Assembly: GCF_015169395.1 (NCBI RefSeq)
Contig: NZ_CP063458.1
Coordinates: forward strand, 2,232,001 to 2,296,000
Direction: 5' to 3'
DNA length: 64,000 bases
DNA from: Humisphaera borealis
GTDB taxonomy: Bacteria; Planctomycetota; Phycisphaerae; Tepidisphaerales; Tepidisphaeraceae
Part shown: positions 1-64,000 of the stretch, piece after piece
Layout of the letters: the number at the start of each line of letters is the position of its first letter
Position numbering within the stretch: the stretch's first letter is position 1
Position numbers and translations under genes: made by a program
The notes under the pieces: generated by a model
Databases searched by the model: none
What the model was told of the DNA's origin: nothing
Seen by the model: the letters and a program-made list of their open reading frames with translations, nothing else

Positions 1-1423
1 CCAGCACCCAGACGCCCCGATTCACCGCACTGGTGCGGTTCGGGAATGAACTGGTCGCCAGAACGCCTGGCATGGTCAGGATTCCACCGCGATTGGCGTC
101 CGTCAGGGTGACCTTACGCATCTCCGGGCCGCGGACCTTGGCCTGCATGCCGTAGAGCGGTGCGAGCGTACCGTTGAGAAACGTGTAGTCGCTCTCGATG
201 AACGACCCGAGGCTCTTGTTGTCGCGCAGAATGCTCTCGAACATCAGCCGGGCTTCGTCGTACATCGCCGAGCGAAGGGCCGCGGTCATCTGCGGAAACT
301 TCTCCGTGTCGAACGCCTTGCCGGCTAGCTTGTCCACACCGAGCCACTGGGCACCGAAACCATCGAAGAATGCGCGGGATCTCGGGTCGGCGATCAGCCG
401 TTTGGCCTGCGCGGCGAGTACCTTGGGATCACGAAGCTTTCCCGCGTCGGCGAGTGCCGACAGCTCGGCATCGGGCATGGTCGCCCAGAGCAGGTAAGAC
501 AGCCGCGACGCCAGCTGGTAGTCGTCCAGCGGAACAATATCGCCGCCGCCGGTCGGCGATTGGGCCGCCGGCCCCGGCGTAATGAACAGAAACTGCGGCG
601 ATACGAGGACTGCCTTGACCATCAACCGCAGCGATTCGGCGTGCGATTTCCCCTGGTCGGCCGCCAGCGCATACACGCGCACCAGCACGTCAACTTCACC
701 TTCCGAAGCAGGCCGGCGATAGGCCTGGCGGGCGATCGACCGGGCCACCTTGCGGGCCGCAGCCTTTCGGTCGGCGCCGGGGGCGAGGTCCGGACCGAAC
801 AGCTTCTGCTGCATCGCCGTCGGCGGCGAACCCGGCGACGCAACAACGCGCGACAGCACGTCATTGGCAACCGCCAGGTACTGGTCCATAAGCGTCGGCG
901 AAAGCGAGTTGGTGAAGCCCGCGCCGAACACCTCATCGGGCAGCTCGCGGGCGATCTGCGGATCGACGCCGAACAGATCCCGCAGCGTGTTCCCGTACTC
1001 GACACGGTTCAACCGGCGAATGACGAACACACCGGGGTCCTTGCGACTCAGGCGTTTGATTCCCGCGACCCACTCGGTGACCGCCTTGCGCTCCTTGTCG
1101 GTCGGCTGCTTTTCCCCTTCCGGCGGCATCTCGTGCGTGTTGATCTGCGTCGCGGCCCGCTTCCAGAGCAGCAGGAACGACGGCGAATCCGGATTCTTGA
1201 GGACACTCTGGAACGTCACCCCGCCCTTTTGCTTGTTGCCACTGTGGCAAGCGGTGCAGTAGTTCGCCATGAAGGGCGCGACCTGATCCTTGTAGACCTT
1301 CAGCGCCTGGGTGCGGGCAGCAGCCGCGGCGGCGTCGTCAAGTTCCGCCCCCCGGGCGGCCGGCGCATACAGCTCTATCACGCAGACCAACGGCAACCAC
1401 AACAGCTTGAAAAATCGAGTCAT
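1..1423 (-). CDS. DUF1592-type secreted cytochrome c-like protein (5' part; runs off window start)
   Basis: The reading frame is open from an ATG at 1423 to the left window edge, about 474 codons, so the C-terminus is missing. The N-terminus has a basic start and hydrophobic stretch (residues 1-25) like a signal peptide. It is followed by a haem-binding CTACH motif (Cys56, Cys59, His60). Further on are stretches typical of planctomycete DUF1587/DUF1592 proteins, such as FVIRRLNRVEYGNTLRDLFG and YTFLNGTLAPLYG. Members of this family are exported and carry a cytochrome-like N-terminal domain; their substrate is unknown. They are usually followed by a DUF1501 partner, which would lie beyond the window start. 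Family assignment is confident, function is not. Confidence 0.85.
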   Translation of the reverse strand, partial: MTRFFKLLWLPLVCVIELYAPAARGAELDDAAAAAARTQALKVYKDQVAPFMANYCTACHSGNKQKGGVTFQSVLKNPDSPSFLLLWKRAATQINTHEMPPEGEKQPTDKERKAVTEWVAGIKRLSRKDPGVFVIRRLNRVEYGNTLRDLFGVDPQIARELPDEVFGAGFTNSLSPTLMDQYLAVANDVLSRVVASPGSPPTAMQQKLFGPDLAPGADRKAAARKVARSIARQAYRRPASEGEVDVLVRVYALAADQGKSHAESLRLMVKAVLVSPQFLFITPGPAAQSPTGGGDIVPLDDYQLASRLSYLLWATMPDAELSALADAGKLRDPKVLAAQAKRLIADPRSRAFFDGFGAQWLGVDKLAGKAFDTEKFPQMTAALRSAMYDEARLMFESILRDNKSLGSFIESDYTFLNGTLAPLYGMQAKVRGPEMRKVTLTDANRGGILTMPGVLATSSFPNRTSAVNRGVWVL

Positions 1424-2538
1424 TGGCAACGTACCTGGCTCCCGGAACACAAAATCACCCCTCACCGCAGAACTACGTTCCCCGCCGGAGGTTGTTTAAG
1501 TATTCGCGCGAGCCGGGCGAGCGAAACCTCCCCATTTTGTCAGGCGTTTGTTACTGCACTGCTTACCTCGCTTTCGGCCTGGACTCCCGATCGGTGAACT
1601 GCGGGCGTCCACCTCGTCCAAACCGAATCGCCTTGTGAACGGTTGGGTGTGATGAATGACGACAACCGGCGCAGGGCGTGAGGCCCGTCGGTCGGGTCGG
1701 AGGTGGTTGCCCGGATCGTTCGTCTCGCCCGGTTCCTGTGGATTCTGCTTGCAAATCTGATCGTCGCACTTAACATATACCGTACAGACAATTTGTCTCG
1801 GGTCGGATGCTCACAATCGTTCGGCCGTGGTTGGCTGGCGTTCCCTGGTGTCTGGTCTTCGCGGGTGTGATCCGTCGTCGGCCGGGGTGTCGGGCCGGGT
1901 GGCGCGTGTGGTGGGATGACGTTGTTCTTTCGGCGGGTCGCATGGCTCGCCGTGGTGGTCGCATGGGGTAACTCGGACGAACCGGCGGCGCATGACTTCT
2001 TGAAGGAGCCGCACTCGAAGTAAGCAGACAGGAACGCGACATCGCGCCGTTCCCACGTTACTTCATGCGCGGCGTGGTCGGAACGTCATGCGCGGATGCA
2101 GACGCCGACGGTCGCCTCGGGTTCGTTTGGCGGATTGCAACGTCGCCCGGGCAGAGTGCACCTGCGGCGCGACCGCTGATCAATCGCTGGCGGATGATCT
2201 TGGGTTCGTTTGGCGAATTGGACTGTCGCCTCGGGTTCGTTTGGCGGATGCGGCTCGATCGTTCGCGACTCTGCCGGACCAATGACGTGAGACAGCGCTC
2301 AGACGGGCGTGCTGGTCTCATGGCCAGAGCCGGTGGGGTGACGGTGATCTGCCTGCCACCACCTCGCGTTGCATTCAGCCGCCGCGCGTTGTTCGCACCG
2401 CCGCGCCTTGTTTTCAACAACGTCTCATCCGGCTATTGCGACGGCCGCCACACCCGGCCGTCGCGGGCATGCCGTTTGCGATCCGCCGATGGAGCGTTTT
2501 TGTTGAAGTCTTTGAAGCAGGTTGTTGAAGGAGCGTCA
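1424..2538. other. Long intergenic region with repeat cluster A
   Basis: About 1.1 kb between two divergent genes with no convincing gene. The only notable parts are a short AT-richer stretch near 1745-1795 (contains ACATATACCGTACAG) and three copies of GGGTTCGTTTGGC between 2117 and 2249. An open frame continues upstream of glgX through this region, but it translates the repeats into low-complexity LGFVW/LGSFG peptides and has no family resemblance, so I treat it as non-coding. Confidence 0.6.
2117..2249. repeat. GGGTTCGTTTGGC repeat cluster A (3 copies)
   Basis: Three direct copies of a 19-nt unit, TYGGGTTCGTTTGGCGRAT, lie at 2117-2135, 2200-2218 and 2231-2249. The first and third are identical (TCGGGTTCGTTTGGCGGAT) and share the preceding GTCGCC. 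Related units recur at 53039-53256. Function is unknown. Confidence 0.8.
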
Positions 2539-4740
2539 ATGCGCGTTTGGCCGGGCCGACCCTATCCCCTGGGTTCGACATTTGATGGACACGGCGTGAA
2601 CTTCGCGCTGTTCTCAGAGAACGCGACGAAAGTCGAATTATGTCTTTTTAATTCGGTCAGTTCGGTAGTGGAAACGCAACGGGTGGAGTTGCCAGAGCAG
2701 ACCGACCGCGTCTGGCACGGATTTCTACCTGACATCGAGCCCGGCCAACTTTACGGATATCGCGTGCACGGCAAATTCGAGCCGCGCAAAGGTCACCGCT
2801 TCAATCCCAACAAGGTGGTGATGGACCCGTACGCAAAGGCGGTCGGGCGGGACGTCGTTTGGGACGACTCGGTTTTTGGCTACACGGTCGGGTCCGACGA
2901 CATGACGTTCGATACCCGCGATAGTGGGGCGTTCTGTCCGCTTGCGTCGGTGATTGACACGGCGTTTACATGGGGAGACGACCGACCGCCGCGAATTCCG
3001 TGGCACAAAACGCTCATCTACGAGGCCCACGTCAGGGGCGCGACCGTTCGCCATCCCGATGTGCCCGAAGAACGCCGCGGCACGTACGCCGGTCTGGCGT
3101 CTGAAGCGTTCATCAGCCATCTGCAGAGACTGGGGGTGACCGCTTTGGAACTGATGCCGGTTCACCATTTTCTGCAGGACAGGACGCTGCGCGAGAAGGG
3201 CCTGGCGAATTACTGGGGCTACAACACGCTTTGCTATTTCGCACCGCACCTGCCGTACGCGTCGCGGCAGTCGCCGCGGAAGTCGGTTCAGGAATTCAAG
3301 TCGATGGTGCGGACGCTGCATGCGGCAGGCATCGAAGTGATTCTGGATGTGGTCTACAACCACACCTGCGAGGGCAACCACATGGGGCCCACGCTCGTGT
3401 TCCGGGGAATCGATAACGCCAACTACTACCGCCTGACTCGCGACGACAAGCGGTACTACATGGACTACACCGGCACCGGCAACACGCTGAACATGACCAG
3501 CCCGCGCGTACTGCAACTGTTGATGGACAGCTTGCGGTACTGGGTCACCGAAATGCACGTCGACGGCTTTCGCTTTGATCTCGCCAGCACGCTGGCGCGC
3601 GAACTGCACGAGGTCGATCGGCTGGGGGCTTTCTTCGACATCATCCACCAGGATCCGATCATCTCGCCGGTCAAGCTGATCGCCGAACCCTGGGACCTCG
3701 GCGAAGGCGGCTACCAGGTCGGGAACTTCCCCGTCCTCTGGACCGAGTGGAACGGCAAGTATCGCGACACCATCAGGCGATTCTGGAAGGGAGACGGCGG
3801 CCTGGCTTCGGATGTCGCGACGCGACTCGCCGGCAGCAGCGATCTTTACGAAAAGGACGGCCGAAAACCTTACGCGAGTATCAATTTCATCACCGCGCAC
3901 GACGGCTTCACGCTCGACGACCTGGTCAGCTACAACGAAAAGCACAACCAGGCCAACGGCGAAGGCAATCGCGACGGAGCCGACGATAACAACAGCTGGA
4001 ATTGCGGTGTCGAAGGGCCGACCGATGACCCTGCCGTTCTGAACACGCGCGAACGCCAGAAGCGGAACTTCATCGCAACGCTGCTGTTCTCCGAAGGCGT
4101 GCCGATGATTCGTGCCGGCGATGAGTTGAGCCAGACCAAGCAGGGCAACAACAACACGTATTGCCAGGACAACGAGCTAACCTGGCTCGACTGGGAGCTG
4201 AATGAACGCCAGCGGTCGTTCCTCGACTTCGTCCGCGACTGCACGCGCATCTGGGCGGAACAGCCGGCACTGCAACGGCGGAACTTTTTCGTCGGCCGTC
4301 CGCTCCGCGGCGATGACATCAAGGATATCTCCTTCTTTACGCCCGCCGGCACGGAGATGGATGACAGCGCGTGGAACGACGGGAACACCAAGTGCCTGGG
4401 TATTCGCCTGGCCGGTGATCGCCTGCGGGAGGTTGATGAGCGCGGCGAGCCGATCAAGGGTGACACACTGCTCCTTCTGATGAACGCCCACTGGGAAGAA
4501 GTGCCCTTCACTCTTCCCGACACCATCAAGGGTGACGTCTGGCAGACGCTGATCGATACCGGCGAGACGGCCCGACCGCTCCTGGTTCGCGTTCGCCCGG
4601 AAAGAGAACAGTTTCCCCTGTTCGGGCGATCGCTCGCGCTATTGCGAACCGTCAGGCCGGAGGAAGCGGCCGCCGCCGTGACGTCAACGCAGGCTGAGCA
4701 GTTACGCCGTGAAGCCCGTCAGGCCAGGGCCGCCGTGTAG
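2539..4740 (+). CDS. glgX: Glycogen debranching enzyme GlgX/TreX
   Basis: Predicted isoamylase-type enzyme that hydrolyses alpha-1,6 branches of glycogen. The ATG at 2539 is chosen because GAAGGAG sits 6 nt upstream and the protein then begins at the usual GlgX start (WPGRPYPLGSTFDGHGVNFA); the frame is open further upstream but only through repeats. The 733-residue length fits the family. An N-terminal CBM48-like region is followed by a GH13 barrel with all conserved regions: VVYNHTCEGN; DGFRFDLA with nucleophile Asp347; AEPWD with acid/base Glu383; and AHDGF with Asp455. First gene of a glgX-treZ-treY operon, so it probably supplies linear maltodextrins for trehalose synthesis. Confidence 0.95.
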   Translation: MRVWPGRPYPLGSTFDGHGVNFALFSENATKVELCLFNSVSSVVETQRVELPEQTDRVWHGFLPDIEPGQLYGYRVHGKFEPRKGHRFNPNKVVMDPYAKAVGRDVVWDDSVFGYTVGSDDMTFDTRDSGAFCPLASVIDTAFTWGDDRPPRIPWHKTLIYEAHVRGATVRHPDVPEERRGTYAGLASEAFISHLQRLGVTALELMPVHHFLQDRTLREKGLANYWGYNTLCYFAPHLPYASRQSPRKSVQEFKSMVRTLHAAGIEVILDVVYNHTCEGNHMGPTLVFRGIDNANYYRLTRDDKRYYMDYTGTGNTLNMTSPRVLQLLMDSLRYWVTEMHVDGFRFDLASTLARELHEVDRLGAFFDIIHQDPIISPVKLIAEPWDLGEGGYQVGNFPVLWTEWNGKYRDTIRRFWKGDGGLASDVATRLAGSSDLYEKDGRKPYASINFITAHDGFTLDDLVSYNEKHNQANGEGNRDGADDNNSWNCGVEGPTDDPAVLNTRERQKRNFIATLLFSEGVPMIRAGDELSQTKQGNNNTYCQDNELTWLDWELNERQRSFLDFVRDCTRIWAEQPALQRRNFFVGRPLRGDDIKDISFFTPAGTEMDDSAWNDGNTKCLGIRLAGDRLREVDERGEPIKGDTLLLLMNAHWEEVPFTLPDTIKGDVWQTLIDTGETARPLLVRVRPEREQFPLFGRSLALLRTVRPEEAAAAVTSTQAEQLRREARQARAAV

Positions 4741-4808
4741 GTAGAGGCGGAACTGCAGGACCCTGGGGGTGCTCCCCTTCGCCATCAATATTGCTGCGAG
4801 GATCAACC

Positions 4809-6845
4809 GTGACGCGCGTCGAACATCCACCGATTGAACGGGACGTGACAAAGGAACAGGCAGACAGAGTCCGTCGGTTGCCTGTCGGTGCCGAGCAACT
4901 GCCGAATGGCCTCGGCGTGCACTTTCGTGTCTGGGCGTCGAAACGACGGCTCGTCCGGGTCGTGCTCGACGACAGGCCCGATTCGCCGGTAACACTGGAA
5001 CGCGAAGCCGAAGGTTACTTCGCCGGCCTTGCGCCGCGGGCACGAGCGGGGACGCTCTACCGCTATCAGGTCGATGACGACCCGCAGCTCTACCCGGATC
5101 CGGTCAGCCGGTACCAGCCGCAAGGCGTCCACGGCCCGTCACAGGTCGTCGACGCCGACGAGTTTCGATGGACCGACGGCGCATGGGCCGGCATCAACAG
5201 CGACGGTCAGATTCTCTACGAGATGCACGTCGGCACGTTTACGAAGGAAGGCACCTGGGCCGCGGCAGCCGAACGGCTTGAGGATCTGCGGGACTTGGGC
5301 ATCACTTGCGTGGAGGTGATGCCGGTGAACGAGTTCGCCGGCCGCTGGGGATGGGGCTACGACGGCGTCCAGTTGTTCGCGCCCTATCACCACTACGGCA
5401 CACCCGACGACATGCGCCGCTTCATCGACCGAGCCCACGCGGTGGGCCTGGGCGTCATTCTCGATGTCGTCTACAACCACCTCGGCCCCGACGGAAACTA
5501 CGCAAGCGTTTTCAGCGATCAGTACTTCAGTCCGACACACCAAACAGACTGGGGCGATGCGATGAACTTCGACGCCGCCGGGAGCAGGCCGGTGCGCGAA
5601 TTCTTCCTTTGTAACGTCCGGATGTGGATCGAGGAGTACCACCTCGACGGGTTTCGATTCGACGCGACTCAGGCGCTGGTGGACGAATCGGAACGCCACA
5701 TTCTCGCCGAAATCACTGAGGTGGCTCGGCGGTCGGCAGGAAACCGAGCGATCTACCTCGTCAATGAAAATGAGCCGCAGCACACCCAGCTCGTGCGGCC
5801 GATCGATGGCGGCGGATGCGGCATGGACGCCCTGTGGAACGACGACTTCCATCATGCGGCCATGGTCGCGATGACCGGACACAGCGAGGCGTACTACTGC
5901 GACTATCGCGGAGCGCCGCAGGAGTTCATCTCGGCGGCAAAGTGGGGCTACCTGTACCAGGGGCAGCGGTACAAGTGGCATGAGAGGCGGCGCGGCACAC
6001 CCGCTTTGGATCTGCCGCCGACCGCGTTTATCCACTTCATCCAGAACCACGACCAGATCGCCAACACCGCACGAGGCGATCGCCTTCACAAGGTCACCAG
6101 TCCCGGCGAACTAAGGGCGATGACCGCCCTGCTGCTGCTGATGCCGCAGACGCCAATGCTCTTTCAGGGCCAGGAATTCGCGGCGTCGAGCCCGTTCTAC
6201 TACTTCTCGGATCATCATGAGGACCTGTCGAAACTGATTGCTGCCGGCCGGGCAAAAGAGATCGCGCAGTTCCCCAGCGCTGCGTCTCCGCTGATGCAGG
6301 AACAACTGGTCGATCCTTCGGCGCCAGCAACCTTCGAGCGGTCAAAGATCGATCATTCCGAGGCAGACCGCCCGTTCCACGCCGAGATTTACCGCCTGCA
6401 CAAGGAACTGCTGAGGCTTCGGCGTGAGGAGCCGGCTTTTAAGCGGGTACAGCGGCGCGGCGACATCGACGGGGCCGTCCTTGGCGCGGGCGCATTTGTG
6501 CTCCGCTTTTTTGGCAGGCCCGATCACGGCGGAGAGTCGGGTGGCCAGGGCGACGACCGCCTGCTGATCGTCAACCTCGGCCAGGACCTGGCGCTCGATC
6601 CGGCCCCCGAACCGCTGCTCGGCGCTCCGCCCGGCCGGCGATGGTTCACGATCTTCTCCAGCGAAGATCCTTGCTACGGCGGGTCGGGCACCGCGCCGTT
6701 GGAGACGGAAGCTGAGGGTTGGCACATTCCCGGCCGCACCACGGTTCTACTTCGACCCGTCAACGCCGCCGAGGCTGTGGTCGCGACGCGCTTCCGCGTG
6801 GCTCCTTCCTGTCAGGAAGCCAAGCATCGTGAACAGTCGGTTTAG
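4809..6845 (+). CDS. treZ: Malto-oligosyltrehalose trehalohydrolase
   Basis: Predicted to cleave trehalose from maltooligosyl-trehalose, the second step of the TreYZ pathway. The GTG at 4809 is preferred over an in-frame TTG at 4791 because GAGGATC lies just upstream at a normal distance. The 678-residue protein has an N-terminal CBM48/E-set-like region (GVHFRVWASKRRLVRVVL) and a GH13 barrel: VVYNHLGPDGNY, DGFRFDAT with Asp285 as likely nucleophile, a Glu near 320 in NENEPQ, and QNHDQIAN with Asp415. It lies 68 nt after glgX and 29 nt before treY, consistent with one operon. Strong overall similarity to GlgB-like enzymes is expected, but the trehalohydrolase identity is supported by treY next door. 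Confidence 0.92.
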   Translation: MTRVEHPPIERDVTKEQADRVRRLPVGAEQLPNGLGVHFRVWASKRRLVRVVLDDRPDSPVTLEREAEGYFAGLAPRARAGTLYRYQVDDDPQLYPDPVSRYQPQGVHGPSQVVDADEFRWTDGAWAGINSDGQILYEMHVGTFTKEGTWAAAAERLEDLRDLGITCVEVMPVNEFAGRWGWGYDGVQLFAPYHHYGTPDDMRRFIDRAHAVGLGVILDVVYNHLGPDGNYASVFSDQYFSPTHQTDWGDAMNFDAAGSRPVREFFLCNVRMWIEEYHLDGFRFDATQALVDESERHILAEITEVARRSAGNRAIYLVNENEPQHTQLVRPIDGGGCGMDALWNDDFHHAAMVAMTGHSEAYYCDYRGAPQEFISAAKWGYLYQGQRYKWHERRRGTPALDLPPTAFIHFIQNHDQIANTARGDRLHKVTSPGELRAMTALLLLMPQTPMLFQGQEFAASSPFYYFSDHHEDLSKLIAAGRAKEIAQFPSAASPLMQEQLVDPSAPATFERSKIDHSEADRPFHAEIYRLHKELLRLRREEPAFKRVQRRGDIDGAVLGAGAFVLRFFGRPDHGGESGGQGDDRLLIVNLGQDLALDPAPEPLLGAPPGRRWFTIFSSEDPCYGGSGTAPLETEAEGWHIPGRTTVLLRPVNAAEAVVATRFRVAPSCQEAKHREQSV

Positions 6846-6874
6846 CACGTCCTTAAGCTGTACGGACACCACCC

Positions 6875-9577
6875 ATGACTTCGACGTTTCCGGAATCGAC
6901 GTACCGAGTTCAGTTTCACGCGGACTTCACATTCCGCGACGCAACTGAGATCGTTCCCTATCTGGCGGACCTCGGCGTAACGCATCTGTATGCATCGCCG
7001 TACCTGAAGGCCAGGCCCGGCAGCACGCACGGATATGACGTCATCGATCACTGCCGACTGAATCCGGAACTAGGCACACAGCGCGATTTCGAGGACTTCC
7101 TCGCTGCCCTCGAACGCCATGGGATGAGCCATATCCTCGATATCGTTCCCAACCACGTCGGCATCGCGACGAACGAGAATGTCTGGTGGAACGACGTGCT
7201 GGCGAACGGTCCGTCCTCGCACTACGGCCGATACTTCGATATCGCGTGGCAGGAAGCGTCCCGACCAGAACTGAGCGGCAAGGTCCTGCTCCCGTTGCTG
7301 GGCAAGCCCTACGGCGTGACGCTGGAGGATGGAGAACTCACGCTATCGCACGATGGCAACGGATTCTGGATCAACTACCAGGACCGAAAGCTTCCCGTAT
7401 CCCCCGCCACGCTTAAATTGCTACATGGCGAAGACGCAGCAGAGCGTCTGCGGCAATTCAACGGCACACCGGGCGAGCCTCGCAGTTTTGATGCACTCGA
7501 CGCCATCCTGGACAAGCAGTTCTATAGGCTCGCGTGTTGGACGAACGCGTCGGACGAGATCAATTACCGTCGCTTCTTTGATGTAAACGAATTGGCCGCA
7601 CTCGCCATGGAACGTGCGGAGGTTTTCGAGGAAACGCACGGGTTTGTTTTCAAATTGATCAAGGCAGGCCACGTTGCCGGGCTTCGTATCGATCATCCCG
7701 ACGGGCTGTACAACCCGCGGGAATACTTCGAACGTTTGCAGCAGCTGTACCGCAAGTCGGCCGATGGTGACCGCGCGGAGCGCCGGCCGCTGTACGTGCT
7801 GGCCGAGAAGATCCTGGCGGCTGACGAAACGCTGCCGACCGAATGGTCGATTCACGGCACGAGCGGTTACGACTTCCTCAATCACGTCAACGGCCTGTTC
7901 ATTGATTCGCGCAACGAACAGGCGATCACACAGATCTACAGCGAGTGGCTGGCCGATGGCGGGACGACCTCCTGCGGGGCCTGCGACTCCTTTGAGACCC
8001 TGGGGTATGGGCGCAAGAAGTTCATGCTGGAAACGGCCTTCGCGAGCGAACTCCGCTCGCTGGCGCGCAGGCTCGATCGCCTGGCACAGCGAAACCGTCT
8101 CTGGCGCGACTTCACACTCGCTGCCCTCGTTCGCGGCCTTAAGGAAGTGATCGCATGCTTCGGGGTCTACCGCACCTACATTGAAGGGCCCGAAGTCAGC
8201 GCCAGCGACAGACAGCGCATCGAAGCGGCGATCGGAGCGGCCATCGGCCGCAATCCTGCCAGTGACGTCGGCGTGTTTCATTTCATCCGCGACGTTCTCC
8301 TGCAGCGATATCCGGAAACCTTCAGCGAAAGCGATCGAGCCGACCAACTGGCGTTCGCCGGGAAGTTTCAACAGCTCACCTCTCCGGTCACCGCCAAGGG
8401 GATCGAGGACACCAGCTTTTACGTCTACAACCGGTTCGTATCCCTGAACGAGGTTGGCGGAGACCCCGCGAGGTTCGGCGTAGCACCAGACGACCTGCAC
8501 ACCTACTTCGCCGACCGTCAGCGCGACTGGCCTTATGCAATGTCCACGCTGTCCACGCACGACACGAAGCGGAGTGAGGACGTGCGGGCAAGACTCAACG
8601 TGCTCTCGGAGATCCCCGATCAATGGCGGACGCACGCCACCCGGTGGCGCGACATCAACGCAGGGCAGAAAGCCGTCGTCGCCGGCCGTCCGGCGCCCGA
8701 TGCCAACGACGAGTACCTCATCTACCAGACGTTGCTGGGCGTTGCGCCGCTGGGGCCGTGGTCAGCTCCCGCATACGCAGCAGTGCAGGAGCGCGTTTGT
8801 GGCTATGTGCTGAAAGCGCTCCGCGAGGCAAAGGTGCACACGACGTGGACAAACCCGAATGCCGCCTACGAACAGGCGGTGCAGGCGTTCGTAGCGAGGC
8901 TCCTTGATCGCAAAGCCAGTCCCCAATTCTGGGACGACTTCGACGCACTGCGCGGAAGGGTTGCGACCATCGGACTGATCAACAGCCTCTCGCAAACCCT
9001 GCTGCGACTGGCCGCACCGGGCGTCCCCGACACGTTCCAGGGAACCGAAAGCTGGGACTTCAGCCTGGTTGACCCCGACAACCGCAGACCGGTCTCCTAC
9101 GAGAGGCTTCGCGCACAGCTTCACCGTTGTGACGCAATTCTCCAGGCCGATCCGGCACGCCGCGCCGTGCTCGTGCGTGAACTGCTCGACGACCTCGCGG
9201 ACGGCAGCGCCAAGGTGTTCCTTCAGGCGACCATCCTGCGGCTTCGTCGGGCGCACCCGGGCCTCCTGAGCGCGGGGACCTATGACGCCCTGCCGGTGAC
9301 GGGGGCAAAAGCCAAGCACGTTTTCGCGTTTATGCGTCGCTCGAACAGGTCCGCTGTTGTCGTCGTGGTGCCGCGCCTGATCGCGTCACTTTTGGACGAC
9401 CGCACGACACTCCCCTTAGGCGATCAAGTATGGGGCGATACGGCAATCGAACTGGACGGACCGACGGTGTCGTGGCGCAATCTGTTGACGAACGAGCAGT
9501 CGTCCCCTGCCCGCCGGATCGTCATGGGAGACGTTTGCAATTGCTTTCCGGTATATGCTGGCCTGGCAAGCGTTTGA
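6875..9577 (+). CDS. treY: Malto-oligosyltrehalose synthase
   Basis: Predicted to rearrange the reducing-end alpha-1,4 bond of maltodextrins into an alpha-1,1 bond, making maltooligosyl-trehalose. The 900-residue length is typical to slightly long. It starts with the family signature TYRVQFHADFTFRDA and YLADLGVTHLYASPYLKA. Later come IVPNHVGI, GLRIDHPDGL (Asp273 likely nucleophile), LAEKIL (Glu311) and STHDTKRSEDVRARL (Asp563). Third gene of the operon after glgX and treZ. No clear Shine-Dalgarno is visible, suggesting translational coupling or leaderless-like initiation. The next gene is convergent. Confidence 0.95.
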   Translation: MTSTFPESTYRVQFHADFTFRDATEIVPYLADLGVTHLYASPYLKARPGSTHGYDVIDHCRLNPELGTQRDFEDFLAALERHGMSHILDIVPNHVGIATNENVWWNDVLANGPSSHYGRYFDIAWQEASRPELSGKVLLPLLGKPYGVTLEDGELTLSHDGNGFWINYQDRKLPVSPATLKLLHGEDAAERLRQFNGTPGEPRSFDALDAILDKQFYRLACWTNASDEINYRRFFDVNELAALAMERAEVFEETHGFVFKLIKAGHVAGLRIDHPDGLYNPREYFERLQQLYRKSADGDRAERRPLYVLAEKILAADETLPTEWSIHGTSGYDFLNHVNGLFIDSRNEQAITQIYSEWLADGGTTSCGACDSFETLGYGRKKFMLETAFASELRSLARRLDRLAQRNRLWRDFTLAALVRGLKEVIACFGVYRTYIEGPEVSASDRQRIEAAIGAAIGRNPASDVGVFHFIRDVLLQRYPETFSESDRADQLAFAGKFQQLTSPVTAKGIEDTSFYVYNRFVSLNEVGGDPARFGVAPDDLHTYFADRQRDWPYAMSTLSTHDTKRSEDVRARLNVLSEIPDQWRTHATRWRDINAGQKAVVAGRPAPDANDEYLIYQTLLGVAPLGPWSAPAYAAVQERVCGYVLKALREAKVHTTWTNPNAAYEQAVQAFVARLLDRKASPQFWDDFDALRGRVATIGLINSLSQTLLRLAAPGVPDTFQGTESWDFSLVDPDNRRPVSYERLRAQLHRCDAILQADPARRAVLVRELLDDLADGSAKVFLQATILRLRRAHPGLLSAGTYDALPVTGAKAKHVFAFMRRSNRSAVVVVVPRLIASLLDDRTTLPLGDQVWGDTAIELDGPTVSWRNLLTNEQSSPARRIVMGDVCNCFPVYAGLASV

Positions 9578-9677
9578 ACAGCAGAAAGCCCGCGAGTGAC
9601 CCCGACGCCCCGCAATGACGGCTCCGCGGCACTCCCACTTGAACCGGCCATCCTCACCAGTCGATTGAGAATCGTCA

Positions 9678-11972
9678 CTACTGAATGAAGAGGAACTGTT
9701 TGGAATTGAGTATGGCATAGACCAGGTCGGCGGGCTCCAGTCCCTGATCGGCCGCCTTCTGCCATGCCGCCGACTCTGCCGCCGTCGGTGTGCGTGACAG
9801 CAGCGCCAGATAAACCGCTTTGGCCTGCGCGTCGCGCGTACCCGCCCCGGCGATGTAGTGCATGAGCGGCGAGAACGGCGAGAGGACGCCCTTTGCCGAG
9901 ATCAGATCGCTGTTCATCAGGGCAAGCGCCTGCGGGATGGAGGAGTTGAGATTGGCGTTTTCTACAAAGTCCCGGTCGCTCTGGCCCATGGTGCGCAGGA
10001 AGTGTCCCCGCGGCGCGGGACTGTCGAGCTCCGAAGCCCGCAGCCACTCGCCCGACGCCCGCTGGCAATGTGCGACGAACCCGCTCATCTCCGATTCCGC
10101 GTACCCAAGCCGCACGCCCAGTGCACGGAGCCGGTCTGATTCGGCTTTGTTTGCCGCTTCGACTTCGGCGGCGGTCAGGGGTGCCGGACCGTAGCCGGTG
10201 ACGTAGGTTTTCCGCCAGGTCTCGACGCCCAGGACGGCCGGGTTCGTGTTCATCTTGTAGGTTTCGTCCTCGGTGGCCACTGCACCCGGTCCCTTCCTCC
10301 GGGCCAGTTCGGTGATCAAAGGGGAAAGGAACTCACGCACATAGGACTGATTGCGAGCCCGCTCGATCTCCCCCAGGGCCCGGCGGAGTTGCGTCTCGCG
10401 ATTCTGATCACCCCGCCGCTTGGCATCGATCGTCTGCTCGCGGATCGCTTTTTCCTTCACTTCCAGATCCTTCTCGGCCCCGAGCATTGCATAGCCGAGA
10501 TCGACAAGCCTGCCGCCGTCTGCGTTGACATACGCGTCGGCGACCATATGCGAGACGTCGATACGGCGTCGATCACGAGCCTCTCGGCGAAGATCCCGGG
10601 CATCGGGCTCATGGCTGACCAGCGTGACAAGAGAATCCCACGCCTGTTCCGCCGTCATTCGTCGCAGCGCGGGGGACGTAAAGTGCCAGGGGTCTCCGGC
10701 GGCATACTCTTTCACCGAAGCGGCCGACTGATAGGCACGGGTGTTGGCCAGAATCGCCAAAAAATCCCGCTGGTCGTACTTGAGCGAAATCATAAGGCGC
10801 TGGAGATGGGCCTCGACCGCGGGAATCATCGCGCGGGTGTCGTCGCGCAGATCATCCAGGGGCTCCACCAACGCCACTCCGAAGAGCCTTTTCCAGAGGC
10901 GATTGACGATCACCCGGGTGAAACGGGGATTCTCGGGAGATGTCAGCCAGCGTGCAAACACGTCAGCAGAGTCGTCACCCGGTTTCAACTCGGGGGCCGC
11001 CCCAAAGATCGGCCTGGGCGTCATGACGTCCCCGGGTTTGCCATCGGGCTCGTGAAAATCGTGCGGAAGCTTGAGCGTGGCCTCGAGCCGTCGGTCCAGC
11101 CCCATTGGGCTCAGCAACTGTCCGATGCCTTTGCGAATGATGTTCAGCACCTTGCGAAGTTCCATCGCTTCTAGTCGCTGGTTCTTTCGCAACTCTGCGG
11201 CGGCGCCACCATCGGAAGCAGTGGCCTTCTCCCGTTTGAAATCATCGAGAATCGTCTGCTCGCGGGCACGGAACGCATCACGTACGCCGGACAGCGCCTC
11301 GTTGACCGGCTTGTTTCCATACGTGTAGGCGGCGAGGCGATAGAACTCCGTCTGCTTCCACTTGTCGAACGGGTGGTTGTGGCACTGAGCGCACTCGATT
11401 CGTGTGCCGAGGAACACACGTGACGTGAGCGCCATATTGTCCAGCGGCATATCCGGGTCGCGGGTGTAGTACCCGATCGCGCCGTTCGTCCAGGCTTCTC
11501 CCTTGGCCGAGAGCAATTCGCGAACGAATTGATCGTAAGGTTTGTTCTCCCGCAGGCTCTGCTTGATGTATTGCCCGTAAGCCGCCGGAATGATGTTGGA
11601 CGTATTTACGAAGTTCGACTTATGACGAAGGATGTCGGCCCAGAAGTTGTAGAAGGTTGAAACGTAGCTTTCGCGGCTGAGCAGGTCGGCAATCAGGTTC
11701 GACCGCTTGTCGGACTGTGTCGACTGCAGGAACGCCGTCGCCTCTACGGGTGTTGGGATTCGCCCCGCCAGATCTAGGTAAATCCGTCGAACGAAGATGC
11801 CGTCGTCGATCGGTTCCGCTGCTGCGACGCCGGCCTGCTGCCAGTGCTCGACCAGGAGGGCATCAATCTGGGCCGCGGCCTGCCGGGCCTGCTGGGGCGA
11901 GATCGCCGCCGACAGAGGGGCCTGGACCAGCAGCACACACGCGAGCGAAAGAGCAAGATGAGCAACCTTCAT
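9678..11972 (-). CDS. DUF1549/DUF1553 secreted protein
   Basis: A 764-residue planctomycete-type secreted protein. A signal peptide (residues 1-22, ending LSAA) is followed by a DUF1549 region with FVRRIYLDLAGRIPT and a CAQCH motif (Cys194, Cys197, His198) in ECAQCHNHPFDKW. The C-terminal half is DUF1553-like, with FTRVIVNRLWKRLFG and a late LLSRTPTAAES segment. The CxxCH suggests covalent haem, though some members lack the cytochrome fold and this is not proven here. It sits 36 nt downstream of the DUF1501 gene on the same strand, the standard pairing in this phylum. Biological role is unknown; extracellular breakdown has been suggested for the family. Confidence 0.9.
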   Translation of the reverse strand: MKVAHLALSLACVLLVQAPLSAAISPQQARQAAAQIDALLVEHWQQAGVAAAEPIDDGIFVRRIYLDLAGRIPTPVEATAFLQSTQSDKRSNLIADLLSRESYVSTFYNFWADILRHKSNFVNTSNIIPAAYGQYIKQSLRENKPYDQFVRELLSAKGEAWTNGAIGYYTRDPDMPLDNMALTSRVFLGTRIECAQCHNHPFDKWKQTEFYRLAAYTYGNKPVNEALSGVRDAFRAREQTILDDFKREKATASDGGAAAELRKNQRLEAMELRKVLNIIRKGIGQLLSPMGLDRRLEATLKLPHDFHEPDGKPGDVMTPRPIFGAAPELKPGDDSADVFARWLTSPENPRFTRVIVNRLWKRLFGVALVEPLDDLRDDTRAMIPAVEAHLQRLMISLKYDQRDFLAILANTRAYQSAASVKEYAAGDPWHFTSPALRRMTAEQAWDSLVTLVSHEPDARDLRREARDRRRIDVSHMVADAYVNADGGRLVDLGYAMLGAEKDLEVKEKAIREQTIDAKRRGDQNRETQLRRALGEIERARNQSYVREFLSPLITELARRKGPGAVATEDETYKMNTNPAVLGVETWRKTYVTGYGPAPLTAAEVEAANKAESDRLRALGVRLGYAESEMSGFVAHCQRASGEWLRASELDSPAPRGHFLRTMGQSDRDFVENANLNSSIPQALALMNSDLISAKGVLSPFSPLMHYIAGAGTRDAQAKAVYLALLSRTPTAAESAAWQKAADQGLEPADLVYAILNSKQFLFIQ

Positions 11973-12008
11973 GGAGAACCTGCGGTGGGCGGTGTCTGAA
12001 AACCTTGA

Positions 12009-13292
12009 TCACGCGAAGACGGCCAGTGGCTTGCCCTTGTCAGCCAGTTTGAACGGCCGGCCATTGGGGGTAAGGACGACCTCTTCAACCGGCAATCCCA
12101 GCGCCTTGCCCAGGGTTGCGTTGACGTCAGGGATGGTGCATTCGGCCTCGGCAACGTTTTCCCCGGTTGCGTCCGTGGAGCCGTATCCAAAGCCCCGCTT
12201 TACACCCCCGCCGAACAATGCCCCCGAGAACGCCTTGGGGTAATGATCGCGGCCCAGGTTGGTGTTGATGCGTGGCGTACGACCAAACTCTGTGGCAACG
12301 ACGACGAGGGTGTCGTTCAGCATGCCTCGGCCGTGCAGGTCGCCCACGAGCGCGGATAATCCGCGATCCAGTTTGTCGCACAGGTCGGGCGTCGCGGTGA
12401 AGTTGTTGGAATGGGTGTCCCAGCCGTGAAGGCTCACTTCCACAAAACGCACGCCTCGCTCGACCAGGCGACGTGCAAGCAAGCAACCCTGGCCGAACGC
12501 GTCGCGCCCATACGTGTCACGAACCGTGGGCTTTTCATCGGTCAGATCGAAAGCAGCAATGTCGGCGCTGGCCATCATTCGATGCGCGCCGTCATAGGCA
12601 TTACTCTGGGCGGCAACATTCCGCTGATTGCCAAACTTGCCGAGGAACTCGGCATCCAGGCTCCCTGCCAGTTCCATGCGGGCGGCGTGACGGGCCTTGG
12701 TCAGGTCCTCCTGAAGCTGGATGTCTTTCAGGCCATTCTCAGGATTGTTGACGAACAACGGTGCATGCTGCGGCGGGAAGAAGCCGGCACCGGGATGCCG
12801 GCTGGCATTCCCCACATAAACCGACGCCGGAAGCGTGGGATTGCCCGGTCCTCGAAAGTGCGACAGCCAGGCTCCGAGCGACGGATGATTGATCGTGCCC
12901 CGCAACTGGTAGCTGGTGTGCATGTAGTAGTTGCCCTGCTCGTGCGCCCCCTGCGTGGAGCTCATCGATCGCACCACCGTCCCAAGGTGCATCACCTGCG
13001 CCGATCGCGGCAGGTATTCCCCGAGCACGATTCCGTCGGCGCTGGTCTTGATCGTCTTGGTGGGGCCGGCTACGTCACCCGACTTCGGATCCCACGTATC
13101 CACATGGCTCATGCCGCCGTCCATGTACAGATAGATGACGCTCCTGGCCGTCGCGCGGCCGACGGTTTCTGCGGCGTCGAGCCGGCCGGTGAGGAACTCG
13201 GGCAACAAGCCCACGCCCAGCAGCGCGCTGGCGGCACTTGCCATCAGGCGTCGGCGCGTCGGTTCATCGGAGCGGAGCAGAGAGCGGTTCAT
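12009..13292 (-). CDS. DUF1501 family protein with Tat signal
   Basis: A 427-residue protein of the DUF1501 family, related to the sulfatase/alkaline phosphatase superfamily by fold. The start at 13292 is preferred over an in-frame upstream ATG because it places a twin-arginine leader (RRR at residues 13-15, then LMASAASALLGVGLLPEF) at the N-terminus, so export in folded form by Tat is likely. Family motifs include YLYMDGGMSHVDTWDPK, VRFVEVSLHGWDTHSNN and ATEFGRTPRIN. It is transcribed ahead of the DUF1549/DUF1553 gene and probably acts with it outside the cytoplasm. Substrate is unknown. Confidence 0.92.
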   Translation of the reverse strand: MNRSLLRSDEPTRRRLMASAASALLGVGLLPEFLTGRLDAAETVGRATARSVIYLYMDGGMSHVDTWDPKSGDVAGPTKTIKTSADGIVLGEYLPRSAQVMHLGTVVRSMSSTQGAHEQGNYYMHTSYQLRGTINHPSLGAWLSHFRGPGNPTLPASVYVGNASRHPGAGFFPPQHAPLFVNNPENGLKDIQLQEDLTKARHAARMELAGSLDAEFLGKFGNQRNVAAQSNAYDGAHRMMASADIAAFDLTDEKPTVRDTYGRDAFGQGCLLARRLVERGVRFVEVSLHGWDTHSNNFTATPDLCDKLDRGLSALVGDLHGRGMLNDTLVVVATEFGRTPRINTNLGRDHYPKAFSGALFGGGVKRGFGYGSTDATGENVAEAECTIPDVNATLGKALGLPVEEVVLTPNGRPFKLADKGKPLAVFA

Positions 13293-13712
13293 TGGAGGCA
13301 ACCTTTTCAAGTGTCTTGTTGGAATCCGATATCGCTTGAAGCCTGTCACGGTCAGTGGTTTTGCCGCAGTGTAGACCGGGCAGTCTTCGGCAGAACCGCC
13401 ATCCTGGAGTCGAAACTACAACCGGGCAGCAGCAACAGCAACCAGAATGCCGCCTTTCCACCCGGAGCCTTGGTTTAGTGGTATAGGTAGGCTGGCCCGA
13501 TGCGTCGCGCTTGTTACGCGGCGTAAGGGTCGCTCTTAGGAGCTCAATATCGTTCCGGAGCAGGGGGTCTTAGGAGGGTGGGTCGGGACGGCCACGATCC
13601 TGCGCTGACACCATCATCGAGCCCAACTTAGAATCCGAAGTTCCAGGGTCGACCAGCGCAACTTTTTGGCAGGCGTCCCCCGTGTCGGGTCGTACGAGAG
13701 CAAGGGGTCTGT
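13293..13712. other. Intergenic region upstream of the hybrid kinase
   Basis: About 420 nt between divergent genes. It probably contains the promoters of both. I see no gene, tRNA or strong hairpin in it; the only repeated word is CTTAGGAG (near 13535 and 13569). Confidence 0.4.
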
Positions 13713-16700
13713 TTGAATACGCAAGACGTCAGTTTCCTGAACTCATCTGCTGCAGTCCAGTCCGGCGAGGAACGGACGATGGGGGCTCGCGTCGGCGCGT
13801 TCGACTGGTCGAAAACTTCACTTGGGCCGTTAGAGAAATGGCCGCAGAGCCTGCGGACGGCCGTGAGCATCTGCCTAGGCAGCCGATTCCCGATGATGCT
13901 GTGGTGGGGACCGGATCTGATCAACATCTACAATGACGCGTTCATCCCCGTGCTCGGGGGGAGGCACCCCCAAGCACTCGGCGAGTCGGGCCGCGACGTG
14001 TGGACCGAAACCTGGCCGGTCATTGGGTCTCAGGTCGCAAAGGTGATGGAGGAGGGCGGGTCCACCCTGAACGAGCGGGTGCGGCTCGTCTACACGCGGC
14101 ATGGCTACCCTGAGGAGACGTGGTTCACGTGGTCGTTCGGCCCCATCTACGACGAGAGCGGTCGGGTCGCAGGCCTGTTCAACACATGCCACGAGGACAC
14201 ACTGCACGTGCTGGCCGAGCGGGAGAGGGATCGGCTTGCTACCCAGCGTCAGCTCGCGCTCGACGCGGCACGGCTCGGTTGGTGGCATTACAACCCGGTC
14301 ACAAGGCTCGCGACGTTCGACGAGCGGTACAAGGAGATCTTCGGCGTCAGCGGCAATCAGCGGCCCAACGAAGAGATATTGAAGCGGCTGCATCCCGACG
14401 ACCTTCCCGGCGTATGGTCGAAGGTCGAGGCGGCACTGAACCCCACAGACCCGAAGCCGTACTCGGTCGAGTACCGCATTATCCTCGATGACGGCTCGGT
14501 GCGATGGGTCGATGCCCACGGAACAGCCACATTCGAGGGGGAAGGCGCAGACCGCCGGGCGACGAGCTTCGTGGGCACAGTCGCCGACATCACCGACCGA
14601 AAGCGCGTGACCGACCAGTCCCGCACGATCCTCGAGAGCATTTCGGACGCGTTCTTCGCGCTGGACCGCGAATGGAAGTTCACCTATCTCAACCCGCAGG
14701 CCGAGCGGGTTCTCGGCCGCTCGTCGGTCGACCTGATCGGGCGGGTTATCTGGGAAGAGTACCGCATGGACGGTACCGAGTTCGACCGGGTGTTCCGCCG
14801 GGCGGCGACCGGGCGCGTCGCTGCATCGATCACCGCGTTCTACCCCGAGCATAACCGCTGGTACGAGGTGAACGCCTACCCGGCCCCGGACGGCGTGTCG
14901 GTCTACTTCCGTGATGCGACTGAGCGCGTGCAAGCGGAGGAGTTGCTTCGCCGAAGCCACGACACGTTCTACCACCTGATCCAGAACAACCCCTTCGGCG
15001 TGTACGTCGTGGACGCGGACTTCAAGCTCCGGCAGGTCAGCCTTGGGTCGCAGAAGGTATTCGCTACCGTCCCCCCACCGCTGGTAGGCCGCGACTTCGC
15101 CGAGGTGCTGAGGTTTGTCTGGGCCGAGCCTTTCGCGACCGAGGCCGTAGCCAGATTCCGCCACACGCTTGATACCGGCGAGCCCTACGCCTCCGCGCGC
15201 ACCGTTGAGCTGCGGCAGGACATCGGGGCGGTCGAGGTGTACGACTGGCGGATCGAGCGGATCACCCTGCCGGACGGCCGATTCGGGGTCGTCTGCTACT
15301 TCTACGACCTGAGCGAGCGGCAGCAGTGGGAGGTCGCGCTGGCCGAATCGCGACGGAAACTGGATTCGGCATTGATCGCGGGCGAGGTAGGCACGTTCGA
15401 ATGGGATGTTGTCAACGACCGGCTCTGGGGCGACCGGAACTTCCAGCGCATCTTCGGCATCGAACTGGATGCGTCGGGCGCAGCGCCGCTGGCAACTTAC
15501 GTCGCTGCCATCCACGCGGCGGACCGTGAACGTGTACTGGAACACGTGAGGCGGTCGGTGGAGACGGGCAGTGACTACGCGGCTGAGTACCGCGTCACCA
15601 GCGAGATTCCTCCGAGATGGGTTACGGCCCGGGGGAAGGTGGAACGGGATGAAGCCGGACGCGCTATTCGCTTTCCGGGCGTCGTGCTCGATGTCACCGA
15701 ACGAAAGCAGGCAGAGCTGCTCCTGGCCGCACAGAACCGGGCACTCGAACGAATGGCGACCGGCGAGCCTCTATCGGAAGCGCTTGGCGTGCTGACGCAG
15801 GCGGTCGAGGAGCAGTCCGGTGGTGGCGTGGTCGCCGCGATTCTGCTTGTGGACAAGGACGGCTGCACCCTCCGGACCGGCGCGGCCCCCAGCCTTCCCG
15901 CCGAGTACAGCGCAGCCCTTGACGGCATCAAGGCCGCGTCGGGCCTGGGCACGTGCGCGGACGCAGTAGCGAGGAATAAGACCGTCATCACTCCCGATCT
16001 TGCTGTCGCTCCGTCGTGGAAGGGCCTTGCGCACCTGCCGTTGGCACTGGGGCTCAAAGCGGCGTGGTCGATGCCGATCCGCGCCCCGGATGGTCGGCTG
16101 GTCGGAACGTTCGGCACCTACTTTCGGGAGCGCCGCGAGCCGACTAAGCGGGAACGGCAGGTTGTTGAGGGGCTGTGCCGGGTGGCAGCGCTGGCCGTCG
16201 ACCGGCGGCGGGCCGACACGGCGTTGCGTGAGAGTGAGGAACTGGTCCGCACCATTGCCGAGAACTCGACGCAGGGAATGGCCATGATGGACGCGCGAGG
16301 GTACTGCACCTACGCGAACCACGCGTGGCTCGACATGACCGGTTACTCCGCCGAGGAGATCCGGTCCATGCCGCTTCACGACCTCGTCCACCACCACCAC
16401 CCTGACGGGCGGCCCTACCCGAGGGACCAGTGCCCTATCGAGCGCGCCTTGCCCGAAAAGCTCGACGTGCGGGCCCACGAGGATCTGTTCTTTCGCAAGG
16501 ACGGAGCGTCGTTCCCCGTGCTCGTCGCGGCCAGCCCGATCTTCGACGACGGCACACCAGTGTCCACCGTGATCGAGATCCGAGACGTGACCGGCGCCAA
16601 GCGTGCCGAGGCCGAGCGTGAGCGGCTGCTCGACAGCGAGCGTGCGGCGAGGATTGAGGCAGAGCGCGCGGGTCGAATGAAGGACGAGTTCCTCGCCACG

Positions 16701-17840
16701 CTCAGCCATGAACTGCGGACGCCGCTGAACGCGATCCTCGGTTGGTCCCAAATCCTCGCGCACGGCGCGAATGATGCGAACGACCTGGCCGAGGGGCTGC
16801 GGGTGATCGAGCGGAATGCCCGCGCGCAGACGCAGATCATTGAAGACCTGCTGGACATGAGCCGAATCATCAGCGGGAAGGTCCGGCTCGACGTGCAGCG
16901 GGTGGACCTCGGCGAGCTCATTCGCCTGGCCGTGGAGACCACCAAGCCGTCCGCCGACGCCAAGGCGATTCGCCTTCAGACCACGCTCGATCCGCATGCC
17001 GGTCCGGCAAGCGGCGACCCTGCCCGTTTGCAACAGGTCTTGTGGAACCTGCTCAGCAACGCAGTCAAATTCACCCCCAAGGGCGGGCGAGTGGCCGTGC
17101 GGCTGGAGCGTGTCAACTCACACGCGGAAGTGAGTGTGATCGACAGCGGCGAGGGCATCCCAAAAGAGTTTCTTCCGCACGTTTTCGACCGATTCCGCCA
17201 AGCCGACGCGACGACAACCCGGCGGCACGGCGGGCTCGGACTCGGCTTGTCCATCGTCAAACAACTGGTGGAACTTCATGGCGGGTCGGTACAGGTGAAG
17301 AGCGCAGGTGTTGGCCAGGGGACAATCTTCACGGTGTCGCTGCCGCTGGCTGCCGTCCAACCCGGGCCGAACCCGGACACGGACCGCCACCAACCACGGG
17401 CCTTCCTATCGAACGCTGTATCACCCGACGCATGCGCTCAACTCGCGGGAATCAAGGTCCTGGTGGTGGACGACGAGGCGGACGCACGGGCACTCGTGAG
17501 GCGGCTGCTGGAAGACTGCGAAGCAACGGTCGTAACCGCTGGGTCAGCCGCCACCGCCCTTGAAGTGGTCCGGACGGAGAGGCCGGACGTGCTGATCTGC
17601 GACATTGGCATGCCCGACGAGGACGGGTACACGTTCATCAGGCGGGTGCGGGCAATGGGGCCGGAGCACGGAGGTCAGGTGCCGGCCGCCGCTCTTACCG
17701 CTTACGCCCGCATCGAAGACCGCGTGAGGGCAATCCGTGCAGGGTTTCAGTTGCACCTCGTGAAGCCCGTTGAGCCGGCGGAGTTGATTGCAACAGTCGC
17801 GGCCCTGGCCAGGCGCTCGGGGCAGATTGACCAGACGTAA
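13713..17840 (+). CDS. Multi-PAS/GAF hybrid sensor histidine kinase with receiver domain
   Basis: A 1,375-residue signalling protein with no obvious transmembrane segment, so probably cytoplasmic. Approximate order: N-terminal sensor region with the SLGPLEKWPQSL signature (1-150), PAS/PAC units around 170-290, 300-400, 410-520 and 525-655, a GAF-like region (660-830), another PAS (835-960), HisKA with phospho-acceptor His999 in LSHELRTPLN, an HATPase domain (QQVLWNLLSNAVKFTPKGG; GGLGLGLSIVKQL), and a C-terminal receiver with phospho-acceptor Asp1297 (LICDIGMPDEDG) and Lys1351 (LVKP). The TTG at 13713 has AAGGGG 5 nt upstream; an ATG at 13779 with GAGGAA is a good alternative. No response regulator lies nearby, so the partner and ligand are unknown. 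Confidence 0.93.
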   Translation: MNTQDVSFLNSSAAVQSGEERTMGARVGAFDWSKTSLGPLEKWPQSLRTAVSICLGSRFPMMLWWGPDLINIYNDAFIPVLGGRHPQALGESGRDVWTETWPVIGSQVAKVMEEGGSTLNERVRLVYTRHGYPEETWFTWSFGPIYDESGRVAGLFNTCHEDTLHVLAERERDRLATQRQLALDAARLGWWHYNPVTRLATFDERYKEIFGVSGNQRPNEEILKRLHPDDLPGVWSKVEAALNPTDPKPYSVEYRIILDDGSVRWVDAHGTATFEGEGADRRATSFVGTVADITDRKRVTDQSRTILESISDAFFALDREWKFTYLNPQAERVLGRSSVDLIGRVIWEEYRMDGTEFDRVFRRAATGRVAASITAFYPEHNRWYEVNAYPAPDGVSVYFRDATERVQAEELLRRSHDTFYHLIQNNPFGVYVVDADFKLRQVSLGSQKVFATVPPPLVGRDFAEVLRFVWAEPFATEAVARFRHTLDTGEPYASARTVELRQDIGAVEVYDWRIERITLPDGRFGVVCYFYDLSERQQWEVALAESRRKLDSALIAGEVGTFEWDVVNDRLWGDRNFQRIFGIELDASGAAPLATYVAAIHAADRERVLEHVRRSVETGSDYAAEYRVTSEIPPRWVTARGKVERDEAGRAIRFPGVVLDVTERKQAELLLAAQNRALERMATGEPLSEALGVLTQAVEEQSGGGVVAAILLVDKDGCTLRTGAAPSLPAEYSAALDGIKAASGLGTCADAVARNKTVITPDLAVAPSWKGLAHLPLALGLKAAWSMPIRAPDGRLVGTFGTYFRERREPTKRERQVVEGLCRVAALAVDRRRADTALRESEELVRTIAENSTQGMAMMDARGYCTYANHAWLDMTGYSAEEIRSMPLHDLVHHHHPDGRPYPRDQCPIERALPEKLDVRAHEDLFFRKDGASFPVLVAASPIFDDGTPVSTVIEIRDVTGAKRAEAERERLLDSERAARIEAERAGRMKDEFLATLSHELRTPLNAILGWSQILAHGANDANDLAEGLRVIERNARAQTQIIEDLLDMSRIISGKVRLDVQRVDLGELIRLAVETTKPSADAKAIRLQTTLDPHAGPASGDPARLQQVLWNLLSNAVKFTPKGGRVAVRLERVNSHAEVSVIDSGEGIPKEFLPHVFDRFRQADATTTRRHGGLGLGLSIVKQLVELHGGSVQVKSAGVGQGTIFTVSLPLAAVQPGPNPDTDRHQPRAFLSNAVSPDACAQLAGIKVLVVDDEADARALVRRLLEDCEATVVTAGSAATALEVVRTERPDVLICDIGMPDEDGYTFIRRVRAMGPEHGGQVPAAALTAYARIEDRVRAIRAGFQLHLVKPVEPAELIATVAALARRSGQIDQT

Positions 17841-18178
17841 TCCGGTTCGATCAAGATGGGATCCCTTCGTAAGTGGCCAATTGCTGTGACCGTTCACGTG
17901 GCCAAGCATTGGGCAAGCCCTCAGAACCTACCGTCAGCAATCTGACGACGGCGGCCAAAGCAATTCATGCCCAGCCAACGGTTGACGACCTGATCGCCGT
18001 CAATCCATTCAATGAGCTTGCAATTATGGTCGCTGAACCGGCAAGCTGACCGACGCCGCCACGCAGGACTTCGCTTTGGGCGATGATGGATCGACCCTTT
18101 CACCCTAACGCCTGCTCGAACTTCGAGGCAGCGACTTTTTCGCTTGCTGTGGTCGCCTGCCCGCACAATCATCCCACC
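17841..18178. other. Intergenic region, possible 58-codon ORF
   Basis: A 338-nt gap. A 58-codon open frame (GTG at 17873 to a TGA at 18047-18049) has no ribosome binding site and no recognisable family. I see no terminator or repeat. Treat as non-coding unless homologues are found. Confidence 0.35.
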
Positions 18179-20575
18179 ATGGCTATCAAGGGATTCCACT
18201 TCGCCGCTTTTGCGCTCCTTCTGTTTAGTCGCCTCGCCATGGCCGCGGATGTGTACGTCGCGCCGGATGGCAGAGACGACGCTCCGGGAACAAAGCAGCT
18301 CCCGCTTCGCACACTTTCGGCGGCTCAGCGCGCCATCCGGACGGCGGTTGAGAACGGGCCGCGTACCGTGCACATTGCCGGCGGAACCTACTATCTGGCC
18401 GAGCCACTGGTGCTGACGTCTGCGGATTCCGGCACGGAACAGTCGCCAATCATTTGGAAAGGGGACGAAGGCCAGGAAGTCGTGCTGAGCGGCTCGAAGC
18501 GATTCGAATCCCTGCAGTGGAAGCCGTACAAGGGGGAGATCGTTCAGGCTGAATTGCCCGCCGACGCGGAAGTGGACGCGCTCTTCGTGAACGGCGAGCA
18601 GCAGGTTTTGTCGCGGTATCCGAACTTCGATCCGAACGTCACGATTTACAACGGCTACAGCCCCCAGGTCCTCAGCAGGGAACGGGTCGCCCGCTGGTCC
18701 GACCCAGCCGGCGGGTTTATGCATGCGATGCACCCCGGCCAATGGGGCGGATTCCATTATCGCTTGGTCGGCAAGGACGATCAGGGCCAGATCAAGATGG
18801 AAGGCGGCTGGCAGGGCAACCGCCCGGCCCAGCCTCACGCGACTTTTCGCTACGTCAACAACATCTTCGAAGAGCTTGATGCGCCGCATGAATGGTTCTT
18901 CCAGCCGCGCACGCACGTGCTCTATTTCTATCCGCCGGCCGGAATGGACCTGGCAAAGGCCCGCGTCGAGGGTGCGCGGCTGCGGCATCTGATCGAGTTC
19001 CGTGGGAGTGAAGGCACGCCCGTCAAATGGGTCACCTTCCGCGGCCTGACACTCCGCCATACCGCCCCCACGTTCATGGAGACGCGCGAGCCGCTGCTCC
19101 GCGGCGACTGGACCGTCTATCGCGGCGGAGCCGTAGTCTTCGCCGGCGCGGAGGATTGCGCGATCGAGAATTCTTTCCTCGACCAACTCGGCGGCAATGG
19201 AGTCTTTTTAGACGGCTACAACCGGCGCGTCGCGGTGCGCGGATGCCGGATTGACGGCAACGGAGCGAGCGGCGTGCTGATGGTCGGCCGCCCGGATGCG
19301 GTCCGCAGCCCGCTGTTTCGCTATGAGCAGCGGCAAGTGTTTGAGCAGATGGACCACACGCCCGGCCCCAAGTCGCATAACTATCCCGCGGACTGCCTTG
19401 TAGAAGAATGCCTGATCACCAGGATCGGCCGGATCGAGAAGCAGGCGGCGGGCGTGGGAATCGACATCGCCAGCCGGATCACCGTACGACATTGCAGCAT
19501 CTACGATGTCCCTCGCGCCGGCATCAACATCGGCGACGGATGTTTCGGCGGGCACATCATCGAACACTGCGACATCTTCGACACTGTCAAGGAAACCGGC
19601 GATCATGGCTCCTTTAACTCCTGGGGCCGGGATCGCTACTGGCTTCCCAATCGGGGCGAAGTGGACAAACTCGTCGCCGCACATCCCGGCATTCACCTCT
19701 GGGACGCGGTCGAGCCGGTCATCCTCCGCAACAATCGCTGGCGCTGCGATCACGGCTGGGATATCGACCTCGACGACGGCACAAGCAACTTCCACATCTA
19801 CAACAACCTCTGCCTCGCTGGCGGGATCAAGAACCGTGAAGGCTACGGCCGCGTCGTCGAGAACAACATCATGGCGGGGAACACCTTCCACCCCCACGTC
19901 TGGTTCAACGACAGCGGCGACATCTTCCGCCGAAACATCGTCTTCACCGCGTACAAGCCGATCGGAATGCCTAAGACGTGGGGCAAGGAAATCGATTTCA
20001 ACCTGCTGCACGACCCCGGCAGAAGGGATTCCGCCCCGGCCACGGCGCTGCAATCGACATCAAATCAGGACTCGCACTCGATCACTGCCGACGCCCAATT
20101 CGTCGATCCTGCTAAAGGCGATTTCACCGTCCGAGACGGGTCCTCCGCCCTTGCGCTTGGCTTCAAGAATTTCTCTATGACCGATTTCGGCGTTACTCGC
20201 CCCGCCTTGAAGTCGCTCGCCAGGACACCCAGCTTCGGCCCCACCGGCCAGGAGCGATCCCGCCGCAGCGCGGCGGTCGTTACGTGGCTCGGCGCCACCG
20301 TCCGTAACATCGTCGGCAATGGCGAAGTGTCCGCCCACGGCCTGAACGGCGAAGCCGGCGTCCTGGTGTTGCAGGTTCCCTCAGACTCGGCGTTGGCGAA
20401 GGCGGGCTTGAAGAAGGACGACGTGATCCTCAGCGTGGACGGACAGAAAGTGGGAGACGCCGGGCAATTGAGCAAGTTGAGCGGAATGCTCACGAAGAAG
20501 CCGAGATATGACGTTTTGGTCTGGCGAAACCAAAGCGAGACAACACTGACAGTATCAGGGAATGAAAAGGAATGA
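18179..20575 (+). CDS. Secreted right-handed beta-helix protein with C-terminal PDZ domain
   Basis: A 798-residue exported protein. The ATG at 18179 gives a clean signal peptide (FAAFALLLFSRLAMAAD), whereas the frame open from 18083 does not. The start of the mature part, DVYVAPDGRDDAPGT, is typical of parallel beta-helix polysaccharide-active proteins, and the middle (about 290-620) is rich in helix turns such as IENSFLDQLGGNGVFLDG. The fold resembles GH141/pectate-lyase-like enzymes, so a carbohydrate target is likely. Residues about 700-798 form a PDZ-like domain (SALAKAGLKKDDVILSVDGQ), an unusual partner. It is followed by a glycoside hydrolase gene after 116 nt, consistent with a two-gene carbohydrate unit. 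Confidence 0.85.
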   Translation: MAIKGFHFAAFALLLFSRLAMAADVYVAPDGRDDAPGTKQLPLRTLSAAQRAIRTAVENGPRTVHIAGGTYYLAEPLVLTSADSGTEQSPIIWKGDEGQEVVLSGSKRFESLQWKPYKGEIVQAELPADAEVDALFVNGEQQVLSRYPNFDPNVTIYNGYSPQVLSRERVARWSDPAGGFMHAMHPGQWGGFHYRLVGKDDQGQIKMEGGWQGNRPAQPHATFRYVNNIFEELDAPHEWFFQPRTHVLYFYPPAGMDLAKARVEGARLRHLIEFRGSEGTPVKWVTFRGLTLRHTAPTFMETREPLLRGDWTVYRGGAVVFAGAEDCAIENSFLDQLGGNGVFLDGYNRRVAVRGCRIDGNGASGVLMVGRPDAVRSPLFRYEQRQVFEQMDHTPGPKSHNYPADCLVEECLITRIGRIEKQAAGVGIDIASRITVRHCSIYDVPRAGINIGDGCFGGHIIEHCDIFDTVKETGDHGSFNSWGRDRYWLPNRGEVDKLVAAHPGIHLWDAVEPVILRNNRWRCDHGWDIDLDDGTSNFHIYNNLCLAGGIKNREGYGRVVENNIMAGNTFHPHVWFNDSGDIFRRNIVFTAYKPIGMPKTWGKEIDFNLLHDPGRRDSAPATALQSTSNQDSHSITADAQFVDPAKGDFTVRDGSSALALGFKNFSMTDFGVTRPALKSLARTPSFGPTGQERSRRSAAVVTWLGATVRNIVGNGEVSAHGLNGEAGVLVLQVPSDSALAKAGLKKDDVILSVDGQKVGDAGQLSKLSGMLTKKPRYDVLVWRNQSETTLTVSGNEKE

Positions 20576-20691
20576 TGCTGCCGCTCTAACGTAGCAGTAA
20601 CGCAGGCATGACCGTGAACGAGAACAGATCGCCACAGTTTTAGGGGACGGGCCGGCGCTGACACGCGGATTGCACGTAGGAGTGAAACGGC

Positions 20692-22914
20692 ATGTTTCGA
20701 CACTGGCTTATCAGGTGCTTCATTGTGATCGGGCTCTCGTCGGCCGAAGCCGCGGACCCGCCCGCACGCGCCGCGACGTCGACTGGGTCCGATCAGGTCT
20801 TTCAGCTCGACAACGCGCACCTTAGCCGCTCGGTCGGCGTCAGCGCCGGGCATCTTGTGACCCGGCGCGTCGCGAACAAGCGATCGGGCAAAGAGATGTC
20901 GCCCGCGGGCGAGGAGTTTCGCCTGCGGATCTCCAAGGGCGTGGACTCGACAGACCCCGACACACTGTTGACCTCCGCCGACTTTGAGGTCCAGCGCTTA
21001 TCGGGCACGGCGGGTGAGATCGTGGCCCAGCTGTGGAACGAACGACACGCGTTGCAGGTGACTGTTCACTACACCCTGGGGGCGGGGAAGTTCTACGGTC
21101 ACAAGCGGTTGGTGGTGACGGCGAAGGAGCTGTGCACCCTCGAGCTCGTGGATGTCGAGTCGCTCCCATGTGCCGACGCCTACGCGCCGTACCGCGCAAA
21201 GGACATGATGTGGACGGTCGGCAGGTTTCTGCCGGCCCTCGGCCAGCCGATCTACACGACCACGTCGGCGATGTTCTGGGGCGTCGAGTTCCCGGCCTGC
21301 TGGAACCGGGTCGAGGATGGAACGATTCGATGCGGTTACCAGCCGGGCGTGGACCTGCGGCCGGGCGTGCCTTACACGACCCACCTCGCCGTGTTCGGGG
21401 CGGGCGACGACCCGGCTTTCGTCAAGGACGCGTTCCTCGACTACATCGACCAGGTCCGGGCCACCCCGGTCGAGCTGAAGGTTCAATATAACTCGTGGTT
21501 CGATTTCGGCGGCGGCGTCACGCAGAAGAAGTTGCTGGAGTCGCTGGAGACCCTCCACACCGAGCTGGTCGTCAAGCGCGGCTGCCGACCGCTCGACGTG
21601 TACACGATCGACGACGGCTGGCAAAACTCCCGCCCGCCGCGCTCCCCGTTGGCCGACTGGAGCACCGGCCTGTTCCAGGTTAACGACAAGGGGTTCGACG
21701 CGGACCTCAAGGGGGCACGTAAGGCGATCGAGGCCAAGGGGTCGGCCATGGGGATCTGGGCCAGCCCGGCGTGCATCTTCGGCGCCCGGGCGAACATCGA
21801 TGTGCTGGAGAAGTCGGGGTTCGACGTACTCGTCGGCGGCAAGTCGGCGAAGTCGGGCACGACCCGCAAGGCGATGTCGATGACCGGGCCGAAGTACCTG
21901 GACCTGCTCGAACGGCGCCTTCTGGAGCTCGTCGACGCGGGCGCCATCTACTACAAGCTCGACGGTATCTTCGGCGATCTGACCTGCCGATACTTCGAGA
22001 CGCTGCCCGGCCGCGGCGCACCGGTCGTCGGCCGCCTGTTCTCAGCCGGCATGCTGGCGGACGATCCCGCACTGAACGACCCGAAGTTCGACGAGACCAA
22101 GCGGTACTACATCAATGCGGCCACCGAGCGTCTCGTCGCCATCTTCGACAAGATGCACCGCAAGAACCCGCGCGTCCGAATCCTGTGCCACAACGGTGCC
22201 ACGATCAGCCCGTGGTGGCTGATGCACTCGGACGTCCTCAGCCTGGTCAACTCCCGCGACGGTGCACCAGGTGACCGGCGCGAACAGATGTGCTACCGCG
22301 ACGCGCTGTACTACCAGCTCACGGAAGGCGACCGGAGCCAGGTGCCGCTCTGCAGCTTCTTCAACCACGAGCCGGCGAAGGACGCCAGCCGGTTCGGCGA
22401 CAAGTCGCCCGAGGAGTTCCGAAACTATCTCCTGATGGCGCTCTCGCGGGGGACGACCACCGTCGAGACGTACTTTGTCGTCAACGCACTCTCGGCCAAG
22501 GATTTTGACGTGATCGCGGACGGCCTGAAGTGGCTCTACCACGTGAGCCCCGCGTTCAAGCGGTCGCGCATGCACGGTGGCAGCCCGATCGGCCGGCTCG
22601 GCCCGGGCGACGGCCAGCTGTCGACGAAGAACGTCAATCTGGACGAGTCGGGGGAGGTCTACGGGTACACCGGTTGGACTGAGTCGCTGGGTTACGTGTC
22701 GATCCACAACCCGAGCGCGATGGCACGCACTTACAGCTTCCGGCTCGACCGCAAGTTCGGGCTGGTCCACGGCAGCGGACCATTCGCCGCCTCGCTAGTC
22801 GCGGGACGAGGCCCGGACGAAAAGCAGCGGGAGTGGGCGTACGGCGATATCGTGACGGTTGAGATCCCGCCGCGCGGCGTGATCGTGATGAACTTCGACG
22901 CCGTACAAAAGTGA
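20692..22914 (+). CDS. Secreted clan GH-D (GH36/GH27-like) glycoside hydrolase
   Basis: A 740-residue protein with an N-terminal signal peptide (LIRCFIVIGLSSAEA) and a TAGGAG ribosome binding site 9 nt before the ATG. An N-terminal beta-sandwich-like region is followed by a TIM-barrel with hallmarks of alpha-galactosidase-like enzymes: VYTIDDGWQ and IYYKLDGIFGD, where Asp424 is the probable nucleophile. A C-terminal beta-rich domain includes GYTGWTESLGYVSIHNPS. Known families with this layout remove alpha-linked galactose or related sugars. The exact substrate cannot be told by eye. Probably works with the beta-helix protein encoded just upstream. Confidence 0.82.
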   Translation: MFRHWLIRCFIVIGLSSAEAADPPARAATSTGSDQVFQLDNAHLSRSVGVSAGHLVTRRVANKRSGKEMSPAGEEFRLRISKGVDSTDPDTLLTSADFEVQRLSGTAGEIVAQLWNERHALQVTVHYTLGAGKFYGHKRLVVTAKELCTLELVDVESLPCADAYAPYRAKDMMWTVGRFLPALGQPIYTTTSAMFWGVEFPACWNRVEDGTIRCGYQPGVDLRPGVPYTTHLAVFGAGDDPAFVKDAFLDYIDQVRATPVELKVQYNSWFDFGGGVTQKKLLESLETLHTELVVKRGCRPLDVYTIDDGWQNSRPPRSPLADWSTGLFQVNDKGFDADLKGARKAIEAKGSAMGIWASPACIFGARANIDVLEKSGFDVLVGGKSAKSGTTRKAMSMTGPKYLDLLERRLLELVDAGAIYYKLDGIFGDLTCRYFETLPGRGAPVVGRLFSAGMLADDPALNDPKFDETKRYYINAATERLVAIFDKMHRKNPRVRILCHNGATISPWWLMHSDVLSLVNSRDGAPGDRREQMCYRDALYYQLTEGDRSQVPLCSFFNHEPAKDASRFGDKSPEEFRNYLLMALSRGTTTVETYFVVNALSAKDFDVIADGLKWLYHVSPAFKRSRMHGGSPIGRLGPGDGQLSTKNVNLDESGEVYGYTGWTESLGYVSIHNPSAMARTYSFRLDRKFGLVHGSGPFAASLVAGRGPDEKQREWAYGDIVTVEIPPRGVIVMNFDAVQK

Positions 22915-23241
22915 CCACCGCCGGCCGGACAACGCCGAGCGAAGCTATCGAACGGCACTGCTAGAGGGAGGTCCGAATGCACAGTTCGCGCTTGACCTTG
23001 TCCACCTGCTGGCCCGAGGTGGACAGACCGGACACTGGATCGAGGTGGCAGCGACGCTCCATCTACCTCCCGGCGACGAGACGTTTACGAAGATCGAACA
23101 GTCCCAAACGGTCCCAAACCCGACGCCCCAATCCTGAGATTTCCACCGTTGGCACTTCCTACAATCCCAAAGTCGCCACTGCGGCATGACAACGAAAAAC
23201 CCCGGCGTTCTAAGCCGGGGTTTTTCCATCACTTACGCGAG
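22915..23241. other. Intergenic region with an open frame lacking a start (possible gene remnant)
   Basis: A frame without ATG start is open from about 22888 to a TGA at 23135-23137. It reads QFALDLVHLLARGGQTGHW and later LHLPPGDETFTKIEQ, which looks more protein-like than a chance frame. I do not recognise the family. It could be the tail of a decayed gene. The tRNA-Pro terminator follows at 23193-23226. Confidence 0.3.
23193..23226. terminator. Intrinsic terminator, bidirectional, downstream of tRNA-Pro
   Basis: Inverted repeat AAAAACCCCGGC / GCCGGGGTTTTT with a 6-7 nt loop; the A and T tracts on the two sides make it work in both directions. It lies 16 nt after the 3' end of the minus-strand tRNA gene and could also stop transcripts from the glycoside hydrolase side. 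Confidence 0.85.
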
Positions 23242-23317
23242 TCGGGGCGACAAGATTTGAACTTGCGACCTCTAGACCCCCAGTCTAGCGCTCTAAACCA
23301 AGCTGAGCTACGCCCCG
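23242..23317 (-). tRNA. tRNA-Pro (anticodon GGG)
   Basis: A 76-nt cloverleaf on the minus strand. Acceptor arm CGGGGCG pairs with CGCCCCG, discriminator base A, D arm GCTC/GAGC, anticodon stem CTAGA/TCTAG with loop CTGGGGG (anticodon GGG reading CCC/CCU), and a T arm GCAAG with loop TTCAAAT (one G-U pair). The CCA end is not encoded. An intrinsic terminator follows. Confidence 0.95.
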
Positions 23318-23545
23318 TAGCCTGCCTCACGCCCTTTTGGGCGAGGGGTAGAGCATATCTCACCTGAACCTCCGAAGCAACTGACGTCGACTCCTTCGGA
23401 AAACTGCAAAACCGTTGGGCACCTGGGTGACTGCCAATCGATGTACGCGCGTTGCGGTCTTCGTGCGGTGGCGCGACCACGGGTGACCGTGGCGACGGAA
23501 CTGGGGCGTCTCGTCGGCGGCATGGCTGCCCCGCCGGCGGCGAGC

Positions 23546-24187
23546 CTACACCAAGTCGCAGGCCTCGGGAGGCATCCACTTGTGGGGCTTGCCCTTCCAC
23601 TTGACGTTGCAGCCGATGGGGTTGGTGACGGCGACGGCCGGCTGTTTGCCAGCCAGCAGTGCGTCAACGGCATCGGCCAGCTCGTGCGTCTTTTCGGTGC
23701 CCGGGTTTCGCGGGTTGTCGTCCATGCGGCCGGTGTAGCGTAATCGCCAGACGGGTGGCTTCGATCCGCCGTCCGGTGGGCTGTCGGATGCGACGCCTGG
23801 ACCCGGGGAGTCCTTTGTGAAGACGTAGTAGTGCGGCGTTCGCAGTGCGCCGTAAGCGAGCGCGACGGCCTGGGTGTCGTCGCGAGCGTAGGCGAACGGG
23901 AACTGCTTTTCACGGGCCCGCTCGACCATGTGTTCGAACGAGTCGGTCGGATGGTCGTCGGTCTCATTCGAATTGATCGCAATCATTCGCACGCCCTGCG
24001 AGGCATAGCGGCGGGCGAAGGCGATCATGCGGTCTTCGCTGCCGATGACGTACGGGCAGTGATTACAACTGAACACGACGACCAGCGCAGTGGCGTCGGC
24101 GAAACTCGCCAGCGTGTAGTGGCGGCCATCGGTGCCGGGAAGGTCGAAATCAGGAGCGGCATCGTTGATCGCGAGTGTGAAGGCCAT
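23546..24187 (-). CDS. Thioredoxin-fold (AhpC/TSA-type) protein
   Basis: A 213-residue protein of the thioredoxin/peroxiredoxin superfamily. The ATG at 24187, with AAGGG upstream, starts at the family N-terminus (FTLAINDAAPDFDLPGTDG). The redox motif is CNHCP (Cys41, Cys44) in VVVFSCNHCPYVIGSE, followed by FARRYASQGVRMIAINSN. No signal peptide, so cytoplasmic. Proteins of this type are common beside planctomycete metabolic genes and act as thiol oxidoreductases; the exact partner is unknown. The C-terminus ends NVKWKGKPHKWMPP, a conserved tail in this subfamily. It is divergent from glycerate kinase; an upstream frame extension across that gene is a shadow. Confidence 0.88.
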   Translation of the reverse strand: MAFTLAINDAAPDFDLPGTDGRHYTLASFADATALVVVFSCNHCPYVIGSEDRMIAFARRYASQGVRMIAINSNETDDHPTDSFEHMVERAREKQFPFAYARDDTQAVALAYGALRTPHYYVFTKDSPGPGVASDSPPDGGSKPPVWRLRYTGRMDDNPRNPGTEKTHELADAVDALLAGKQPAVAVTNPIGCNVKWKGKPHKWMPPEACDLV

Positions 24188-24296
24188 ACAAATCCCTTGA
24201 GCGAAGTTGGAGGCGGCGTGCGCGGCGTATCGCGCCCGGCGACGCCGGCAGGACCGATTGCCGGCGGGCGTCGCTTGCCGCAGGATACGCGGCACT

Positions 24297-25454
24297 ATGC
24301 GAATCGTCATCGCGCCGGACAAGTTCAAGGGGTCGCTCACGGCGCCGGCCGTCGCGGCGGCAGTAGCCGTTGGGGTACGGCGAAGTCTTCCCGATGCACA
24401 AATCGACCTCTGCCCGATCGCGGACGGCGGCGATGGTACCGTCGCGGCGCTGGTCGCGGCGACCGGTGGCCGCTTCGAGAGACGTCGAGTAACCGGGCCT
24501 TTGCCTGAGATGAAGGTCGATGCCGAGTTCGGCATCCTCGGGTCGGCCGGGGTCAATGCGACAGCCGAAGGCGGGATGGTCGCGGTCATCGAGATGGCCG
24601 CCGCCAGCGGACTGGCGCTGGTCTCCCCCGCCGACCGCGACCCAATGGCGACCACCACGTTCGGCACCGGGGAGTTGCTTGTGGAAGCCGCGAAACTGGG
24701 CTCGTCGCGGATCATCCTGGGCATCGGCGGGAGCGCCACGATCGATGCCGGCATCGGCTGCTGCCAGGCGTGCGGGCTACCGGTCATCCTCGCCGGCGGC
24801 GAGCCGCTTTCGCCGACCGAACCGCTCTGCGGCCGCGATCTGGAGCGCGTGGTGCTGATCAAACACGGCCGTGGGGCGCTGATCGAGCGGACGCGAATCA
24901 CCGTCGCGTGCGACGTGACCAATCCGCTGACGGGCCCCGCCGGGGCGGCGGCGGTGTACGGGCCGCAAAAGGGAGCGTCGCCGGCCGAGGTGGCGTGGTT
25001 CGACCGGCAGCTTTCTGCACTGGCCGGACGCACCCAGAAAACTGCCGAGGCGGCGATGCCCGGTTCCGGCGCCGCCGGGGGTCTGGGATTTGCGCTCAGG
25101 GCGTATTTTCCGAACGCCGAGTTGCGGCCGGGCGTGGACATTGTGTTCGACGCGGTCGCGTTGCGCGATCGCCTGCGCGGCGCGGACCTCTGTATTACCG
25201 GGGAAGGCCGGCTGGATGACGGCAGCCTGCACGGCAAGGCACCGGTCGCGGTGGCGACGATGTGCCGGGAGATGGGCGTGCCGTGCGTCGCGGTCGTTGG
25301 GTCGGCGGATGTCGCCGCAGTAGCGAACGCTGCCTCGCTTTTTCGATCCGTGCTGCAGGTGCAGACGCCGGGGATGACCTTGGAACAGGCCGTGGCGACT
25401 AGTGAGTCGAGGCTCGCGGAGCTGGGGCAGACGGCGGCCAGTCTGTTGCGCTAA
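24297..25454 (+). CDS. Glycerate kinase (GlxK/GarK type)
   Basis: A 385-residue protein of the class I glycerate kinase family (PF02595), which phosphorylates D-glycerate with ATP. The ATG at 24297 begins directly at the family N-terminus RIVIAPDKFKGSLTA. Other motifs are CPIADGGDGTVAAL, TFGTGELLVEAAKLG, ILGIGGSATIDAGIG and ITGEGRLDDGSLHGKAP. Length is normal. Product is usually 2-phosphoglycerate for this family, linking glyoxylate or glucarate metabolism to glycolysis. No pathway neighbours are visible here. Confidence 0.93.
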   Translation: MRIVIAPDKFKGSLTAPAVAAAVAVGVRRSLPDAQIDLCPIADGGDGTVAALVAATGGRFERRRVTGPLPEMKVDAEFGILGSAGVNATAEGGMVAVIEMAAASGLALVSPADRDPMATTTFGTGELLVEAAKLGSSRIILGIGGSATIDAGIGCCQACGLPVILAGGEPLSPTEPLCGRDLERVVLIKHGRGALIERTRITVACDVTNPLTGPAGAAAVYGPQKGASPAEVAWFDRQLSALAGRTQKTAEAAMPGSGAAGGLGFALRAYFPNAELRPGVDIVFDAVALRDRLRGADLCITGEGRLDDGSLHGKAPVAVATMCREMGVPCVAVVGSADVAAVANAASLFRSVLQVQTPGMTLEQAVATSESRLAELGQTAASLLR

Positions 25455-25585
25455 ACACGGTCCTGCGACAGAGGGGAATCGGTACGCCGTAACGGCGGCT
25501 CGACAACCCAGCCGGCACTCGTTGTGGGTATTGAGAAATCGTCAGTTCCTTGTCCGCCATACTTAGCGCCCGTATCATCCGCCCG

Positions 25586-26425
25586 ATGCCGATCAATCGC
25601 GTTGAGGCCCTCGGAAACCATACCCTCAGCGTCATAGCGAATCTTCTGGCCGCGTTCGGGCGCTTCTGCGACTTCGCGGGGCGTACCTTCGGGGGCGTTC
25701 TGCGTTCGGGCTTCCGCTGGAAGGGCCTGCGCCTGCTGGTGCCGCAGATGTTCGAGGTGGGCGTTCGCTCGGTTCCGGTGGTCGGAATCACCGGTGCCTT
25801 TATCGGCATGGTGATGGCGATCGAGTCGTACAACAGTTTCAAGCAGCTGGGCCAGGAGAGCCGGCTCGGCTCGGTGATTAATCTGTCGGTCGTCAAACAG
25901 ATCGGCCCGGTGCTGGCGGCGATGATGCTCGCCGGGCGGGTGGGCGGCGCGCTGACCGCCGAACTGGGGACGATGAACGTCACCGAACAGCTCGACGCGA
26001 TGCGGGTGATGGGGTCTGACCCGATTCGATACCTGGTGGTCCCCCGCTTTCTGGCCTGCGTGCTGCTCACGCCCATCCTGACCATTTACAGCGACCTGCT
26101 TGGTGTTGTCGGGGGTTACTTTATCAGCGTCAGCTACCTTGGCATCGCGTCGGGCCCTTACTGGCAGTATTCCGCCCAGGCCATCGAGAACTGGCAGATA
26201 TTTGAGGGCATCTTCAAGAGTATTTTCTTCGGCGCCGCGATCGGACTGGTCAGTTGCTACAAGGGTTTCAACAGCGGTGCCGGTGCGAGCGGTGTCGGCA
26301 AGGCATGCACGGAAAGCTTTGTCGCGAGCTTTATCTCCATCATCGTCCTGAACTTTTTCTTCGCCCGGCTGTTGTCGGGTCTTTATTTCGGGTTGTACGG
26401 CAACCGCGGCGGCGTTTTCAGTTGA
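25586..26425 (+). CDS. mlaE: MlaE-family ABC transporter permease
   Basis: A 279-residue inner membrane permease of the MlaE/YrbE family. The ATG at 25586 is preferred over an in-frame TTG at 25550. Family signatures include VVGITGAFIGMVMAIESYNSF, AGRVGGALTAELGTMNVTEQLDAM and LACVLLTPILTIYSDLLG, with about five to six hydrophobic segments. It is the first gene of an mlaE-mlaF-mlaD operon for lipid trafficking between inner and outer membrane. No mlaC or mlaB gene follows, which is common outside Proteobacteria. Confidence 0.95.
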   Translation: MPINRVEALGNHTLSVIANLLAAFGRFCDFAGRTFGGVLRSGFRWKGLRLLVPQMFEVGVRSVPVVGITGAFIGMVMAIESYNSFKQLGQESRLGSVINLSVVKQIGPVLAAMMLAGRVGGALTAELGTMNVTEQLDAMRVMGSDPIRYLVVPRFLACVLLTPILTIYSDLLGVVGGYFISVSYLGIASGPYWQYSAQAIENWQIFEGIFKSIFFGAAIGLVSCYKGFNSGAGASGVGKACTESFVASFISIIVLNFFFARLLSGLYFGLYGNRGGVFS

Positions 26426-26503
26426 AGCAGATGCCTGTCGCACGACATGCGGCCACGGATCAGCTTCACATTCATCCTCCAGCGCGACTACGCTTAATCG
26501 ACG

Positions 26504-27334
26504 ATGGCCCTGATCGAGCTCAAGAATCTTCACAAGCGATTTGGATCACTGGTCGTGCTCGACGGCGTAAGTCTGTCCATTCCCGAGGGGCAGTCGATCG
26601 TCATCATCGGCGCCAGCGGCACGGGCAAGAGCGTGCTGCTCAAGCACATCGTCGGGTTGCTCAAGCCCGACAAGGGAGAGGTCTGGTTCGACGGTCAGCG
26701 GATCGACCTGATGACCGAACGAGAAGTGGACGTGGTCCGGGTGCAGATGGGTTTCCTTTTTCAGATGGGCGCGCTTTTCGATTCTTTGAGCGTCGAGGAG
26801 AACATTGCGTTCCCTCTGAACGAGCACTCGGGAAAGTCGGCGGCGGAGATCAGCCGTATTGTCGACGAGAAACTGAAGATGGTCGGTCTGCCGGAAACAC
26901 GAAAGAAGATGCCGGCCCAGCTTTCGGGCGGCCAGAAGAAGCGGATCGCGCTGGCGCGGGCAATTGCGATGGACCCCCGTCTGATTCTCTACGACGAGCC
27001 CACGACGGGTCTCGACCCGATTCGCTCGGACGTGATCAACGAGCTGATTCTGAAGCTCAAGCGGGAAACGGCGGTTACGAGCATTACCGTGACCCACGAC
27101 ATGCATTCGGCGAGAAAGGTCGCCGACCGGATCGTGATGCTGCATCGCGGACGGATCATCTTCGACGGAACGCCTGAGGCGATGCAGGAATCGGCCGAGC
27201 CTTTGATCCGGAACTTCGTCCGCGGCGAAGCGGGCGAAGAGGATCTGGAGGCACTGGACATGGCCCCGCCAACGGCACAGCCCGAGCAGGCCGAGCCGAC
27301 TCCGCCGGCGCAGAAACAGAAGCGCGCCGGATAG
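26504..27334 (+). CDS. mlaF: MlaF-family ABC transporter ATP-binding protein
   Basis: A 276-residue ATPase. Walker A is GASGTGKSV (residues about 37-45), the Q-loop region is GFLFQMGALFDSL, the ABC signature is LSGGQKKRIALARA, and Walker B is LILYDEPTTGLDP. The short GALFDSL segment is typical of the Mla/Mkl branch. A C-terminal tail rich in Pro, Glu and Gln (about residues 250-276) is extra. The stop lies 72 nt before the mlaD start, with mlaE 78 nt upstream, so the three genes are co-transcribed. Confidence 0.96.
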   Translation: MALIELKNLHKRFGSLVVLDGVSLSIPEGQSIVIIGASGTGKSVLLKHIVGLLKPDKGEVWFDGQRIDLMTEREVDVVRVQMGFLFQMGALFDSLSVEENIAFPLNEHSGKSAAEISRIVDEKLKMVGLPETRKKMPAQLSGGQKKRIALARAIAMDPRLILYDEPTTGLDPIRSDVINELILKLKRETAVTSITVTHDMHSARKVADRIVMLHRGRIIFDGTPEAMQESAEPLIRNFVRGEAGEEDLEALDMAPPTAQPEQAEPTPPAQKQKRAG

Positions 27335-27406
27335 GCGTTGGCAGCTTTCAAGGATGAACAACTGCCGACCGGCGACCGGAGCGGCCTGGCCCGTGGAAAA
27401 GAAATC

Positions 27407-28372
27407 ATGACCTCCCGATCCCGTAACATTCTTGTCGGCTCCGTTGTGCTGGTGGCGATCCTGTCGCTCGGTTGGATGATCCTCAAGTTCAGCGGTTCGT
27501 CGGTCGCAGCACTCATTTCCAAGGGCGAAACGATCCAGATCACCACCGAACGCGCCGACGGGGTATCGGACGGGTCTGCGGTGTACTACCTGGGTGTTCC
27601 CGTCGGCCAGGCCACGGGTGTCAAACTTCTGCCGGACAACAGCGGGGTCGTCATTGACGCCTTGATCAGTGCCGACAAAACCGTCCCGGCGAATGTCATC
27701 GGCCGGATCAAGGCCGCGTCGAGCCTGAGCATGTCGGCGGGCATCTTCCTGGAGACGGTCGGTCCGCCTTCGGACAAGCGCCTGGCTGCCGGTGCCCAGA
27801 TCAAGGCGATCAATCAGAACACCGGGCTGATTCCGCCGGAGTTCACTGATCTTGCCCGGAGCATTCGTGAGCAGCAGTTGATCGCGCATGTCGACGAGAC
27901 CGTCATCGAGATGCGGAACCAGCTTCGCAACGCCGGGGTCGCGATCGATTCGTTCAACAAAATCGTCGGCGACCCGAAGGTCCGCGAAGACCTGTCGGCC
28001 GCCATCGCGAGCATTCGCACGACCAGCGAGAACCTCCAGAAGTTCACCGCGAAACTGGAAACTCTGTCGGGAGAAACCTCGCAGACCCTGTCGCAGGTGC
28101 GAACCACGCTGTCCGATGGCGGTAAACGCGTGGACGAGCTGACGACCCAGGTCGGCAGTCGGCTGACACAGGTGGGTGAACTGCTCGACAAGTTCAACGC
28201 GATCGCGACACGCATCGACAAGGGCGAGGGAACAGCCGGTGCACTGGTGAACGACCCGCGGCTCTATGAGAGCCTGGTGGACACCAGCAAGACACTGAAC
28301 CTGACCATCGCCGACCTCCGACGGCTCGTGGAGCAGTGGGAGCAGGAAGGGTTCACGCTCAAGTTGAAGTAG
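27407..28372 (+). CDS. mlaD: MlaD-type MCE domain protein
   Basis: A 321-residue protein with one N-terminal membrane anchor (ILVGSVVLVAILSLGWMIL) and one MCE domain (about 37-125; TERADGVSDGSAVYYLGVPVG). It is followed by a long helical region (about 150-300) with repeated IRTTSENLQKF-like segments that may form a needle or coiled-coil barrel as in longer MCE proteins. ATG at 27407 is preferred over a TTG at 27338 because GGAAAAG precedes it and it leaves a short cytoplasmic N-terminus. Third gene of the lipid transport operon; the substrate-binding component. Confidence 0.93.
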   Translation: MTSRSRNILVGSVVLVAILSLGWMILKFSGSSVAALISKGETIQITTERADGVSDGSAVYYLGVPVGQATGVKLLPDNSGVVIDALISADKTVPANVIGRIKAASSLSMSAGIFLETVGPPSDKRLAAGAQIKAINQNTGLIPPEFTDLARSIREQQLIAHVDETVIEMRNQLRNAGVAIDSFNKIVGDPKVREDLSAAIASIRTTSENLQKFTAKLETLSGETSQTLSQVRTTLSDGGKRVDELTTQVGSRLTQVGELLDKFNAIATRIDKGEGTAGALVNDPRLYESLVDTSKTLNLTIADLRRLVEQWEQEGFTLKLK

Positions 28373-28416
28373 CCTGCTTGAAGAGGCCGGGCGGGAGCGG
28401 GCCGTGGGGTTGGCGT

Positions 28417-28914
28417 TCAGCGTCTTCGGCCGTTCTGTCCACGGGCCCTGCGTTCACGAAAGAACTCGCGCAGGACATCGGCGCACTCGACAGCCAACAC
28501 CCCGGCGACCACCTGCACCTGGTGGTTCAACCTTTCGTCCCCGCACAACGTGTAGAGAGATTTCACCGCTCCGGCCTTGGCGTCGTCGCAGCCGTACACG
28601 ACGCGGGGCAGACGGGCGTTGACCATCGCGCCCGCGCACATGGGGCAGGGTTCCAGCGTGACGTAGAGCGTGCAGTCGAGGATCCGCCAGTGGCCAATCG
28701 ACCGACCGGCGCCTTTCAGTGCGAGGATCTCAGCGTGTGCGGTGGGGTCGTGGTCGGTTTCGCGGCGGTTGCGGCCGCGCCCGATGATGGTGGCCGTGGG
28801 CTCGTGGACCACCACCGCACCGATGGGCACCTCGCCTTCGGCGGCGGCGAGAACTGCCTCGGCCAGCGCCTCGCGCATCCAGCGTTCATCGGGTTGAGGG
28901 GCTGCGATGTCCAA
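28417..28914 (-). CDS. tadA: tRNA-specific adenosine deaminase / nucleoside deaminase
   Basis: A zinc-dependent cytidine/deoxycytidylate deaminase-fold protein. Motifs are DPTAHAEILALKGAG (His ligand and catalytic Glu) and TLEPCPMCAGAMVNARL (two Cys ligands), as in TadA, which edits A34 to I in tRNA-Arg. The start is uncertain: the frame is open to a GTG at 29016, but a TTG at 28914 gives a TadA-like N-terminus about 12 residues before WMREALAEA; the nearest in-frame ATG is at 28878. The end of the gene faces the mlaD operon convergently. Other deaminases of the family (guanine deaminase) cannot be fully excluded. Confidence 0.85.
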   Translation of the reverse strand: MDIAAPQPDERWMREALAEAVLAAAEGEVPIGAVVVHEPTATIIGRGRNRRETDHDPTAHAEILALKGAGRSIGHWRILDCTLYVTLEPCPMCAGAMVNARLPRVVYGCDDAKAGAVKSLYTLCGDERLNHQVQVVAGVLAVECADVLREFFRERRARGQNGRRR

Positions 28915-29024
28915 GATGTGATGCGTATCCGCGGGACGCCAACCGCGTCGCGGTAGGCGTCCTGCGTCGGGGCCCACGTCACTACCGTGGGAGTTTTCAT
29001 GCACGGTCGGCCGCACCGAGCCGA

Positions 29025-30098
29025 CTACTTCTTCTTCCCGTCATCGATGCGGGACAGGTGCAGTTCTTCCTTACCGATGTCGATCTTGTACGAGAACGCG
29101 TTGAGGAACGACCCACCCAGCAGCGGTTCTGCCGCGACCAGTTCGGCCGGCAACACGGCACACTCGACATCCTTGAGCTCGAACGTTCCGACCCGGACGC
29201 TCTTGAGCTTCGTCAACTTGCCGTCGACAAGCTTGCCGTCGGCCAGTTGCATGGTGACGGTCGGATCGTCCTTGCCGGGAATCAGTTCCATCGCCTTGGC
29301 GAGGCTGGCGGGAATGCACACGTAGCTGGCGCCGCTGTCGACGACCATTTTGCGAACGGTCGATCCGTTGAGCGTGACATCGACCGTGGGCACCTTGCCC
29401 TCGAACGTGAGCTTGATGTTTTCGGCAAAGATCGGGGTGCGCCAGCGCTTCAGCAGGGCGTAGCGGCCGGTGAAGTCCGGCGAGGGTCCGAGCTTGGCCT
29501 TCTCGGCCGTCAGCTTCTTGGCCAGTTCTTCGTCCTTGGCGAGCGCCGCGTACCCGGCGGAGATGGCATCGGCCTTGGCGGCCATATCGACCACGCCGTT
29601 GATGTACTTGGTCCGCGCCTCGTCACCGATCTTGGCCAGTTCCTTTTCCTGCTCGTCCTTGTACTTCATCGCGTCGCGCATGTGACCGTCGAGGGTCTGG
29701 ATCTTGGCGACGATCTGGTTGTTCTGAAACGCGTCGGTCACCTTGGCGAGCTTCTCAAGCTCTGCGCGGCGGGCGGCATCGGCCTGGGCAAAAACCGTCT
29801 TGGCCTTGTTGATCTGTACGTTCACCTTGTCGCGGGAACGTTGCTCGGCGACCATCTTCGCGTTCAACGCGGCCAGTTCCTTCATTCCGTCGGCCAGCTC
29901 GGCCTCGGCTTTCAGCAGGTACAGCGCACCGGTCTTGTTCAGGTCATTGGGTGTGTAGGCGGGCTTGGTCGATGGAGCGGCCGCTGGTGCAGTCGCGTCG
30001 GCAGCCCAGACCGATGTCAGCCCTGCCGACACCAAGAGCCCGCCGGCAACTACCACGACCGAACGGAACACCGTCTTCATCGCGAAACGCTTGCTCAT
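29025..30098 (-). CDS. Secreted retropepsin-like aspartic protease with helical N-terminal region
   Basis: A 357-residue protein. The ATG at 30098, with GGAG about 8 nt upstream, gives a signal peptide (VFRSVVVVAGGLLVSAGLTSVWAAD). Residues about 50-205 are rich in Ala, Lys and Glu and likely form long helices or a coiled coil. Residues about 225-350 form a pepsin/retropepsin-like domain with the catalytic motif VDSGAS (Asp254), then IPASLAKAMEL and LLGGSFLNAFSYKID. Such single-domain proteases act as dimers, and the helical part may drive dimerisation. Probably periplasmic. Substrate is unknown. The next upstream gene on the same strand, the HlyD-type adaptor, is 276 nt away, so co-transcription is uncertain. 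Confidence 0.82.
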   Translation of the reverse strand: MSKRFAMKTVFRSVVVVAGGLLVSAGLTSVWAADATAPAAAPSTKPAYTPNDLNKTGALYLLKAEAELADGMKELAALNAKMVAEQRSRDKVNVQINKAKTVFAQADAARRAELEKLAKVTDAFQNNQIVAKIQTLDGHMRDAMKYKDEQEKELAKIGDEARTKYINGVVDMAAKADAISAGYAALAKDEELAKKLTAEKAKLGPSPDFTGRYALLKRWRTPIFAENIKLTFEGKVPTVDVTLNGSTVRKMVVDSGASYVCIPASLAKAMELIPGKDDPTVTMQLADGKLVDGKLTKLKSVRVGTFELKDVECAVLPAELVAAEPLLGGSFLNAFSYKIDIGKEELHLSRIDDGKKK

Positions 30099-30374
30099 CG
30101 ACTGCTCCAGAAATGCTGCTCGGCTGACGGCGGCTGCACAACGCAAGGTTGACCCCCGACCGTTGCAACTGACCGCAGGATGGTTCCCCGCGAATTGATG
30201 CGCGTCATCCGAGTGGGCGACAGCCTACCCAAGGACGAACCTTGGTTCAATCGCAAAACGGAGGGGCCTGAACGCCGGATGCGGGCATTCCGGGTGCTGG
30301 CATCGCGGGTGCGAACGCTGACGTGCCCCGTCCCTGTGCGGGCTTATCACTAAAGCTCAAAACGACACCGAAGT

Positions 30375-32159
30375 TCAATCCGTCGGCTTTGGCGATGCGT
30401 TCTTCAACGGCTTGGCGGGTGCATCAATCGACGAGACGCTCTTCCCGCCCGACGCTCCGCCTTCGGGCCGTGGCCGGCCGGTTCCGGGGCGGCGGTTTGA
30501 CGTTCCACTCTTGCCGGACCCAGAGCCATTTCCGGTACCAGGAGTCGCTTCCGGTCCGCCACCAGAAGGCGGGTGCAGTGCGTCACCGGGGGCTTTCTCG
30601 GGCTTACGCACCGCCGGCTCGTCCTCGACGCGCGGGCGAATGCCGTTCTTTTCTAGCAGGTCGCGGCCCTGTCCGGCCTGGAGCAACAGCACATGCGCAC
30701 CGGGCTGCACCCCGTCGGCGATCACCACGTGCGTTTCGTTGGCAACCCCGATTGACACCTTCTTCGGCTTGACGCTCTGGCCATCGGCGGCCTTCTCGAA
30801 CACGTAGGTGTCCGGACCGGCCGAGTAGATTGACGCCAGCGGAACGACGTTCGCGTTCTGAATGCTGTCGACGAGGATTTCGACACTCACGCCGATACCC
30901 GGCTTCAGATTGGGCGGCGTCCAATCCAGCGCGAGTTCGACGGGATACTCGCGGGTATCGGGGCTGAAGTAGCGGGAACTCGAGTCTGAAACCGGGCTGA
31001 TACGGGTGACCGATGCGCCGATCGGCTCGCGAATGCCCGTTACCCGAACGACCGCGCGCTGCGACGTTGTCAGCCGGATGACCTGGCTCTCGTTGATACG
31101 CACGACCGCCTTCATGGACGACGTGTCGGGAAGCCGCAGCATGACCTGCCGCTCGCGGACCTGGGCGCCTTCCTGCATCGGCTGTCCGCCGTCACGGCTG
31201 CTGGTGTTGTTGTAAACCACCAGTCCGGATTGAGGTGCCTTGATCGTGCAGTATTCCAACTGTTCCTGGTAGCGGGCCAAGCGCCGTTCCATGATCTTCT
31301 TGGCGGTCTCTTGGGTTTCCAGCGCGGTCTCGGCCTTGGTGAGATTGTTCTGGTTTTCAACCTTCGTGCGGGCGAGCTTCTGCTCCGCCTGCTTCAGGTA
31401 GCTCTGCTTCCCCGCCAGCGTCATGGGATGGGTGTACTTCGACAGGACGGTCAGCGCGCCCTGCGCCTTTGAAACGTCGTTGCGCACCGTTTCCAGATCC
31501 AGCTCGGCGGCCTTCACGTCCGCGAGATTGACAAAGCTCTTCGTATAGAGCTCTTTGATCTGCTTGAAGTCGTCTTCCTTGTTGGCCAGTTTGATCTGGG
31601 CCATCTTCAGGGCAATCTCGGCGGCGTAGAGGTCCTGTGGGTAGGTGCCGTCCACATACTGCTGGATGGCGAGCTTTCCGAGCTGCACGTCAACCGTGCC
31701 GGCTTCCAGGTTTGCGTCGTTCTGGCTCTTCTGGATCGCCAAGGTGTTTCGGGCGGCGGCAACATCCGACTCGGCGCGCTGCAATTCCAGGGTGGTATCT
31801 TCAATCTTCTGGCGGATCGCCGAGCTGTCGAGTTCCACCAGGACGTCGCCCGCATTGACCGTAGCGCCTTCCTTCACGATCTGCACGATCGTTGCGATGG
31901 CTTCGACGTTCGAGAGGATCTCGATGCTGTTAAGCGCCTGAAGCTCCCCGTCCTTGAACACCTTCACCTGCATCTCGGTCGGCGTCACGGTGTAGAACTT
32001 GAAATCGGAGATGCCGCTCGAGGACGCGGGCAGGATGTAGGACCGGCCGTAATAAGCGCTGACGCCAACCACGGCCATCATTCCGAGGATGGTCACGGTG
32101 AGCCATTTACGACTGCGGTCCGGCATCGAGGCTTCTGAGGGAACGGCAAAAGTGGTCAT
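30375..32159 (-). CDS. HlyD-type periplasmic adaptor protein
   Basis: A 594-residue membrane fusion protein with one N-terminal anchor (residues about 19-37, WLTVTILGMMAVVGVSAYYG). A lipoyl-like half (ATIVQIVKEGATVNAGDVLVE) leads into a long helical hairpin (about 105-325), then the second half-motif YCTIKAPQSGLVVYNN, a beta-barrel region (AVVRINESQVIRL) and a C-terminal membrane-proximal part. The last about 85 residues are a Gly/Pro/Lys/Arg-rich tail (GTGNGSGSGKSGTSNRRPG) not seen in standard adaptors. It follows a TolC-type gene. Neither an ABC ATPase nor an RND pump lies alongside, so the inner membrane partner must be encoded elsewhere. Confidence 0.9.
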   Translation of the reverse strand: MTTFAVPSEASMPDRSRKWLTVTILGMMAVVGVSAYYGRSYILPASSSGISDFKFYTVTPTEMQVKVFKDGELQALNSIEILSNVEAIATIVQIVKEGATVNAGDVLVELDSSAIRQKIEDTTLELQRAESDVAAARNTLAIQKSQNDANLEAGTVDVQLGKLAIQQYVDGTYPQDLYAAEIALKMAQIKLANKEDDFKQIKELYTKSFVNLADVKAAELDLETVRNDVSKAQGALTVLSKYTHPMTLAGKQSYLKQAEQKLARTKVENQNNLTKAETALETQETAKKIMERRLARYQEQLEYCTIKAPQSGLVVYNNTSSRDGGQPMQEGAQVRERQVMLRLPDTSSMKAVVRINESQVIRLTTSQRAVVRVTGIREPIGASVTRISPVSDSSSRYFSPDTREYPVELALDWTPPNLKPGIGVSVEILVDSIQNANVVPLASIYSAGPDTYVFEKAADGQSVKPKKVSIGVANETHVVIADGVQPGAHVLLLQAGQGRDLLEKNGIRPRVEDEPAVRKPEKAPGDALHPPSGGGPEATPGTGNGSGSGKSGTSNRRPGTGRPRPEGGASGGKSVSSIDAPAKPLKNASPKPTD

Positions 32160-32299
32160 GACGGTCTACTACGTTTGGGGCCGGCCGGCGTTCGGGCAGA
32201 TTCGCCCCTGGCCGGCGTGCTCTGATGTTCTTGGCCAGCGAATCGAAATGATACCAGCGGCCGGCATCGCCGCAGACTCCAATGCTATCTCTACCAGTG

Positions 32300-34288
32300 T
32301 CACGGCTTTGTGTTCGAAGTACGTGCCGTCGACAGATCGGGCCGGCGACGGTCCAGCGCCCTTCCCAGCGCACCAGTCTCGGGATCGACGCGCAGCGTGC
32401 CCGTCTGGCGTAAAAACTGGAGCACCTGGACCTGAAGATCGGCGCGGGCTCGTTCGAACGCATCTTGCGCCCTGATCAGGGCTTGCTGCGCTTCGACGAC
32501 GTCGCGGGCGTTGGTCTCTCCCCGCTTGAGCAGCAGGTTCGCGTTATCCAGGCGTCGCTGGGCCAACTCGGTGCTCCGCTTCTGGATCGCCAGCGCCACC
32601 CGGCTGGACTGGATCGCCCGGGCCGCGGAACGAACGTCGGCGGCGACACGATCGGCGAGGTCTTCGAACTGTCGCTGGGCCTGGTGAAATGAGACCAATG
32701 CCCTGCGGTAGACATTCCGCTCTGCGACCCGGTCCACCGGCAGATCCAGGTTCAATCCGCCGGAGTACCTCAGTGTGCGGCTGTCGATATCGCGGCCGGG
32801 CGTGTTGTCGCGATTGCCGATCTCGCCGCGGGCGACCACCGACAGGTCCGGCAGCAGTCCGTTTTCGGCGTTGGCAACCCGCCGCCGGGCGTCGTCGATG
32901 CGATCCCGGGCAGTCTGCAGATCGAGGCGGAACCGATTGGCGACTTCGATCAGGTCATAGCCTTCCAACTCCGGGATGTTCACTTCCAGCGCGACCGGGA
33001 TGATGTCCACATCCTGCCGCACGTCCATGCCCAGGAGCAGCTTAAAGTCATCAAGATCATTGAGATACGCCTCCTGAGCGTCGATCAGGCTGTTCTGGGC
33101 GTCCAGTAGCTGTTGCTCGGAACGCTGCACTTCCAGGAAGGTCAACCGAAGGGTACGCCCACCCGCCACCGCGCCGCCGCCACCCAGATTCGCTGCGTAA
33201 ATCGCCCGCGTTCTGTCGAGCAGGCTCTGGGAGTTCTTCAGATTCGTTCGCCGGTTGTTGACCGACTGGTACGACGCGAGAAGCCGGAAATAAGCGTCGG
33301 AGACACTGATGACAAACACCCGGCGGAACTCTTCGAAGGTCCGCACTTGGTAAACGACATCCCGCTCGGACGAGATCAGCGCTTCGAGGTTGACCATCCC
33401 CGCCCCACGGAGCAGCGGCACGCTTCCCGAAAGCACCAGCGAGGCGTTTTCACCGTCGTCCACATTGCCATCGAGTGCGTTCACAAAGCTGACCAGCGTT
33501 TGCGCGACGATCTCGCCGCCGTAAGGCAATCGCTGTCGCACGCCGGCGTTCATTGTCGCGGTGAGCGCCGAGTTGTAGTTGGCGTCGTTCTGGCCGCCGC
33601 TGTAGAGCAGGCTTCCACCGACGAACGGCCGTGGAGACAGCAGGTGCCGCTCCAAGGTCACGTCCAGGGCGGCCAGGTAAAGGTCGTCCATCTGGTTGCG
33701 ATAGGACCGGCTGTGGCGGACGGCGTATCGGAGTGATTCAAAAAGGTCCAGTTCGATCGGTTTGTTGCGGGGCGCGACCGGTCCGTATCGCAGCCGGCGT
33801 TCGCTCCAGCGGCTGGCCATGTCCACGGCGAACGGGTCCATCTTGACGTTTGACCCGTCGTCAATCTCGTCGATAAAGGGCCCGAGCGGACCCCACTGAG
33901 CGACCTCAGGGGTGATGTCCAACGCCGGCGCGGCCATCGGGGGCAGAGGCGTGGTGGGAATCCTGGAATAGGCACGCGACGGGACCGGCCCGGGTTTCTC
34001 GTCGCCCTGCGGGGGTGCCCCTTCGACCGCGTCGATTGTCGGCTGGTTTTGGCCTGCCAAACCCGGCGACGGCTTGATCACCGGCTCGGAGACGGTCTGC
34101 GGGTCGTAGCCCAATGCCTGCTGCTTGCGGTCTTCCAGGATTCGATAGACATCCCGGTCGGCCGAGTTCCGGTACGCGTCGCCACAGCCCCCGGCCAGCA
34201 GTGAAACCGACAAGACCGCCGCCCCGCCGATCAAGCAGGTCACGACGAGTACAATGGAATTGTTCACGCGAATTGAAAAGTCCAACAC
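32300..34288 (-). CDS. TolC-family outer membrane efflux lipoprotein
   Basis: A 662-residue protein starting with GTG at 34288. A hydrophobic leader ends in a lipobox, SLLAGGC (Cys35), so it is probably lipidated. Residues about 36-195 are an extra proline-rich and unassigned N-terminal region not found in TolC. The remainder has two TolC-type repeats with heptad helices (VNNRRTNLKNSQSLLDRTRA; RRLDNANLLLKRGETNARDV) and beta-barrel strands. It would form the outer membrane channel for the adaptor encoded 141 nt downstream. A GGAG lies only 3 nt before the GTG, so the next codon, TTG (34285), may be the real start. Confidence 0.88.
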   Translation of the reverse strand: MLDFSIRVNNSIVLVVTCLIGGAAVLSVSLLAGGCGDAYRNSADRDVYRILEDRKQQALGYDPQTVSEPVIKPSPGLAGQNQPTIDAVEGAPPQGDEKPGPVPSRAYSRIPTTPLPPMAAPALDITPEVAQWGPLGPFIDEIDDGSNVKMDPFAVDMASRWSERRLRYGPVAPRNKPIELDLFESLRYAVRHSRSYRNQMDDLYLAALDVTLERHLLSPRPFVGGSLLYSGGQNDANYNSALTATMNAGVRQRLPYGGEIVAQTLVSFVNALDGNVDDGENASLVLSGSVPLLRGAGMVNLEALISSERDVVYQVRTFEEFRRVFVISVSDAYFRLLASYQSVNNRRTNLKNSQSLLDRTRAIYAANLGGGGAVAGGRTLRLTFLEVQRSEQQLLDAQNSLIDAQEAYLNDLDDFKLLLGMDVRQDVDIIPVALEVNIPELEGYDLIEVANRFRLDLQTARDRIDDARRRVANAENGLLPDLSVVARGEIGNRDNTPGRDIDSRTLRYSGGLNLDLPVDRVAERNVYRRALVSFHQAQRQFEDLADRVAADVRSAARAIQSSRVALAIQKRSTELAQRRLDNANLLLKRGETNARDVVEAQQALIRAQDAFERARADLQVQVLQFLRQTGTLRVDPETGALGRALDRRRPDLSTARTSNTKP

Positions 34289-34492
34289 CTGCTCCGTCCG
34301 TCAGCGAACCTGCGCCGTGGCAATCCCCGTACGGCCTCCTGCCACGGTTATATCCCTTTATCGAGCGTTCTTACGCGGCCGGATGAAAAACGTTTGCATC
34401 GGCAACTCCGTACCGCGCTCTTAGAACGAACGAAACCGACCGATTGGCTGTCGCAGAGAAATGCACTTTCCGGAAATAGGGCTGGCAAATGG

Positions 34493-35503
34493 TCACCGAA
34501 CGCCTCGTTCGCCAAGAAAACGTGTGAGCAAAGGCTCGATCTTCCGCTGCAACGTCGCGTTGGCATAAACCGCCCAGGCCAGACCCGTTGTCGTGTCCAG
34601 CGGCCCGTCGAGCGGTCGCCCCAGTCCGTCCGTCACGATCACGCCCGCTTCCTCTGCGATCAGCAGCGTGGCGCAATCGTACGGGTGGCAGCAGAGTCCC
34701 TCGGGCTTTCCCGCAATGCGATAGTAATACGGCCGAAGGTCGGCATTGAACCGATCGTGGCCCACGATCGCCTCGTAAAACTGTCCGCCGGTCGAGATGT
34801 ACTGGTCGTCGAACACCAGCGAGTTGTTGGTATCGGTTCCGCCGAGCAACTCTGAGGCGATGCGTTCCATCAGCTCGCCGGCAATCACCTTGGTACCGGG
34901 AAAGAAGTTGACGACCATCGCAAACCCATGGGCGATGCCGTCCGCCTGCGACGGATGGAACGCCAGCGGCTCGGCGACGCCCGAGCGAAGGTCGACCCGC
35001 TCAGCGACCGCGCCGTTGCCTTTGACCGCCCAGAGCACGTCCGCCAATCCCATTTTGCTGGTCGGAAGCTCGGTCATCACCGCCACTTCGATGTCGCGCA
35101 GCCGCGTTCCCGGCCCCTTGTTCGGCGCGACACCGGCCAGCGCCCAGGCCGATCGCTTGTCGTACATGATGCCGCGGGTGCCGTCGATCGGATCCACGAT
35201 CACCCGTATCTCGGCGTCTTCCTGACGCGAGCCGAGCGGGAACGTCAGGTGTTCGACTTCCTTGCCGCTTTCGTCTTCAAGCCCTTCGGCGATAAGAACC
35301 AGCGGCGTAGTCTTCGACCACTCCTTGCAGAACTCCACCAGCACGGGCTCGACCACCGTATCGATCTGATAGATGGTGTCGGCGGTACTGCTGCGATTGA
35401 CGGCGTGCAGATCCTTCGATTTGCGTGACTCGATCAGCAATGACCGAACGGTCGCCTGGAAGGACTTGAGACGGCGGACAATATCGTCTGCGTTTTTGAG
35501 CAT
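34493..35503 (-). CDS. Inositol monophosphatase-family phosphatase (CysQ-like)
   Basis: A 336-residue protein of the Mg2+-dependent, Li+-sensitive phosphatase superfamily. Metal-binding residues appear in IAEGLEDES (Glu73) and VIVDPIDGTRG (Asp104, Asp107), and the C-terminal motif is PYDCATLLIAEEAGVIVTD. Possible substrates are 3'-phosphoadenosine 5'-phosphate, inositol phosphates or sugar bisphosphates; the sequence alone does not decide. The ATG at 35503 lies 5 nt from a 30-nt inverted repeat pair (35508-35595) that fills most of the gap to the upstream GHMP kinase gene on the same strand. A shared sugar-phosphate role is only a guess. Confidence 0.85.
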   Translation of the reverse strand: MLKNADDIVRRLKSFQATVRSLLIESRKSKDLHAVNRSSTADTIYQIDTVVEPVLVEFCKEWSKTTPLVLIAEGLEDESGKEVEHLTFPLGSRQEDAEIRVIVDPIDGTRGIMYDKRSAWALAGVAPNKGPGTRLRDIEVAVMTELPTSKMGLADVLWAVKGNGAVAERVDLRSGVAEPLAFHPSQADGIAHGFAMVVNFFPGTKVIAGELMERIASELLGGTDTNNSLVFDDQYISTGGQFYEAIVGHDRFNADLRPYYYRIAGKPEGLCCHPYDCATLLIAEEAGVIVTDGLGRPLDGPLDTTTGLAWAVYANATLQRKIEPLLTRFLGERGVR

Positions 35504-35507
35504 GTTC

Positions 35508-35595
35508 GTGGCATGGACATGTAAGCATGTCCGTGTTCTTCGTCCGTGTTACTTGCCGTATCGCAAACACGGGCATGAGTACATGCCCATGCCAC
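35508..35595. repeat. Paired inverted repeat, GTGGCATGG family
   Basis: Left arm 35508-35537 begins GTGGCATGGACATGTAAGCA; right arm 35566-35595 ends ACATGCCCATGCCAC. The arms match as inverted repeats at 26 of 30 positions, with a 28-nt spacer. The element fills the gap before the CysQ-like gene and would form a large hairpin in its 5' leader. Confidence 0.85.
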
Positions 35596-35610
35596 AAGAA
35601 AAGTCATCCG

Positions 35611-35629
35611 GCGGGCAGTGCCCGCCCTA
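35611..35629 (-). repeat. GTAGGG palindrome (CGGGCACTGCCCG) at the GHMP kinase stop codon
   Basis: On the minus strand the sequence reads GTAGGGCGGGCACTGCCCGC. The TAG is the in-frame stop of the GHMP kinase gene (35627-35629), and the following GCGGGCA/TGCCCGC is a perfect 7-bp palindrome. It shares the GTAGGG start with the elements at 43927 and 50424. Confidence 0.75.
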
Positions 35630-37090
35630 CACGATCGCCGACCCGGTCTGCCAGGCACCGTCGCTGCTGCCGGCGAACAGGGTCGGCGTCTTGCCCGTCT
35701 TGCCGGCGTAGTCGGCCATGGCCGACGCGATTGCCTTATCCTGAATGTCGCCCCGCTCGCAGAGCAACGCCACCGTTCCGCCCAGCCCGCCGCCGGTGAT
35801 CCGGGCACCGTACAGACCCTGGCGTTCCCGCTGCCGCAGCAGCATCACCAGCAGGTCGGCTTCTTCCGAACCGAGCTTCGCGTCCATCATGTACGACTGA
35901 TGGCTGGCGTACATCAGGTGGCCGGCCTTGTCGAGCGTCAGGCCGTAGTCGCGCGATCCGATGGCGGACGGGGCCATCCGGTTGGCCTCTTCCAGGAACT
36001 CGCTGAACTTTCGCACCCTTCGTGCCTCCAGCACATGGTGGTCGGCGGCGTGGACGATCTCGTAGGTTGTATCGGGGTGAACCCGGGTCGCCGTGTCGAT
36101 CGTGGGACCATATTTGAGAAGGAATTCGCCGCCACGAATCTGGTCCGGAAGCCGCGAGCGGAAGATGCGCTTGTAGTCTTCAGGATCGAGGTTCGCGAGG
36201 TAGCCGTTGAGCGGGTCGGCGACCAGTTCGCGGCCGGCGGCGGCGCCGATGTGCTTCATCGTCGCCAGGATGATCTTGTGGGCCATGAACGCCGCGCAGC
36301 GGGTCTTGCCGTACTGCCCCCCGCCGACGCTGTGCCGCACGCCGGTGTCGATGCCGACGAAACGCATGTTCGGCGGCACCGCCAGCGGCGCGAGCAGTTC
36401 GTGCGGCTGGCACTTCATCCGGAGAAGCTGGCCAGAAAGGCCTGCCACGCTCGTCGCCTGGTCCATGATGCCGCAAGGTGCGCCGACCACGTCATTCTCC
36501 ACCCGCTGGCACAGCGCGGCGAGGTCCATCGACAAGATCGAAGCGTCTCGCGAAATCCTAAGGTGATCGACCAGCACCGACATTGTCGCGACTTCGATCG
36601 CCGCCGACGAACTGACCCCCGCGCCCAGCGGCACCGTACTGAGCAAGGCAATGTTCAGACCTGCGACGGAAGGCTTGGCGAGATCGACCAACCCGGCGAC
36701 GTGCAGCACATGCAGGCACCCGGCAAGGTACGCCGCCCATTGCCGTCCCGGCTCGGCGAACTCACGACGCAGGTCAGCGGTGGGCATCGCGGCCAGGGCG
36801 TCGAGGGGAATTCGCAGCGTGAACGGCTTGTGCTCGTCGAACAGATTGAACGAGAAGACCTGCACCTGCCGGTCGTCGCGCTCTTGAATCGCGACCGCCG
36901 CTGCCCGATCGAGCGGCATCTCGCAGACGAGCGACCCTGTGTAGTCGGCGATCCCGCCCATGACGTCGAGCCGGCCCGGAGCCCGGGCGATACGAACCGG
37001 CCGGGAGGGAGCGAAATCAACGGCAAGTTCGTCGCGCAGCCGGGCCAACAGTGCCGGGACGGGTTGCTGCGATAGGAGCGATAAAGACAC
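35627..37090 (-). CDS. GHMP kinase, galactokinase/L-arabinokinase-like
   Basis: A sugar-1-kinase of the GHMP superfamily. Signatures are APGRLDVMGGIADYTGS (about residues 37-53), the ATP-binding PLGAGVSSSAAIEVAT, and the C-terminal ARITGGGLGGTVALL. The MGGIADY wording is closer to what I recall of plant L-arabinokinase (ARA1) than to bacterial GalK, which has GEHTDYNGG. The start is uncertain: GTG at 37090 (AAGGAAG upstream, 487 residues) or TTG at 37120. Product would be a sugar 1-phosphate. Neighbour CysQ-like phosphatase is on the same strand downstream. Confidence 0.85.
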   Translation of the reverse strand: MSLSLLSQQPVPALLARLRDELAVDFAPSRPVRIARAPGRLDVMGGIADYTGSLVCEMPLDRAAAVAIQERDDRQVQVFSFNLFDEHKPFTLRIPLDALAAMPTADLRREFAEPGRQWAAYLAGCLHVLHVAGLVDLAKPSVAGLNIALLSTVPLGAGVSSSAAIEVATMSVLVDHLRISRDASILSMDLAALCQRVENDVVGAPCGIMDQATSVAGLSGQLLRMKCQPHELLAPLAVPPNMRFVGIDTGVRHSVGGGQYGKTRCAAFMAHKIILATMKHIGAAAGRELVADPLNGYLANLDPEDYKRIFRSRLPDQIRGGEFLLKYGPTIDTATRVHPDTTYEIVHAADHHVLEARRVRKFSEFLEEANRMAPSAIGSRDYGLTLDKAGHLMYASHQSYMMDAKLGSEEADLLVMLLRQRERQGLYGARITGGGLGGTVALLCERGDIQDKAIASAMADYAGKTGKTPTLFAGSSDGAWQTGSAIV

Positions 37091-37137
37091 GATGGTTGAG
37101 GCTTCCTTATGACGGGGCAATCAGGATAACTGGGCTA

Positions 37138-37692
37138 TCAGGGCCGATTCCCCTTGGCCCTTCCGACGCCATCTTCTTCGATCTTCTTGCCCGGCGGCGG
37201 CTCGATGATCAGCTTATCGAAGAGACGACCGCCACCCTTCTGCTCGGGGCCGCCGGCGGTTTCGAAGCTGGCGGTCAGGACGAACTCGCGGCCTTCACTG
37301 ATCTTGTCGTCGGCGAGTTGGAACGTATAGGCCCGCAGGGCAGGACTCCAGTGGGCTTCCTGTTCTTCCCGTGTCAGCAGTGTTCCCTTCCAGGGACCAC
37401 CAAGACGCTGTCCGATCATGTTGGGGTTGTATTTCTTGTAACCCCAAAGTTCGAAGAGCATGGTCCCGTTGCCGCGGGTGGGCTCGTTATAAGAGTCCAG
37501 AAGCTCAACGACGGCCTCGACGCCGTCGGGCTTCTTGTCGCCGGTCCAGTCTTTCACCCGGGTAAAGGAAGGATGAATGCGAAGCTTCGCCGGGCCGAAC
37601 TCTTCGGGCCGGGTGATTCCGGACGATTGCGAGCAACCCCCGGCGAACAGACCGAGACTCGCCAGGCACAAAACAGCAGACAAACGGCGCAT
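37138..37692 (-). CDS. Putative lipoprotein, unknown function
   Basis: A 184-residue protein with a lipoprotein signal: basic start, hydrophobic core and lipobox LFAGGC with Cys20. The mature part is hydrophilic and beta-rich in look (KLRIHPSFTRVKDWTGDKKPDGVEAVVELLDSY), possibly a beta-sandwich. The ATG at 37692 is chosen for the signal peptide; the frame is open 26 codons further. I do not recognise the family, though similar small lipoproteins occur in planctomycetes. It lies between msrB and the GHMP kinase on the same strand. Confidence 0.75.
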   Translation of the reverse strand: MRRLSAVLCLASLGLFAGGCSQSSGITRPEEFGPAKLRIHPSFTRVKDWTGDKKPDGVEAVVELLDSYNEPTRGNGTMLFELWGYKKYNPNMIGQRLGGPWKGTLLTREEQEAHWSPALRAYTFQLADDKISEGREFVLTASFETAGGPEQKGGGRLFDKLIIEPPPGKKIEEDGVGRAKGNRP

Positions 37693-37800
37693 ACCGGGAT
37701 GGTGAAGAAGAAGCCCGCCAGTGTCAAACGACCTGGCGGGCTTCGGGGCTCGAATCAATCTATTTTGCAATCGCGGGAAATCGCAACGATCAATGCCGTT

Positions 37801-38436
37801 CTACTTCGCCGGCTGGGTGGCGGGCTTGGTCGCCGAAGACTCTGCGGCGGGGTCGGCAAGTTTGACGAGCTCTTCCTTGCCGAAAAACTTAAGCGATTCC
37901 GAGTTCACGCAATGCCGCTTGCCGGTGGGAGGCGGGCCGTCGTCGAAAACGTGACCCAGGTGTCCGCCGCAACGGCCGCACAGGATCTCTTCGCGAACCA
38001 TGCCGTAGGCGCGGTCTATTTCGGTGACCACATTCCCCTCGGCAACCGGCTTGAAGAAGCTCGGCCAGCCGGTGCCGGAATTGAACTTGGCATCCGACGA
38101 GAACAGCGGCAAACCGCAACCGACGCAGGCGTAGACGCCTTCCTTCTTGTTATCGAGCAGTGTTCCGCAGAACGGGCGTTCGGTGCCCTTGGCGCGGACC
38201 ACTTTGTACGCTTCCGGCCCCAGTTGCTTGAGCCATTCCTCGTCAGTTTTGACCACGCGGGCGGTCTCGACGGGGACGAGCTTTGCATTCTTGTCGTAAA
38301 CGGCAACCTTCACCACGGCGGACTCCTTTTTGTCGGACTTGCCACTTCCCGGGGCAGCCAGTGAACTGAGCTGGTACAACCCCAAGCCCGCGGCAATCGT
38401 CGCCACGCCCACGCCACACCATTTCGCGAACCGCAT
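37801..38436 (-). CDS. msrB: Exported peptide-methionine (R)-S-oxide reductase
   Basis: MsrB reduces methionine-R-sulfoxide in proteins. The 211-residue protein has an AGGAG ribosome binding site and an N-terminal membrane/signal segment (GVGVATIAAGLGLYQLSSLAA), so it acts outside the cytoplasm. The MsrB domain spans about 65-190: zinc ligands Cys104/Cys107 (ACVGCG) and Cys153/Cys156 (LCGRCGGHLGHVFDDGP), substrate motif GTGWPSF, and catalytic Cys176 in RHCVNS. A Cys at 90 (PFCGTLL) could be the resolving residue. A Thr/Pro/Ala-rich tail ends the protein. Confidence 0.95.
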   Translation of the reverse strand: MRFAKWCGVGVATIAAGLGLYQLSSLAAPGSGKSDKKESAVVKVAVYDKNAKLVPVETARVVKTDEEWLKQLGPEAYKVVRAKGTERPFCGTLLDNKKEGVYACVGCGLPLFSSDAKFNSGTGWPSFFKPVAEGNVVTEIDRAYGMVREEILCGRCGGHLGHVFDDGPPPTGKRHCVNSESLKFFGKEELVKLADPAAESSATKPATQPAK

Positions 38437-38529
38437 TGAAACTCCTGTTGGTTGAACCACGATTGCTTGACTGTACGCGTCAAAGCCCGACATTTCGACC
38501 GCAGTCTGCGGGTCGATGCACGCCGCATT

Positions 38530-38544
38530 GACTGTAGTACAGTC
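38530..38544. promoter_or_regulatory. 15-bp perfect palindrome between divergent msrB and Nudix genes
   Basis: GACTGTAGTACAGTC is a perfect odd palindrome centred on a G, 22 nt before the Nudix start codon and about 95 nt before msrB. It overlaps a TTGACT that could be a -35 box. The CTGTA-TACAG arms resemble LexA-type operators of Proteobacteria, but the regulator here is unknown. Confidence 0.4.
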
Positions 38545-38565
38545 GAACCCTTCAACTTATTTAAG

Positions 38566-38985
38566 ATGCAAGAATACGCCTGCGGGTTTCTATTTTCTGA
38601 AGATCGCTCGCGTGTCCTGCTGATCCGCAAACGCCGGCCGGCCTGGCAGGCGGGAAAACTCAACGGCGTCGGCGGGAAGATTGAGCCCGGCGAAACGCCG
38701 TTGCAGGCCATGCGACGCGAGTTTCGTGAGGAAGCCGGCGTCGACATCGCCGACTGGCAGCAGGTCCTCCGCCTGAGCGGCCCGGACTGGGTGGGGCATT
38801 TCTTCCGCGCCTTTGGCAACGTCGGTCAGGCGTATGCGGTCACCGACGAATTGCTGGAACTGCACAAAACCGCCTCGCTGCCGAAGGATACGATCCCAAA
38901 CCTTCAATGGATGATTCCGATACTGCTGGACGATGAGGTGGCGAGCGGTCTGTACGCGGTGGCGGTCACCCCGAGTGTCGGATGA
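38566..38985 (+). CDS. Nudix hydrolase, MutT/NUDT1-like
   Basis: A 139-residue Nudix protein. The full Nudix box is present: GKIEPGETPLQAMRREFREE followed by AGVDI. Preceding residues RKRRPAWQAGKLNGVGGK resemble the NUDT1/MTH1 branch, so hydrolysis of oxidised purine dNTPs is plausible, but other nucleoside diphosphate derivatives are possible. The ATG at 38566 begins at the family N-terminus (EYACGFLF) and avoids an improbable 38-residue extension. Divergent from msrB, another oxidative-damage gene, with a palindrome between them. Confidence 0.9.
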   Translation: MQEYACGFLFSEDRSRVLLIRKRRPAWQAGKLNGVGGKIEPGETPLQAMRREFREEAGVDIADWQQVLRLSGPDWVGHFFRAFGNVGQAYAVTDELLELHKTASLPKDTIPNLQWMIPILLDDEVASGLYAVAVTPSVG

Positions 38986-39052
38986 TCGAACGCATACAGA
39001 CGCACGACCGTGCTATGGATTCCCTTACGCCGATGAGATCGTCTGATAAGAT

Positions 39053-39649
39053 ATGGCCATGGGATTGCCCGCAGTATCTCGGATGACGGTGCAGGAGTAC
39101 CTGGCCTTTGAAGACCCCGGCGGTCAGCGGTATGAGTTCCGCGAAGGGGATCTGCTTTCAATGGCGGGTGGGACCGCAGAACACAGCCTGATCGGCATGA
39201 ATGCCTGCGGCGAGTTGCGAAACCGCTTGGCTGGCTCAGGCTGCACCGTCTACAACAGCGATCTGCGGGTAAAAATCCCGCGCAAGGTCCGCTATTACTA
39301 CTCCGACGGCATCGTCGCCTGCGGCAAACCGCAGTTCGAACTGTCCGGCCTGAAGAAGGTCGCGATTCTGAACCCCAAGGCCATCATCGAAGTGTTGAGC
39401 GAGTCGACCGAAGCCCTCGACCGCGGCGACAAGTTTACCGACTACCGAACGATCGATTCCCTGGCGCAGTACGTTCTGATCTCCCAAACGACGCCACGCG
39501 TCGAGACCTACCTGCGGCAAGACGGCGGCGCCTGGAAGTTCGAAACCTTTGAACGACTCGAGGCCGTCGCCAGGCTTGAAGCGCTTGGCATCGAACTGCC
39601 GCTCCGGCAAATCTACGAGGGGATCGAGTTCCCCCCGCCAGTCGACTGA
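39053..39649 (+). CDS. Uma2 family (DUF820) putative endonuclease
   Basis: A 198-residue protein of the Uma2/DUF820 family (PF05685), which has a PD-(D/E)XK nuclease-like fold. Motifs are SRMTVQEYLAFEDPGGQRYEF, a hydrophobic strand with SDGIVACGKP, and PKAIIEVLSESTEALDRGDK (the typical IEVLSxST and RGDK). These genes are very numerous in cyanobacteria and planctomycetes; biochemical role is unsettled. No restriction partner is next to it. The start ATG at 39053 has no strong ribosome binding site; a second in-frame ATG follows two codons later. Confidence 0.9.
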   Translation: MAMGLPAVSRMTVQEYLAFEDPGGQRYEFREGDLLSMAGGTAEHSLIGMNACGELRNRLAGSGCTVYNSDLRVKIPRKVRYYYSDGIVACGKPQFELSGLKKVAILNPKAIIEVLSESTEALDRGDKFTDYRTIDSLAQYVLISQTTPRVETYLRQDGGAWKFETFERLEAVARLEALGIELPLRQIYEGIEFPPPVD

Positions 39650-39680
39650 ACCTGCGGCCCATTCATCCCTTCACGACCGC

Positions 39681-42116
39681 ATGCCCAAGTGTTACCGTCT
39701 GGCCGTGCCCGCACATCGAATCCACGCGAACGCGAAAATCCCGTCCCTGCTCCTGGTCGTCGGCGTGCTGCTGGCCGGCTGTCGCGGCGGCGCGGAGAAG
39801 GCTTCGTCCCAGCCTTTGCGTCAACCGTTGCCGCAGCCCGAGGTCACGACACGTCCCGCATTCGACCAGAATCGCATGGCCGACGCAGATCGCGCCATTA
39901 CCGACGCCATCGGCCGGGGCGAGATTCCCGGCGCGGTGCTGGTTGTCGGTCGCGGCGACAGGACCGGCGGGACCATCATTTACAAAAAGGCGTATGGCAA
40001 TCGCGCCGTCCAGCCGGCCTCTCTGCCGATGGCGACGGATACCTTGTTTGACATGGCGTCGCTGTCCAAGCCGATGGGCTGTGCCTCGTCCGTCATGGTG
40101 CTGATCGAACGCGGGCGGATCGACCCGAATCGCCCCGTCGCGACCTACCTGCCGGAGTTCGGCCAGAACGGCAAGGACAAGATCACCGTCGCTCAACTGC
40201 TGCTGCACCAGGGCGGGCTGATTCCCGATAACGCGCTTGCCGACTACCAGAACAGCCCGGCCGTCGCGTGGGAGAAGATCTGTTCCCTCAAGCCGCAGAC
40301 GCCGGCCGGGACGGCGTTCAAATACACCGACGTGGGCTACATCGTCCTGGGCAAGCTCGTCGAGAAAGTCTCCGGCCAATCGTTGAACGACTTCGCCCGC
40401 GAGAACATCTTCGAACCGGCCGGCATGACATCGACGGGCTACCTTCCGCCGCCCGATCGAAAGCAGAACGCCGCGCCGACCGAGCAACGCGAGGGGCGCT
40501 GGATGATCGGCGAAGTCCACGACCCACGGGCCTACCTGCTGGGCGGCGTCGCCGGCCACGCCGGGCTTTTCTCGACCGCCGACGACACCGGCCGCTTCTG
40601 CCGCATGCTGCTCAACGGCGGCACGATCGACGGCCGGCAGGTGTTCAAACCTTCAACCGTCGCGCTGATGACGCGGCCGCAATCGCTCCCCGATGGCACC
40701 AACCTGCGTACCTTCGGCTTCGACTGCGACACCGCGTATTCCAGCCCGCGGGGCGAACGCTTTCCGAAAGGCGTCAGCTTCGGGCACACCGGTTTCACCG
40801 GTACCAGTCTTTGGATCGATCCAGTGAACGACAGTTTCGTCGTGCTGCTGACCAATTCCGTGCATCCCAACGGCAAGGGCAAGGCCACGCCGCTGCGCCG
40901 GCAGATCGGCACGATCGCCGCCGAGGCGCTGCTGGGACCGCAACCGGGGACAAGCGCAACCGCCACCCCAGCCGCCGAGTCAACCGGCCCGGTTGCGACG
41001 GGCATCGACGTACTGGCACAGAACGGCTTCGCTCCGCTCCGCGGCAAGCGCGTGGCGCTGGTGACCAACCAAACCGGCATCGACCGCCGGGGCCGCCGCA
41101 CGGTCGATCTGCTCGCCGCCGCCGACGGCGTAAAGCTCGTCAAGCTCTTCTCACCCGAGCACGGCCTGTTCGGCATGCTCGACGACAAGGTGTCGGACAT
41201 GACCGACCCCAAGACCGGCCTGCACGTCTACAGCCTGTACGGAAAGACGAGGAAACCAACGCCCGAGATGATGGCGGGCGTCGATACCCTCGTGTTCGAC
41301 ATCCAGGACGCCGGCGCCCGGTACTACACCTACGTCTCGACGATGGGTCTCTGCATGGAAGCCTGTGCGGCGGCCAGGGTGACGATGGTAGTCCTCGACC
41401 GCCCGAACCCGACGACCGGCAACATCGTCGACGGCCCGATCGCCGACGACAAATCCCTCAACTTCGTCGGCTACGCCCCGATCCCCGTCAGCCACGGCAT
41501 GACCGTCGGCGAGCTGGCGAAGATGTACAACCTCGATCGCAAAATCGGCTGCGATCTGCAAGTCATCGAAATGACCGGCTGGCGGCGCGACCTCTGGTTC
41601 GATCAGACGGGGCTCACCTGGATCAACCCATCACCCAACCTCCGCAGCCCGACGCAGGCGCTGCTGTACCTCGGTATCGGGCAGATCGAGATGACGAACG
41701 TATCAGTCGGCCGGGGAACGGATTTTCCGTTCGAGGTGGTCGCCGCGCCGTGGATCGACGCCGAGAAACTCTCAGCCGCCCTGACGGCGGAGAAGCTGCC
41801 GGGCCTGTCCTTCGCGCCGATCACCTTCACCCCGACCGCCAGCAAGTTCGCCAACACCGCTTGCTTTGGTGTACGTATTTCGGTCACCGACCGCACGACG
41901 GTGGAACCCGTCAAGCTCGGCACCGCGCTCGCATGGCATCTGCGCCGCCTCGGCGGCGACACCTTCGAGATCGACAAGGTCAACGTCCTGCTCAAGAGCG
42001 AAGCGACCATCGCAGCCATCAAGTCGGCGAAGACTCCCTCGGAGATCGCCAGCACCTGGCCCGAAACCCTGGCGGCGTTTCGGGCGACACGGGCGAAGTA
42101 CCTGATTTATCGATAG
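39681..42116 (+). CDS. Fusion lipoprotein: beta-lactamase-fold (AmiE-like) + DUF1343 (NamZ/GH171-like)
   Basis: An 811-residue lipoprotein (lipobox VLLAGC, Cys34). Residues about 65-430 are a serine beta-lactamase/esterase-fold domain: SxxK motif S127-L-S-K130, YTD at the second motif (FKYTDVGYIVLG) and HTG as the third (GHTGFTGTS). Residues about 440-811 are a DUF1343 domain: GKRVALVTNQTGIDRRG, LFSPEHGLFG, DIQDAGARYYTYVSTMG, VLDRPNP. DUF1343 includes NamZ, an exo-beta-N-acetylmuramidase (GH171); in Bacillus subtilis NamZ works with AmiE, a beta-lactamase-family amidase. Here both appear in one chain, suggesting stepwise removal of peptide and MurNAc from wall fragments. A symporter gene starts 9 nt later. 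The enzyme activities are inferred. Confidence 0.88.
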   Translation: MPKCYRLAVPAHRIHANAKIPSLLLVVGVLLAGCRGGAEKASSQPLRQPLPQPEVTTRPAFDQNRMADADRAITDAIGRGEIPGAVLVVGRGDRTGGTIIYKKAYGNRAVQPASLPMATDTLFDMASLSKPMGCASSVMVLIERGRIDPNRPVATYLPEFGQNGKDKITVAQLLLHQGGLIPDNALADYQNSPAVAWEKICSLKPQTPAGTAFKYTDVGYIVLGKLVEKVSGQSLNDFARENIFEPAGMTSTGYLPPPDRKQNAAPTEQREGRWMIGEVHDPRAYLLGGVAGHAGLFSTADDTGRFCRMLLNGGTIDGRQVFKPSTVALMTRPQSLPDGTNLRTFGFDCDTAYSSPRGERFPKGVSFGHTGFTGTSLWIDPVNDSFVVLLTNSVHPNGKGKATPLRRQIGTIAAEALLGPQPGTSATATPAAESTGPVATGIDVLAQNGFAPLRGKRVALVTNQTGIDRRGRRTVDLLAAADGVKLVKLFSPEHGLFGMLDDKVSDMTDPKTGLHVYSLYGKTRKPTPEMMAGVDTLVFDIQDAGARYYTYVSTMGLCMEACAAARVTMVVLDRPNPTTGNIVDGPIADDKSLNFVGYAPIPVSHGMTVGELAKMYNLDRKIGCDLQVIEMTGWRRDLWFDQTGLTWINPSPNLRSPTQALLYLGIGQIEMTNVSVGRGTDFPFEVVAAPWIDAEKLSAALTAEKLPGLSFAPITFTPTASKFANTACFGVRISVTDRTTVEPVKLGTALAWHLRRLGGDTFEIDKVNVLLKSEATIAAIKSAKTPSEIASTWPETLAAFRATRAKYLIYR

Positions 42117-42125
42117 CACTCATCA

Positions 42126-43661
42126 ATGACTTGGATCGACCTCATCATCATCGCCGGCTATCTCGGCGGCATCTGCATGCTCGGTGTGATGTTCACCCGC
42201 CGGCAGAAGACGACCCGCCATTACTTCACCGGCGACCGCTCCATTCCCGCCTGGGCGGTCGCCGCTTCGATCGTCGCCACCGAGACGTCCACCGTTACCT
42301 TTATCTCCGTCCCAGGCATTGCCTTCGCGCGTGGCGGGAACTTCACCTTCCTGCAACTGGCGATGGGCTACATCGTCGGGCGGATTGTCATCACGTTCCT
42401 GTTCATCCCCCGCTACTTTCGCGGCGAGCTACAGACCGTTTACCAGCTTCTGCAAACCCGCTTCGGTACGCCGGCTCGCATGGTCTCGGCGTCGCTCTTC
42501 GTCGTGATGCGCAACATCGCCGACGGAATCCGCATGCTCCTGACGGCGATCGTTTTGGCCGCGGTATATGTGGCGTTCGTTCCCGGTCACGACACCGACG
42601 GCGGACGCGAGATCGCGACCGTCGTGGCACTGCTGCTGCTTGGTGCGGTCATGATCCTCTTCACCTACTTCGGCGGGATTGAAGCCGTTGTCTGGGTGGA
42701 AGTGCTGCAACTGGGCATCTACCTCGCCGGCGCGATCGCCGCGATGTGGGTACTGGCCGCCAATGTCTCGGGAGGCCTGCCGGGCGCGATCGATCTCGGC
42801 GACCGGTTCGCCAAGCTGACCGTGTTCGACTTCAGCTTTGACCTGGCCAAAACCTACACATTCTGGTCCGGCGTCGTCGGCGGGTGCTTCCTGACAATGT
42901 CCACCCACGGCACCGACCAGTACATGGTTCAGCGATATCTCTGCACCGATCGTCCGTCCCGCGCCGGCGCGGCGCTGCTGGCCAGCGGCCTGATCGTGTT
43001 CGTGCAGTTTGTTCTGTTCCTATTGATCGGCGTTCTGCTGTTCGCGTTCTATCGTCCATTCGAGCAGGCCGGCTACGCCACGTCCGCCGTGACAACATTC
43101 CCGTTCGCGTCGCCCGATCGCGTGTTCCCCGACTTTATCACCAAACATCTGCCGACAGGGCTGTCAGGCCTGGTGGTGGCGGCGATCTTCGCGGCCGCGC
43201 TGTCGTCGAGCCTCTCCGCGATCGCCGGCACCGTGGTCAATGACCTTTACAAGCCACTGAAACCCGCCAGGACGGACGGTCACTATCTGACCGTCGGCAA
43301 GGTGTTGATCCTGGTGTTCGGCGTCATTCAGACCGCCGTCGCGCTGGCGGCGATCAGGTCAGCCAGCAGCGCCCTCAGCAATGTGCTGACCGTCGCCGGC
43401 TTGGTGAACGGCCCGGTGCTCGGTCTATTCCTGGTCGGGGCGATGAGCAAGCGCATCCCCCAGTCCGCCGCGATCGCCGGGATGGCGGTCAGTGCGGTCG
43501 CGATGGTCGGGCTCTGGTGGTTCGGGGGGAAGTGGGTGGCGTGGACGTGGTATCCGTTGATCGGCAGTGCGATCGTCATCATCGTGGCATTCATTGCGAT
43601 GCCGGTCTTCTCGCCCCTCGGTCGCGATGATCGCCGTGGCTCTGACAGCGCTCTCGGCTGA
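42126..43661 (+). CDS. Sodium:solute symporter (SSS family)
   Basis: A 511-residue integral membrane protein with about 13 hydrophobic segments. Family features are YLGGICMLGVMFTRRQKTT, then YFTGDRSIPAWAVAASIVAT with TETSTVTFISVPG in the next segment, GTDQYMVQRYLCTD, and ALSSSLSAIAGTVVNDLYKP (the Na2-site Ser-rich stretch). It starts 9 nt after the AmiE/NamZ-like gene, so co-expression is near certain. By context the cargo could be MurNAc, GlcNAc or a muropeptide fragment, but SSS substrates cannot be read from sequence by eye. Confidence 0.92.
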   Translation: MTWIDLIIIAGYLGGICMLGVMFTRRQKTTRHYFTGDRSIPAWAVAASIVATETSTVTFISVPGIAFARGGNFTFLQLAMGYIVGRIVITFLFIPRYFRGELQTVYQLLQTRFGTPARMVSASLFVVMRNIADGIRMLLTAIVLAAVYVAFVPGHDTDGGREIATVVALLLLGAVMILFTYFGGIEAVVWVEVLQLGIYLAGAIAAMWVLAANVSGGLPGAIDLGDRFAKLTVFDFSFDLAKTYTFWSGVVGGCFLTMSTHGTDQYMVQRYLCTDRPSRAGAALLASGLIVFVQFVLFLLIGVLLFAFYRPFEQAGYATSAVTTFPFASPDRVFPDFITKHLPTGLSGLVVAAIFAAALSSSLSAIAGTVVNDLYKPLKPARTDGHYLTVGKVLILVFGVIQTAVALAAIRSASSALSNVLTVAGLVNGPVLGLFLVGAMSKRIPQSAAIAGMAVSAVAMVGLWWFGGKWVAWTWYPLIGSAIVIIVAFIAMPVFSPLGRDDRRGSDSALG

Positions 43662-43709
43662 CACAGGTGTGTAAACTACAACTCGCAAACGGACGAGCGG
43701 GGAAATCTC

Positions 43710-43922
43710 ATGAAACCTCGATCGAAGATATGCGTGCTGGCTGTCATGGTCTTGACGAGTTCGGGATGCTGTATTGTCCGCTGGGGAGTGGGGATCGATG
43801 CCGACCCGTTCTGTATCGATTATATGAGAAAGAATTGCTGTGGCGGTCCGACCACACAACCCTCGCAGGATCGTCCAAACACCGCAACAACCTCACCATC
43901 TGCTGACGCTATTGGGCGTTAG
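43710..43922 (+). CDS. Small Cys-rich putative lipoprotein
   Basis: A 70-residue protein with GGGGAA 7-8 nt before its ATG. A basic start and hydrophobic stretch (ICVLAVMVLTSSGC) look like a lipoprotein signal, although the lipobox is imperfect (SSGC). The mature part has several further cysteines (CIVRW, FCIDY, NCCGG) and a Thr/Ser/Pro-rich tail. I do not recognise a family. It lies 48 nt after the symporter and may be part of the same operon. A GTAGGG repeat pair begins 5 nt after its stop. Confidence 0.55.
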   Translation: MKPRSKICVLAVMVLTSSGCCIVRWGVGIDADPFCIDYMRKNCCGGPTTQPSQDRPNTATTSPSADAIGR

Positions 43923-43926
43923 CGCT

Positions 43927-44012
43927 GTAGGGTCCGCCTTGGCGGACGCGCCGCGTTCCCCGGGATGTGGTGTGCGGTTTCACGAATGCCCGTCCGCCAA
44001 GGCGGACCCTAC
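43927..44012. repeat. Paired inverted repeat, GTAGGGTCCGCC family
   Basis: A perfect 22-bp inverted repeat: GTAGGGTCCGCCTTGGCGGA+CG at 43927-43948 and its complement at 43991-44012, with a 42-nt spacer. Each arm contains its own palindrome TCCGCC/GGCGGA. The right half supplies the last ten codons and stop of the ROK kinase gene on the minus strand. A third, single copy lies at 50424-50445. Confidence 0.9.
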
Positions 44013-44849
44013 GGATACCGCCCGTGCCGCGCCCGCGGCGTTGTGGAAGTCGTTCTCGCCGAAGGACAGCGTCCATTCCGGGCGGGCGATGCTGGTGAGT
44101 TTGTGGCTCACTGCCGCGTGCAGGTCATCCCGCAACCGCGACAGTCGAATCCCCACGCCGCCGGCCAGCACGACATGATCAGGGCGGTACATCGCATGCG
44201 CGATGCGGACGGCACGTGCCAGTGCCCTGGCCGAGGGGTCCGTGATCTTCATCGCATTCAGCGCGTTGGCGTCGCCGCCGTACATCTTCACGAGGGCAGG
44301 CGCGCCGATGTACCCTTCGAAACTCCCCGCCCCGCCGTCGGGGCCGATAACGGGTGCCCCTTCGATCGAGACGTCCATCTGCCCGAAATGTCCGGGGGAA
44401 TCGCCGTCCACCCGCAGCGGGCCGGTCGCGTCCATGACCGCCACGCCGACCCCGGTGCCCAGCACCATCAGGAACAGCCGGCCGGACAGCTTCCGACCCA
44501 GATAGATGTCGTAAGCGGCGGCGGTGGTGTCGTTCATGATCCGCAAACGCGCCGGCGTTCGCCCCAGTGCCACGGCGGCGATGTCCGCCAGCGGCAGGCC
44601 GTTGAGCTTCGGAAGGTTTACCGACAGTGCAATCTTCGTCTGGTGTTCGTTGAGAATCCCCGGCACACAAAGGCCGACGTTGGACGCTTCGATTTCCCGA
44701 CCCGCGATCACTTCCCGGATCGCGCCGATGATCGTCTCGGCCGACGGGTCGGCGTAGCGTGCGCTTTGCGCGGTCCAAAGGACCCGATCGTCGCGCAACG
44801 CGGCGACCTTGACCGAACCCCCGCCGATGTCGATTCCAAGCGAGATCAT
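43980..44849 (-). CDS. ROK-family sugar kinase
   Basis: A 289-residue member of the ROK (repressor, ORF, kinase) family without an HTH domain, so a kinase. Motifs: phosphate-binding LGIDIGGGSVKVAAL at the start, GLCVPGILN, catalytic Asp in RIMNDTTAAAYD, FLMVLGTGVGVAVM and SPGHFG. The usual zinc-binding CxCGxxGCxE is replaced by GPDGGAGSFEG, so the Cys ligands are missing. Convergent with the symporter operon; a role in amino-sugar phosphorylation is plausible from context. The last ten residues (VGSALADGHS) are encoded by a repeat element, so the original C-terminus was probably altered. Confidence 0.88.
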   Translation of the reverse strand: MISLGIDIGGGSVKVAALRDDRVLWTAQSARYADPSAETIIGAIREVIAGREIEASNVGLCVPGILNEHQTKIALSVNLPKLNGLPLADIAAVALGRTPARLRIMNDTTAAAYDIYLGRKLSGRLFLMVLGTGVGVAVMDATGPLRVDGDSPGHFGQMDVSIEGAPVIGPDGGAGSFEGYIGAPALVKMYGGDANALNAMKITDPSARALARAVRIAHAMYRPDHVVLAGGVGIRLSRLRDDLHAAVSHKLTSIARPEWTLSFGENDFHNAAGAARAVSVGSALADGHS

Positions 44850-45171
44850 CCGGCGAAGTGTAGCGTGAATCGCGAAGTACGACCCGTTCCCTGGTGACGG
44901 CGCCCTGGATGAAGCGCGACCGACGAGTCCGAAACTTTTAGCGCCATCCCGAAGGGATGGGTTTCGGCGCGGGTTGCGGGACGATCCTCATGGATACGAA
45001 TACTATGGTCGACCCAGAATCCCACGTACCTTCCGTATCGCGCCAAACCCATCCCTTCGGGATGGCGCTAAAAGTTTGTCTCCCGTATCGAATCTCCCTT
45101 CATCGGTTCCACATTCCAACGCGACGCGCCGAGCGCTGGTATCCTCCTGTACACCTCGCACCCGGAGTCGC
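44850..45171. other. Intergenic region holding a large inverted repeat
   Basis: 322 nt between divergent ROK kinase and the 1,751-residue protein. Its main content is the 39-40 nt inverted repeat pair at 44932-45077. Promoters for both genes must lie here or overlap it. Confidence 0.5.
44932..45077. repeat. Paired inverted repeat, AAACTTTTAGCGCCATCCC family
   Basis: Left arm 44932-44971 (starts AAACTTTTAGCGCCATCCCG) and right arm 45039-45077 (ends GGGATGGCGCTAAAAGTTT) are inverted copies differing only by one extra C in the left arm. Spacer 67 nt. Each arm also has an internal hairpin, CATCCCGAAGGGATG or its complement. Confidence 0.92.
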
Positions 45172-48100
45172 ATGTCACGCTGGATTGTCGCATTCGGTTG
45201 TCTTCTTCCCTTGCTGGGTTCCTCCGCGTCCGCGGCCGAGCTTCGCGCCGGCGCGGCCGCCATCGACATTTCGCCGAAGCAGTACCCGGTCCTCATCAAC
45301 GGCGGGATGACGTCGCGCAGCGCGACCAAGCTTTCTGACCCGATCCATGCCCGCGCCATCGTCTTCGACGACGGCAAGACCAAGCTCGCGGTCTGCGTGG
45401 TCGATAACTGCCTGTTCCCCCGCAAGCACATCGACCCCGCCAAGGCCGAGGCGAGCAAGCTGACGGGCATTCCGGCGGAAAACATGCTGGTGTCGGCCAC
45501 GCATACGCACAGCGCGCCGTCCGTCATGGGCGCGCTCGGCACTGAGGAAGACCCCAACTATCCGCCGGTCATGCGGGAAGGTATCGCGCGGGCGATCGCG
45601 GAGGCGTACAAGAACCTGGAGCCGGCAAAGGTGGCGTGGGGCGTCGCCGATGCCAACGAATACGTCGCGATGCGTCGCTGGATAAGGCGGTCGGATCGCA
45701 AGATGAAGAGTCCATTCGGCGATCAGGACGTACTGGCCAACATGCACCCCGGCCACCTGAGCGTCGATGCCGTCGGTCCCAGCGGGCCGGAAGACCCGGC
45801 GCTCACCGTGCTGTCGGTGCAGGCCGCCGACGGCCGACCGATTGCGCTCATGGGCAACATCGGCATGCACTACTTCAGCGGGCCGGCACCGGTGTCGGCC
45901 GACTACTTCGGCATCTTCTGCGGCCTGATCGAAAAGGAACTGGGCGCGGCCATCCCAGCCGGCAAACCGAAGTTCGTCGGTCTTCTGTCCCAGGGCACCA
46001 GCGGCGACTGCTGGCGACGGGACTACACCAAGCCCAAGCCCGAGAAGGAAATCACGATCGACGAGTATGCCGGCGGCCTGGCGAAGCTCGCGCTCGCCGC
46101 CGTTGCCAATAAGCAGCACCAGAGCGTCGATCTCGCGATGGCCGCCGCCGACATCCGCATCAAGGCCCGGGCACCGTCCCCGGAGCGCATCGAGTGGGCC
46201 AAGAAGATGATCGCCGAGATGGGCGACCGCCTGCCCAAGACGCAGCCCGAGGTCTACGCCAAGGAAGTCCCGCACTTGGTGAACGTCCCCGAGGCCGACA
46301 TGCTGCTGCAGGCAATCCGCATCGGCGACTTTGGCCTGACGGCGATGCCGAACGAGGTCTACGCCCTGACCGGTCTGAAGATCAAAGCCCAGAGCCCGCT
46401 CGCCGGTACGATGAACGTCGAGCTCGCCAACGACGAACTCGGCTACATCCCCCCGCCCGAGCAACACCCGATGGGCGGGTACACCACCTGGCCCGCGCGC
46501 AGCAGTTACCCCGCGGTGGATACCGAACCGAAGATGGTCGAAACCGTGCTCACGCTGCTGGAGAAAGTCGCCGGTAAGCCGCGCATCCCGATGGACCAGA
46601 CCCCAGGCCACGCCGTCGTCGGCGATTACGGCAAAGCCGTGCTAGCCTCCAAGCCGATTGCGTATTGGCGGATGAACGAGATGTCGCCGGTCCCGGCGAA
46701 AGACCAGGTCTCCGGGCAGTTGGCGAAGTACGAACCGTTCATCGCGTTCTGGCTCGAAGGCCCGCAGTCGGATGCCTTCAGCGGCAAGGGCGTCGTCAAC
46801 CGCAGCCCACACTTTGCCGGCGGGCGGATGGTCATCGATACCGGCAAGAAACTGACCGGCGATTACAGCGTCGAGTTCTGGCTCTGGAACGGCTTCCCCG
46901 CCGAGGGACGCGCGGTGGCCGGTTACGTGCTCTCCCGCGGCACCGACGGTGACAAGACCGCCGGCGAAAGTCTTGGCATCGGCGGCACCGACGCCACGCT
47001 CAACGCCGCCGGCAAGCTGTTCATCTACAACGGCGACGGCGCGAAGAAGACCCTCGTCGGCCGTACACCGCTGTCATTCAAGGCGTGGAACCATGTGGTG
47101 TTCGTGCGCGCTGGCGCGCGGGTTCACGTTTACCTCAACGGCAACGCCGACCCGGAGATCAGCGGCGAGCTCGAATCGACCGTGAACGGTGCCGGCACAA
47201 TTTTCCTCGGCGGGCGAAACGACAGCTTCACGAACCTCGAAGGCAAGCTCGACGAAGCCGCGATCTACGACCGCGCCCTCACCGGCACCGAAGCCGCCGC
47301 CCATTTCCGAGCGGCCGCCGTCCTTGAAACGGCTGTCCGTGACACGGGTTTCCAACCCGTGCAAGGTGCGCCCGAACGTCAGGGAACCGTCAATCCTCAG
47401 CGACCCGACTCTTCGAAGTCAGGTGCTGCAGAACCCACATCTGCTGAACGGTCGGACGCACCCAGCACGGGTTGGAAACCCGTGTCACGGACAGCCGTGT
47501 CAGAAACAGCTGCCGCAGCAACGCAGCCTGCGGCGATCTCCGGCATGCGGCTGTCCAAGCCCCTGTCGCCCGAAGAGAGCGCCAAGCTCCATGTCGTCAA
47601 AGCCGGTTACGAGCTCGAACTTGTCGCCGCCGAGCCGATGGTCATGGACCCGGTCGCGTTCACCTGGGGGTCCGACGGCCGAATGTGGGTTGCCGAGATG
47701 TCCGACTACCCCTACGGCAGCGACGGCAAGATGAAAGCCTGCGGACGCGTACGCTACCTGCAGGACACCGACGGCGACGGCAAGTTCGACAAGTCCGTTG
47801 TCTTCGCCGACGGCCTGAACTTCCCCACCGGCCTGCTGCCGTGGCGCGATGGCGTACTCGTCACCGCCGCACCGGATATGCTGCTGCTGCGCGATACCAA
47901 CAACGACGGCATCGCCGACGTGAAAGAGGTCCTCTACACCGGCTTCACCGAGGGCAACCCGCAGCTCCGCGTCAACTCGCCGCAGTTCGGCCTGGACAAC
48001 TGGGTGTACCTGGCCAACGGCGTCAGCAGCAAAGGCGAAGTGACGTCGCTCAAAACCGGCGCGAAGGTGCAGGTCTCCGGCCGCGACATCCGCATCCGCC

Positions 48101-50427
48101 CCGACACCGGCGAAATCGAAACCGAAACCGGCACCAGCCAGTTCGGCCGCAAGATGGCCGACAACGGCGAATGGTTCGGCGTTCACAACAGCTATCCCGG
48201 CCGGCACTTTGTCATCCCCGAGCGCTACAGCAAGCGCAACCCGCACGCCTCGCTGCCGCAGAATTACTACGACCTCGGCTTCTCGGCCAACCCCAAGGTC
48301 TACCCGCTCAGCCAGGGGCAGAAGCGCTACGGCACGGCGTTCTTCGCGCAATCCGGACGCTTCACCAGCGCCTGCGGCATGACGCCCTACCGCGATACGC
48401 TGCTCACCGGCGCCGGCACGTCCGGCGGCACGGGCGAACCTCAGAAAGACGGCGTCATCCACCTGTTCACCTGCGAGCCCGTCCACAATCTCATCCAGCA
48501 CAACGTCCTCAAACCCGCCGGCAGCACGTACGTCGCCGAGCGTTCGCCCGATGAACTCGACGGCGAATTCCTGGCGTCGAAGGACGAATGGTTCCGCCCC
48601 GTCTATCTCACCACCGGCCCCGACGGCGCGCTCTACATCGCCGACATGTACCGCTTCATGATCGAGCACCCCGATTGGCTGCCGGCCGAGGGGAAGGAAG
48701 ACTACCGGCCCTACTACCGGCTCGGCGAAGACCTGGGGCGCATCTGGCGGGTGAAGCCGAAGGGCTCGACCCTGCCGCCGATCCCCAACCTGGCCAGGCT
48801 CTCCACGCCCGAACTCGTGAAGGCGCTCGAATCGTCCAACGGCTGGCAGCGCGATCTGGCGCAGGCCATGCTCGTATGGGAAAAGAGCGGCAATGCCGTC
48901 CTGCTGCTGCAGGATTTGGCGCTGCTCGGCAAATCGCCGTACGCACGCCTGCATGCGATGTGGGCGCTGGAGGGGACCAACAACCTGACGACGCGCGTCG
49001 CCGAGAAGGCGATGACGGATGAGCACCCCGCCGTCCGCCGGGCGGCGGTGCGGTTTGCCGAGAACCGCGCCGATGCGTCGCCGACGTACATGAACGCGCT
49101 CCGCAACGCGATCACCGACCCCGATGCCGGCGTGCGCTTGCAACTGGCGTACTCGCTCGGGCAGATCAACATGCCCGCCGCCGGCGAGACGCTCGCAAAG
49201 CTCGCGCTTTCCGCCGGCGACGATGTCTACCTCACGGCGGCGGTGATGACCTCGGCCCACGTCCACACCGACGCACTAGCCACCGCGATGCTCGGGCAGG
49301 CGGCCCCGCCGACGGCGCTGATGCGCGACCTCCAGGCGATGGCGCTGGCCAAGGGCGACCGCGACCTGCTCGCCAAGCTGCTGCTGCCGATTCTTGGCAC
49401 CAAGGGCGGCCGCTACACCATGCCGCAGCTCGTCGCGTTTCGCGAATTTCTTGACGTCCTCGGCCAGCAGAAGACGTCGGTCGCCAAGCTCGGCGGTAAA
49501 GGCGACGCGCTCAGCGATCTGCTGACGGCCGCCCCCGATGCCTTCGCCGCCGGCCGGGTTGTTGCAGGCGCGATGGAGCTGCCGGTCGAAAAACGGCTGA
49601 TCGGGATCAGCCTGCTCGGCCGCGACGGGGCTCATCTGACCGACGACCTCAAGCAGCTCTCAGCGATTTACGCCCCCGCCGCCCCGGCGGCCATCCAGTT
49701 GGCCGCCGTCCGCGCGTTGTCCACGGCCAGTGCGGCGGAAGTGCCCGGCGTTTTGCTGTCGCGCTGGGCCGATCGCCCGGCAGAGGTTCGGTCGGCGGCG
49801 GTTGATGTCCTGCTCACCCGGGAACCCTGGACGCTCACTTTGCTGGAGCGTCTCAAGAGCGGCGAAGTGCCGGCGACCGACTTCGACGCCACCCGAAAGC
49901 AGCGCCTCGCCCGCAGCAAGTCGGCGAAGATCAAGGATCTGGCGTCGGCAGTGTTCGGCGATCTGGGCGTGAACCGCTCGAAGGTCGTCGAAACCTACCG
50001 CCCCGCCGCCACGCTCGCCGGCGATGCCGCCCGCGGGCAGAAGATCTACCAGGCCAACTGCGCGACGTGCCATAAGGTGGGCAGCGAAGGCGTCGAGATC
50101 GGACCGAACCTGGCGTCCATCGCCGGCTGGCCGCCGGAGGCGCTGCTGACGGCGATCCTCGACCCCAGCCGATCGGCCGAGCCGCGCTACCTGGCCTACA
50201 CAGCCACGCTCGACACGGGCGAAGCCGTCTACGGCATCCTGCTCCGCGAAACGCCGGCGGGCGTGACGATCAAAGGCCTCGACGGCAAGGAACGCGACAT
50301 TCCGCGCAAGCAGATAAAATCGCTGGAATGCGCCAACCGCTCCCTCATGCCCGATGGCATCGAATCAGCGGTAGACGCGCAACAGATGGCGGATCTCATG
50401 CAGTTTCTACACTCGCAAAAACCGTAG
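45172..50427 (+). CDS. Giant secreted protein: ceramidase-like + LamG + PVC-type dehydrogenase + HEAT + cytochrome c
   Basis: A 1,751-residue protein with a signal peptide (WIVAFGCLLPLLGSSASA). Approximate domains: neutral/alkaline ceramidase-like (20-465; ATHTHSAP with His111/His113); LamG/concanavalin-like (495-715; AYWRMNE, EFWLWNGF, DEAAIYDRALTG); a 60-residue linker encoded by an inverted repeat pair (720-775); PVC membrane-bound dehydrogenase beta-propeller (800-1195; GYELELVAAEPMVMDPVAF, DGRMWVAEM); HEAT-like repeats (1205-1600); and a C-terminal cytochrome c domain with NCATCHK (Cys1630, Cys1633, His1634). PVC dehydrogenase plus HEAT plus haem is a standard planctomycete combination; the ceramidase-like front end is less usual. 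The TAG stop lies inside a GTAGGG repeat. The start at 45172 is chosen for the signal peptide. Confidence 0.9.
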   Translation: MSRWIVAFGCLLPLLGSSASAAELRAGAAAIDISPKQYPVLINGGMTSRSATKLSDPIHARAIVFDDGKTKLAVCVVDNCLFPRKHIDPAKAEASKLTGIPAENMLVSATHTHSAPSVMGALGTEEDPNYPPVMREGIARAIAEAYKNLEPAKVAWGVADANEYVAMRRWIRRSDRKMKSPFGDQDVLANMHPGHLSVDAVGPSGPEDPALTVLSVQAADGRPIALMGNIGMHYFSGPAPVSADYFGIFCGLIEKELGAAIPAGKPKFVGLLSQGTSGDCWRRDYTKPKPEKEITIDEYAGGLAKLALAAVANKQHQSVDLAMAAADIRIKARAPSPERIEWAKKMIAEMGDRLPKTQPEVYAKEVPHLVNVPEADMLLQAIRIGDFGLTAMPNEVYALTGLKIKAQSPLAGTMNVELANDELGYIPPPEQHPMGGYTTWPARSSYPAVDTEPKMVETVLTLLEKVAGKPRIPMDQTPGHAVVGDYGKAVLASKPIAYWRMNEMSPVPAKDQVSGQLAKYEPFIAFWLEGPQSDAFSGKGVVNRSPHFAGGRMVIDTGKKLTGDYSVEFWLWNGFPAEGRAVAGYVLSRGTDGDKTAGESLGIGGTDATLNAAGKLFIYNGDGAKKTLVGRTPLSFKAWNHVVFVRAGARVHVYLNGNADPEISGELESTVNGAGTIFLGGRNDSFTNLEGKLDEAAIYDRALTGTEAAAHFRAAAVLETAVRDTGFQPVQGAPERQGTVNPQRPDSSKSGAAEPTSAERSDAPSTGWKPVSRTAVSETAAAATQPAAISGMRLSKPLSPEESAKLHVVKAGYELELVAAEPMVMDPVAFTWGSDGRMWVAEMSDYPYGSDGKMKACGRVRYLQDTDGDGKFDKSVVFADGLNFPTGLLPWRDGVLVTAAPDMLLLRDTNNDGIADVKEVLYTGFTEGNPQLRVNSPQFGLDNWVYLANGVSSKGEVTSLKTGAKVQVSGRDIRIRPDTGEIETETGTSQFGRKMADNGEWFGVHNSYPGRHFVIPERYSKRNPHASLPQNYYDLGFSANPKVYPLSQGQKRYGTAFFAQSGRFTSACGMTPYRDTLLTGAGTSGGTGEPQKDGVIHLFTCEPVHNLIQHNVLKPAGSTYVAERSPDELDGEFLASKDEWFRPVYLTTGPDGALYIADMYRFMIEHPDWLPAEGKEDYRPYYRLGEDLGRIWRVKPKGSTLPPIPNLARLSTPELVKALESSNGWQRDLAQAMLVWEKSGNAVLLLQDLALLGKSPYARLHAMWALEGTNNLTTRVAEKAMTDEHPAVRRAAVRFAENRADASPTYMNALRNAITDPDAGVRLQLAYSLGQINMPAAGETLAKLALSAGDDVYLTAAVMTSAHVHTDALATAMLGQAAPPTALMRDLQAMALAKGDRDLLAKLLLPILGTKGGRYTMPQLVAFREFLDVLGQQKTSVAKLGGKGDALSDLLTAAPDAFAAGRVVAGAMELPVEKRLIGISLLGRDGAHLTDDLKQLSAIYAPAAPAAIQLAAVRALSTASAAEVPGVLLSRWADRPAEVRSAAVDVLLTREPWTLTLLERLKSGEVPATDFDATRKQRLARSKSAKIKDLASAVFGDLGVNRSKVVETYRPAATLAGDAARGQKIYQANCATCHKVGSEGVEIGPNLASIAGWPPEALLTAILDPSRSAEPRYLAYTATLDTGEAVYGILLRETPAGVTIKGLDGKERDIPRKQIKSLECANRSLMPDGIESAVDAQQMADLMQFLHSQKP
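47331..47496. repeat. In-frame paired inverted repeat inside the giant protein gene
   Basis: Arms 47331-47370 and 47457-47496 are 40-nt inverted copies with only two mismatches (38/40). Both contain the palindrome CACGGGTT-TCC/GGA-AACCCGTG. The 86-nt spacer is also in frame. Together they encode the linker reading DTGFQPVQ on one side and STGWKPVS on the other. The same palindrome occurs alone at 50469-50501. Confidence 0.92.
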
Positions 50428-50445
50428 GGTCCGCCTTGGCGGACG
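50424..50445 (+). repeat. GTAGGGTCCGCC element at the stop codon of the giant gene
   Basis: A 22-nt copy identical to the left arm at 43927-43948. Its TAG (50425-50427) is the stop codon of the 1,751-residue protein gene. No inverted partner copy lies close by. Confidence 0.85.
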
Positions 50446-50468
50446 CGATAGCGCCGCGACATGAGCTT

Positions 50469-50501
50469 TCCGTGACACGGGTTTCCAACCCGTGTCACGG
50501 A
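50469..50501. repeat. Perfect palindrome TCCGTGACACGGGTT family
   Basis: TCCGTGACACGGGTT, loop TCC, then the exact complement: a 15-bp stem with a 3-nt loop, 24 nt after the previous repeat. It matches the core of the arms at 47331-47496. It could act as a rho-independent-like hairpin but has no T tract. Confidence 0.85.
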
Positions 50502-50550
50502 CAGCCGTCCAGATCGCCGTGCCGCAACTTTCGCCATCGGAGGGAGAACC

Positions 50551-52896
50551 GTGCTTTCACATACGTTCCGATTCTTCATGACCTACGGCTTGTCGGTCTC
50601 ACTGGGCTCGCTGGCCCTCGCGATTCCATTGTCCGCTCAACCCCTGCCCGGCACCGCACCCCTCGACGACCCTTCCGACCAGGCGATGGCGATGGTCGAA
50701 TCGATCGACGCTTATCTCATGAAGGCGATCGCCGACGCGCCGGCGGATCGGGCGAAGCAGTGGGTCGTCGATACCTCGAGCGTGGAGGCGTACGCCAAGT
50801 CCGTCGCAGAGCGGCGCAGGCAACTGGCGGGCATCGTCGGCCTATCCGATGCGCGGCCGGTGTTTGACGGTCCGGAGCTCATCGCGACGACCAAATCCCC
50901 CGCGCTCGTCGTTAAGTCGGCGGCGTTCGAGATTCAGGCCGTCCGCTGGCCGGCCGTGAGCGCCAATGGCATCACCACGATCTGGGGCGAAGGGCTGCTG
51001 CTGTCGCCGGTCGGCCGCAAACCGATCGCGACGGTCATCGCGATTCCCGACGCCGACCAGACGCCCGAGCAAATCGCCGGCATCGCGCCCGGCGTCGCTG
51101 AAGGTTCGCAGTTCGCCCGTCGACTGGCCGAGTCGGGCTGCCGGGTGATCGTGCCGGCACTGGTCGATCGCGACGACACCTTTTCGACGCCGCTCAGCGG
51201 CCAGAAGACCAACCAGCCCCACCGCGAATACATCTACCGCCCCGCGTTTCAGATGGGGCGGACCGTCATCGGCTACGAGATCCAGAAGGTGCTCGCGATC
51301 GTCGATTGGCTCAGTCGGGAAGAGCTGAACCCCAGCGTCGGCGTCATCGGTTACGGCGAAGGGGGACTGCTCGCGCTCTACGCCGGGGCGATCGACGAGC
51401 GGATCGATACCGTCGGCGTGAGCGGCTACTTCGGCCCGCGCGACGGGCTCTGGCAGGAGCCGATCTACCGCAACCTGCAAGGCCTGCTGCAAACCTTTGG
51501 CGATGCCGAGATCGGCTCGCTCATCTGCCCGCGAAAGCTGGTGATCGACAAGGCGCAGGGACCGCAGATCGCCGGGCCGCCGGCCGTCCGCGACGGTCGT
51601 CGCGGGGCCGCACCGGGCAAGCTCTTGCCGATCGATCCGGTCGCCGTCGGGCACGAGATCGCGCGGATGAACAAGCTCACCGGCGATCTTCCGCCGTTCG
51701 TGCATGTGGTGAACCCGGAAGACGGCCAGCCGGTGAGCGAGCCGGTGCTCAAGGCATTCCTGCGGCCGTTCGGGGTGAGCGTTGCTCCGCTCGATCCGGC
51801 GCCGCCGAAACCGACAGGCGCTGCGGGTGACCCCCGCGCGCGACAGAAACGGCTCGTCGAGCAGATGACCGCCCACACGCAGCAGATCGTCCGCGACGCC
51901 GAGAAGGCGCGGGCGGTTTTCATGCAGCCGGTCGATCTGAGGAGCCGGGAAGTCGGCAAGTTTCTAACGTCGGTCGAGCCGTTTCGGCAGCGGTTCGACC
52001 GCGAGCAGATGGCCATCCTGCCGCCGTCGAAGGATGCTCCCAGGGTTCGCTCGAAGCGGCTCTACGACGAGCCGAAGTTCGTTGGCTACTCCGTCCGGAT
52101 CGATTCGGGCAACGGCATCTTCGCGCAGGGGATTCTGCTGCTGCCAAAGGACCTCAAGCCCGGCGAGAAACGCCCGGTCGTCGTCTGCCAGCACGGGCTC
52201 GACGGCCGGCCGGAGAACCTGGCCGATCCGAAAATCGACCACCGGGCGTATCACCAGGTCGGTGTGAAGTTGGCCGAGCGCGGCTTTGTCGTCTACTGCC
52301 CGCAGAACCCTTACATCGGCGAGGAAAAGTTCCGCGTGCTGTCCCGCAAGGCCGGCCCGCTGGGGCTCACGCTTTGGTCGTTCATCGTCTTCCAGCACCG
52401 CATGACGACGGACTGGCTCGCCGGTCAGCCGTTCGTCGACAAGGACCGCATCGCGTTCTACGGGCTGAGCTACGGCGGAAAGACGGCGATGCGCATTCCC
52501 GCCGTCATTCCCCGCTACTGTCTGTCGATCTGTTCTGGCGACTTCAACGAGTGGACGTGGAAGTGCACGTCGCTCGATTTCCGATCGGGCTATCCGGGCA
52601 CACACGAGTACGAGATTTACGAGTGGAACCTGGGGAACACGTTCGGCTACGCCGAGATGGCGGCGCTGATCGCCCCCCGGCCGTTCATGGTCGAGCGCGG
52701 CCACCGCGACGGCGTCGCCCCCGACGAGTGGGTGGCATACGAGTACGCCAAGGTCCGCCGAATGTACGCCGACCTGAAAATCCCAGACAGGACCGAGATC
52801 GAGTTCTTCGACGGCCCGCACGAGATCCACGGCGTCGGGACGTTCGCGTTCCTCCACAAACACCTGAACTGGCCGGAGCCGGGTGGAGCGAAGTAG
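50551..52896 (+). CDS. Secreted tandem alpha/beta hydrolase (second domain acetyl xylan esterase-like)
   Basis: A 781-residue protein; GTG at 50551 has GGAGGGAG just upstream and gives a signal peptide (YGLSVSLGSLALAIPLSAQ). Two alpha/beta hydrolase domains are present. The first (about 90-415) has GYGEGG at the nucleophile elbow, so the Ser is replaced by Glu270 and it is probably inactive. The second (about 480-775) has FYGLSYGGKTA with Ser640, ERGHRDGVAPDEW as a likely acid loop, and GPHEIHG with His757 or His760. The second resembles abhydrolase_7/dienelactone hydrolase-type esterases often linked to carbohydrate de-esterification in planctomycetes. Follows the giant protein gene by 123 nt filled with repeats. 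Confidence 0.85.
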   Translation: MLSHTFRFFMTYGLSVSLGSLALAIPLSAQPLPGTAPLDDPSDQAMAMVESIDAYLMKAIADAPADRAKQWVVDTSSVEAYAKSVAERRRQLAGIVGLSDARPVFDGPELIATTKSPALVVKSAAFEIQAVRWPAVSANGITTIWGEGLLLSPVGRKPIATVIAIPDADQTPEQIAGIAPGVAEGSQFARRLAESGCRVIVPALVDRDDTFSTPLSGQKTNQPHREYIYRPAFQMGRTVIGYEIQKVLAIVDWLSREELNPSVGVIGYGEGGLLALYAGAIDERIDTVGVSGYFGPRDGLWQEPIYRNLQGLLQTFGDAEIGSLICPRKLVIDKAQGPQIAGPPAVRDGRRGAAPGKLLPIDPVAVGHEIARMNKLTGDLPPFVHVVNPEDGQPVSEPVLKAFLRPFGVSVAPLDPAPPKPTGAAGDPRARQKRLVEQMTAHTQQIVRDAEKARAVFMQPVDLRSREVGKFLTSVEPFRQRFDREQMAILPPSKDAPRVRSKRLYDEPKFVGYSVRIDSGNGIFAQGILLLPKDLKPGEKRPVVVCQHGLDGRPENLADPKIDHRAYHQVGVKLAERGFVVYCPQNPYIGEEKFRVLSRKAGPLGLTLWSFIVFQHRMTTDWLAGQPFVDKDRIAFYGLSYGGKTAMRIPAVIPRYCLSICSGDFNEWTWKCTSLDFRSGYPGTHEYEIYEWNLGNTFGYAEMAALIAPRPFMVERGHRDGVAPDEWVAYEYAKVRRMYADLKIPDRTEIEFFDGPHEIHGVGTFAFLHKHLNWPEPGGAK

Positions 52897-53038
52897 CAGC
52901 GCGAAGCGTCGTCGTCGTCCCTCTACGAAGGGCCACTTGATTTTTACCGTACATAATACTAACATGTATAATGTATGAAGTCAAGGGGCACTGCGTCATT
53001 GGCCACCTGCGGCACCACCGTGTGCAACGAGTCGTCTC

Positions 53039-53256
53039 GGGTTCGTTCGGCGAGATCTGGTGCCACGGGTCGCCGGTACTCCGGCGACCGTGCCAACGGC
53101 CCCTCCGCGCACGGGTCTGCGGCGTACCGCCGACCCGTGGCACCGCCTTGGGTTCGTTCGGCTATCTCGGGTTCGTTTGGCCGCCTTGGGTTCGTTCGGC
53201 CGTTCGCCAGGAAGATCGATTCCTGGGTTCGTTCGGCTGCGGCGGGTTCATTCGGC
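53039..53256. repeat. GGGTTCGTTYGGC repeat cluster B (6 copies)
   Basis: Direct copies at 53039-53051, 53150-53162, 53169-53181, 53188-53200, 53225-53237 and 53244-53256 (the last GGGTTCATTCGGC). The middle three are spaced exactly 19 nt apart, as are the last two. Same core as cluster A at 2117-2249. Confidence 0.9.
53061..53142. repeat. Composite palindrome, TGCCACGGGTCG family
   Basis: Outer arms TGCCACGGGTCG (53061-53072) and CGACCCGTGGCA (53131-53142) are exact complements. Inside are two smaller hairpins, CGCCGGTACTCCGGCG and GCGGCGTACCGCCG. It sits within repeat cluster B, between its first and second unit. Confidence 0.85.
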
Positions 53257-53458
53257 AGGAGATACCGTTGCGGATGTGAGATTCTCCCGGCCTCGTTCGG
53301 TGCCCAGGCCGGGAGTGAACCTTAGTTACAGACAGCCTCGACTACCGACCCGAGGCGCGGCATTCGTTTTCTTGCGATTTGCAGTGGATTGCAAAGGCGT
53401 GTAAAAACCGGGCGAAGCGACGGGGCTCGGGTCGGCGAAATCCGACCGGCGACTCCCG

Positions 53459-53486
53459 TTGCGTCAATCTAACCGCCTGTTTATAA
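53459..53486 (+). promoter_or_regulatory. Possible sigma70-type promoter for the DUF502 gene
   Basis: TTGCGT (53459-53464) and TTATAA (53481-53486) are separated by 16 nt, about 58 nt before the GTG start. Judged by eye only. Confidence 0.35.
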
Positions 53487-53544
53487 ACGCCTTACATGGA
53501 AGGGAGGATCCGCGACCCGATTCGGATCGTCCGCAGGATCTGTC

Positions 53545-54450
53545 GTGCAGAACAACGAATCGAGCCATCTCCCTGCCCCCTCACCGCGCCCGGGCGAACC
53601 GTCGGCTTCGGCCGAAACGCCCGCCATGCCACCAGTCGTTCCGGCCAGAACATCCTTCGGCGAAGACTTCCGGCGCTTCTTTGTGCGCGGATTGGCGACG
53701 CTGATGCCCACGCTGATCACGATCTGGCTGTTGACCTGGCTTTGGAACTTCCTCTGGAACTCCATCGGACAGCATGTGATTTTCGGCATCCGGTGGGTCT
53801 GGCTCCAGTTGGCCGAGGCGAAGGTTATCGATTACGTGCCGGCGGGATACATCCGCCATGCGATGGACGACGAAAAGTTTTCCGTCCGCATCCTGGGTGT
53901 CGGGCTGGCGATTCTGCTGGTCTACATCATCGGTGTGCTGGTGGGCAACCTGATCGGCCGGTGGTTTTATCGCCTCGGTGAATCGGCCGTGATGAAGGTC
54001 CCGCTGATCCGGGCGATCTACCCGGCGGTCAAGCAGGTGACCGACTTCGTGCTGGCGGACAAGAAAACGAACAAGTTCGCGGCGAGCCGGGTCGTCGCGG
54101 TGCAGGCGCGGGCCCAAGGCATCTGGTCGATCGGATTCGTGACCAACCAGGGCTACGGACCGCTAAACGAAGCAACCCGCGGCGACATGGTGACGGTCTT
54201 CATCCCTTCGACGCCGACGGCGTTCAGCGGATATGTGATCGTCGCCCACCGCGAATCGACGGTGGAACTACCACTGACGGTCGAAGAAGCGATGAGGCTG
54301 TTGCTGTCGGGTGGCGTGATCGTTCCGCCCCCCTCGAAGGAGCAGGATGCCGACGCCCTGCCGGACATGCCAGCAGGTGCAATCGCTGCTCGAAGCCCGG
54401 CAGAGTTGCAGGCACTGGTGGAATCGGCCGGAAGGAAGACGGCTGGTTAA
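53545..54450 (+). CDS. DUF502 family membrane protein
   Basis: A 301-residue inner membrane protein of the DUF502 family (PF04367). GTG at 53545 follows AGGATC. After a Pro-rich cytoplasmic N-terminus there are two membrane segments (about 48-71 and 115-137) and conserved family stretches: RRFFVRGLATLMPTLITIW, VPLIRAIYPAVKQVTDF, IGFVTNQG and VFIPSTPTAFSGYVIV. C-terminal tail is polar. Function is unknown; the family is widespread and sometimes linked to membrane-associated regulation. Confidence 0.92.
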   Translation: MQNNESSHLPAPSPRPGEPSASAETPAMPPVVPARTSFGEDFRRFFVRGLATLMPTLITIWLLTWLWNFLWNSIGQHVIFGIRWVWLQLAEAKVIDYVPAGYIRHAMDDEKFSVRILGVGLAILLVYIIGVLVGNLIGRWFYRLGESAVMKVPLIRAIYPAVKQVTDFVLADKKTNKFAASRVVAVQARAQGIWSIGFVTNQGYGPLNEATRGDMVTVFIPSTPTAFSGYVIVAHRESTVELPLTVEEAMRLLLSGGVIVPPPSKEQDADALPDMPAGAIAARSPAELQALVESAGRKTAG

Positions 54451-54716
54451 CCCGGGTGTCCTCGACGTCCGGAAATAGCCGCAGGCAAACGCTTCCGGGC
54501 TCGGAAAGCGTCCTGAAGAGTGGAGAGCCGGGATGAAAACCGGCGTCCGTGGGCGGTGCGGCAGAAAACCCGGTCCCTGCCGCAGGCCTTTGCTGTACAA
54601 TAAGATGCGACGCCGGCAACGATCGGATGTGCCGGCGCGATCGAAACGCTAACTGTTGAGCACCCCAGCTGTCGCCAACGCGACAAACGGGTGCGTAGGC
54701 CGGAAAGGAACGACAG

Positions 54717-55022
54717 ATGATTATCACGATCTCAGGTCGCCACATGGATGTGACCCCCGCGCTTAAGACGTTTGCCGAGGAGAAGGCTGGCAAACTGACC
54801 CGCTACTACGACCGCATCCAGGAAATCGAAGTGATCCTGGACGCCGGAAAAGGTGGCACGAATGTGGAAATGATCGTCAACGCCGAGCACAACGACGTCT
54901 TCATCGCCAAGGACAACGCTGAAGGCGATGCGTACGCCCAGATCGATGCATGCGTAGGCAAGCTCGAGCGTCAGTTGTCCGAACACAAGAAGAAGCACCG
55001 GAACCGTAAGCATCCGGAATGA
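54717..55022 (+). CDS. hpf: Ribosome hibernation promoting factor (short Hpf/RaiA)
   Basis: A 101-residue protein with AAGGAA at a good distance from its ATG. It starts ITISGRHMDVTPALKTFAEE and has RYYDRIQEIEVILD and an acidic-to-basic C-terminus (HKKKHRNRKHPE), typical of short Hpf/YfiA. It binds 16S rRNA in the decoding region and stops translation in stationary phase. It is followed by PTS genes (IIA, HPr, EI), the same linkage seen with rpoN/ptsN in Proteobacteria, but no rpoN is here. A possible -10 (TACAAT, 54596-54601) lies upstream. Confidence 0.95.
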   Translation: MIITISGRHMDVTPALKTFAEEKAGKLTRYYDRIQEIEVILDAGKGGTNVEMIVNAEHNDVFIAKDNAEGDAYAQIDACVGKLERQLSEHKKKHRNRKHPE

Positions 55023-55036
55023 AGCAGTAGGCCGAT

Positions 55037-55118
55037 GGCAGTAGGCAGAAATGTGCCACGCAGAGGTCGGACGATTCGCTGTTGCTGTTGAGGTTGATCC
55101 TCGTTTCTGACTACTGCC
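55037..55118. repeat. Paired inverted repeat between hpf and the IIA gene
   Basis: GGCAGTAGGCAGAAA (55037-55051) and TTTCTGACTACTGCC (55104-55118) are complements at 14 of 15 positions, with a 52-nt spacer. Confidence 0.7.
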
Positions 55119-55147
55119 TTGCGACTACTTTCCCTATCGAGCACCCT

Positions 55148-55615
55148 ATGAAACTGAAAGAATTCATCGTCGCCGACGCCATCGTCGCCGAGCTGAAGTC
55201 GAACGATCGTGACGGCGTCATCAATGAGCTGGTGACGTCACTGGCCGATGCCGGGGCAATCACCAAGGATGCCGTCCCGGCGCTGGTGGCGGCGCTGATC
55301 AAGCGTGAGCAGAACGGCTCCACCGGGTTCGGTAAAGGCGTTGCCGTGCCTCACGTGAAGCACGCGGGCGTGACCAAGATGGTCGGCACGGTGGGTCGCA
55401 GCGTATCGGGCGTCGATTTCGCCGCCCTTGACCATCAGCCGGTCTACAGCGTGGTGTTGCTGCTCAGCCCCGAGAACCAGCCACAGCAGCACCTGCAGGC
55501 GATGAATATCGTTTTCAGCAATCTGCAGAAGGATATGTTCCGGCGGTTCCTGCGGCAGAGCGACACGCGGGAGAAGATCCTGGATCTGATCGACGAAGCC
55601 GACGCGGGCAAGTGA
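55148..55615 (+). CDS. ptsN: PTS EIIA, nitrogen/fructose type (PtsN-like)
   Basis: A 155-residue EIIA of the fructose/mannitol/Ntr family. The ATG at 55148 starts at the family N-terminus (KLKEFIVADAIVAELKS). Active-site His69 lies in FGKGVAVPHVKHAGV, preceded by REQNGSTG. The C-terminus has QAMNIVFSNLQKDMFRRFL. It would accept phosphate from HPr. No EIIB or EIIC gene is nearby, so a regulatory (PTS-Ntr-like) rather than sugar-transport role is likely. Confidence 0.92.
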   Translation: MKLKEFIVADAIVAELKSNDRDGVINELVTSLADAGAITKDAVPALVAALIKREQNGSTGFGKGVAVPHVKHAGVTKMVGTVGRSVSGVDFAALDHQPVYSVVLLLSPENQPQQHLQAMNIVFSNLQKDMFRRFLRQSDTREKILDLIDEADAGK

Positions 55616-55621
55616 GAATCC

Positions 55622-55691
55622 AAGGATGAAGGCGGAAGGATGAAGGATGAACTACCGCCCGCTCCTTGTTCATCCTTCAGCACTCATCCTT
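55622..55691. repeat. Paired inverted repeat, AAGGATGA family (IIA-HPr gap)
   Basis: Left arm 55622-55643 (AAGGATGA-AGGCGG-AAGGATGA) and right arm 55670-55691 (TCATCCTT-CAGCAC-TCATCCTT) are inverted copies, 19 of 22 matching. Spacer 26 nt. A similar element is at 56027-56104. Confidence 0.8.
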
Positions 55692-55705
55692 CAGCATTTG
55701 ATTCC

Positions 55706-56023
55706 ATGCCTTTCGTCTCCCGCGACATCGTCGTCAGCAACAAGCTGGGTTTGCACGCCCGGCCGGCGATGCAGTTCGTCGATCTGGCCAACCAGTTCGC
55801 GAGCAACATCACCGTCCGCAAGGCGGCGATACCTGCCGGAGCGAACCCGGACGAGCAGCCCGCCGAAGATGCGGTGGATGCCGACGGCAAGAGCGTGATG
55901 CAGATGATCATCCTCGCCGCGACGGAGGGAACCACCCTCAAGATCGAGGCCGAAGGCGAAGACGCGGAAAAAGCGGTGCGTGAATTGGCAGAACTGTTTG
56001 ACAGCAAGTTCGGAGAAGAGTGA
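55706..56023 (+). CDS. ptsH: Phosphocarrier protein HPr with an insertion
   Basis: A 105-residue HPr. Phosphorylatable His17 is in NKLGLHARPAMQF and the regulatory-site-like Ser63 in DGKSVMQMIILAA. Compared with ordinary HPr (85-90 residues) there is an insertion of about 15 residues (IPAGANPDEQPAEDA, about 42-56) between the second strand and the Ser helix. Start at 55706 gives the canonical N-terminus. Lies between IIA and EI genes in one operon. Confidence 0.93.
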   Translation: MPFVSRDIVVSNKLGLHARPAMQFVDLANQFASNITVRKAAIPAGANPDEQPAEDAVDADGKSVMQMIILAATEGTTLKIEAEGEDAEKAVRELAELFDSKFGEE

Positions 56024-56026
56024 GAA

Positions 56027-56104
56027 GGAGAAGGATGAAGGATGAAAGCAGAAGGATGAACGTCCATCCTTCACTTCATCGTTCCGCCTTCCTCCTTCAT
56101 CCTT
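56027..56104. repeat. Paired inverted repeat, AAGGATGA family (HPr-EI gap)
   Basis: Left arm about 56031-56060 (AAGGATGAAGGATGAAAGCA...) and right arm 56075-56104 (...CTTCATCCTT) are inverted copies with 26 of 30 positions matching and a spacer of about 14 nt. Fills nearly the whole gap and ends 8 nt before the EI start. Confidence 0.8.
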
Positions 56105-56112
56105 ATCTGTAG

Positions 56113-57852
56113 ATGGAGATCAAGAAAGGCATCAGTGTCGCGCCCGGCGTGGTGATTGCCACGGCCGTTGTGCTGGACGCGGAAGACCTGGTCGTCCCCA
56201 AGCGTCATATTGACGCTTCGGAGGTCGCTCGGGAGATCCAGCGTCTGAGTGATGCCATTGGCCAGGCCGTCGTCGATCTCACCAAGCTGCGCGACGAAGT
56301 CACTGCGACGGCGGGCAAGGAAATCGGCGGCATTTTCGACGTCCACCTGGGGGTGCTCCGCGACCGCACGCTGGTGAACAGCGTTCTCACCGAGATCCAG
56401 GCGCAGCAGATCACCGCCGAGTACGCGGTTTCGGTCGTCATGCGCAAGTACCGGTCGAAGTTCGCGACAATGTCCGACCGCTACATGCAGGAGCGCGTCA
56501 AGGACATCGACGACATCGAGAAGCGGCTGCTTCGCGTGCTGATCGGCCAGAAGCACCAGGACCTGGCGCACCTCGACCAGCCGGTGGTGGTGATTGCCCA
56601 CGACCTGCTCCCCAGTCAGACAGCCGCACTCGACCGCAAACACGTTGTGGGGTTTGCCACCGACGTCGGCGGCCGCACAAGCCATACGGCGATCGTCGCC
56701 CGGGCGATGGGCATCCCGGCGGTGGTCGGCCTGGGGAACATCACGTCCGAAGCCAGCGGCGGCGACACGGTCATCATCGACGGCACTCGCGGTTACGTCA
56801 TCGTCAACCCCGACGCCGAGCAGCTCGCCGAGCACCGCGAGGCCGGCCGCAAGTTCATCGCTCACGAGAACACCCTCAAGGGCATTGCCAAGCAGCCGGC
56901 GATCACCAAGGACGGGCACGCGGTCATCCTGCAGGCGAACATCGAGTTCGCATCCGACATCGATGACGCGGTCGCCCATGGTGCCGAAGGGATCGGCCTC
57001 TACCGGACCGAGTTCCTCTACCTCGCGAGCACGAAGGAACCGACCGAAGAGGACCACTACGCGGCATACGCCGAGGCGATCCGCCGGCTCGGCGGCAAGC
57101 CCCTGGTCATTCGCACGCTGGACCTGGGCGCCGACAAGTACACCCAGGACCGCGCGGCCAACCCGGAGCGCAACCCGTTCCTGGGGGACCGCAGCATCCG
57201 GATGTGCCTGCACGACATCCCGATGTTCAAGCGGCAGTTGCGTGCGATCATGCGCGCGAGCGTTTTGGGCGACGTGCGGGTAATGTTTCCGATGATCTGC
57301 ACGCTGATGGAACTGCGGCAGGCGCGGATGATTCTCAACGATGTCATGGAAGAGCTCGAAGACGAGGGAGTCGAGTTCCGCCGCGACATTCCGATCGGCA
57401 TGATGGTCGAGGTCCCCAGCGTGGCGATCATGCCCGATGTGTTTGCCAAGGAGGTCAACTTTTTCTCGATCGGGACCAACGACCTGATCCAGTACACCCT
57501 TGCCGTCGACCGGACCAACGAGAAGGTGGCGGGGTTGTTTTGCCCCGCTCATCCGGCGGTGCTGAAACTGATACGTGATGTCATTCGCGCCGGCTCGCGC
57601 AACGGTATCAGTGTGAGTGTTTGCGGAGAGATGGCCGGCGATCCCTTGTACACCCTGCTGTTGTTGGGACTGGGCTTGAACAACTTCAGCATGAACGGAC
57701 CGGACGTTCCGGAGGTCAAAAAGGTTATCCGTTCGACCACGATTGAACACGCCCGACAGGTCGCACGCCGAGTCATGAGCTTTGACAGCGAGCGGCAGGT
57801 CATGCACTTTCTCCGCGAGGAAACGCGGAAGATTATTCCAGACGCTTTTTAA
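56113..57852 (+). CDS. ptsI: Phosphoenolpyruvate-protein phosphotransferase (PTS Enzyme I)
   Basis: A 579-residue Enzyme I that transfers phosphate from PEP to HPr. The start KKGISVAPGVVIATAV is canonical. The phosphorylated His191 lies in VGGRTSHTAIVARAMGIPAVVG. The PEP-binding barrel has GIGLYRTEFLYL, FLGDRSIRMCL, NFFSIGTNDLIQYTLAVDRTNE and the catalytic Cys in VSVCGEMAGDP. No GAF domain, so it is EI rather than PtsP. Length is normal. Fourth gene after hpf. Confidence 0.96.
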   Translation: MEIKKGISVAPGVVIATAVVLDAEDLVVPKRHIDASEVAREIQRLSDAIGQAVVDLTKLRDEVTATAGKEIGGIFDVHLGVLRDRTLVNSVLTEIQAQQITAEYAVSVVMRKYRSKFATMSDRYMQERVKDIDDIEKRLLRVLIGQKHQDLAHLDQPVVVIAHDLLPSQTAALDRKHVVGFATDVGGRTSHTAIVARAMGIPAVVGLGNITSEASGGDTVIIDGTRGYVIVNPDAEQLAEHREAGRKFIAHENTLKGIAKQPAITKDGHAVILQANIEFASDIDDAVAHGAEGIGLYRTEFLYLASTKEPTEEDHYAAYAEAIRRLGGKPLVIRTLDLGADKYTQDRAANPERNPFLGDRSIRMCLHDIPMFKRQLRAIMRASVLGDVRVMFPMICTLMELRQARMILNDVMEELEDEGVEFRRDIPIGMMVEVPSVAIMPDVFAKEVNFFSIGTNDLIQYTLAVDRTNEKVAGLFCPAHPAVLKLIRDVIRAGSRNGISVSVCGEMAGDPLYTLLLLGLGLNNFSMNGPDVPEVKKVIRSTTIEHARQVARRVMSFDSERQVMHFLREETRKIIPDAF

Positions 57853-57877
57853 ACGATTCTGTCCTTCGTCATCGGTT

Positions 57878-58013
57878 CTCAGTCCTTTGTTCCCGGCGTT
57901 ACGCCGCCACTCGTCGAGCCCAGCATCACTTGGGCGCTCCGAGGCAACGGCGGCGATATCGCTGACGACTTACCGGACACCAGGGGCCTGACAAGGGACA
58001 AACGACAAAGGAC
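57878..58013. repeat. Imperfect inverted words between ptsI and rne
   Basis: GTCCTTTGT (near 57881-57889) and ACAAAGGAC (near 58003-58011) are inverted, and GGACAAACGACAAAGGAC is a direct doubling near the RNase start. Weaker than the other pairs but the same style. It lies in the 171-nt gap before the RNase E/G gene. Confidence 0.5.
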
Positions 58014-58023
58014 CAAGAACACT

Positions 58024-61000
58024 GTGGCCAAAGAAATGCTGATTAACGTCTCCGAGGGCGAAGAATGCCGAATCGCCCTCGTCGAAGACGGCCGACTTGA
58101 AGAGCTTTACATCGAACGCACCAGTTCGACCTCTCACGTCGGCAACATCTACAAGGGAAAAGTCACCAACGTCGAAGCGAGCATCCAGGCCGCATTCATC
58201 GACTTCGGCCTCGGCCGCAATGGCTTCCTCCACGTTTCCGACCTGCTGCCCGACTACTTCGGTAAGAAGGGCGAAGACGTCGAGGAGTACGTTGGCAAGA
58301 AGATGGCCCGCCGCGACCGGCCGCCCATTCAACGTTGCCTCCGCCGAGGCGATGAAATCACCGTGCAGGTAATCAAGGAAGGCATCGGCACCAAGGGGCC
58401 GACCCTCAGCAGCTACCTGTCGGTCAGCGGCAAAATGCTGGTGATGATGCCGGGTGTCAGCGGTCGTGGCGTCAGCCGCAAGATCGAAGACGACCAGGAA
58501 CGCCGCCGGCTCAAGCAGATCCTCGATTCGCTCGATCCGCCGGAAGACTGCGGGTTCATCATCCGGACCGAAGCAGTCGGCAAGAGCAAGACCGACATCG
58601 AGCGCGACCTAAAGTACCTCGCTCGGCTCTGGGAGCAGATGAAGAAGAAGCGGGACGCGAGCAACGGCCCGACCGAGCTCTACACCGAAGGCGACCTGGT
58701 CACCCGGACCATCCGCGACGTGTTTAACACCGATGTCGATCGCGTGATCGTCGACAACGCCGATGTCGCCGAGCGCGTGCGCGATGTCGTCCGCCTGACG
58801 AGCCCCAAGGGCCAGGACAAGGTCGAGGTTCACGACAGCCCGATCCCGATGCTGCACAAGTACGGCATCGAGCGGGACATCGAGCTGATGTACAGCCGGC
58901 ACGTGCCGCTGCCCAGCGGCGGCTCGCTGGTGATTGACTCGACCGAGGCCGTCGTGGCGATCGACGTCAACAGCGGCAAGTTCCGCGACCACTCCGACGC
59001 CGAGACCACCGCCTTCAAGACCGACATGGAAGCAGCCGACGAGATTTGCCGGCAGCTCAAGCTGCGGGATCTGGGCGGCGTGATCATCTGCGACTTCATC
59101 GACCTGCGCTACGAGCGGCACCGCCGCGATCTGGAACAGCGCATCGTCGACAACTTCAAGAACGACCGCGCCAAGACCAAGGTGCTTCGGATGAGCCAGT
59201 TCGGCATCATCGAGATCACCCGTCAACGGATGCGGCCTTCGCTCAAACGGTCGGTGTACTTCGATTGCCCGCACTGCAAGGGTGCCGGGCTCGTCAAGAC
59301 GCCCGAAAGCATGAGCCTGGATGTCATGCGCCGCTTGGCGATCGCGATGAACGACCTGAAGGTGTTCCGCGCGGAGCTGGCCGTCTGCGGCGACGTGGCG
59401 ATCTATCTGAACAACAAGAAGCGCCGGGCGCTGGCCGACCTGGAAGACCGCACGAAAAAGCGCGTGCTGGTGAAGACCGACCCGACGCTCGGCATCGACG
59501 AGATGCGGCTCGATCTGTACGACAACCGCGACGGCATGGTGCTGCTGCCGGAACTCAGCGACGTGCTGACGAGCCACCCGCACACCAGCCAGTTGCACAC
59601 CCGCCCGCCGGGCAAGCACGCCCCGGGCAGCCCCGGTGGCGGTCGCGGCGACGCGCGTCGGGGTAGCGGCAGCAGGTCTCCCGAACAGCGACGCCAGGAA
59701 CGCGAACGCGAGCTGGCCGATGACCGCCTGGAGTTCGACGACGAGGAACGTGAACAGCACGGCGAACCACGTCGCGACGAACGTCCGCGCGACGAACAGG
59801 GTCGGGAAGAGCGGGGCCGTGACGAACGGGGCCGTGACGAACGCAAACCCGAAGGTCGCGGCAACCGCGACCGCAAAGAGCCGCGCCGAGATGATTCTCG
59901 GCGTGACGAACCGCGACGGGATGAACCGCGCAGGGACGATCGTCCGGCCCGGCCGGACAACCGAGGCGGGCCACGCGATCGCCAGTCGCCGCAACAGGGC
60001 GGCCGGGGCGAAGCGCGTCCCGACCGCCAGGGCGAACGCCGCGATGGCGGCGGGCGCGAAGGTGGCGGCCGTGACGGCGGTCTCCGTGATGGCGGTCCCC
60101 GTGACGGTGCGGCCCGAGATGGCGGCCAGCGAGACGGCCGACGCGACCAGCGCGATCCCCGGGATCGCGACCGCCCGCAGCGGCAGGACAATCGCGAAGA
60201 CAGCCGCGGACCCCGAAACGACGCCCCGCGCGGCGAACGCCCGCAGGGCAAGCCGCCCCGCGCCGAACTGCCGGCCGGCGGCCCGCCCGCCGACGTCGCA
60301 GGCGATGTCCATGGCGAAGGTAGTGGTGAGAACGGCGGCGAGAATGGAGGCGAGAACGGCGGACGTCGTCGTCGCCGCCGTCGTCGTCGCGGTCGCGGCC
60401 GAGGCCAGGGTCAGGGCCAGGGACCGAACTCGAATGAGCCGTTGACAGCGTTCGGCGACTACCCGGAGGAAGGCGACCGCCCCGCCGGCGAAGCCCCGTT
60501 CGGCGACGAAGACCAGTACGAAGAAGGCGCCGAAGCCGGTGAAGGCGAGGACGCCGAGGAAGTCGCCCAGAGCGACGACGGTCGCCGCGACAACCGCGAC
60601 GCCCGTAACGATCGAGGCGGCCAGCGCAACGATCGCCGCGAGTTCCCCAAGCCGCCGCCCCGTCAGGCCGACGAGCCGTCCGGTCCGACGGACGAACATC
60701 GCGATGACGACGACGACCTCGGTCCTGCACCCGAGCCGGTCGAGTCGGGATATGAGGAAGAGTACGACTACGGCGACGACGAAGAAGACGCCGATACGTC
60801 GGAAGATCGCCCGGCGGACGAAGGCGTTCGTGCCGACGTCGCAGCGCGTGACCAACGAGAGCCCGGCGAACCGGCTGTACCCGAAGTGACCGATACGCCC
60901 CGCGTGGAGGTCACGGCCGAGTCGCAAGCCCCGGTCGTCCAAGCTCCGGCAGAGGCCGAAGCCGAGACACCCGCCGACGGCGAAAAGCCCCGGCGACGAG

Positions 61001-61395
61001 GCACGTCGGGTCGAGCCAAGTCCGGTGCAGCGGCGGCGAAGAAGCCGGCCGCGACCGGTCGAGGTGGCAAGGCTGCCCCGGCCAAGCCGGCGGCCAAAGC
61101 CGCTCCGGCAAAAGCCAAGGGCAAGGCCACGGCGGCACCAGCGGCTTCCAAGAAGCGGACGGGCAAGAAGTCGGACGACAAGCCGACGGATGCACCGCGT
61201 GCCCGGATCGCCGAGGCGTCACCGGCAGTGGTAAAGCGTCGCGGTGCCGACAAGCACCTCGTCGCCGAGCCCGAGACCGAGGCCGAGTCGACGCCCGAAG
61301 TCGAAGTCGAACCCATCGCCGATATCGCCCCGCCGACCCCACGCCGGTCGCGGACGTATCGTGATCTCGACGCGATCCCGGACGACTACGATTGA
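58024..61395 (+). CDS. rne: Ribonuclease E/G with long Arg/Asp-rich and Ala/Lys-rich tail
   Basis: A 1,123-residue endoribonuclease starting with GTG. N-terminal catalytic part (1-515): S1 domain (VGNIYKGKVTNVEASIQAAF) with an insertion, catalytic Asp314 (VAIDVNSGKF) and Asp357 (IICDFIDLR), 43 residues apart as in Escherichia coli RNase E, and the zinc-link CPHCKGAG (Cys415, Cys418). The C-terminal 600 residues are low complexity: repeats of RDE/RDG/GRD (540-740), an ENGG repeat leading into an Arg tract (near 760-800), acidic stretches (810-960) and an Ala/Lys/Pro-rich part. This is the expected disordered scaffold for RNA and degradosome partners, but very long and charged. It ends before an intrinsic terminator. 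Confidence 0.93.
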   Translation: MAKEMLINVSEGEECRIALVEDGRLEELYIERTSSTSHVGNIYKGKVTNVEASIQAAFIDFGLGRNGFLHVSDLLPDYFGKKGEDVEEYVGKKMARRDRPPIQRCLRRGDEITVQVIKEGIGTKGPTLSSYLSVSGKMLVMMPGVSGRGVSRKIEDDQERRRLKQILDSLDPPEDCGFIIRTEAVGKSKTDIERDLKYLARLWEQMKKKRDASNGPTELYTEGDLVTRTIRDVFNTDVDRVIVDNADVAERVRDVVRLTSPKGQDKVEVHDSPIPMLHKYGIERDIELMYSRHVPLPSGGSLVIDSTEAVVAIDVNSGKFRDHSDAETTAFKTDMEAADEICRQLKLRDLGGVIICDFIDLRYERHRRDLEQRIVDNFKNDRAKTKVLRMSQFGIIEITRQRMRPSLKRSVYFDCPHCKGAGLVKTPESMSLDVMRRLAIAMNDLKVFRAELAVCGDVAIYLNNKKRRALADLEDRTKKRVLVKTDPTLGIDEMRLDLYDNRDGMVLLPELSDVLTSHPHTSQLHTRPPGKHAPGSPGGGRGDARRGSGSRSPEQRRQERERELADDRLEFDDEEREQHGEPRRDERPRDEQGREERGRDERGRDERKPEGRGNRDRKEPRRDDSRRDEPRRDEPRRDDRPARPDNRGGPRDRQSPQQGGRGEARPDRQGERRDGGGREGGGRDGGLRDGGPRDGAARDGGQRDGRRDQRDPRDRDRPQRQDNREDSRGPRNDAPRGERPQGKPPRAELPAGGPPADVAGDVHGEGSGENGGENGGENGGRRRRRRRRRGRGRGQGQGQGPNSNEPLTAFGDYPEEGDRPAGEAPFGDEDQYEEGAEAGEGEDAEEVAQSDDGRRDNRDARNDRGGQRNDRREFPKPPPRQADEPSGPTDEHRDDDDDLGPAPEPVESGYEEEYDYGDDEEDADTSEDRPADEGVRADVAARDQREPGEPAVPEVTDTPRVEVTAESQAPVVQAPAEAEAETPADGEKPRRRGTSGRAKSGAAAAKKPAATGRGGKAAPAKPAAKAAPAKAKGKATAAPAASKKRTGKKSDDKPTDAPRARIAEASPAVVKRRGADKHLVAEPETEAESTPEVEVEPIADIAPPTPRRSRTYRDLDAIPDDYD

Positions 61396-61419
61396 GTCGA
61401 GCGACATGCAGAAGCAACG

Positions 61420-61450
61420 AACGCCGGGCGAGAAATCGCCCGGCGTTTTT
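61420..61450 (+). terminator. Intrinsic terminator after the RNase E/G gene
   Basis: ACGCCGGGCGA, loop GAAA, TCGCCCGGCGT, then TTTT. An 11-bp GC-rich stem with a stable tetraloop 25 nt after the stop codon. Confidence 0.9.
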
Positions 61451-61472
61451 CGTTGGAGTGGCGTTCCTGATG

Positions 61473-61543
61473 AGCGGTCGCACCGCACGTGCACTCTCTG
61501 AGCAGTCCACGTCGTTAAAGAGTGCACCTACGGTGCAACCGCT
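61473..61543. repeat. Paired inverted repeat, AGCGGTYGCACCG family
   Basis: Left arm 61473-61497 (AGCGGTCGCACCGCACGTGC+ACTCT) and right arm 61519-61543 (AGAGTGCACCTACGGTGCAA+CCGCT) are inverted copies with 22 of 25 matches and a 21-nt spacer. Located between the RNase terminator and the convergent PIG-L gene. Confidence 0.85.
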
Positions 61544-61557
61544 AATCGGTGGTGCTA

Positions 61558-62229
61558 CTAAACCAGTTGATCCAACCCGCCCAGGCCGAGGACTTCATAA
61601 GTAAAGAATGGCTCGGCGTGCGCCGTTCCGATCCGTCCACCGAAGTAGGCACTGATCCCCTTAACCATGTCCGTCACGGCCGGCTGGTGCCCGAACTGCG
61701 ACGGGTAACACGCGATCGATTGCATCTTCTGGTCGATGGTGTCGCTGATGTCGATGCAAAACGTCGGCTGAAAGCTCATCCGGAGGTGCGTGCAGAAGTA
61801 GTAGATGATTCGCTTCGGATGCCACGGATCACCCGGTATCGACGTCTTGGACAACTTCGCGTCGAAGCGCGCGTCCTCGCAGATCCGTGTGACTGCGACA
61901 TGATCGGGGTGCGCGTCGGTCGGAAAGGGAACAAACAAGACGTCAGGTCGGTGTGCCCGAATAACCGCCGCAACCTTGTGGCGTGCTTCGATCGTATGCT
62001 GAACTTCGCGGTTCTTCAGCCCCACCAGCGACCGCTCAACACCAAGCGCCCGGGCGGCGTCGGCGGATTCCCTGGCGCGAATCTCAATAGTACCGTGTGG
62101 CGTCGGCTCGCCATTGGTCATGTCCACAAGATGAACGTAGTGCCCCTGCCGGTGCAGCTTGGCGATGGTGCCGCCCATGCCAAGTTCCTGATCGTCGGGG
62201 TGCGGACCGAATACGAGAAAGCGTGCCAT
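61558..62229 (-). CDS. PIG-L family deacetylase (BshB1-like)
   Basis: A 223-residue zinc-dependent N-deacetylase. The N-terminal FLVFGPHPDDQELGMGGT carries the metal-binding H-P-D-D, followed by VDMTNGEPTPHGT, RARESADAARALGV and DAHPDHVAV. This wording is close to BshB1, which deacetylates GlcNAc-malate in bacillithiol synthesis, but bacillithiol partners are not visible, so another GlcNAc-type substrate is possible. ATG at 62229; no obvious signal peptide, hence cytoplasmic. Confidence 0.9.
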   Translation of the reverse strand: MARFLVFGPHPDDQELGMGGTIAKLHRQGHYVHLVDMTNGEPTPHGTIEIRARESADAARALGVERSLVGLKNREVQHTIEARHKVAAVIRAHRPDVLFVPFPTDAHPDHVAVTRICEDARFDAKLSKTSIPGDPWHPKRIIYYFCTHLRMSFQPTFCIDISDTIDQKMQSIACYPSQFGHQPAVTDMVKGISAYFGGRIGTAHAEPFFTYEVLGLGGLDQLV

Positions 62230-62318
62230 AGTGGGATCATAGGGAGTGCTGAGCGAAAAGTGCTGAGTGCTGAGTTGAAACGCCTGGATGAGCGCTCAAT
62301 TCATTCACCTCTACACCT
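62230..62318. other. Short gap with AGTGCTGAG direct repeats
   Basis: AGTGCTGAG occurs three times between 62244 and 62275 (the last two adjacent). Same word-like style as the other gap repeats, but no inverted partner is seen. Confidence 0.5.
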
Positions 62319-63992
62319 TCATTTCACCCTCGCCGCAAGCGCGGCGGCTACAACCTCCGCCGCCGCGGCGTCGCCGGCATCGCGATGGCGTTTCCAGAGT
62401 TTGATCGCGAACGATGCGTACCGCTCGGTGGCGAACGGCTGGTTGTCCATCGGTGTCATGAGCCGGCCGATGTGTCCCGCCAGGGACGTCGGCAATCCGG
62501 AGCACGGGTCGCCGTACGGCAACTGGTGGATGACGAACCGCATGAACGGGCTGTACCGCTCGTGCAGCGGCTTGAAGGTCACCGGGGGCGTGGCGTCGGT
62601 GCTGTAGGCCTCGAAGAGCGAACCGAGCGATTCGCGGTACGGCGCGATCACCGCCTGTACGTCGGCCGCGTCGATTCGCCAGTCGATCCATCGCGACAGG
62701 GGTTCTGCTTTGCGGACGACGACCTCGAACATGACCGCTTCGGCCAGCGCTCCGCGCAGCTCGCGCATCTGCTCCAGACGCTGCATCTTGCTCGTGTCGG
62801 CCTTCCTGCCGGCGGCAAGTTCGCTGGCAATCTCGGCGACGAGTTCCTTGCGGCGGGTTTCGAAAGCGGGCAGTTTGCCGCGCGTGTAGAGCGATTGAAC
62901 GTCCTGAGTGACCGGTGCCGGCCATTCCAGTTCCGAGGCGAGGTCGGCGAGCCGCACCATATCCGCCATCGCCCGCCCCGCTTCGTCTTTCGCCGCCGAA
63001 GGCCGCGGATCGTTCAGCGCCGTCAGCAGGCCGGCGAAGCGCCGCTCCATCGCTCCGGTCGGGCGCGGCTTGAACGTCAGCAGCACCTGCAAGGACTTGG
63101 GAACGGCCTCGTACGTTTCGGCTGACGCGATCGCCTGTTTCATCGATTCGAGCCGTCCCGCGAGCGAAGCCACATCGACCGTCTGGCCAACCTTGCCGAG
63201 CACCGACGCATCCATCAGGAACGCGTCCCGCTCCGCGGTCGCAGCCTTGATGGCGTCGGCGACGGCTTTGGCTTCCTTGGGCGGCAGCGGTTGCGGCGGC
63301 GTGGCGGCGCGGGCATCGAGCCTTGCTGATGTCTCCAGGAACGCCTCGACCGTCACCATCAGCTTCCCGGACTGATCCTGGTTGTCTCCCGCCCAGGCAA
63401 ACGCCGGCGCCAGCTTCTGTTGAAGCTCCGGTTTCAGATTCAATCTGCGGATTCGGGCGATCGTTCGGGCGTAATCATCCAGCGACGCCAGACGACTTTG
63501 GCCGGACGAGCGCGTGCGTGGATCTGAGAACAGTGCCAATCCGTCGGCAAGCCGCTGTTCGAGCTGGGGTCGAGTCGAGGCGTCAACCGCGGTTCCCTTG
63601 GACAGGGCCTCCGACAGGTCCAGCGCGCGACCGGCCGTCGATGACAACTGCGCTGCCTCGGGCAACCGTTTGGGATCCGCCTTCGACTCGGCTTCGGCGT
63701 TTATCGCCAGCGTCAGCAGGTTAATCACCTGCCGCTTTAACGGAGCGGACACTGCAAGGGCATTGGCACGGCTCAGTGGGTCGAGCGTAACCGCCGGCTG
63801 GGTGGAAGCAGGTCGAACCGGTTCGGACCGTGTGACCACCGCCGGCCGCATGAGCGGAATCTGCCGAACCTCAGCCGGCAACGGTCCGGCCGCCGCCACC
63901 AGCAGCGAGCCGATCTCGCGACATACGTCGTCGATCTGCTTGATCTGCTTCAACTCCGGCAGCTTGTAAGTCAGGGCGTGCAACCGAGTCAT
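62319..63992 (-). CDS. Unrecognised Ala-rich helical protein (may extend past window end)
   Basis: A 557-residue frame starting at ATG 63992, only 8 nt from the window end and with no stop seen upstream, so the true start may lie outside. No signal peptide or membrane segment is evident in what is visible. Composition is rich in Ala, Leu, Arg and Asp with long predicted helices. The C-terminal part has recognisable structure (AEPLSRWIDWRIDAADVQAVIAP; FAIKLWKRHRD) but I do not know the family. Stretch AATPPQPLPPKEAKAVAD is a likely linker. Downstream gene is the PIG-L deacetylase on the same strand. Confidence 0.7.
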   Translation of the reverse strand: MTRLHALTYKLPELKQIKQIDDVCREIGSLLVAAAGPLPAEVRQIPLMRPAVVTRSEPVRPASTQPAVTLDPLSRANALAVSAPLKRQVINLLTLAINAEAESKADPKRLPEAAQLSSTAGRALDLSEALSKGTAVDASTRPQLEQRLADGLALFSDPRTRSSGQSRLASLDDYARTIARIRRLNLKPELQQKLAPAFAWAGDNQDQSGKLMVTVEAFLETSARLDARAATPPQPLPPKEAKAVADAIKAATAERDAFLMDASVLGKVGQTVDVASLAGRLESMKQAIASAETYEAVPKSLQVLLTFKPRPTGAMERRFAGLLTALNDPRPSAAKDEAGRAMADMVRLADLASELEWPAPVTQDVQSLYTRGKLPAFETRRKELVAEIASELAAGRKADTSKMQRLEQMRELRGALAEAVMFEVVVRKAEPLSRWIDWRIDAADVQAVIAPYRESLGSLFEAYSTDATPPVTFKPLHERYSPFMRFVIHQLPYGDPCSGLPTSLAGHIGRLMTPMDNQPFATERYASFAIKLWKRHRDAGDAAAAEVVAAALAARVK

Positions 63993-64000
63993 CCCGTCGA

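Follow-up and report, generated by a model that had tools for sequence, protein, structure and literature searches.

A single-chain S12-NamZ lipoprotein beside a sodium symporter: a probable PTS-free MurNAc-salvage locus in the planctomycete Humisphaera borealis

Does a planctomycete salvage MurNAc, and by which genes? Peptidoglycan in this phylum was shown only in 2015, in a paper where neither recycling nor MurQ or AnmK came up in a term search (PMC4432640). We examined a locus of Humisphaera borealis lying in a stretch of 64,000 nucleotides (contig NZ_CP063458.1, positions 2,232,001 to 2,296,000; referred to as the window). An earlier note, made from the sequence alone, had described in it a lipoprotein fusion followed by a symporter and a convergent kinase, and had proposed a non-PTS route of MurNAc salvage. 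The features are collected in Table 1. We consider that the fusion and the symporter form such a PTS-free route, with a probability of about 0.72, the kinase step being its weakest link.

Table 1. Features of the locus (positions counted from the first letter of the window)
Feature	Position	Strand	Basis
S12 (AmiE-like) and NamZ in a single chain, predicted secreted, 811 aa	39681..42116	+	Pfam/NCBIfam and AlphaFold model
Lipobox LAGC (LAG/C), predicted lipid attachment at Cys34	39771..39782	+	Translation
S12 beta-lactamase-fold domain, residues 70-404	39888..40892	+	Pfam, alignment, fold match
NamZ_N domain, residues 458-656	41052..41648	+	Pfam, alignment, fold match
NamZ_C domain, residues 661-810	41661..42110	+	Pfam
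Sodium/solute symporter (SSS), candidate MurT-type MurNAc importer	42126..43661	+	Pfam/NCBIfam, tree
ROK-family amino-sugar kinase, GlcNAc/ManNAc or MurNAc as candidate substrate	43980..44849	-	Pfam ROK

When the fusion reading frame was searched against Pfam, its Beta-lactamase match (E 4e-67) was far above the curated cut-off, and both parts of DUF1343 followed in the same chain: NamZ_N at 283.8 bits (cut-off 26.9, E 8e-85) and NamZ_C at 150.1 bits (cut-off 25, E 1e-43). The S12 motifs read from the translation were S127-L-S-K130, H369-T-G371 and Y215-T-D217, this third motif being YxD here, not YxN. In all of the aligned fusions (39/39), S127, K130, Y215, H369 and G371 were invariant, as was E493 in the SPEHG motif of NamZ_N, the putative catalytic glutamate of NamZ. 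The earlier description of a beta-lactamase-fold domain with intact SxxK and HTG motifs, joined to a complete DUF1343 domain in one lipoprotein, was thus confirmed; the lipobox ends at Cys34. The lipobox as a trait of the fusion family was rejected: only 8 of 38 relatives matched a simple pattern, and most others carried an ordinary signal peptide, as judged by eye.

The AlphaFold model of the fusion (pLDDT 87.8) consisted of two confident domains with a weak linker at residues 425-434. The NamZ half (residues 434-811) matched the solved DUF1343 folds 4k05 (Z 50.3, 38% identity) and 4jja (Z 39.5); this half is a candidate exo-beta-N-acetylmuramidase. For the S12 half the fold matches were EstG (Z 39) and 6kjh (Z 41), its neighbours in the PDB being EstG, carboxylesterases, an acyltransferase and class C beta-lactamases. 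Since the closest solved folds are esterases and acyltransferases, we infer, rather than observe, its amidase specificity. These neighbours, the YxD motif and a top NCBIfam match to PBP4B (far under its cut-off) would all fit a D,D-carboxypeptidase, endopeptidase or esterase, in which case the chain would couple some other trimming step to NamZ. We regard this as unlikely, as Bacillus operons place an S12 gene at the amiE position beside GH3 and NamZ, and the S12 domains of the bacillar operons grouped with the fused ones apart from the paralogs of the own genome, albeit at a node of only 86/86. In the bacilli among our genome-contig loci, S12, GH3 and NamZ were separate neighbouring genes. 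We keep the S12 half as AmiE-like and as a putative MurNAc-L-Ala amidase.

Full-length fusions were found in 32 of 391 other genomes of the phylum (two abutting pieces in genome G359 counted) and in 50 of 80 loci of a wider genome-contig collection, over at least eight phyla. Such recurrence, together with the invariant catalytic positions, indicates more than a chance joining. A fusion confined to planctomycetes was rejected, the wider loci carrying it in other phyla. In the tree, the fused S12 domains formed one clade (100/95), with one fused row outside, separate from the four recovered S12 paralogs of the own genome. Five unfused S12 domains were nested within this clade; on this basis, fission of the fusion is common. 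The phylum and genome-contig loci were picked by similarity to the fusion and several genera were sampled repeatedly (nine loci from one genus), so that the linkage counts given below describe fusion-bearing genomes; phylum counts of fusion and MurQ genomes were taken from listings by eye.

The stop codon of the fusion ends at 42116 and the ATG of the symporter stands at 42126, leaving the 9 nt that the earlier note had reported; the kinase gene is convergent, as it had also stated, and lies 318 nt past the symporter stop. The symporter scored 110.8 bits for Pfam SSF, over the cut-off, and 199.9 bits for NCBIfam TIGR00813 (cut-off 184), and the kinase exceeded the cut-off for Pfam ROK. As the own genome holds only three SSS genes, a tandem fusion-SSS adjacency would arise by chance with a probability of about 2e-4. 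The order fusion-SSS-ROK was the same in a genome of the same genus.

Within about 8 kb of the fusion in the 32 phylum loci we found SSS in 10, MurQ in 8, BadF kinase in 7 and AnmK in 4; fusion, SSS and MurQ stood together in 8/32. MurQ was linked to the fusion in 5 of 18 genera vs about 0.07 by chance, and, kinship ignored, was over cut-off in 30/33 fusion genomes vs 124/359 others. In other planctomycetes the fusion lay either with SSS, MurQ and a BadF kinase, or with SSS and GH3. Conserved gene order in relatives, which the earlier note had proposed to look for, was therefore found in part: linkage to SSS and MurQ recurs and unrelated neighbours are not the rule, but within this distance SSS was missing from 22/32 loci (among them the whole set of nine from a single genus) and MurQ from 24/32. 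A mere row of unrelated genes would be consistent with these SSS-less loci and with the convergent ROK gene. It would also fit the scans of the locus, which gave no sigma-70-like promoter site, for a consensus that says little in this phylum, and seven terminator-like sites, none clearly marking a gene end in a scan equally weak here. Nevertheless, an SSS/MurQ linkage recurring far above chance and the order kept in the same-genus genome make such a row highly improbable.

What does the symporter carry? In the tree it grouped with NamZ- or MurQ-linked SSS of other planctomycetes, and it shared 62% identity with its counterpart in an acidobacterial MurNAc cluster (L203, a Pyrinomonadaceae MAG with the order BadF-MurQ-SSS-GH3-fusion, all in one direction) and 60% with that of locus L060 (SSS-GH3-fusion). 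Its subfamily is genetically linked to namZ and murQ, in loci mostly chosen by those genes; where resemblance to the window SSS was the sole basis of choice, MurQ was nearby in 4/20 loci. A different solute (sialic acid, a sugar or an amino acid), with an incidental position of the gene, would be compatible with the closest solved relative, 5nv9, presumably a sialic acid transporter, and with the same-genus genome, where the same slot holds an SSS of another subfamily, only 30% identical; to our knowledge, the substrates of SSS proteins cannot be read from their sequences. However, both subfamilies adjoin MurQ in other planctomycetes (nearly all compared SSS having been retrieved for proximity to NamZ, MurQ or ROK) and that of the window occurs in MurNAc clusters of Acidobacteriota, so that transport of another solute appears rather improbable and a MurNAc importer is preferred.

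The kinase is the doubtful component. By Pfam it is a ROK protein and not a BadF/BcrAD member; its top NCBIfam and fold matches were ManNAc kinases, and N106 and H154 matched the Asn and His of those enzymes in a profile alignment to 6jda. Structures of MurK have small residues (S133-L135, T94) where other kinases have Glu/His and Asn, and a Glu or His there would clash with the lactyl ether of MurNAc (PMC10465942). By sequence alignment, the window ROK departs from the small-residue pattern at N106 and H154, which argues against MurNAc as substrate; the MurK positions were matched by way of the ManNAc kinases, since comparing the ROK and BadF profiles directly yielded nothing usable. Moreover, outside the genus ROK does not adjoin the fusion, nine genomes of the family carry ROK without the fusion, and a NagB/PIG-L fusion gene adjoins ROK relatives in 7/16 ROK loci. 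The odds are thus about even that the ROK is a GlcNAc/ManNAc-type kinase merely nearby, MurNAc being phosphorylated by another enzyme or entering as anhydro-MurNAc via AnmK. Such a bystander would be compatible with the rest of the salvage route.

On the other side stands a single chain in genome G077, which joins MurQ to a ROK 36% identical to that of the window and sharing its invariant H154. Also, the own genome has no BadF kinase over cut-off, and within the family NamZ occurred in 9/15 ROK-bearing vs 0/10 ROK-lacking genomes (the latter being smaller, and the table read from listings by eye). Kinase-etherase joins were seen both ways, as MurQ-BadF and as ROK-MurQ. A MurNAc kinase of the ROK family was not found described in a literature search. 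The ROK is a possible MurNAc kinase, for which the ROK-MurQ chain speaks and against which the residues at the two specificity positions speak. A sialic-acid (Nan) pathway for SSS and ROK was dropped, the neighbours of ROK relatives being NagB/PIG-L, GH20, GHL10 and MurQ.

Elsewhere in the own genome MurQ and AnmK were over cut-off, MurQ about 471 kb away, and a NagB/PIG-L fusion protein is encoded. The genome has no GH3/NagZ, and no BadF/MurK match over cut-off. The route that we infer, co-transcription of fusion and symporter included, would begin outside the cytoplasm with a membrane-tethered, secreted bifunctional enzyme trimming muropeptides: the S12 half would remove the stem peptide from MurNAc as an AmiE-type amidase, and the NamZ half would then act on the bare glycan, freeing MurNAc at its non-reducing ends. 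Uptake of free MurNAc would fall to the SSS, without a PTS, in the manner of MurT of Tannerella forsythia. In the cytoplasm MurNAc would be phosphorylated, possibly but not certainly by the convergent ROK; MurQ would convert MurNAc-6-phosphate to GlcNAc-6-phosphate, which the NagB/PIG-L protein would pass on to glycolysis.

The MurNAc-salvage reading of the locus was largely supported. What stood of the earlier proposal was the non-PTS route, through the AmiE/NamZ-like chain, MurQ and AnmK in the genome, and the SSS/MurQ/BadF linkage in relatives; the part given to the ROK is doubtful. Points against the reading are the position of MurQ outside the cluster, the missing GH3/NagZ and BadF/MurK matches, N106/H154 of the ROK, the different SSS subfamily in the same-genus slot and the common fission.

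A wider reading may be put forward tentatively, at somewhat less than even odds: the single-chain amidase/exo-muramidase would be an old entry to PTS-free MurNAc salvage, shared widely by Planctomycetota, Acidobacteriota and further phyla, with the downstream parts repeatedly swapped and the window ROK as MurNAc kinase. It draws on the SSS subfamily that differs within one genus and on a kinase that is BadF or ROK by lineage. If true, the ROK would act on MurNAc in a family where our literature search found no MurNAc kinase described, and the swapped kinases would be natural comparisons for the origin of MurNAc specificity. The fusion, if its activities are as predicted, would be a handy single reagent turning muropeptides into free MurNAc. 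With a defined gene set (fusion, symporter, MurQ, kinase), wall recycling in Planctomycetota becomes directly testable.

Compared with known systems, the locus is not new in kind. In the oral bacterium T. forsythia, ybbC (namZ), a MurNAc transporter of the sodium-symporter superfamily (murT), murK and murQ are co-transcribed (PMC5388701, PMC5790795); the window likewise has a NamZ gene, then such a transporter, then a sugar kinase, and no PTS. There, ybbC is listed as a gene of its own, murQ lies inside the operon and the kinase, MurK, is by its sequence no ROK protein, whereas the window has NamZ fused to S12, a convergent ROK and a murQ some 471 kb off, so that namZ, SSS, kinase and murQ do not form one cluster. 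In Bacillus subtilis, murQRP-amiE-nagZ-ybbC brings an S12 AmiE and NamZ together in a MurNAc-recycling locus (PMC5061867), and the window shares this pairing of families. The equivalents there are separate proteins and import is by a PTS, as the earlier note had it, and nagZ stands between the two genes, whereas the window has one chain, an SSS importer and a genome without GH3. The acidobacterial L203 resembles the window in its fusion and SSS, and differs in that its run of genes also takes in a BadF kinase, MurQ and GH3, with no ROK found there; the window cluster has ROK. The two-domain architecture itself was tabulated in 2008 as DDPept-DUF1343 (YP_439122.1, Table 3, with the note "cell wall biosynthesis"; PMC2605481), as one protein without function or context in that table. 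The implied novelty of the locus hence falls away: the PTS-free transcript of T. forsythia and the S12-DUF1343 fusion were both already published, and the fusion is not specific to planctomycetes.

The earlier note had described an AmiE-like beta-lactamase-fold domain and a NamZ-like DUF1343 domain in a single lipoprotein, with an SSS symporter 9 nt on and a convergent ROK kinase, and this arrangement was borne out by Pfam domains, motifs, lipobox and coordinates. The window occupies 2232001-2296000 of a single 7.19-Mb contig.

Features of the fusion locus (window coordinates unless stated)
Feature	Position	Strand	Remark
S12-NamZ fusion, 811 residues	39681-42116	+	Pfam domains
Pfam Beta-lactamase	fusion residues 70-404		far above Pfam cut-off
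NamZ_N	fusion residues 458-656		far above Pfam cut-off
NamZ_C	fusion residues 661-810		far above Pfam cut-off
SSS symporter	42126-43661	+	start 9 nt past fusion stop
ROK kinase	43980-44849	-	318 nt between ROK end and SSS

In the translation, the S12 half carries S127-x-x-K130, Tyr215 (YxD) and H369-T-G371, and the lipobox ends at Cys34. When the fusions were aligned (n = 39), S127, K130, Y215, H369, G371 and E493 were invariant. The AlphaFold model contains two confident domains (mean pLDDT 87.8) and a linker that is weak at 425-434; with a pTM of 0.59, domain-domain placement is not given by the model. By fold comparison, the NamZ half resembled DUF1343 structures (4k05, Z 50.3, 38% identity; 4jja, Z 39.5), and the S12 half resembled 6kjh (Z 41.1), EstG (Z 39.2) and further esterases.

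Among 392 phylum genomes, 32 besides the window's own encode the full-length fusion, as read off rows and with G359 included as two abutting pieces of one 804-aa frame. In a set of 61 relatives, 25 genomes belong to the same genus or family, and 6 of these have it. Of the best 80 loci from named genome contigs, 50 encode both parts in one frame, 2 have them side by side with a single stop, and 28 are not fused; by record title, the fused ones, almost all metagenome-assembled, belong to Planctomycetota, Acidobacteriota, Verrucomicrobiota, Armatimonadota, Myxococcota, Pseudomonadota, Rokuibacteriota and Hydrogenedentota. When 53 S12 domains were placed in a tree, those from fusions formed one clade (100/95), except for one from Hydrogenedentota that clustered with bacillar AmiE-position genes; the four own-genome S12 paralogs recovered fell outside. 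Since five unfused S12 domains nest within the fused clade, splitting was probably secondary. The fusion is genuine and ancient. Five loci (L047, L059, L062, L063, L071) hold another NamZ gene near the first, which suggests a split substrate range.

Gene order in relatives, examined up to 8 kb either side of the 32 phylum fusion loci, upheld the proposed salvage locus in part: SSS was found in 10/32, MurQ in 8/32, BadF in 7/32, AnmK in 4/32 and GH3 in 1/32. ROK was found in none, and the 22 loci lacking SSS, nine of them from one genus, were counted against pathway linkage. MurQ was linked to the fusion in 5 of 18 genera (chance P ~5e-9, assuming one MurQ per 5 Mb), most commonly as MurQ-BadF divergent from SSS-fusion. 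By raw genome counts that ignore kinship, MurQ was above cut-off in 30/33 fusion genomes vs 124/359 others. One locus (L060) reads SSS-GH3-fusion, its symporter sharing 60% identity with that of the window, and an acidobacterial contig (L203) has BadF, MurQ, SSS (62% identical), GH3 and fusion, all codirectional. In L047 (G105), MurQ and a BadF-type kinase share one open frame at 4404-6311 (-), with SSS and fusion divergent.

The window's own genome encodes one NamZ, MurQ (2748040-2748912) and AnmK, the latter two above cut-off, a NagB/PIG-L fusion protein and three SSS genes; neither GH3 nor a BadF-type kinase above cut-off was found in it.

A tree of 30 SSS sequences, most of them fetched for their neighbours so that linkage is partly by construction, resolved two subfamilies with MurQ-linked members in each; the window's is the one seen beside planctomycete fusions. 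Among SSS loci picked by similarity alone, MurQ was nearby in 4/20. In the other genome of the genus (G392), the same slot holds a symporter of the other subfamily (L077, 2900-4561, -; 30% identical), flanked by a fusion and a ROK with 70% and 65% identity, respectively. From these sequences, the simplest reading would be an exchange of importers with like function.

ROK occurs in 15/25 same-genus or same-family genomes and adjoins the fusion only within the genus. NamZ was present in 9/15 ROK-bearing vs 0/10 ROK-lacking family genomes, the latter smaller on average. Other ROK loci had NagB/PIG-L (7/16), SSS (3/16), GHL10 (3/16), GH20 (1/16) or MurQ (1/16) nearby. G077 encodes a single ROK-MurQ chain (L128, 6074-7954, -; ROK part 36% identical to the window's) adjoining SSS, GHL10 and GH20 genes. 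These neighbours and this chain class the window ROK as an amino-sugar kinase, with MurNAc a candidate substrate. Its residues fit MurNAc poorly: Asn106 precedes the catalytic Asp107, and His154 aligns, at sequence level, with a His of ManNAc kinase 6jda. According to the MurK structure paper (PMC10465942), the lactyl group would clash with Glu/His there and with Asn in the T94 position, which argues against MurNAc. His154 is invariant in 18 aligned ROKs, including the MurQ-fused one, which has Ser at the Asn position; the model falls below pLDDT 50 at 148-152, beside His154. Fold comparison placed this model closest to ManNAc kinases and further ROK kinases.

A glucosamine-6-phosphate isomerase-PIG-L deacetylase fusion (G000:C1:614665-616629, -; L119, L122, L124) adjoins the ROK gene in several relatives. 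Next to ROK in both the window (44974-50427, +) and the same-genus genome is a gene whose very long product combines a ceramidase-like stretch with LamG, DUF7133, HEAT repeats and a PVC-type CxxCH cytochrome domain. Elsewhere in the window are a galactokinase-like GHMP kinase under NCBIfam galactokinase cut-offs (35627-37120, -) and a weak PIG-L-type deacetylase match (62041-62226, -; 37% over 63 residues, within a 245-codon open frame).

Recurrent SSS and MurQ linkage favours the non-PTS MurNAc salvage previously proposed, and the ROK residues speak against MurNAc as substrate of that kinase. A PTS-free MurNAc salvage module of predicted single-chain amidase/exo-muramidase, MurT-like importer and candidate ROK kinase is partly supported. 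Our searches, which took in few subscription papers, gave no account of what the fused chain does, which is weak evidence of absence; the S12-DUF1343 fusion itself was tabulated in 2008 (PMC2605481). The ybbC of T. forsythia we take to be NamZ, by B. subtilis naming. This ybbC gene (Tanf_08370) lies directly upstream of murT, murK and murQ, and Tanf_08345 to murQ form one transcription unit (PMC5388701). S12, GH3 and NamZ are separate neighbouring genes in the bacilli of the named-contig scan, matching the published amiE-nagZ-ybbC order (PMC5061867).

Follow-up and report, generated by a model that had tools for sequence, protein, structure and literature searches.

A REPIN read in frame in a fusion protein of Humisphaera borealis and its likely mobiliser within a helicase gene

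The window considered here is a stretch of 64,000 nucleotides from the closed 7.19 Mb genome of the planctomycete Humisphaera borealis. It carries a long gene whose predicted product runs from a signal peptide and a ceramidase-like N-terminal part through a LamG domain, a REPIN linker, DUF7133 and HEAT repeats to a cytochrome c (Table 1). A sequence-only reading of the window had pointed to a 40-nt inverted repeat pair translated in frame inside this 1,751-residue protein. That pair is present. Its arms at 47331-47370 and 47457-47496 are identical at 38 of 40 positions and lie in the same frame, which reads ...VRDTGFQPVQ...PSTGWKPVSR... as the named linker peptides require. A weaker match extends the arms to 69 nt at 86%. 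A chance palindrome can be set aside, with about 1e-12 expected in the window. The unit itself has to be redrawn, however. Each arm is a hairpin in its own right (CACGGGTT-TCC-AACCCGTG), and what was described as a pair of arms is a doublet of two palindromes covering about 165 nt. The spacer carries the inner AATCCTC motif of the family, which is found inside 51 of 58 A/C copies versus 2.4% of random 60-mers, so the whole stretch of about 165 nt should be taken as the element. The lone palindrome also picked out by the earlier reading does belong to the same REP family and is intergenic. It looks like a REPIN minus its spacer. The search for an empty site at nucleotide level turned up none for the window copy, and scans for promoters and terminators yielded nothing useful.

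Table 1. Coordinates of the features discussed (window positions unless a genome position is given)
Feature	Position	Strand	Remarks
Host gene	45172..50427	+	ATG at 45172; frame unbroken; 1,751 aa
Laminin_G_3 domain	46855..47292	+	Pfam; directly upstream of the element
REPIN (complete inverted REP doublet, feet and spacer)	47331..47496	.	read in frame; ~55 extra residues
Left REP TGACACGGGTTTCCAACCCGTG	47340..47361	+	foot GGCTGTCCG at 47331-47339; read DTGFQPV
Spacer of the REPIN	47362..47465	.	has the family's inner AATCCTC motif
Right REP, inverted copy	47466..47487	-	foot at 47488-47496; read STGWKPVS
Example predicted tryptic peptide DTGFQPVQGAPER			spans the window linker
DUF7133 domain	47566..48762	+	Pfam; downstream of the element
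Lone double-footed REP palindrome TCCGTGACACGGGTTTCCAACCCGTGTCACGGA	50469..50501	.	intergenic; same family as the window REPIN
DinG/YoaA helicase, 925 aa	G000:C1:3415222-3417999 (stretch L045 9223-12000)		complete Y1 transposase in frame
REPs flanking the Y1 domain in DinG	3415944 and 3416620 (genome)	+ and -	facing each other

The predicted RNA hairpin of the window element is very stable (-137.5 kcal/mol, z -11.9). One can imagine that the element is kept for this hairpin, either for mRNA stability or for pausing translation between the domains, the latter being an idea already known. However, the inverted doublet alone accounts for this stability, and homologues do not keep the element here. 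We consider a regulatory role improbable.

The distribution of the family was examined by fetching the listed REP copies with their flanks (1.05 Mb of the genome) and calling genes with a trained coding model. This DNA holds 177 REPs within 3 mismatches. There are 31 exact copies of the core CACGGGTTNNNAACCCGTG, and the related subfamilies GGGTTTCCAACCC, GGGCTTCCAGCCC and GGCTTTCCAAGCC are dispersed over the whole genome. Close REP pairs are mostly convergent (64 of 75), with pair lengths of 96-204 nt. Dispersed convergent doublets are the anatomy of a REPIN. Only 14 of the 177 REPs were called inside genes, and one of those is a 3-mismatch chance match, though coding sequence makes up 78% of what was fetched. 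Exact A/B copies number 114 in this genome, 63 in another genome of the genus (G001), 9 in G020 and 1 each in two others, and there are none in 96 further relatives. The REP type appears nearly confined to the genus.

The window copy had been said to look like a protein-coding palindromic element. It does stand in frame in a gene, but its family is mostly intergenic and is not tuned for coding. Intergenic doublets have 1.17 open frames out of six, fewer than the 1.88 of Markov shuffles, and adaptation of the element for coding was rejected. We would rather say that the REPIN is tolerated in linkers, not specialised for them. Another reading is that the linker is ordinary coding sequence, in which selection acts on the peptides and the DNA repeat is a by-product. 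The frame is open throughout and the host gene has a strong coding signal, as this reading expects. But the same DNA is found between genes at more than a hundred places, the palindrome is read in different frames in the two arms and in the other host genes, and homologues are without the peptides. Linker peptides kept without the DNA repeat had been named beforehand as the sign of ordinary coding sequence, and none of the homologues examined has them. This reading is extremely improbable.

Pairs inside long genes are rare in the 1.05 Mb. There are only six, and all of them are open in frame. Their hosts are the window protein, LeuRS, CarB, DnaE2, an MMPL-type transporter and DinG/YoaA. LeuRS and the helicase were named via Pfam and NCBIfam, while the names of CarB, DnaE2 and the transporter come from our own reading of the sequence. 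The insert in LeuRS covers roughly residues 441-481. It is missing in all 17 LeuRS of relatives that were aligned, a few of which carry other extra residues at the same site. The CarB linker of the same-genus genome G001 contains a different REP-like doublet (GMGVPPM...HGRDAHAT), which marks linkers of this kind as hot spots or as places of turnover. In G002 a REP-like pair lies in the DinG loop, and in others the loop has repeats together with a transposase. Depending on the host, the second REP is read as STGWKPVS or as HGLETRVTD. These differing frames argue that no peptide is being conserved. The inserted palindrome proposed for the window is thus one instance of an element found genome-wide and in frame in other genes. 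It must be noted that DnaE2 (stretch L130 3109-7122) has, besides its REPIN, the in-frame repeats HGGTEARRHEG, RHEGTEARR and SCLRAS, apparently from another palindromic family.

The window element belongs to an already known kind, since translated REP dimers have been reported before (PMC3733652), their hosts being DnaE2, tRNA synthetases, helicases and other genes. Linkers and loops have been named as tolerated sites (PMC6006769). An insert that keeps the frame would be translated as a flexible linker because each REP is without a stop codon in most frames on either strand, and selection would let it survive where the added residues are harmless. Alternatively, the host could be a pseudogene in decay or an artefact of assembly, its long frame being accidental. 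At 63% GC, long open frames often arise by accident, and translation of this frame is something we infer. Against this, the genome is closed, the coding score of the host gene is high (443 log units) and the downstream domains are intact. The same phenomenon is also seen in LeuRS, and no second LeuRS gene was found in the genome. We regard a pseudogene or artefact as very improbable.

As far as sequence goes, the window linker is absent or different in homologues. Unfused ceramidase-LamG homologues in G005 and G075 end right after LamG. G001 has an unfused DUF7133 gene that begins with its own signal peptide and adjoins the same divergent ROK gene. Another inverted repeat lies upstream of this stand-alone gene, giving TTKARRTRR...LRAFVVRP on both strands. 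The homologue in G011 is fused, with an unrelated linker, and other ceramidase-DUF7133 fusions exist (G020). The G011 linker contains NPSLTPPTQPRVGEGRGEG, which resembles the translation of a further repeat family. In the window there is no start codon with a signal peptide 3' of the element, so the cytochrome half would seem to need read-through if it is to be exported.

We argue that the joint reading of these results is very probable. As a non-autonomous mobile element in which a short spacer separates two facing REP hairpins, the REPIN would have entered in frame at the junction of the ceramidase-LamG part and the DUF7133-cytochrome part, where it would be translated as a tolerated linker, and its likely mobiliser would be a Y1 transposase borne by DinG. 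One can also imagine the opposite order of events. The REPIN first sat in the intergenic space between a ceramidase-LamG gene and a DUF7133 gene, and a later read-through fusion turned it into a linker. Both halves are separate genes in the relatives named above, the REPIN lies exactly at their junction and most members of its family are intergenic. However, the fused protein with another linker in G011 and the fusions in G020 mean that fusion does not need this REPIN, and relatives have each of LeuRS, CarB, DinG and DnaE2 as one unit. We consider fusion by read-through possible but doubtful. The earlier suggestion of insertion into a tolerant flexible linker is supported; for the window copy, an intergenic position before the fusion would also fit.

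There are 11 Y1_Tnp matches in the genome. Only the one inside the DinG/YoaA gene has REPs of the family on both sides, and the other ten are without them. This makes it the likely mobiliser of the window REP family. The REPs around the transposase belong to subfamily B and those of the window to subfamily A, and as mobiliser this one enzyme would have to move both. The inner flank CCCGTGCAAGGTGC is common to the DinG transposase REP and the left REP of the window. The HUH motif and the tyrosine are kept, with H120, H122 and Y180 invariant in 28 sequences. The domain passes the Pfam cut-off for Y1_Tnp, and its score against the NCBIfam model REP_Tyr_transpos (NF047646) is 69.3 bits, under the curated cut-off of 80. 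For this reason we call it RAYT-like and not a RAYT. A structural model of a near relative (pLDDT 90) has as its best PDB match 4er8, which is TnpA_REP bound to a REP hairpin (E 5.6e-7), and this points to a TnpA_REP fold for the DinG-borne domain. TnpA_REP is its closest solved relative by sequence as well as by fold. The two share the HUH motif, the single tyrosine of the TnpA_Y1 superfamily and flanking REPs (PMC6006769; 4er8). In contrast to TnpA_REP and the RAYTs (PMC6006769), the DinG-borne domain scores too low for the NCBIfam cut-off, is longer in its N-terminal part and finds its nearest relatives among in-frame passengers instead of stand-alone genes. We infer that it is an active enzyme that would move REPINs by single-strand transposition.

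The passengers were surveyed in 298 genomes of the class, mostly metagenome assemblies. The 24 best relatives of the DinG-borne domain all lie within frames of 471-1381 aa. Host sequence is found on both sides in 21 of them, and the remaining three are cut by contig ends. In ValRS the Y1 domain occupies one site in 13 genomes and a second site in a single genome, and DinG hosts one at a single site in seven genomes, that of H. borealis among them. ETF-beta, a Type ISP enzyme and a DUF1156 methylase are further hosts among these best relatives. Named genomes, from Verrucomicrobiota, Planctomycetota and others, add MetH, IspG/GcpE, XseA, Sua5, a FabA-like gene, a class I tRNA synthetase, a radical SAM protein and HsdR. 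Other relatives of the DinG-borne transposase are stand-alone genes. Though most of the genomes are metagenome assemblies, the sites recur from one independent genome to another. A tree of 45 domains groups them by host gene (16 changes versus 28 when shuffled). A single origin is not rejected for the DinG copies (AU p 0.124) and is weakly rejected for the copies at ValRS site 1 (AU p 0.023). The tree does not separate homing from transposition, or inheritance from repeated insertion.

The obvious comparison is with inteins that carry homing endonucleases. In both cases a DNA-acting enzyme sits in frame in conserved enzymes, often at the same site across species. Unlike an intein, the transposase is flanked by REPs and presumably remains in the finished protein. 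No splicing (Hint) Pfam domain was found in the hosts scanned. We put at about even the chance that there is a Y1 (RAYT-like) lineage with the life of an intein minus the splicing, an in-frame internal domain of conserved housekeeping enzymes that seeds REPINs like that of the window. The transposase would be expressed from the host gene, with the REP ends serving as linkers, and any stop or frameshift in it would ruin the host enzyme too, which would protect it against loss. Whether a transposase of this sort profits from its seat in an essential gene can now be put to a direct test. The open-access literature, which leaves out most subscription journals, yielded no description of in-frame transposase passengers of housekeeping genes, a weak indication that they are new. 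Another gene's reading frame is a possible hiding place for the transposase of a REP family, one where annotation could miss it. More generally, the results suggest that parasitic DNA can persist within working genes by translation into harmless extra protein. The REPINs would be a clear case of mobile DNA sparing its host in this way, even in such demanding genes as LeuRS and CarB.

REPINs and RAYTs are already known (PMC3116915, PMC6006769), and it is worth considering where this family falls among them. Like the REPINs of Pseudomonas fluorescens SBW25 (PMC3116915), it consists of inverted doublets with a spacer that form hairpins, are dispersed and mostly extragenic, and are associated with a RAYT-type gene; the singlets look like remnants in both. 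Unlike them, it has the foot [CT]GTC[CA]G and not GTAG, its transposase lies in frame in a helicase gene, and some of its copies are inside essential genes and predicted to be translated. The intragenic GTAG and CGTC REPs, including RPE-4/6 of Rickettsia (PMC3733652), are also REP dimers that add 20-30 or more in-frame residues, but the sequence family here differs. RPE-4/6 have been treated as REPs in that work. The likeness to Rickettsia palindromic elements drawn by the sequence-only reading is fair as far as the way of working is concerned. Membership of the GTAG-tagged superfamily was rejected on the foot, which is neither GTAG nor GTGG. The CGTC-tagged superfamily was rejected too. Its stems open with A-T pairs at the first two positions (PMC3733652), whereas the stem here (CACGGG...CCCGTG) has C-G as its first pair. 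GTC is shared with the CGTC/TGTC foot and [CT]GTC is common, but it lies several bases from the start of the stem. CGTC REPs are also without a known transposase (PMC3733652), whereas here one lies between REPs of the family. A canonical GTAG foot is found in another REP family of the window (GTAGGGTCCGCCTTGGCGGACGC), which has an inverted pair at 43927-43949 and 43991-44012 and a single copy at 50424-50446. Its sequence GTAGGGTCCGCC occurs 31 times in the 1.05 Mb fetched.
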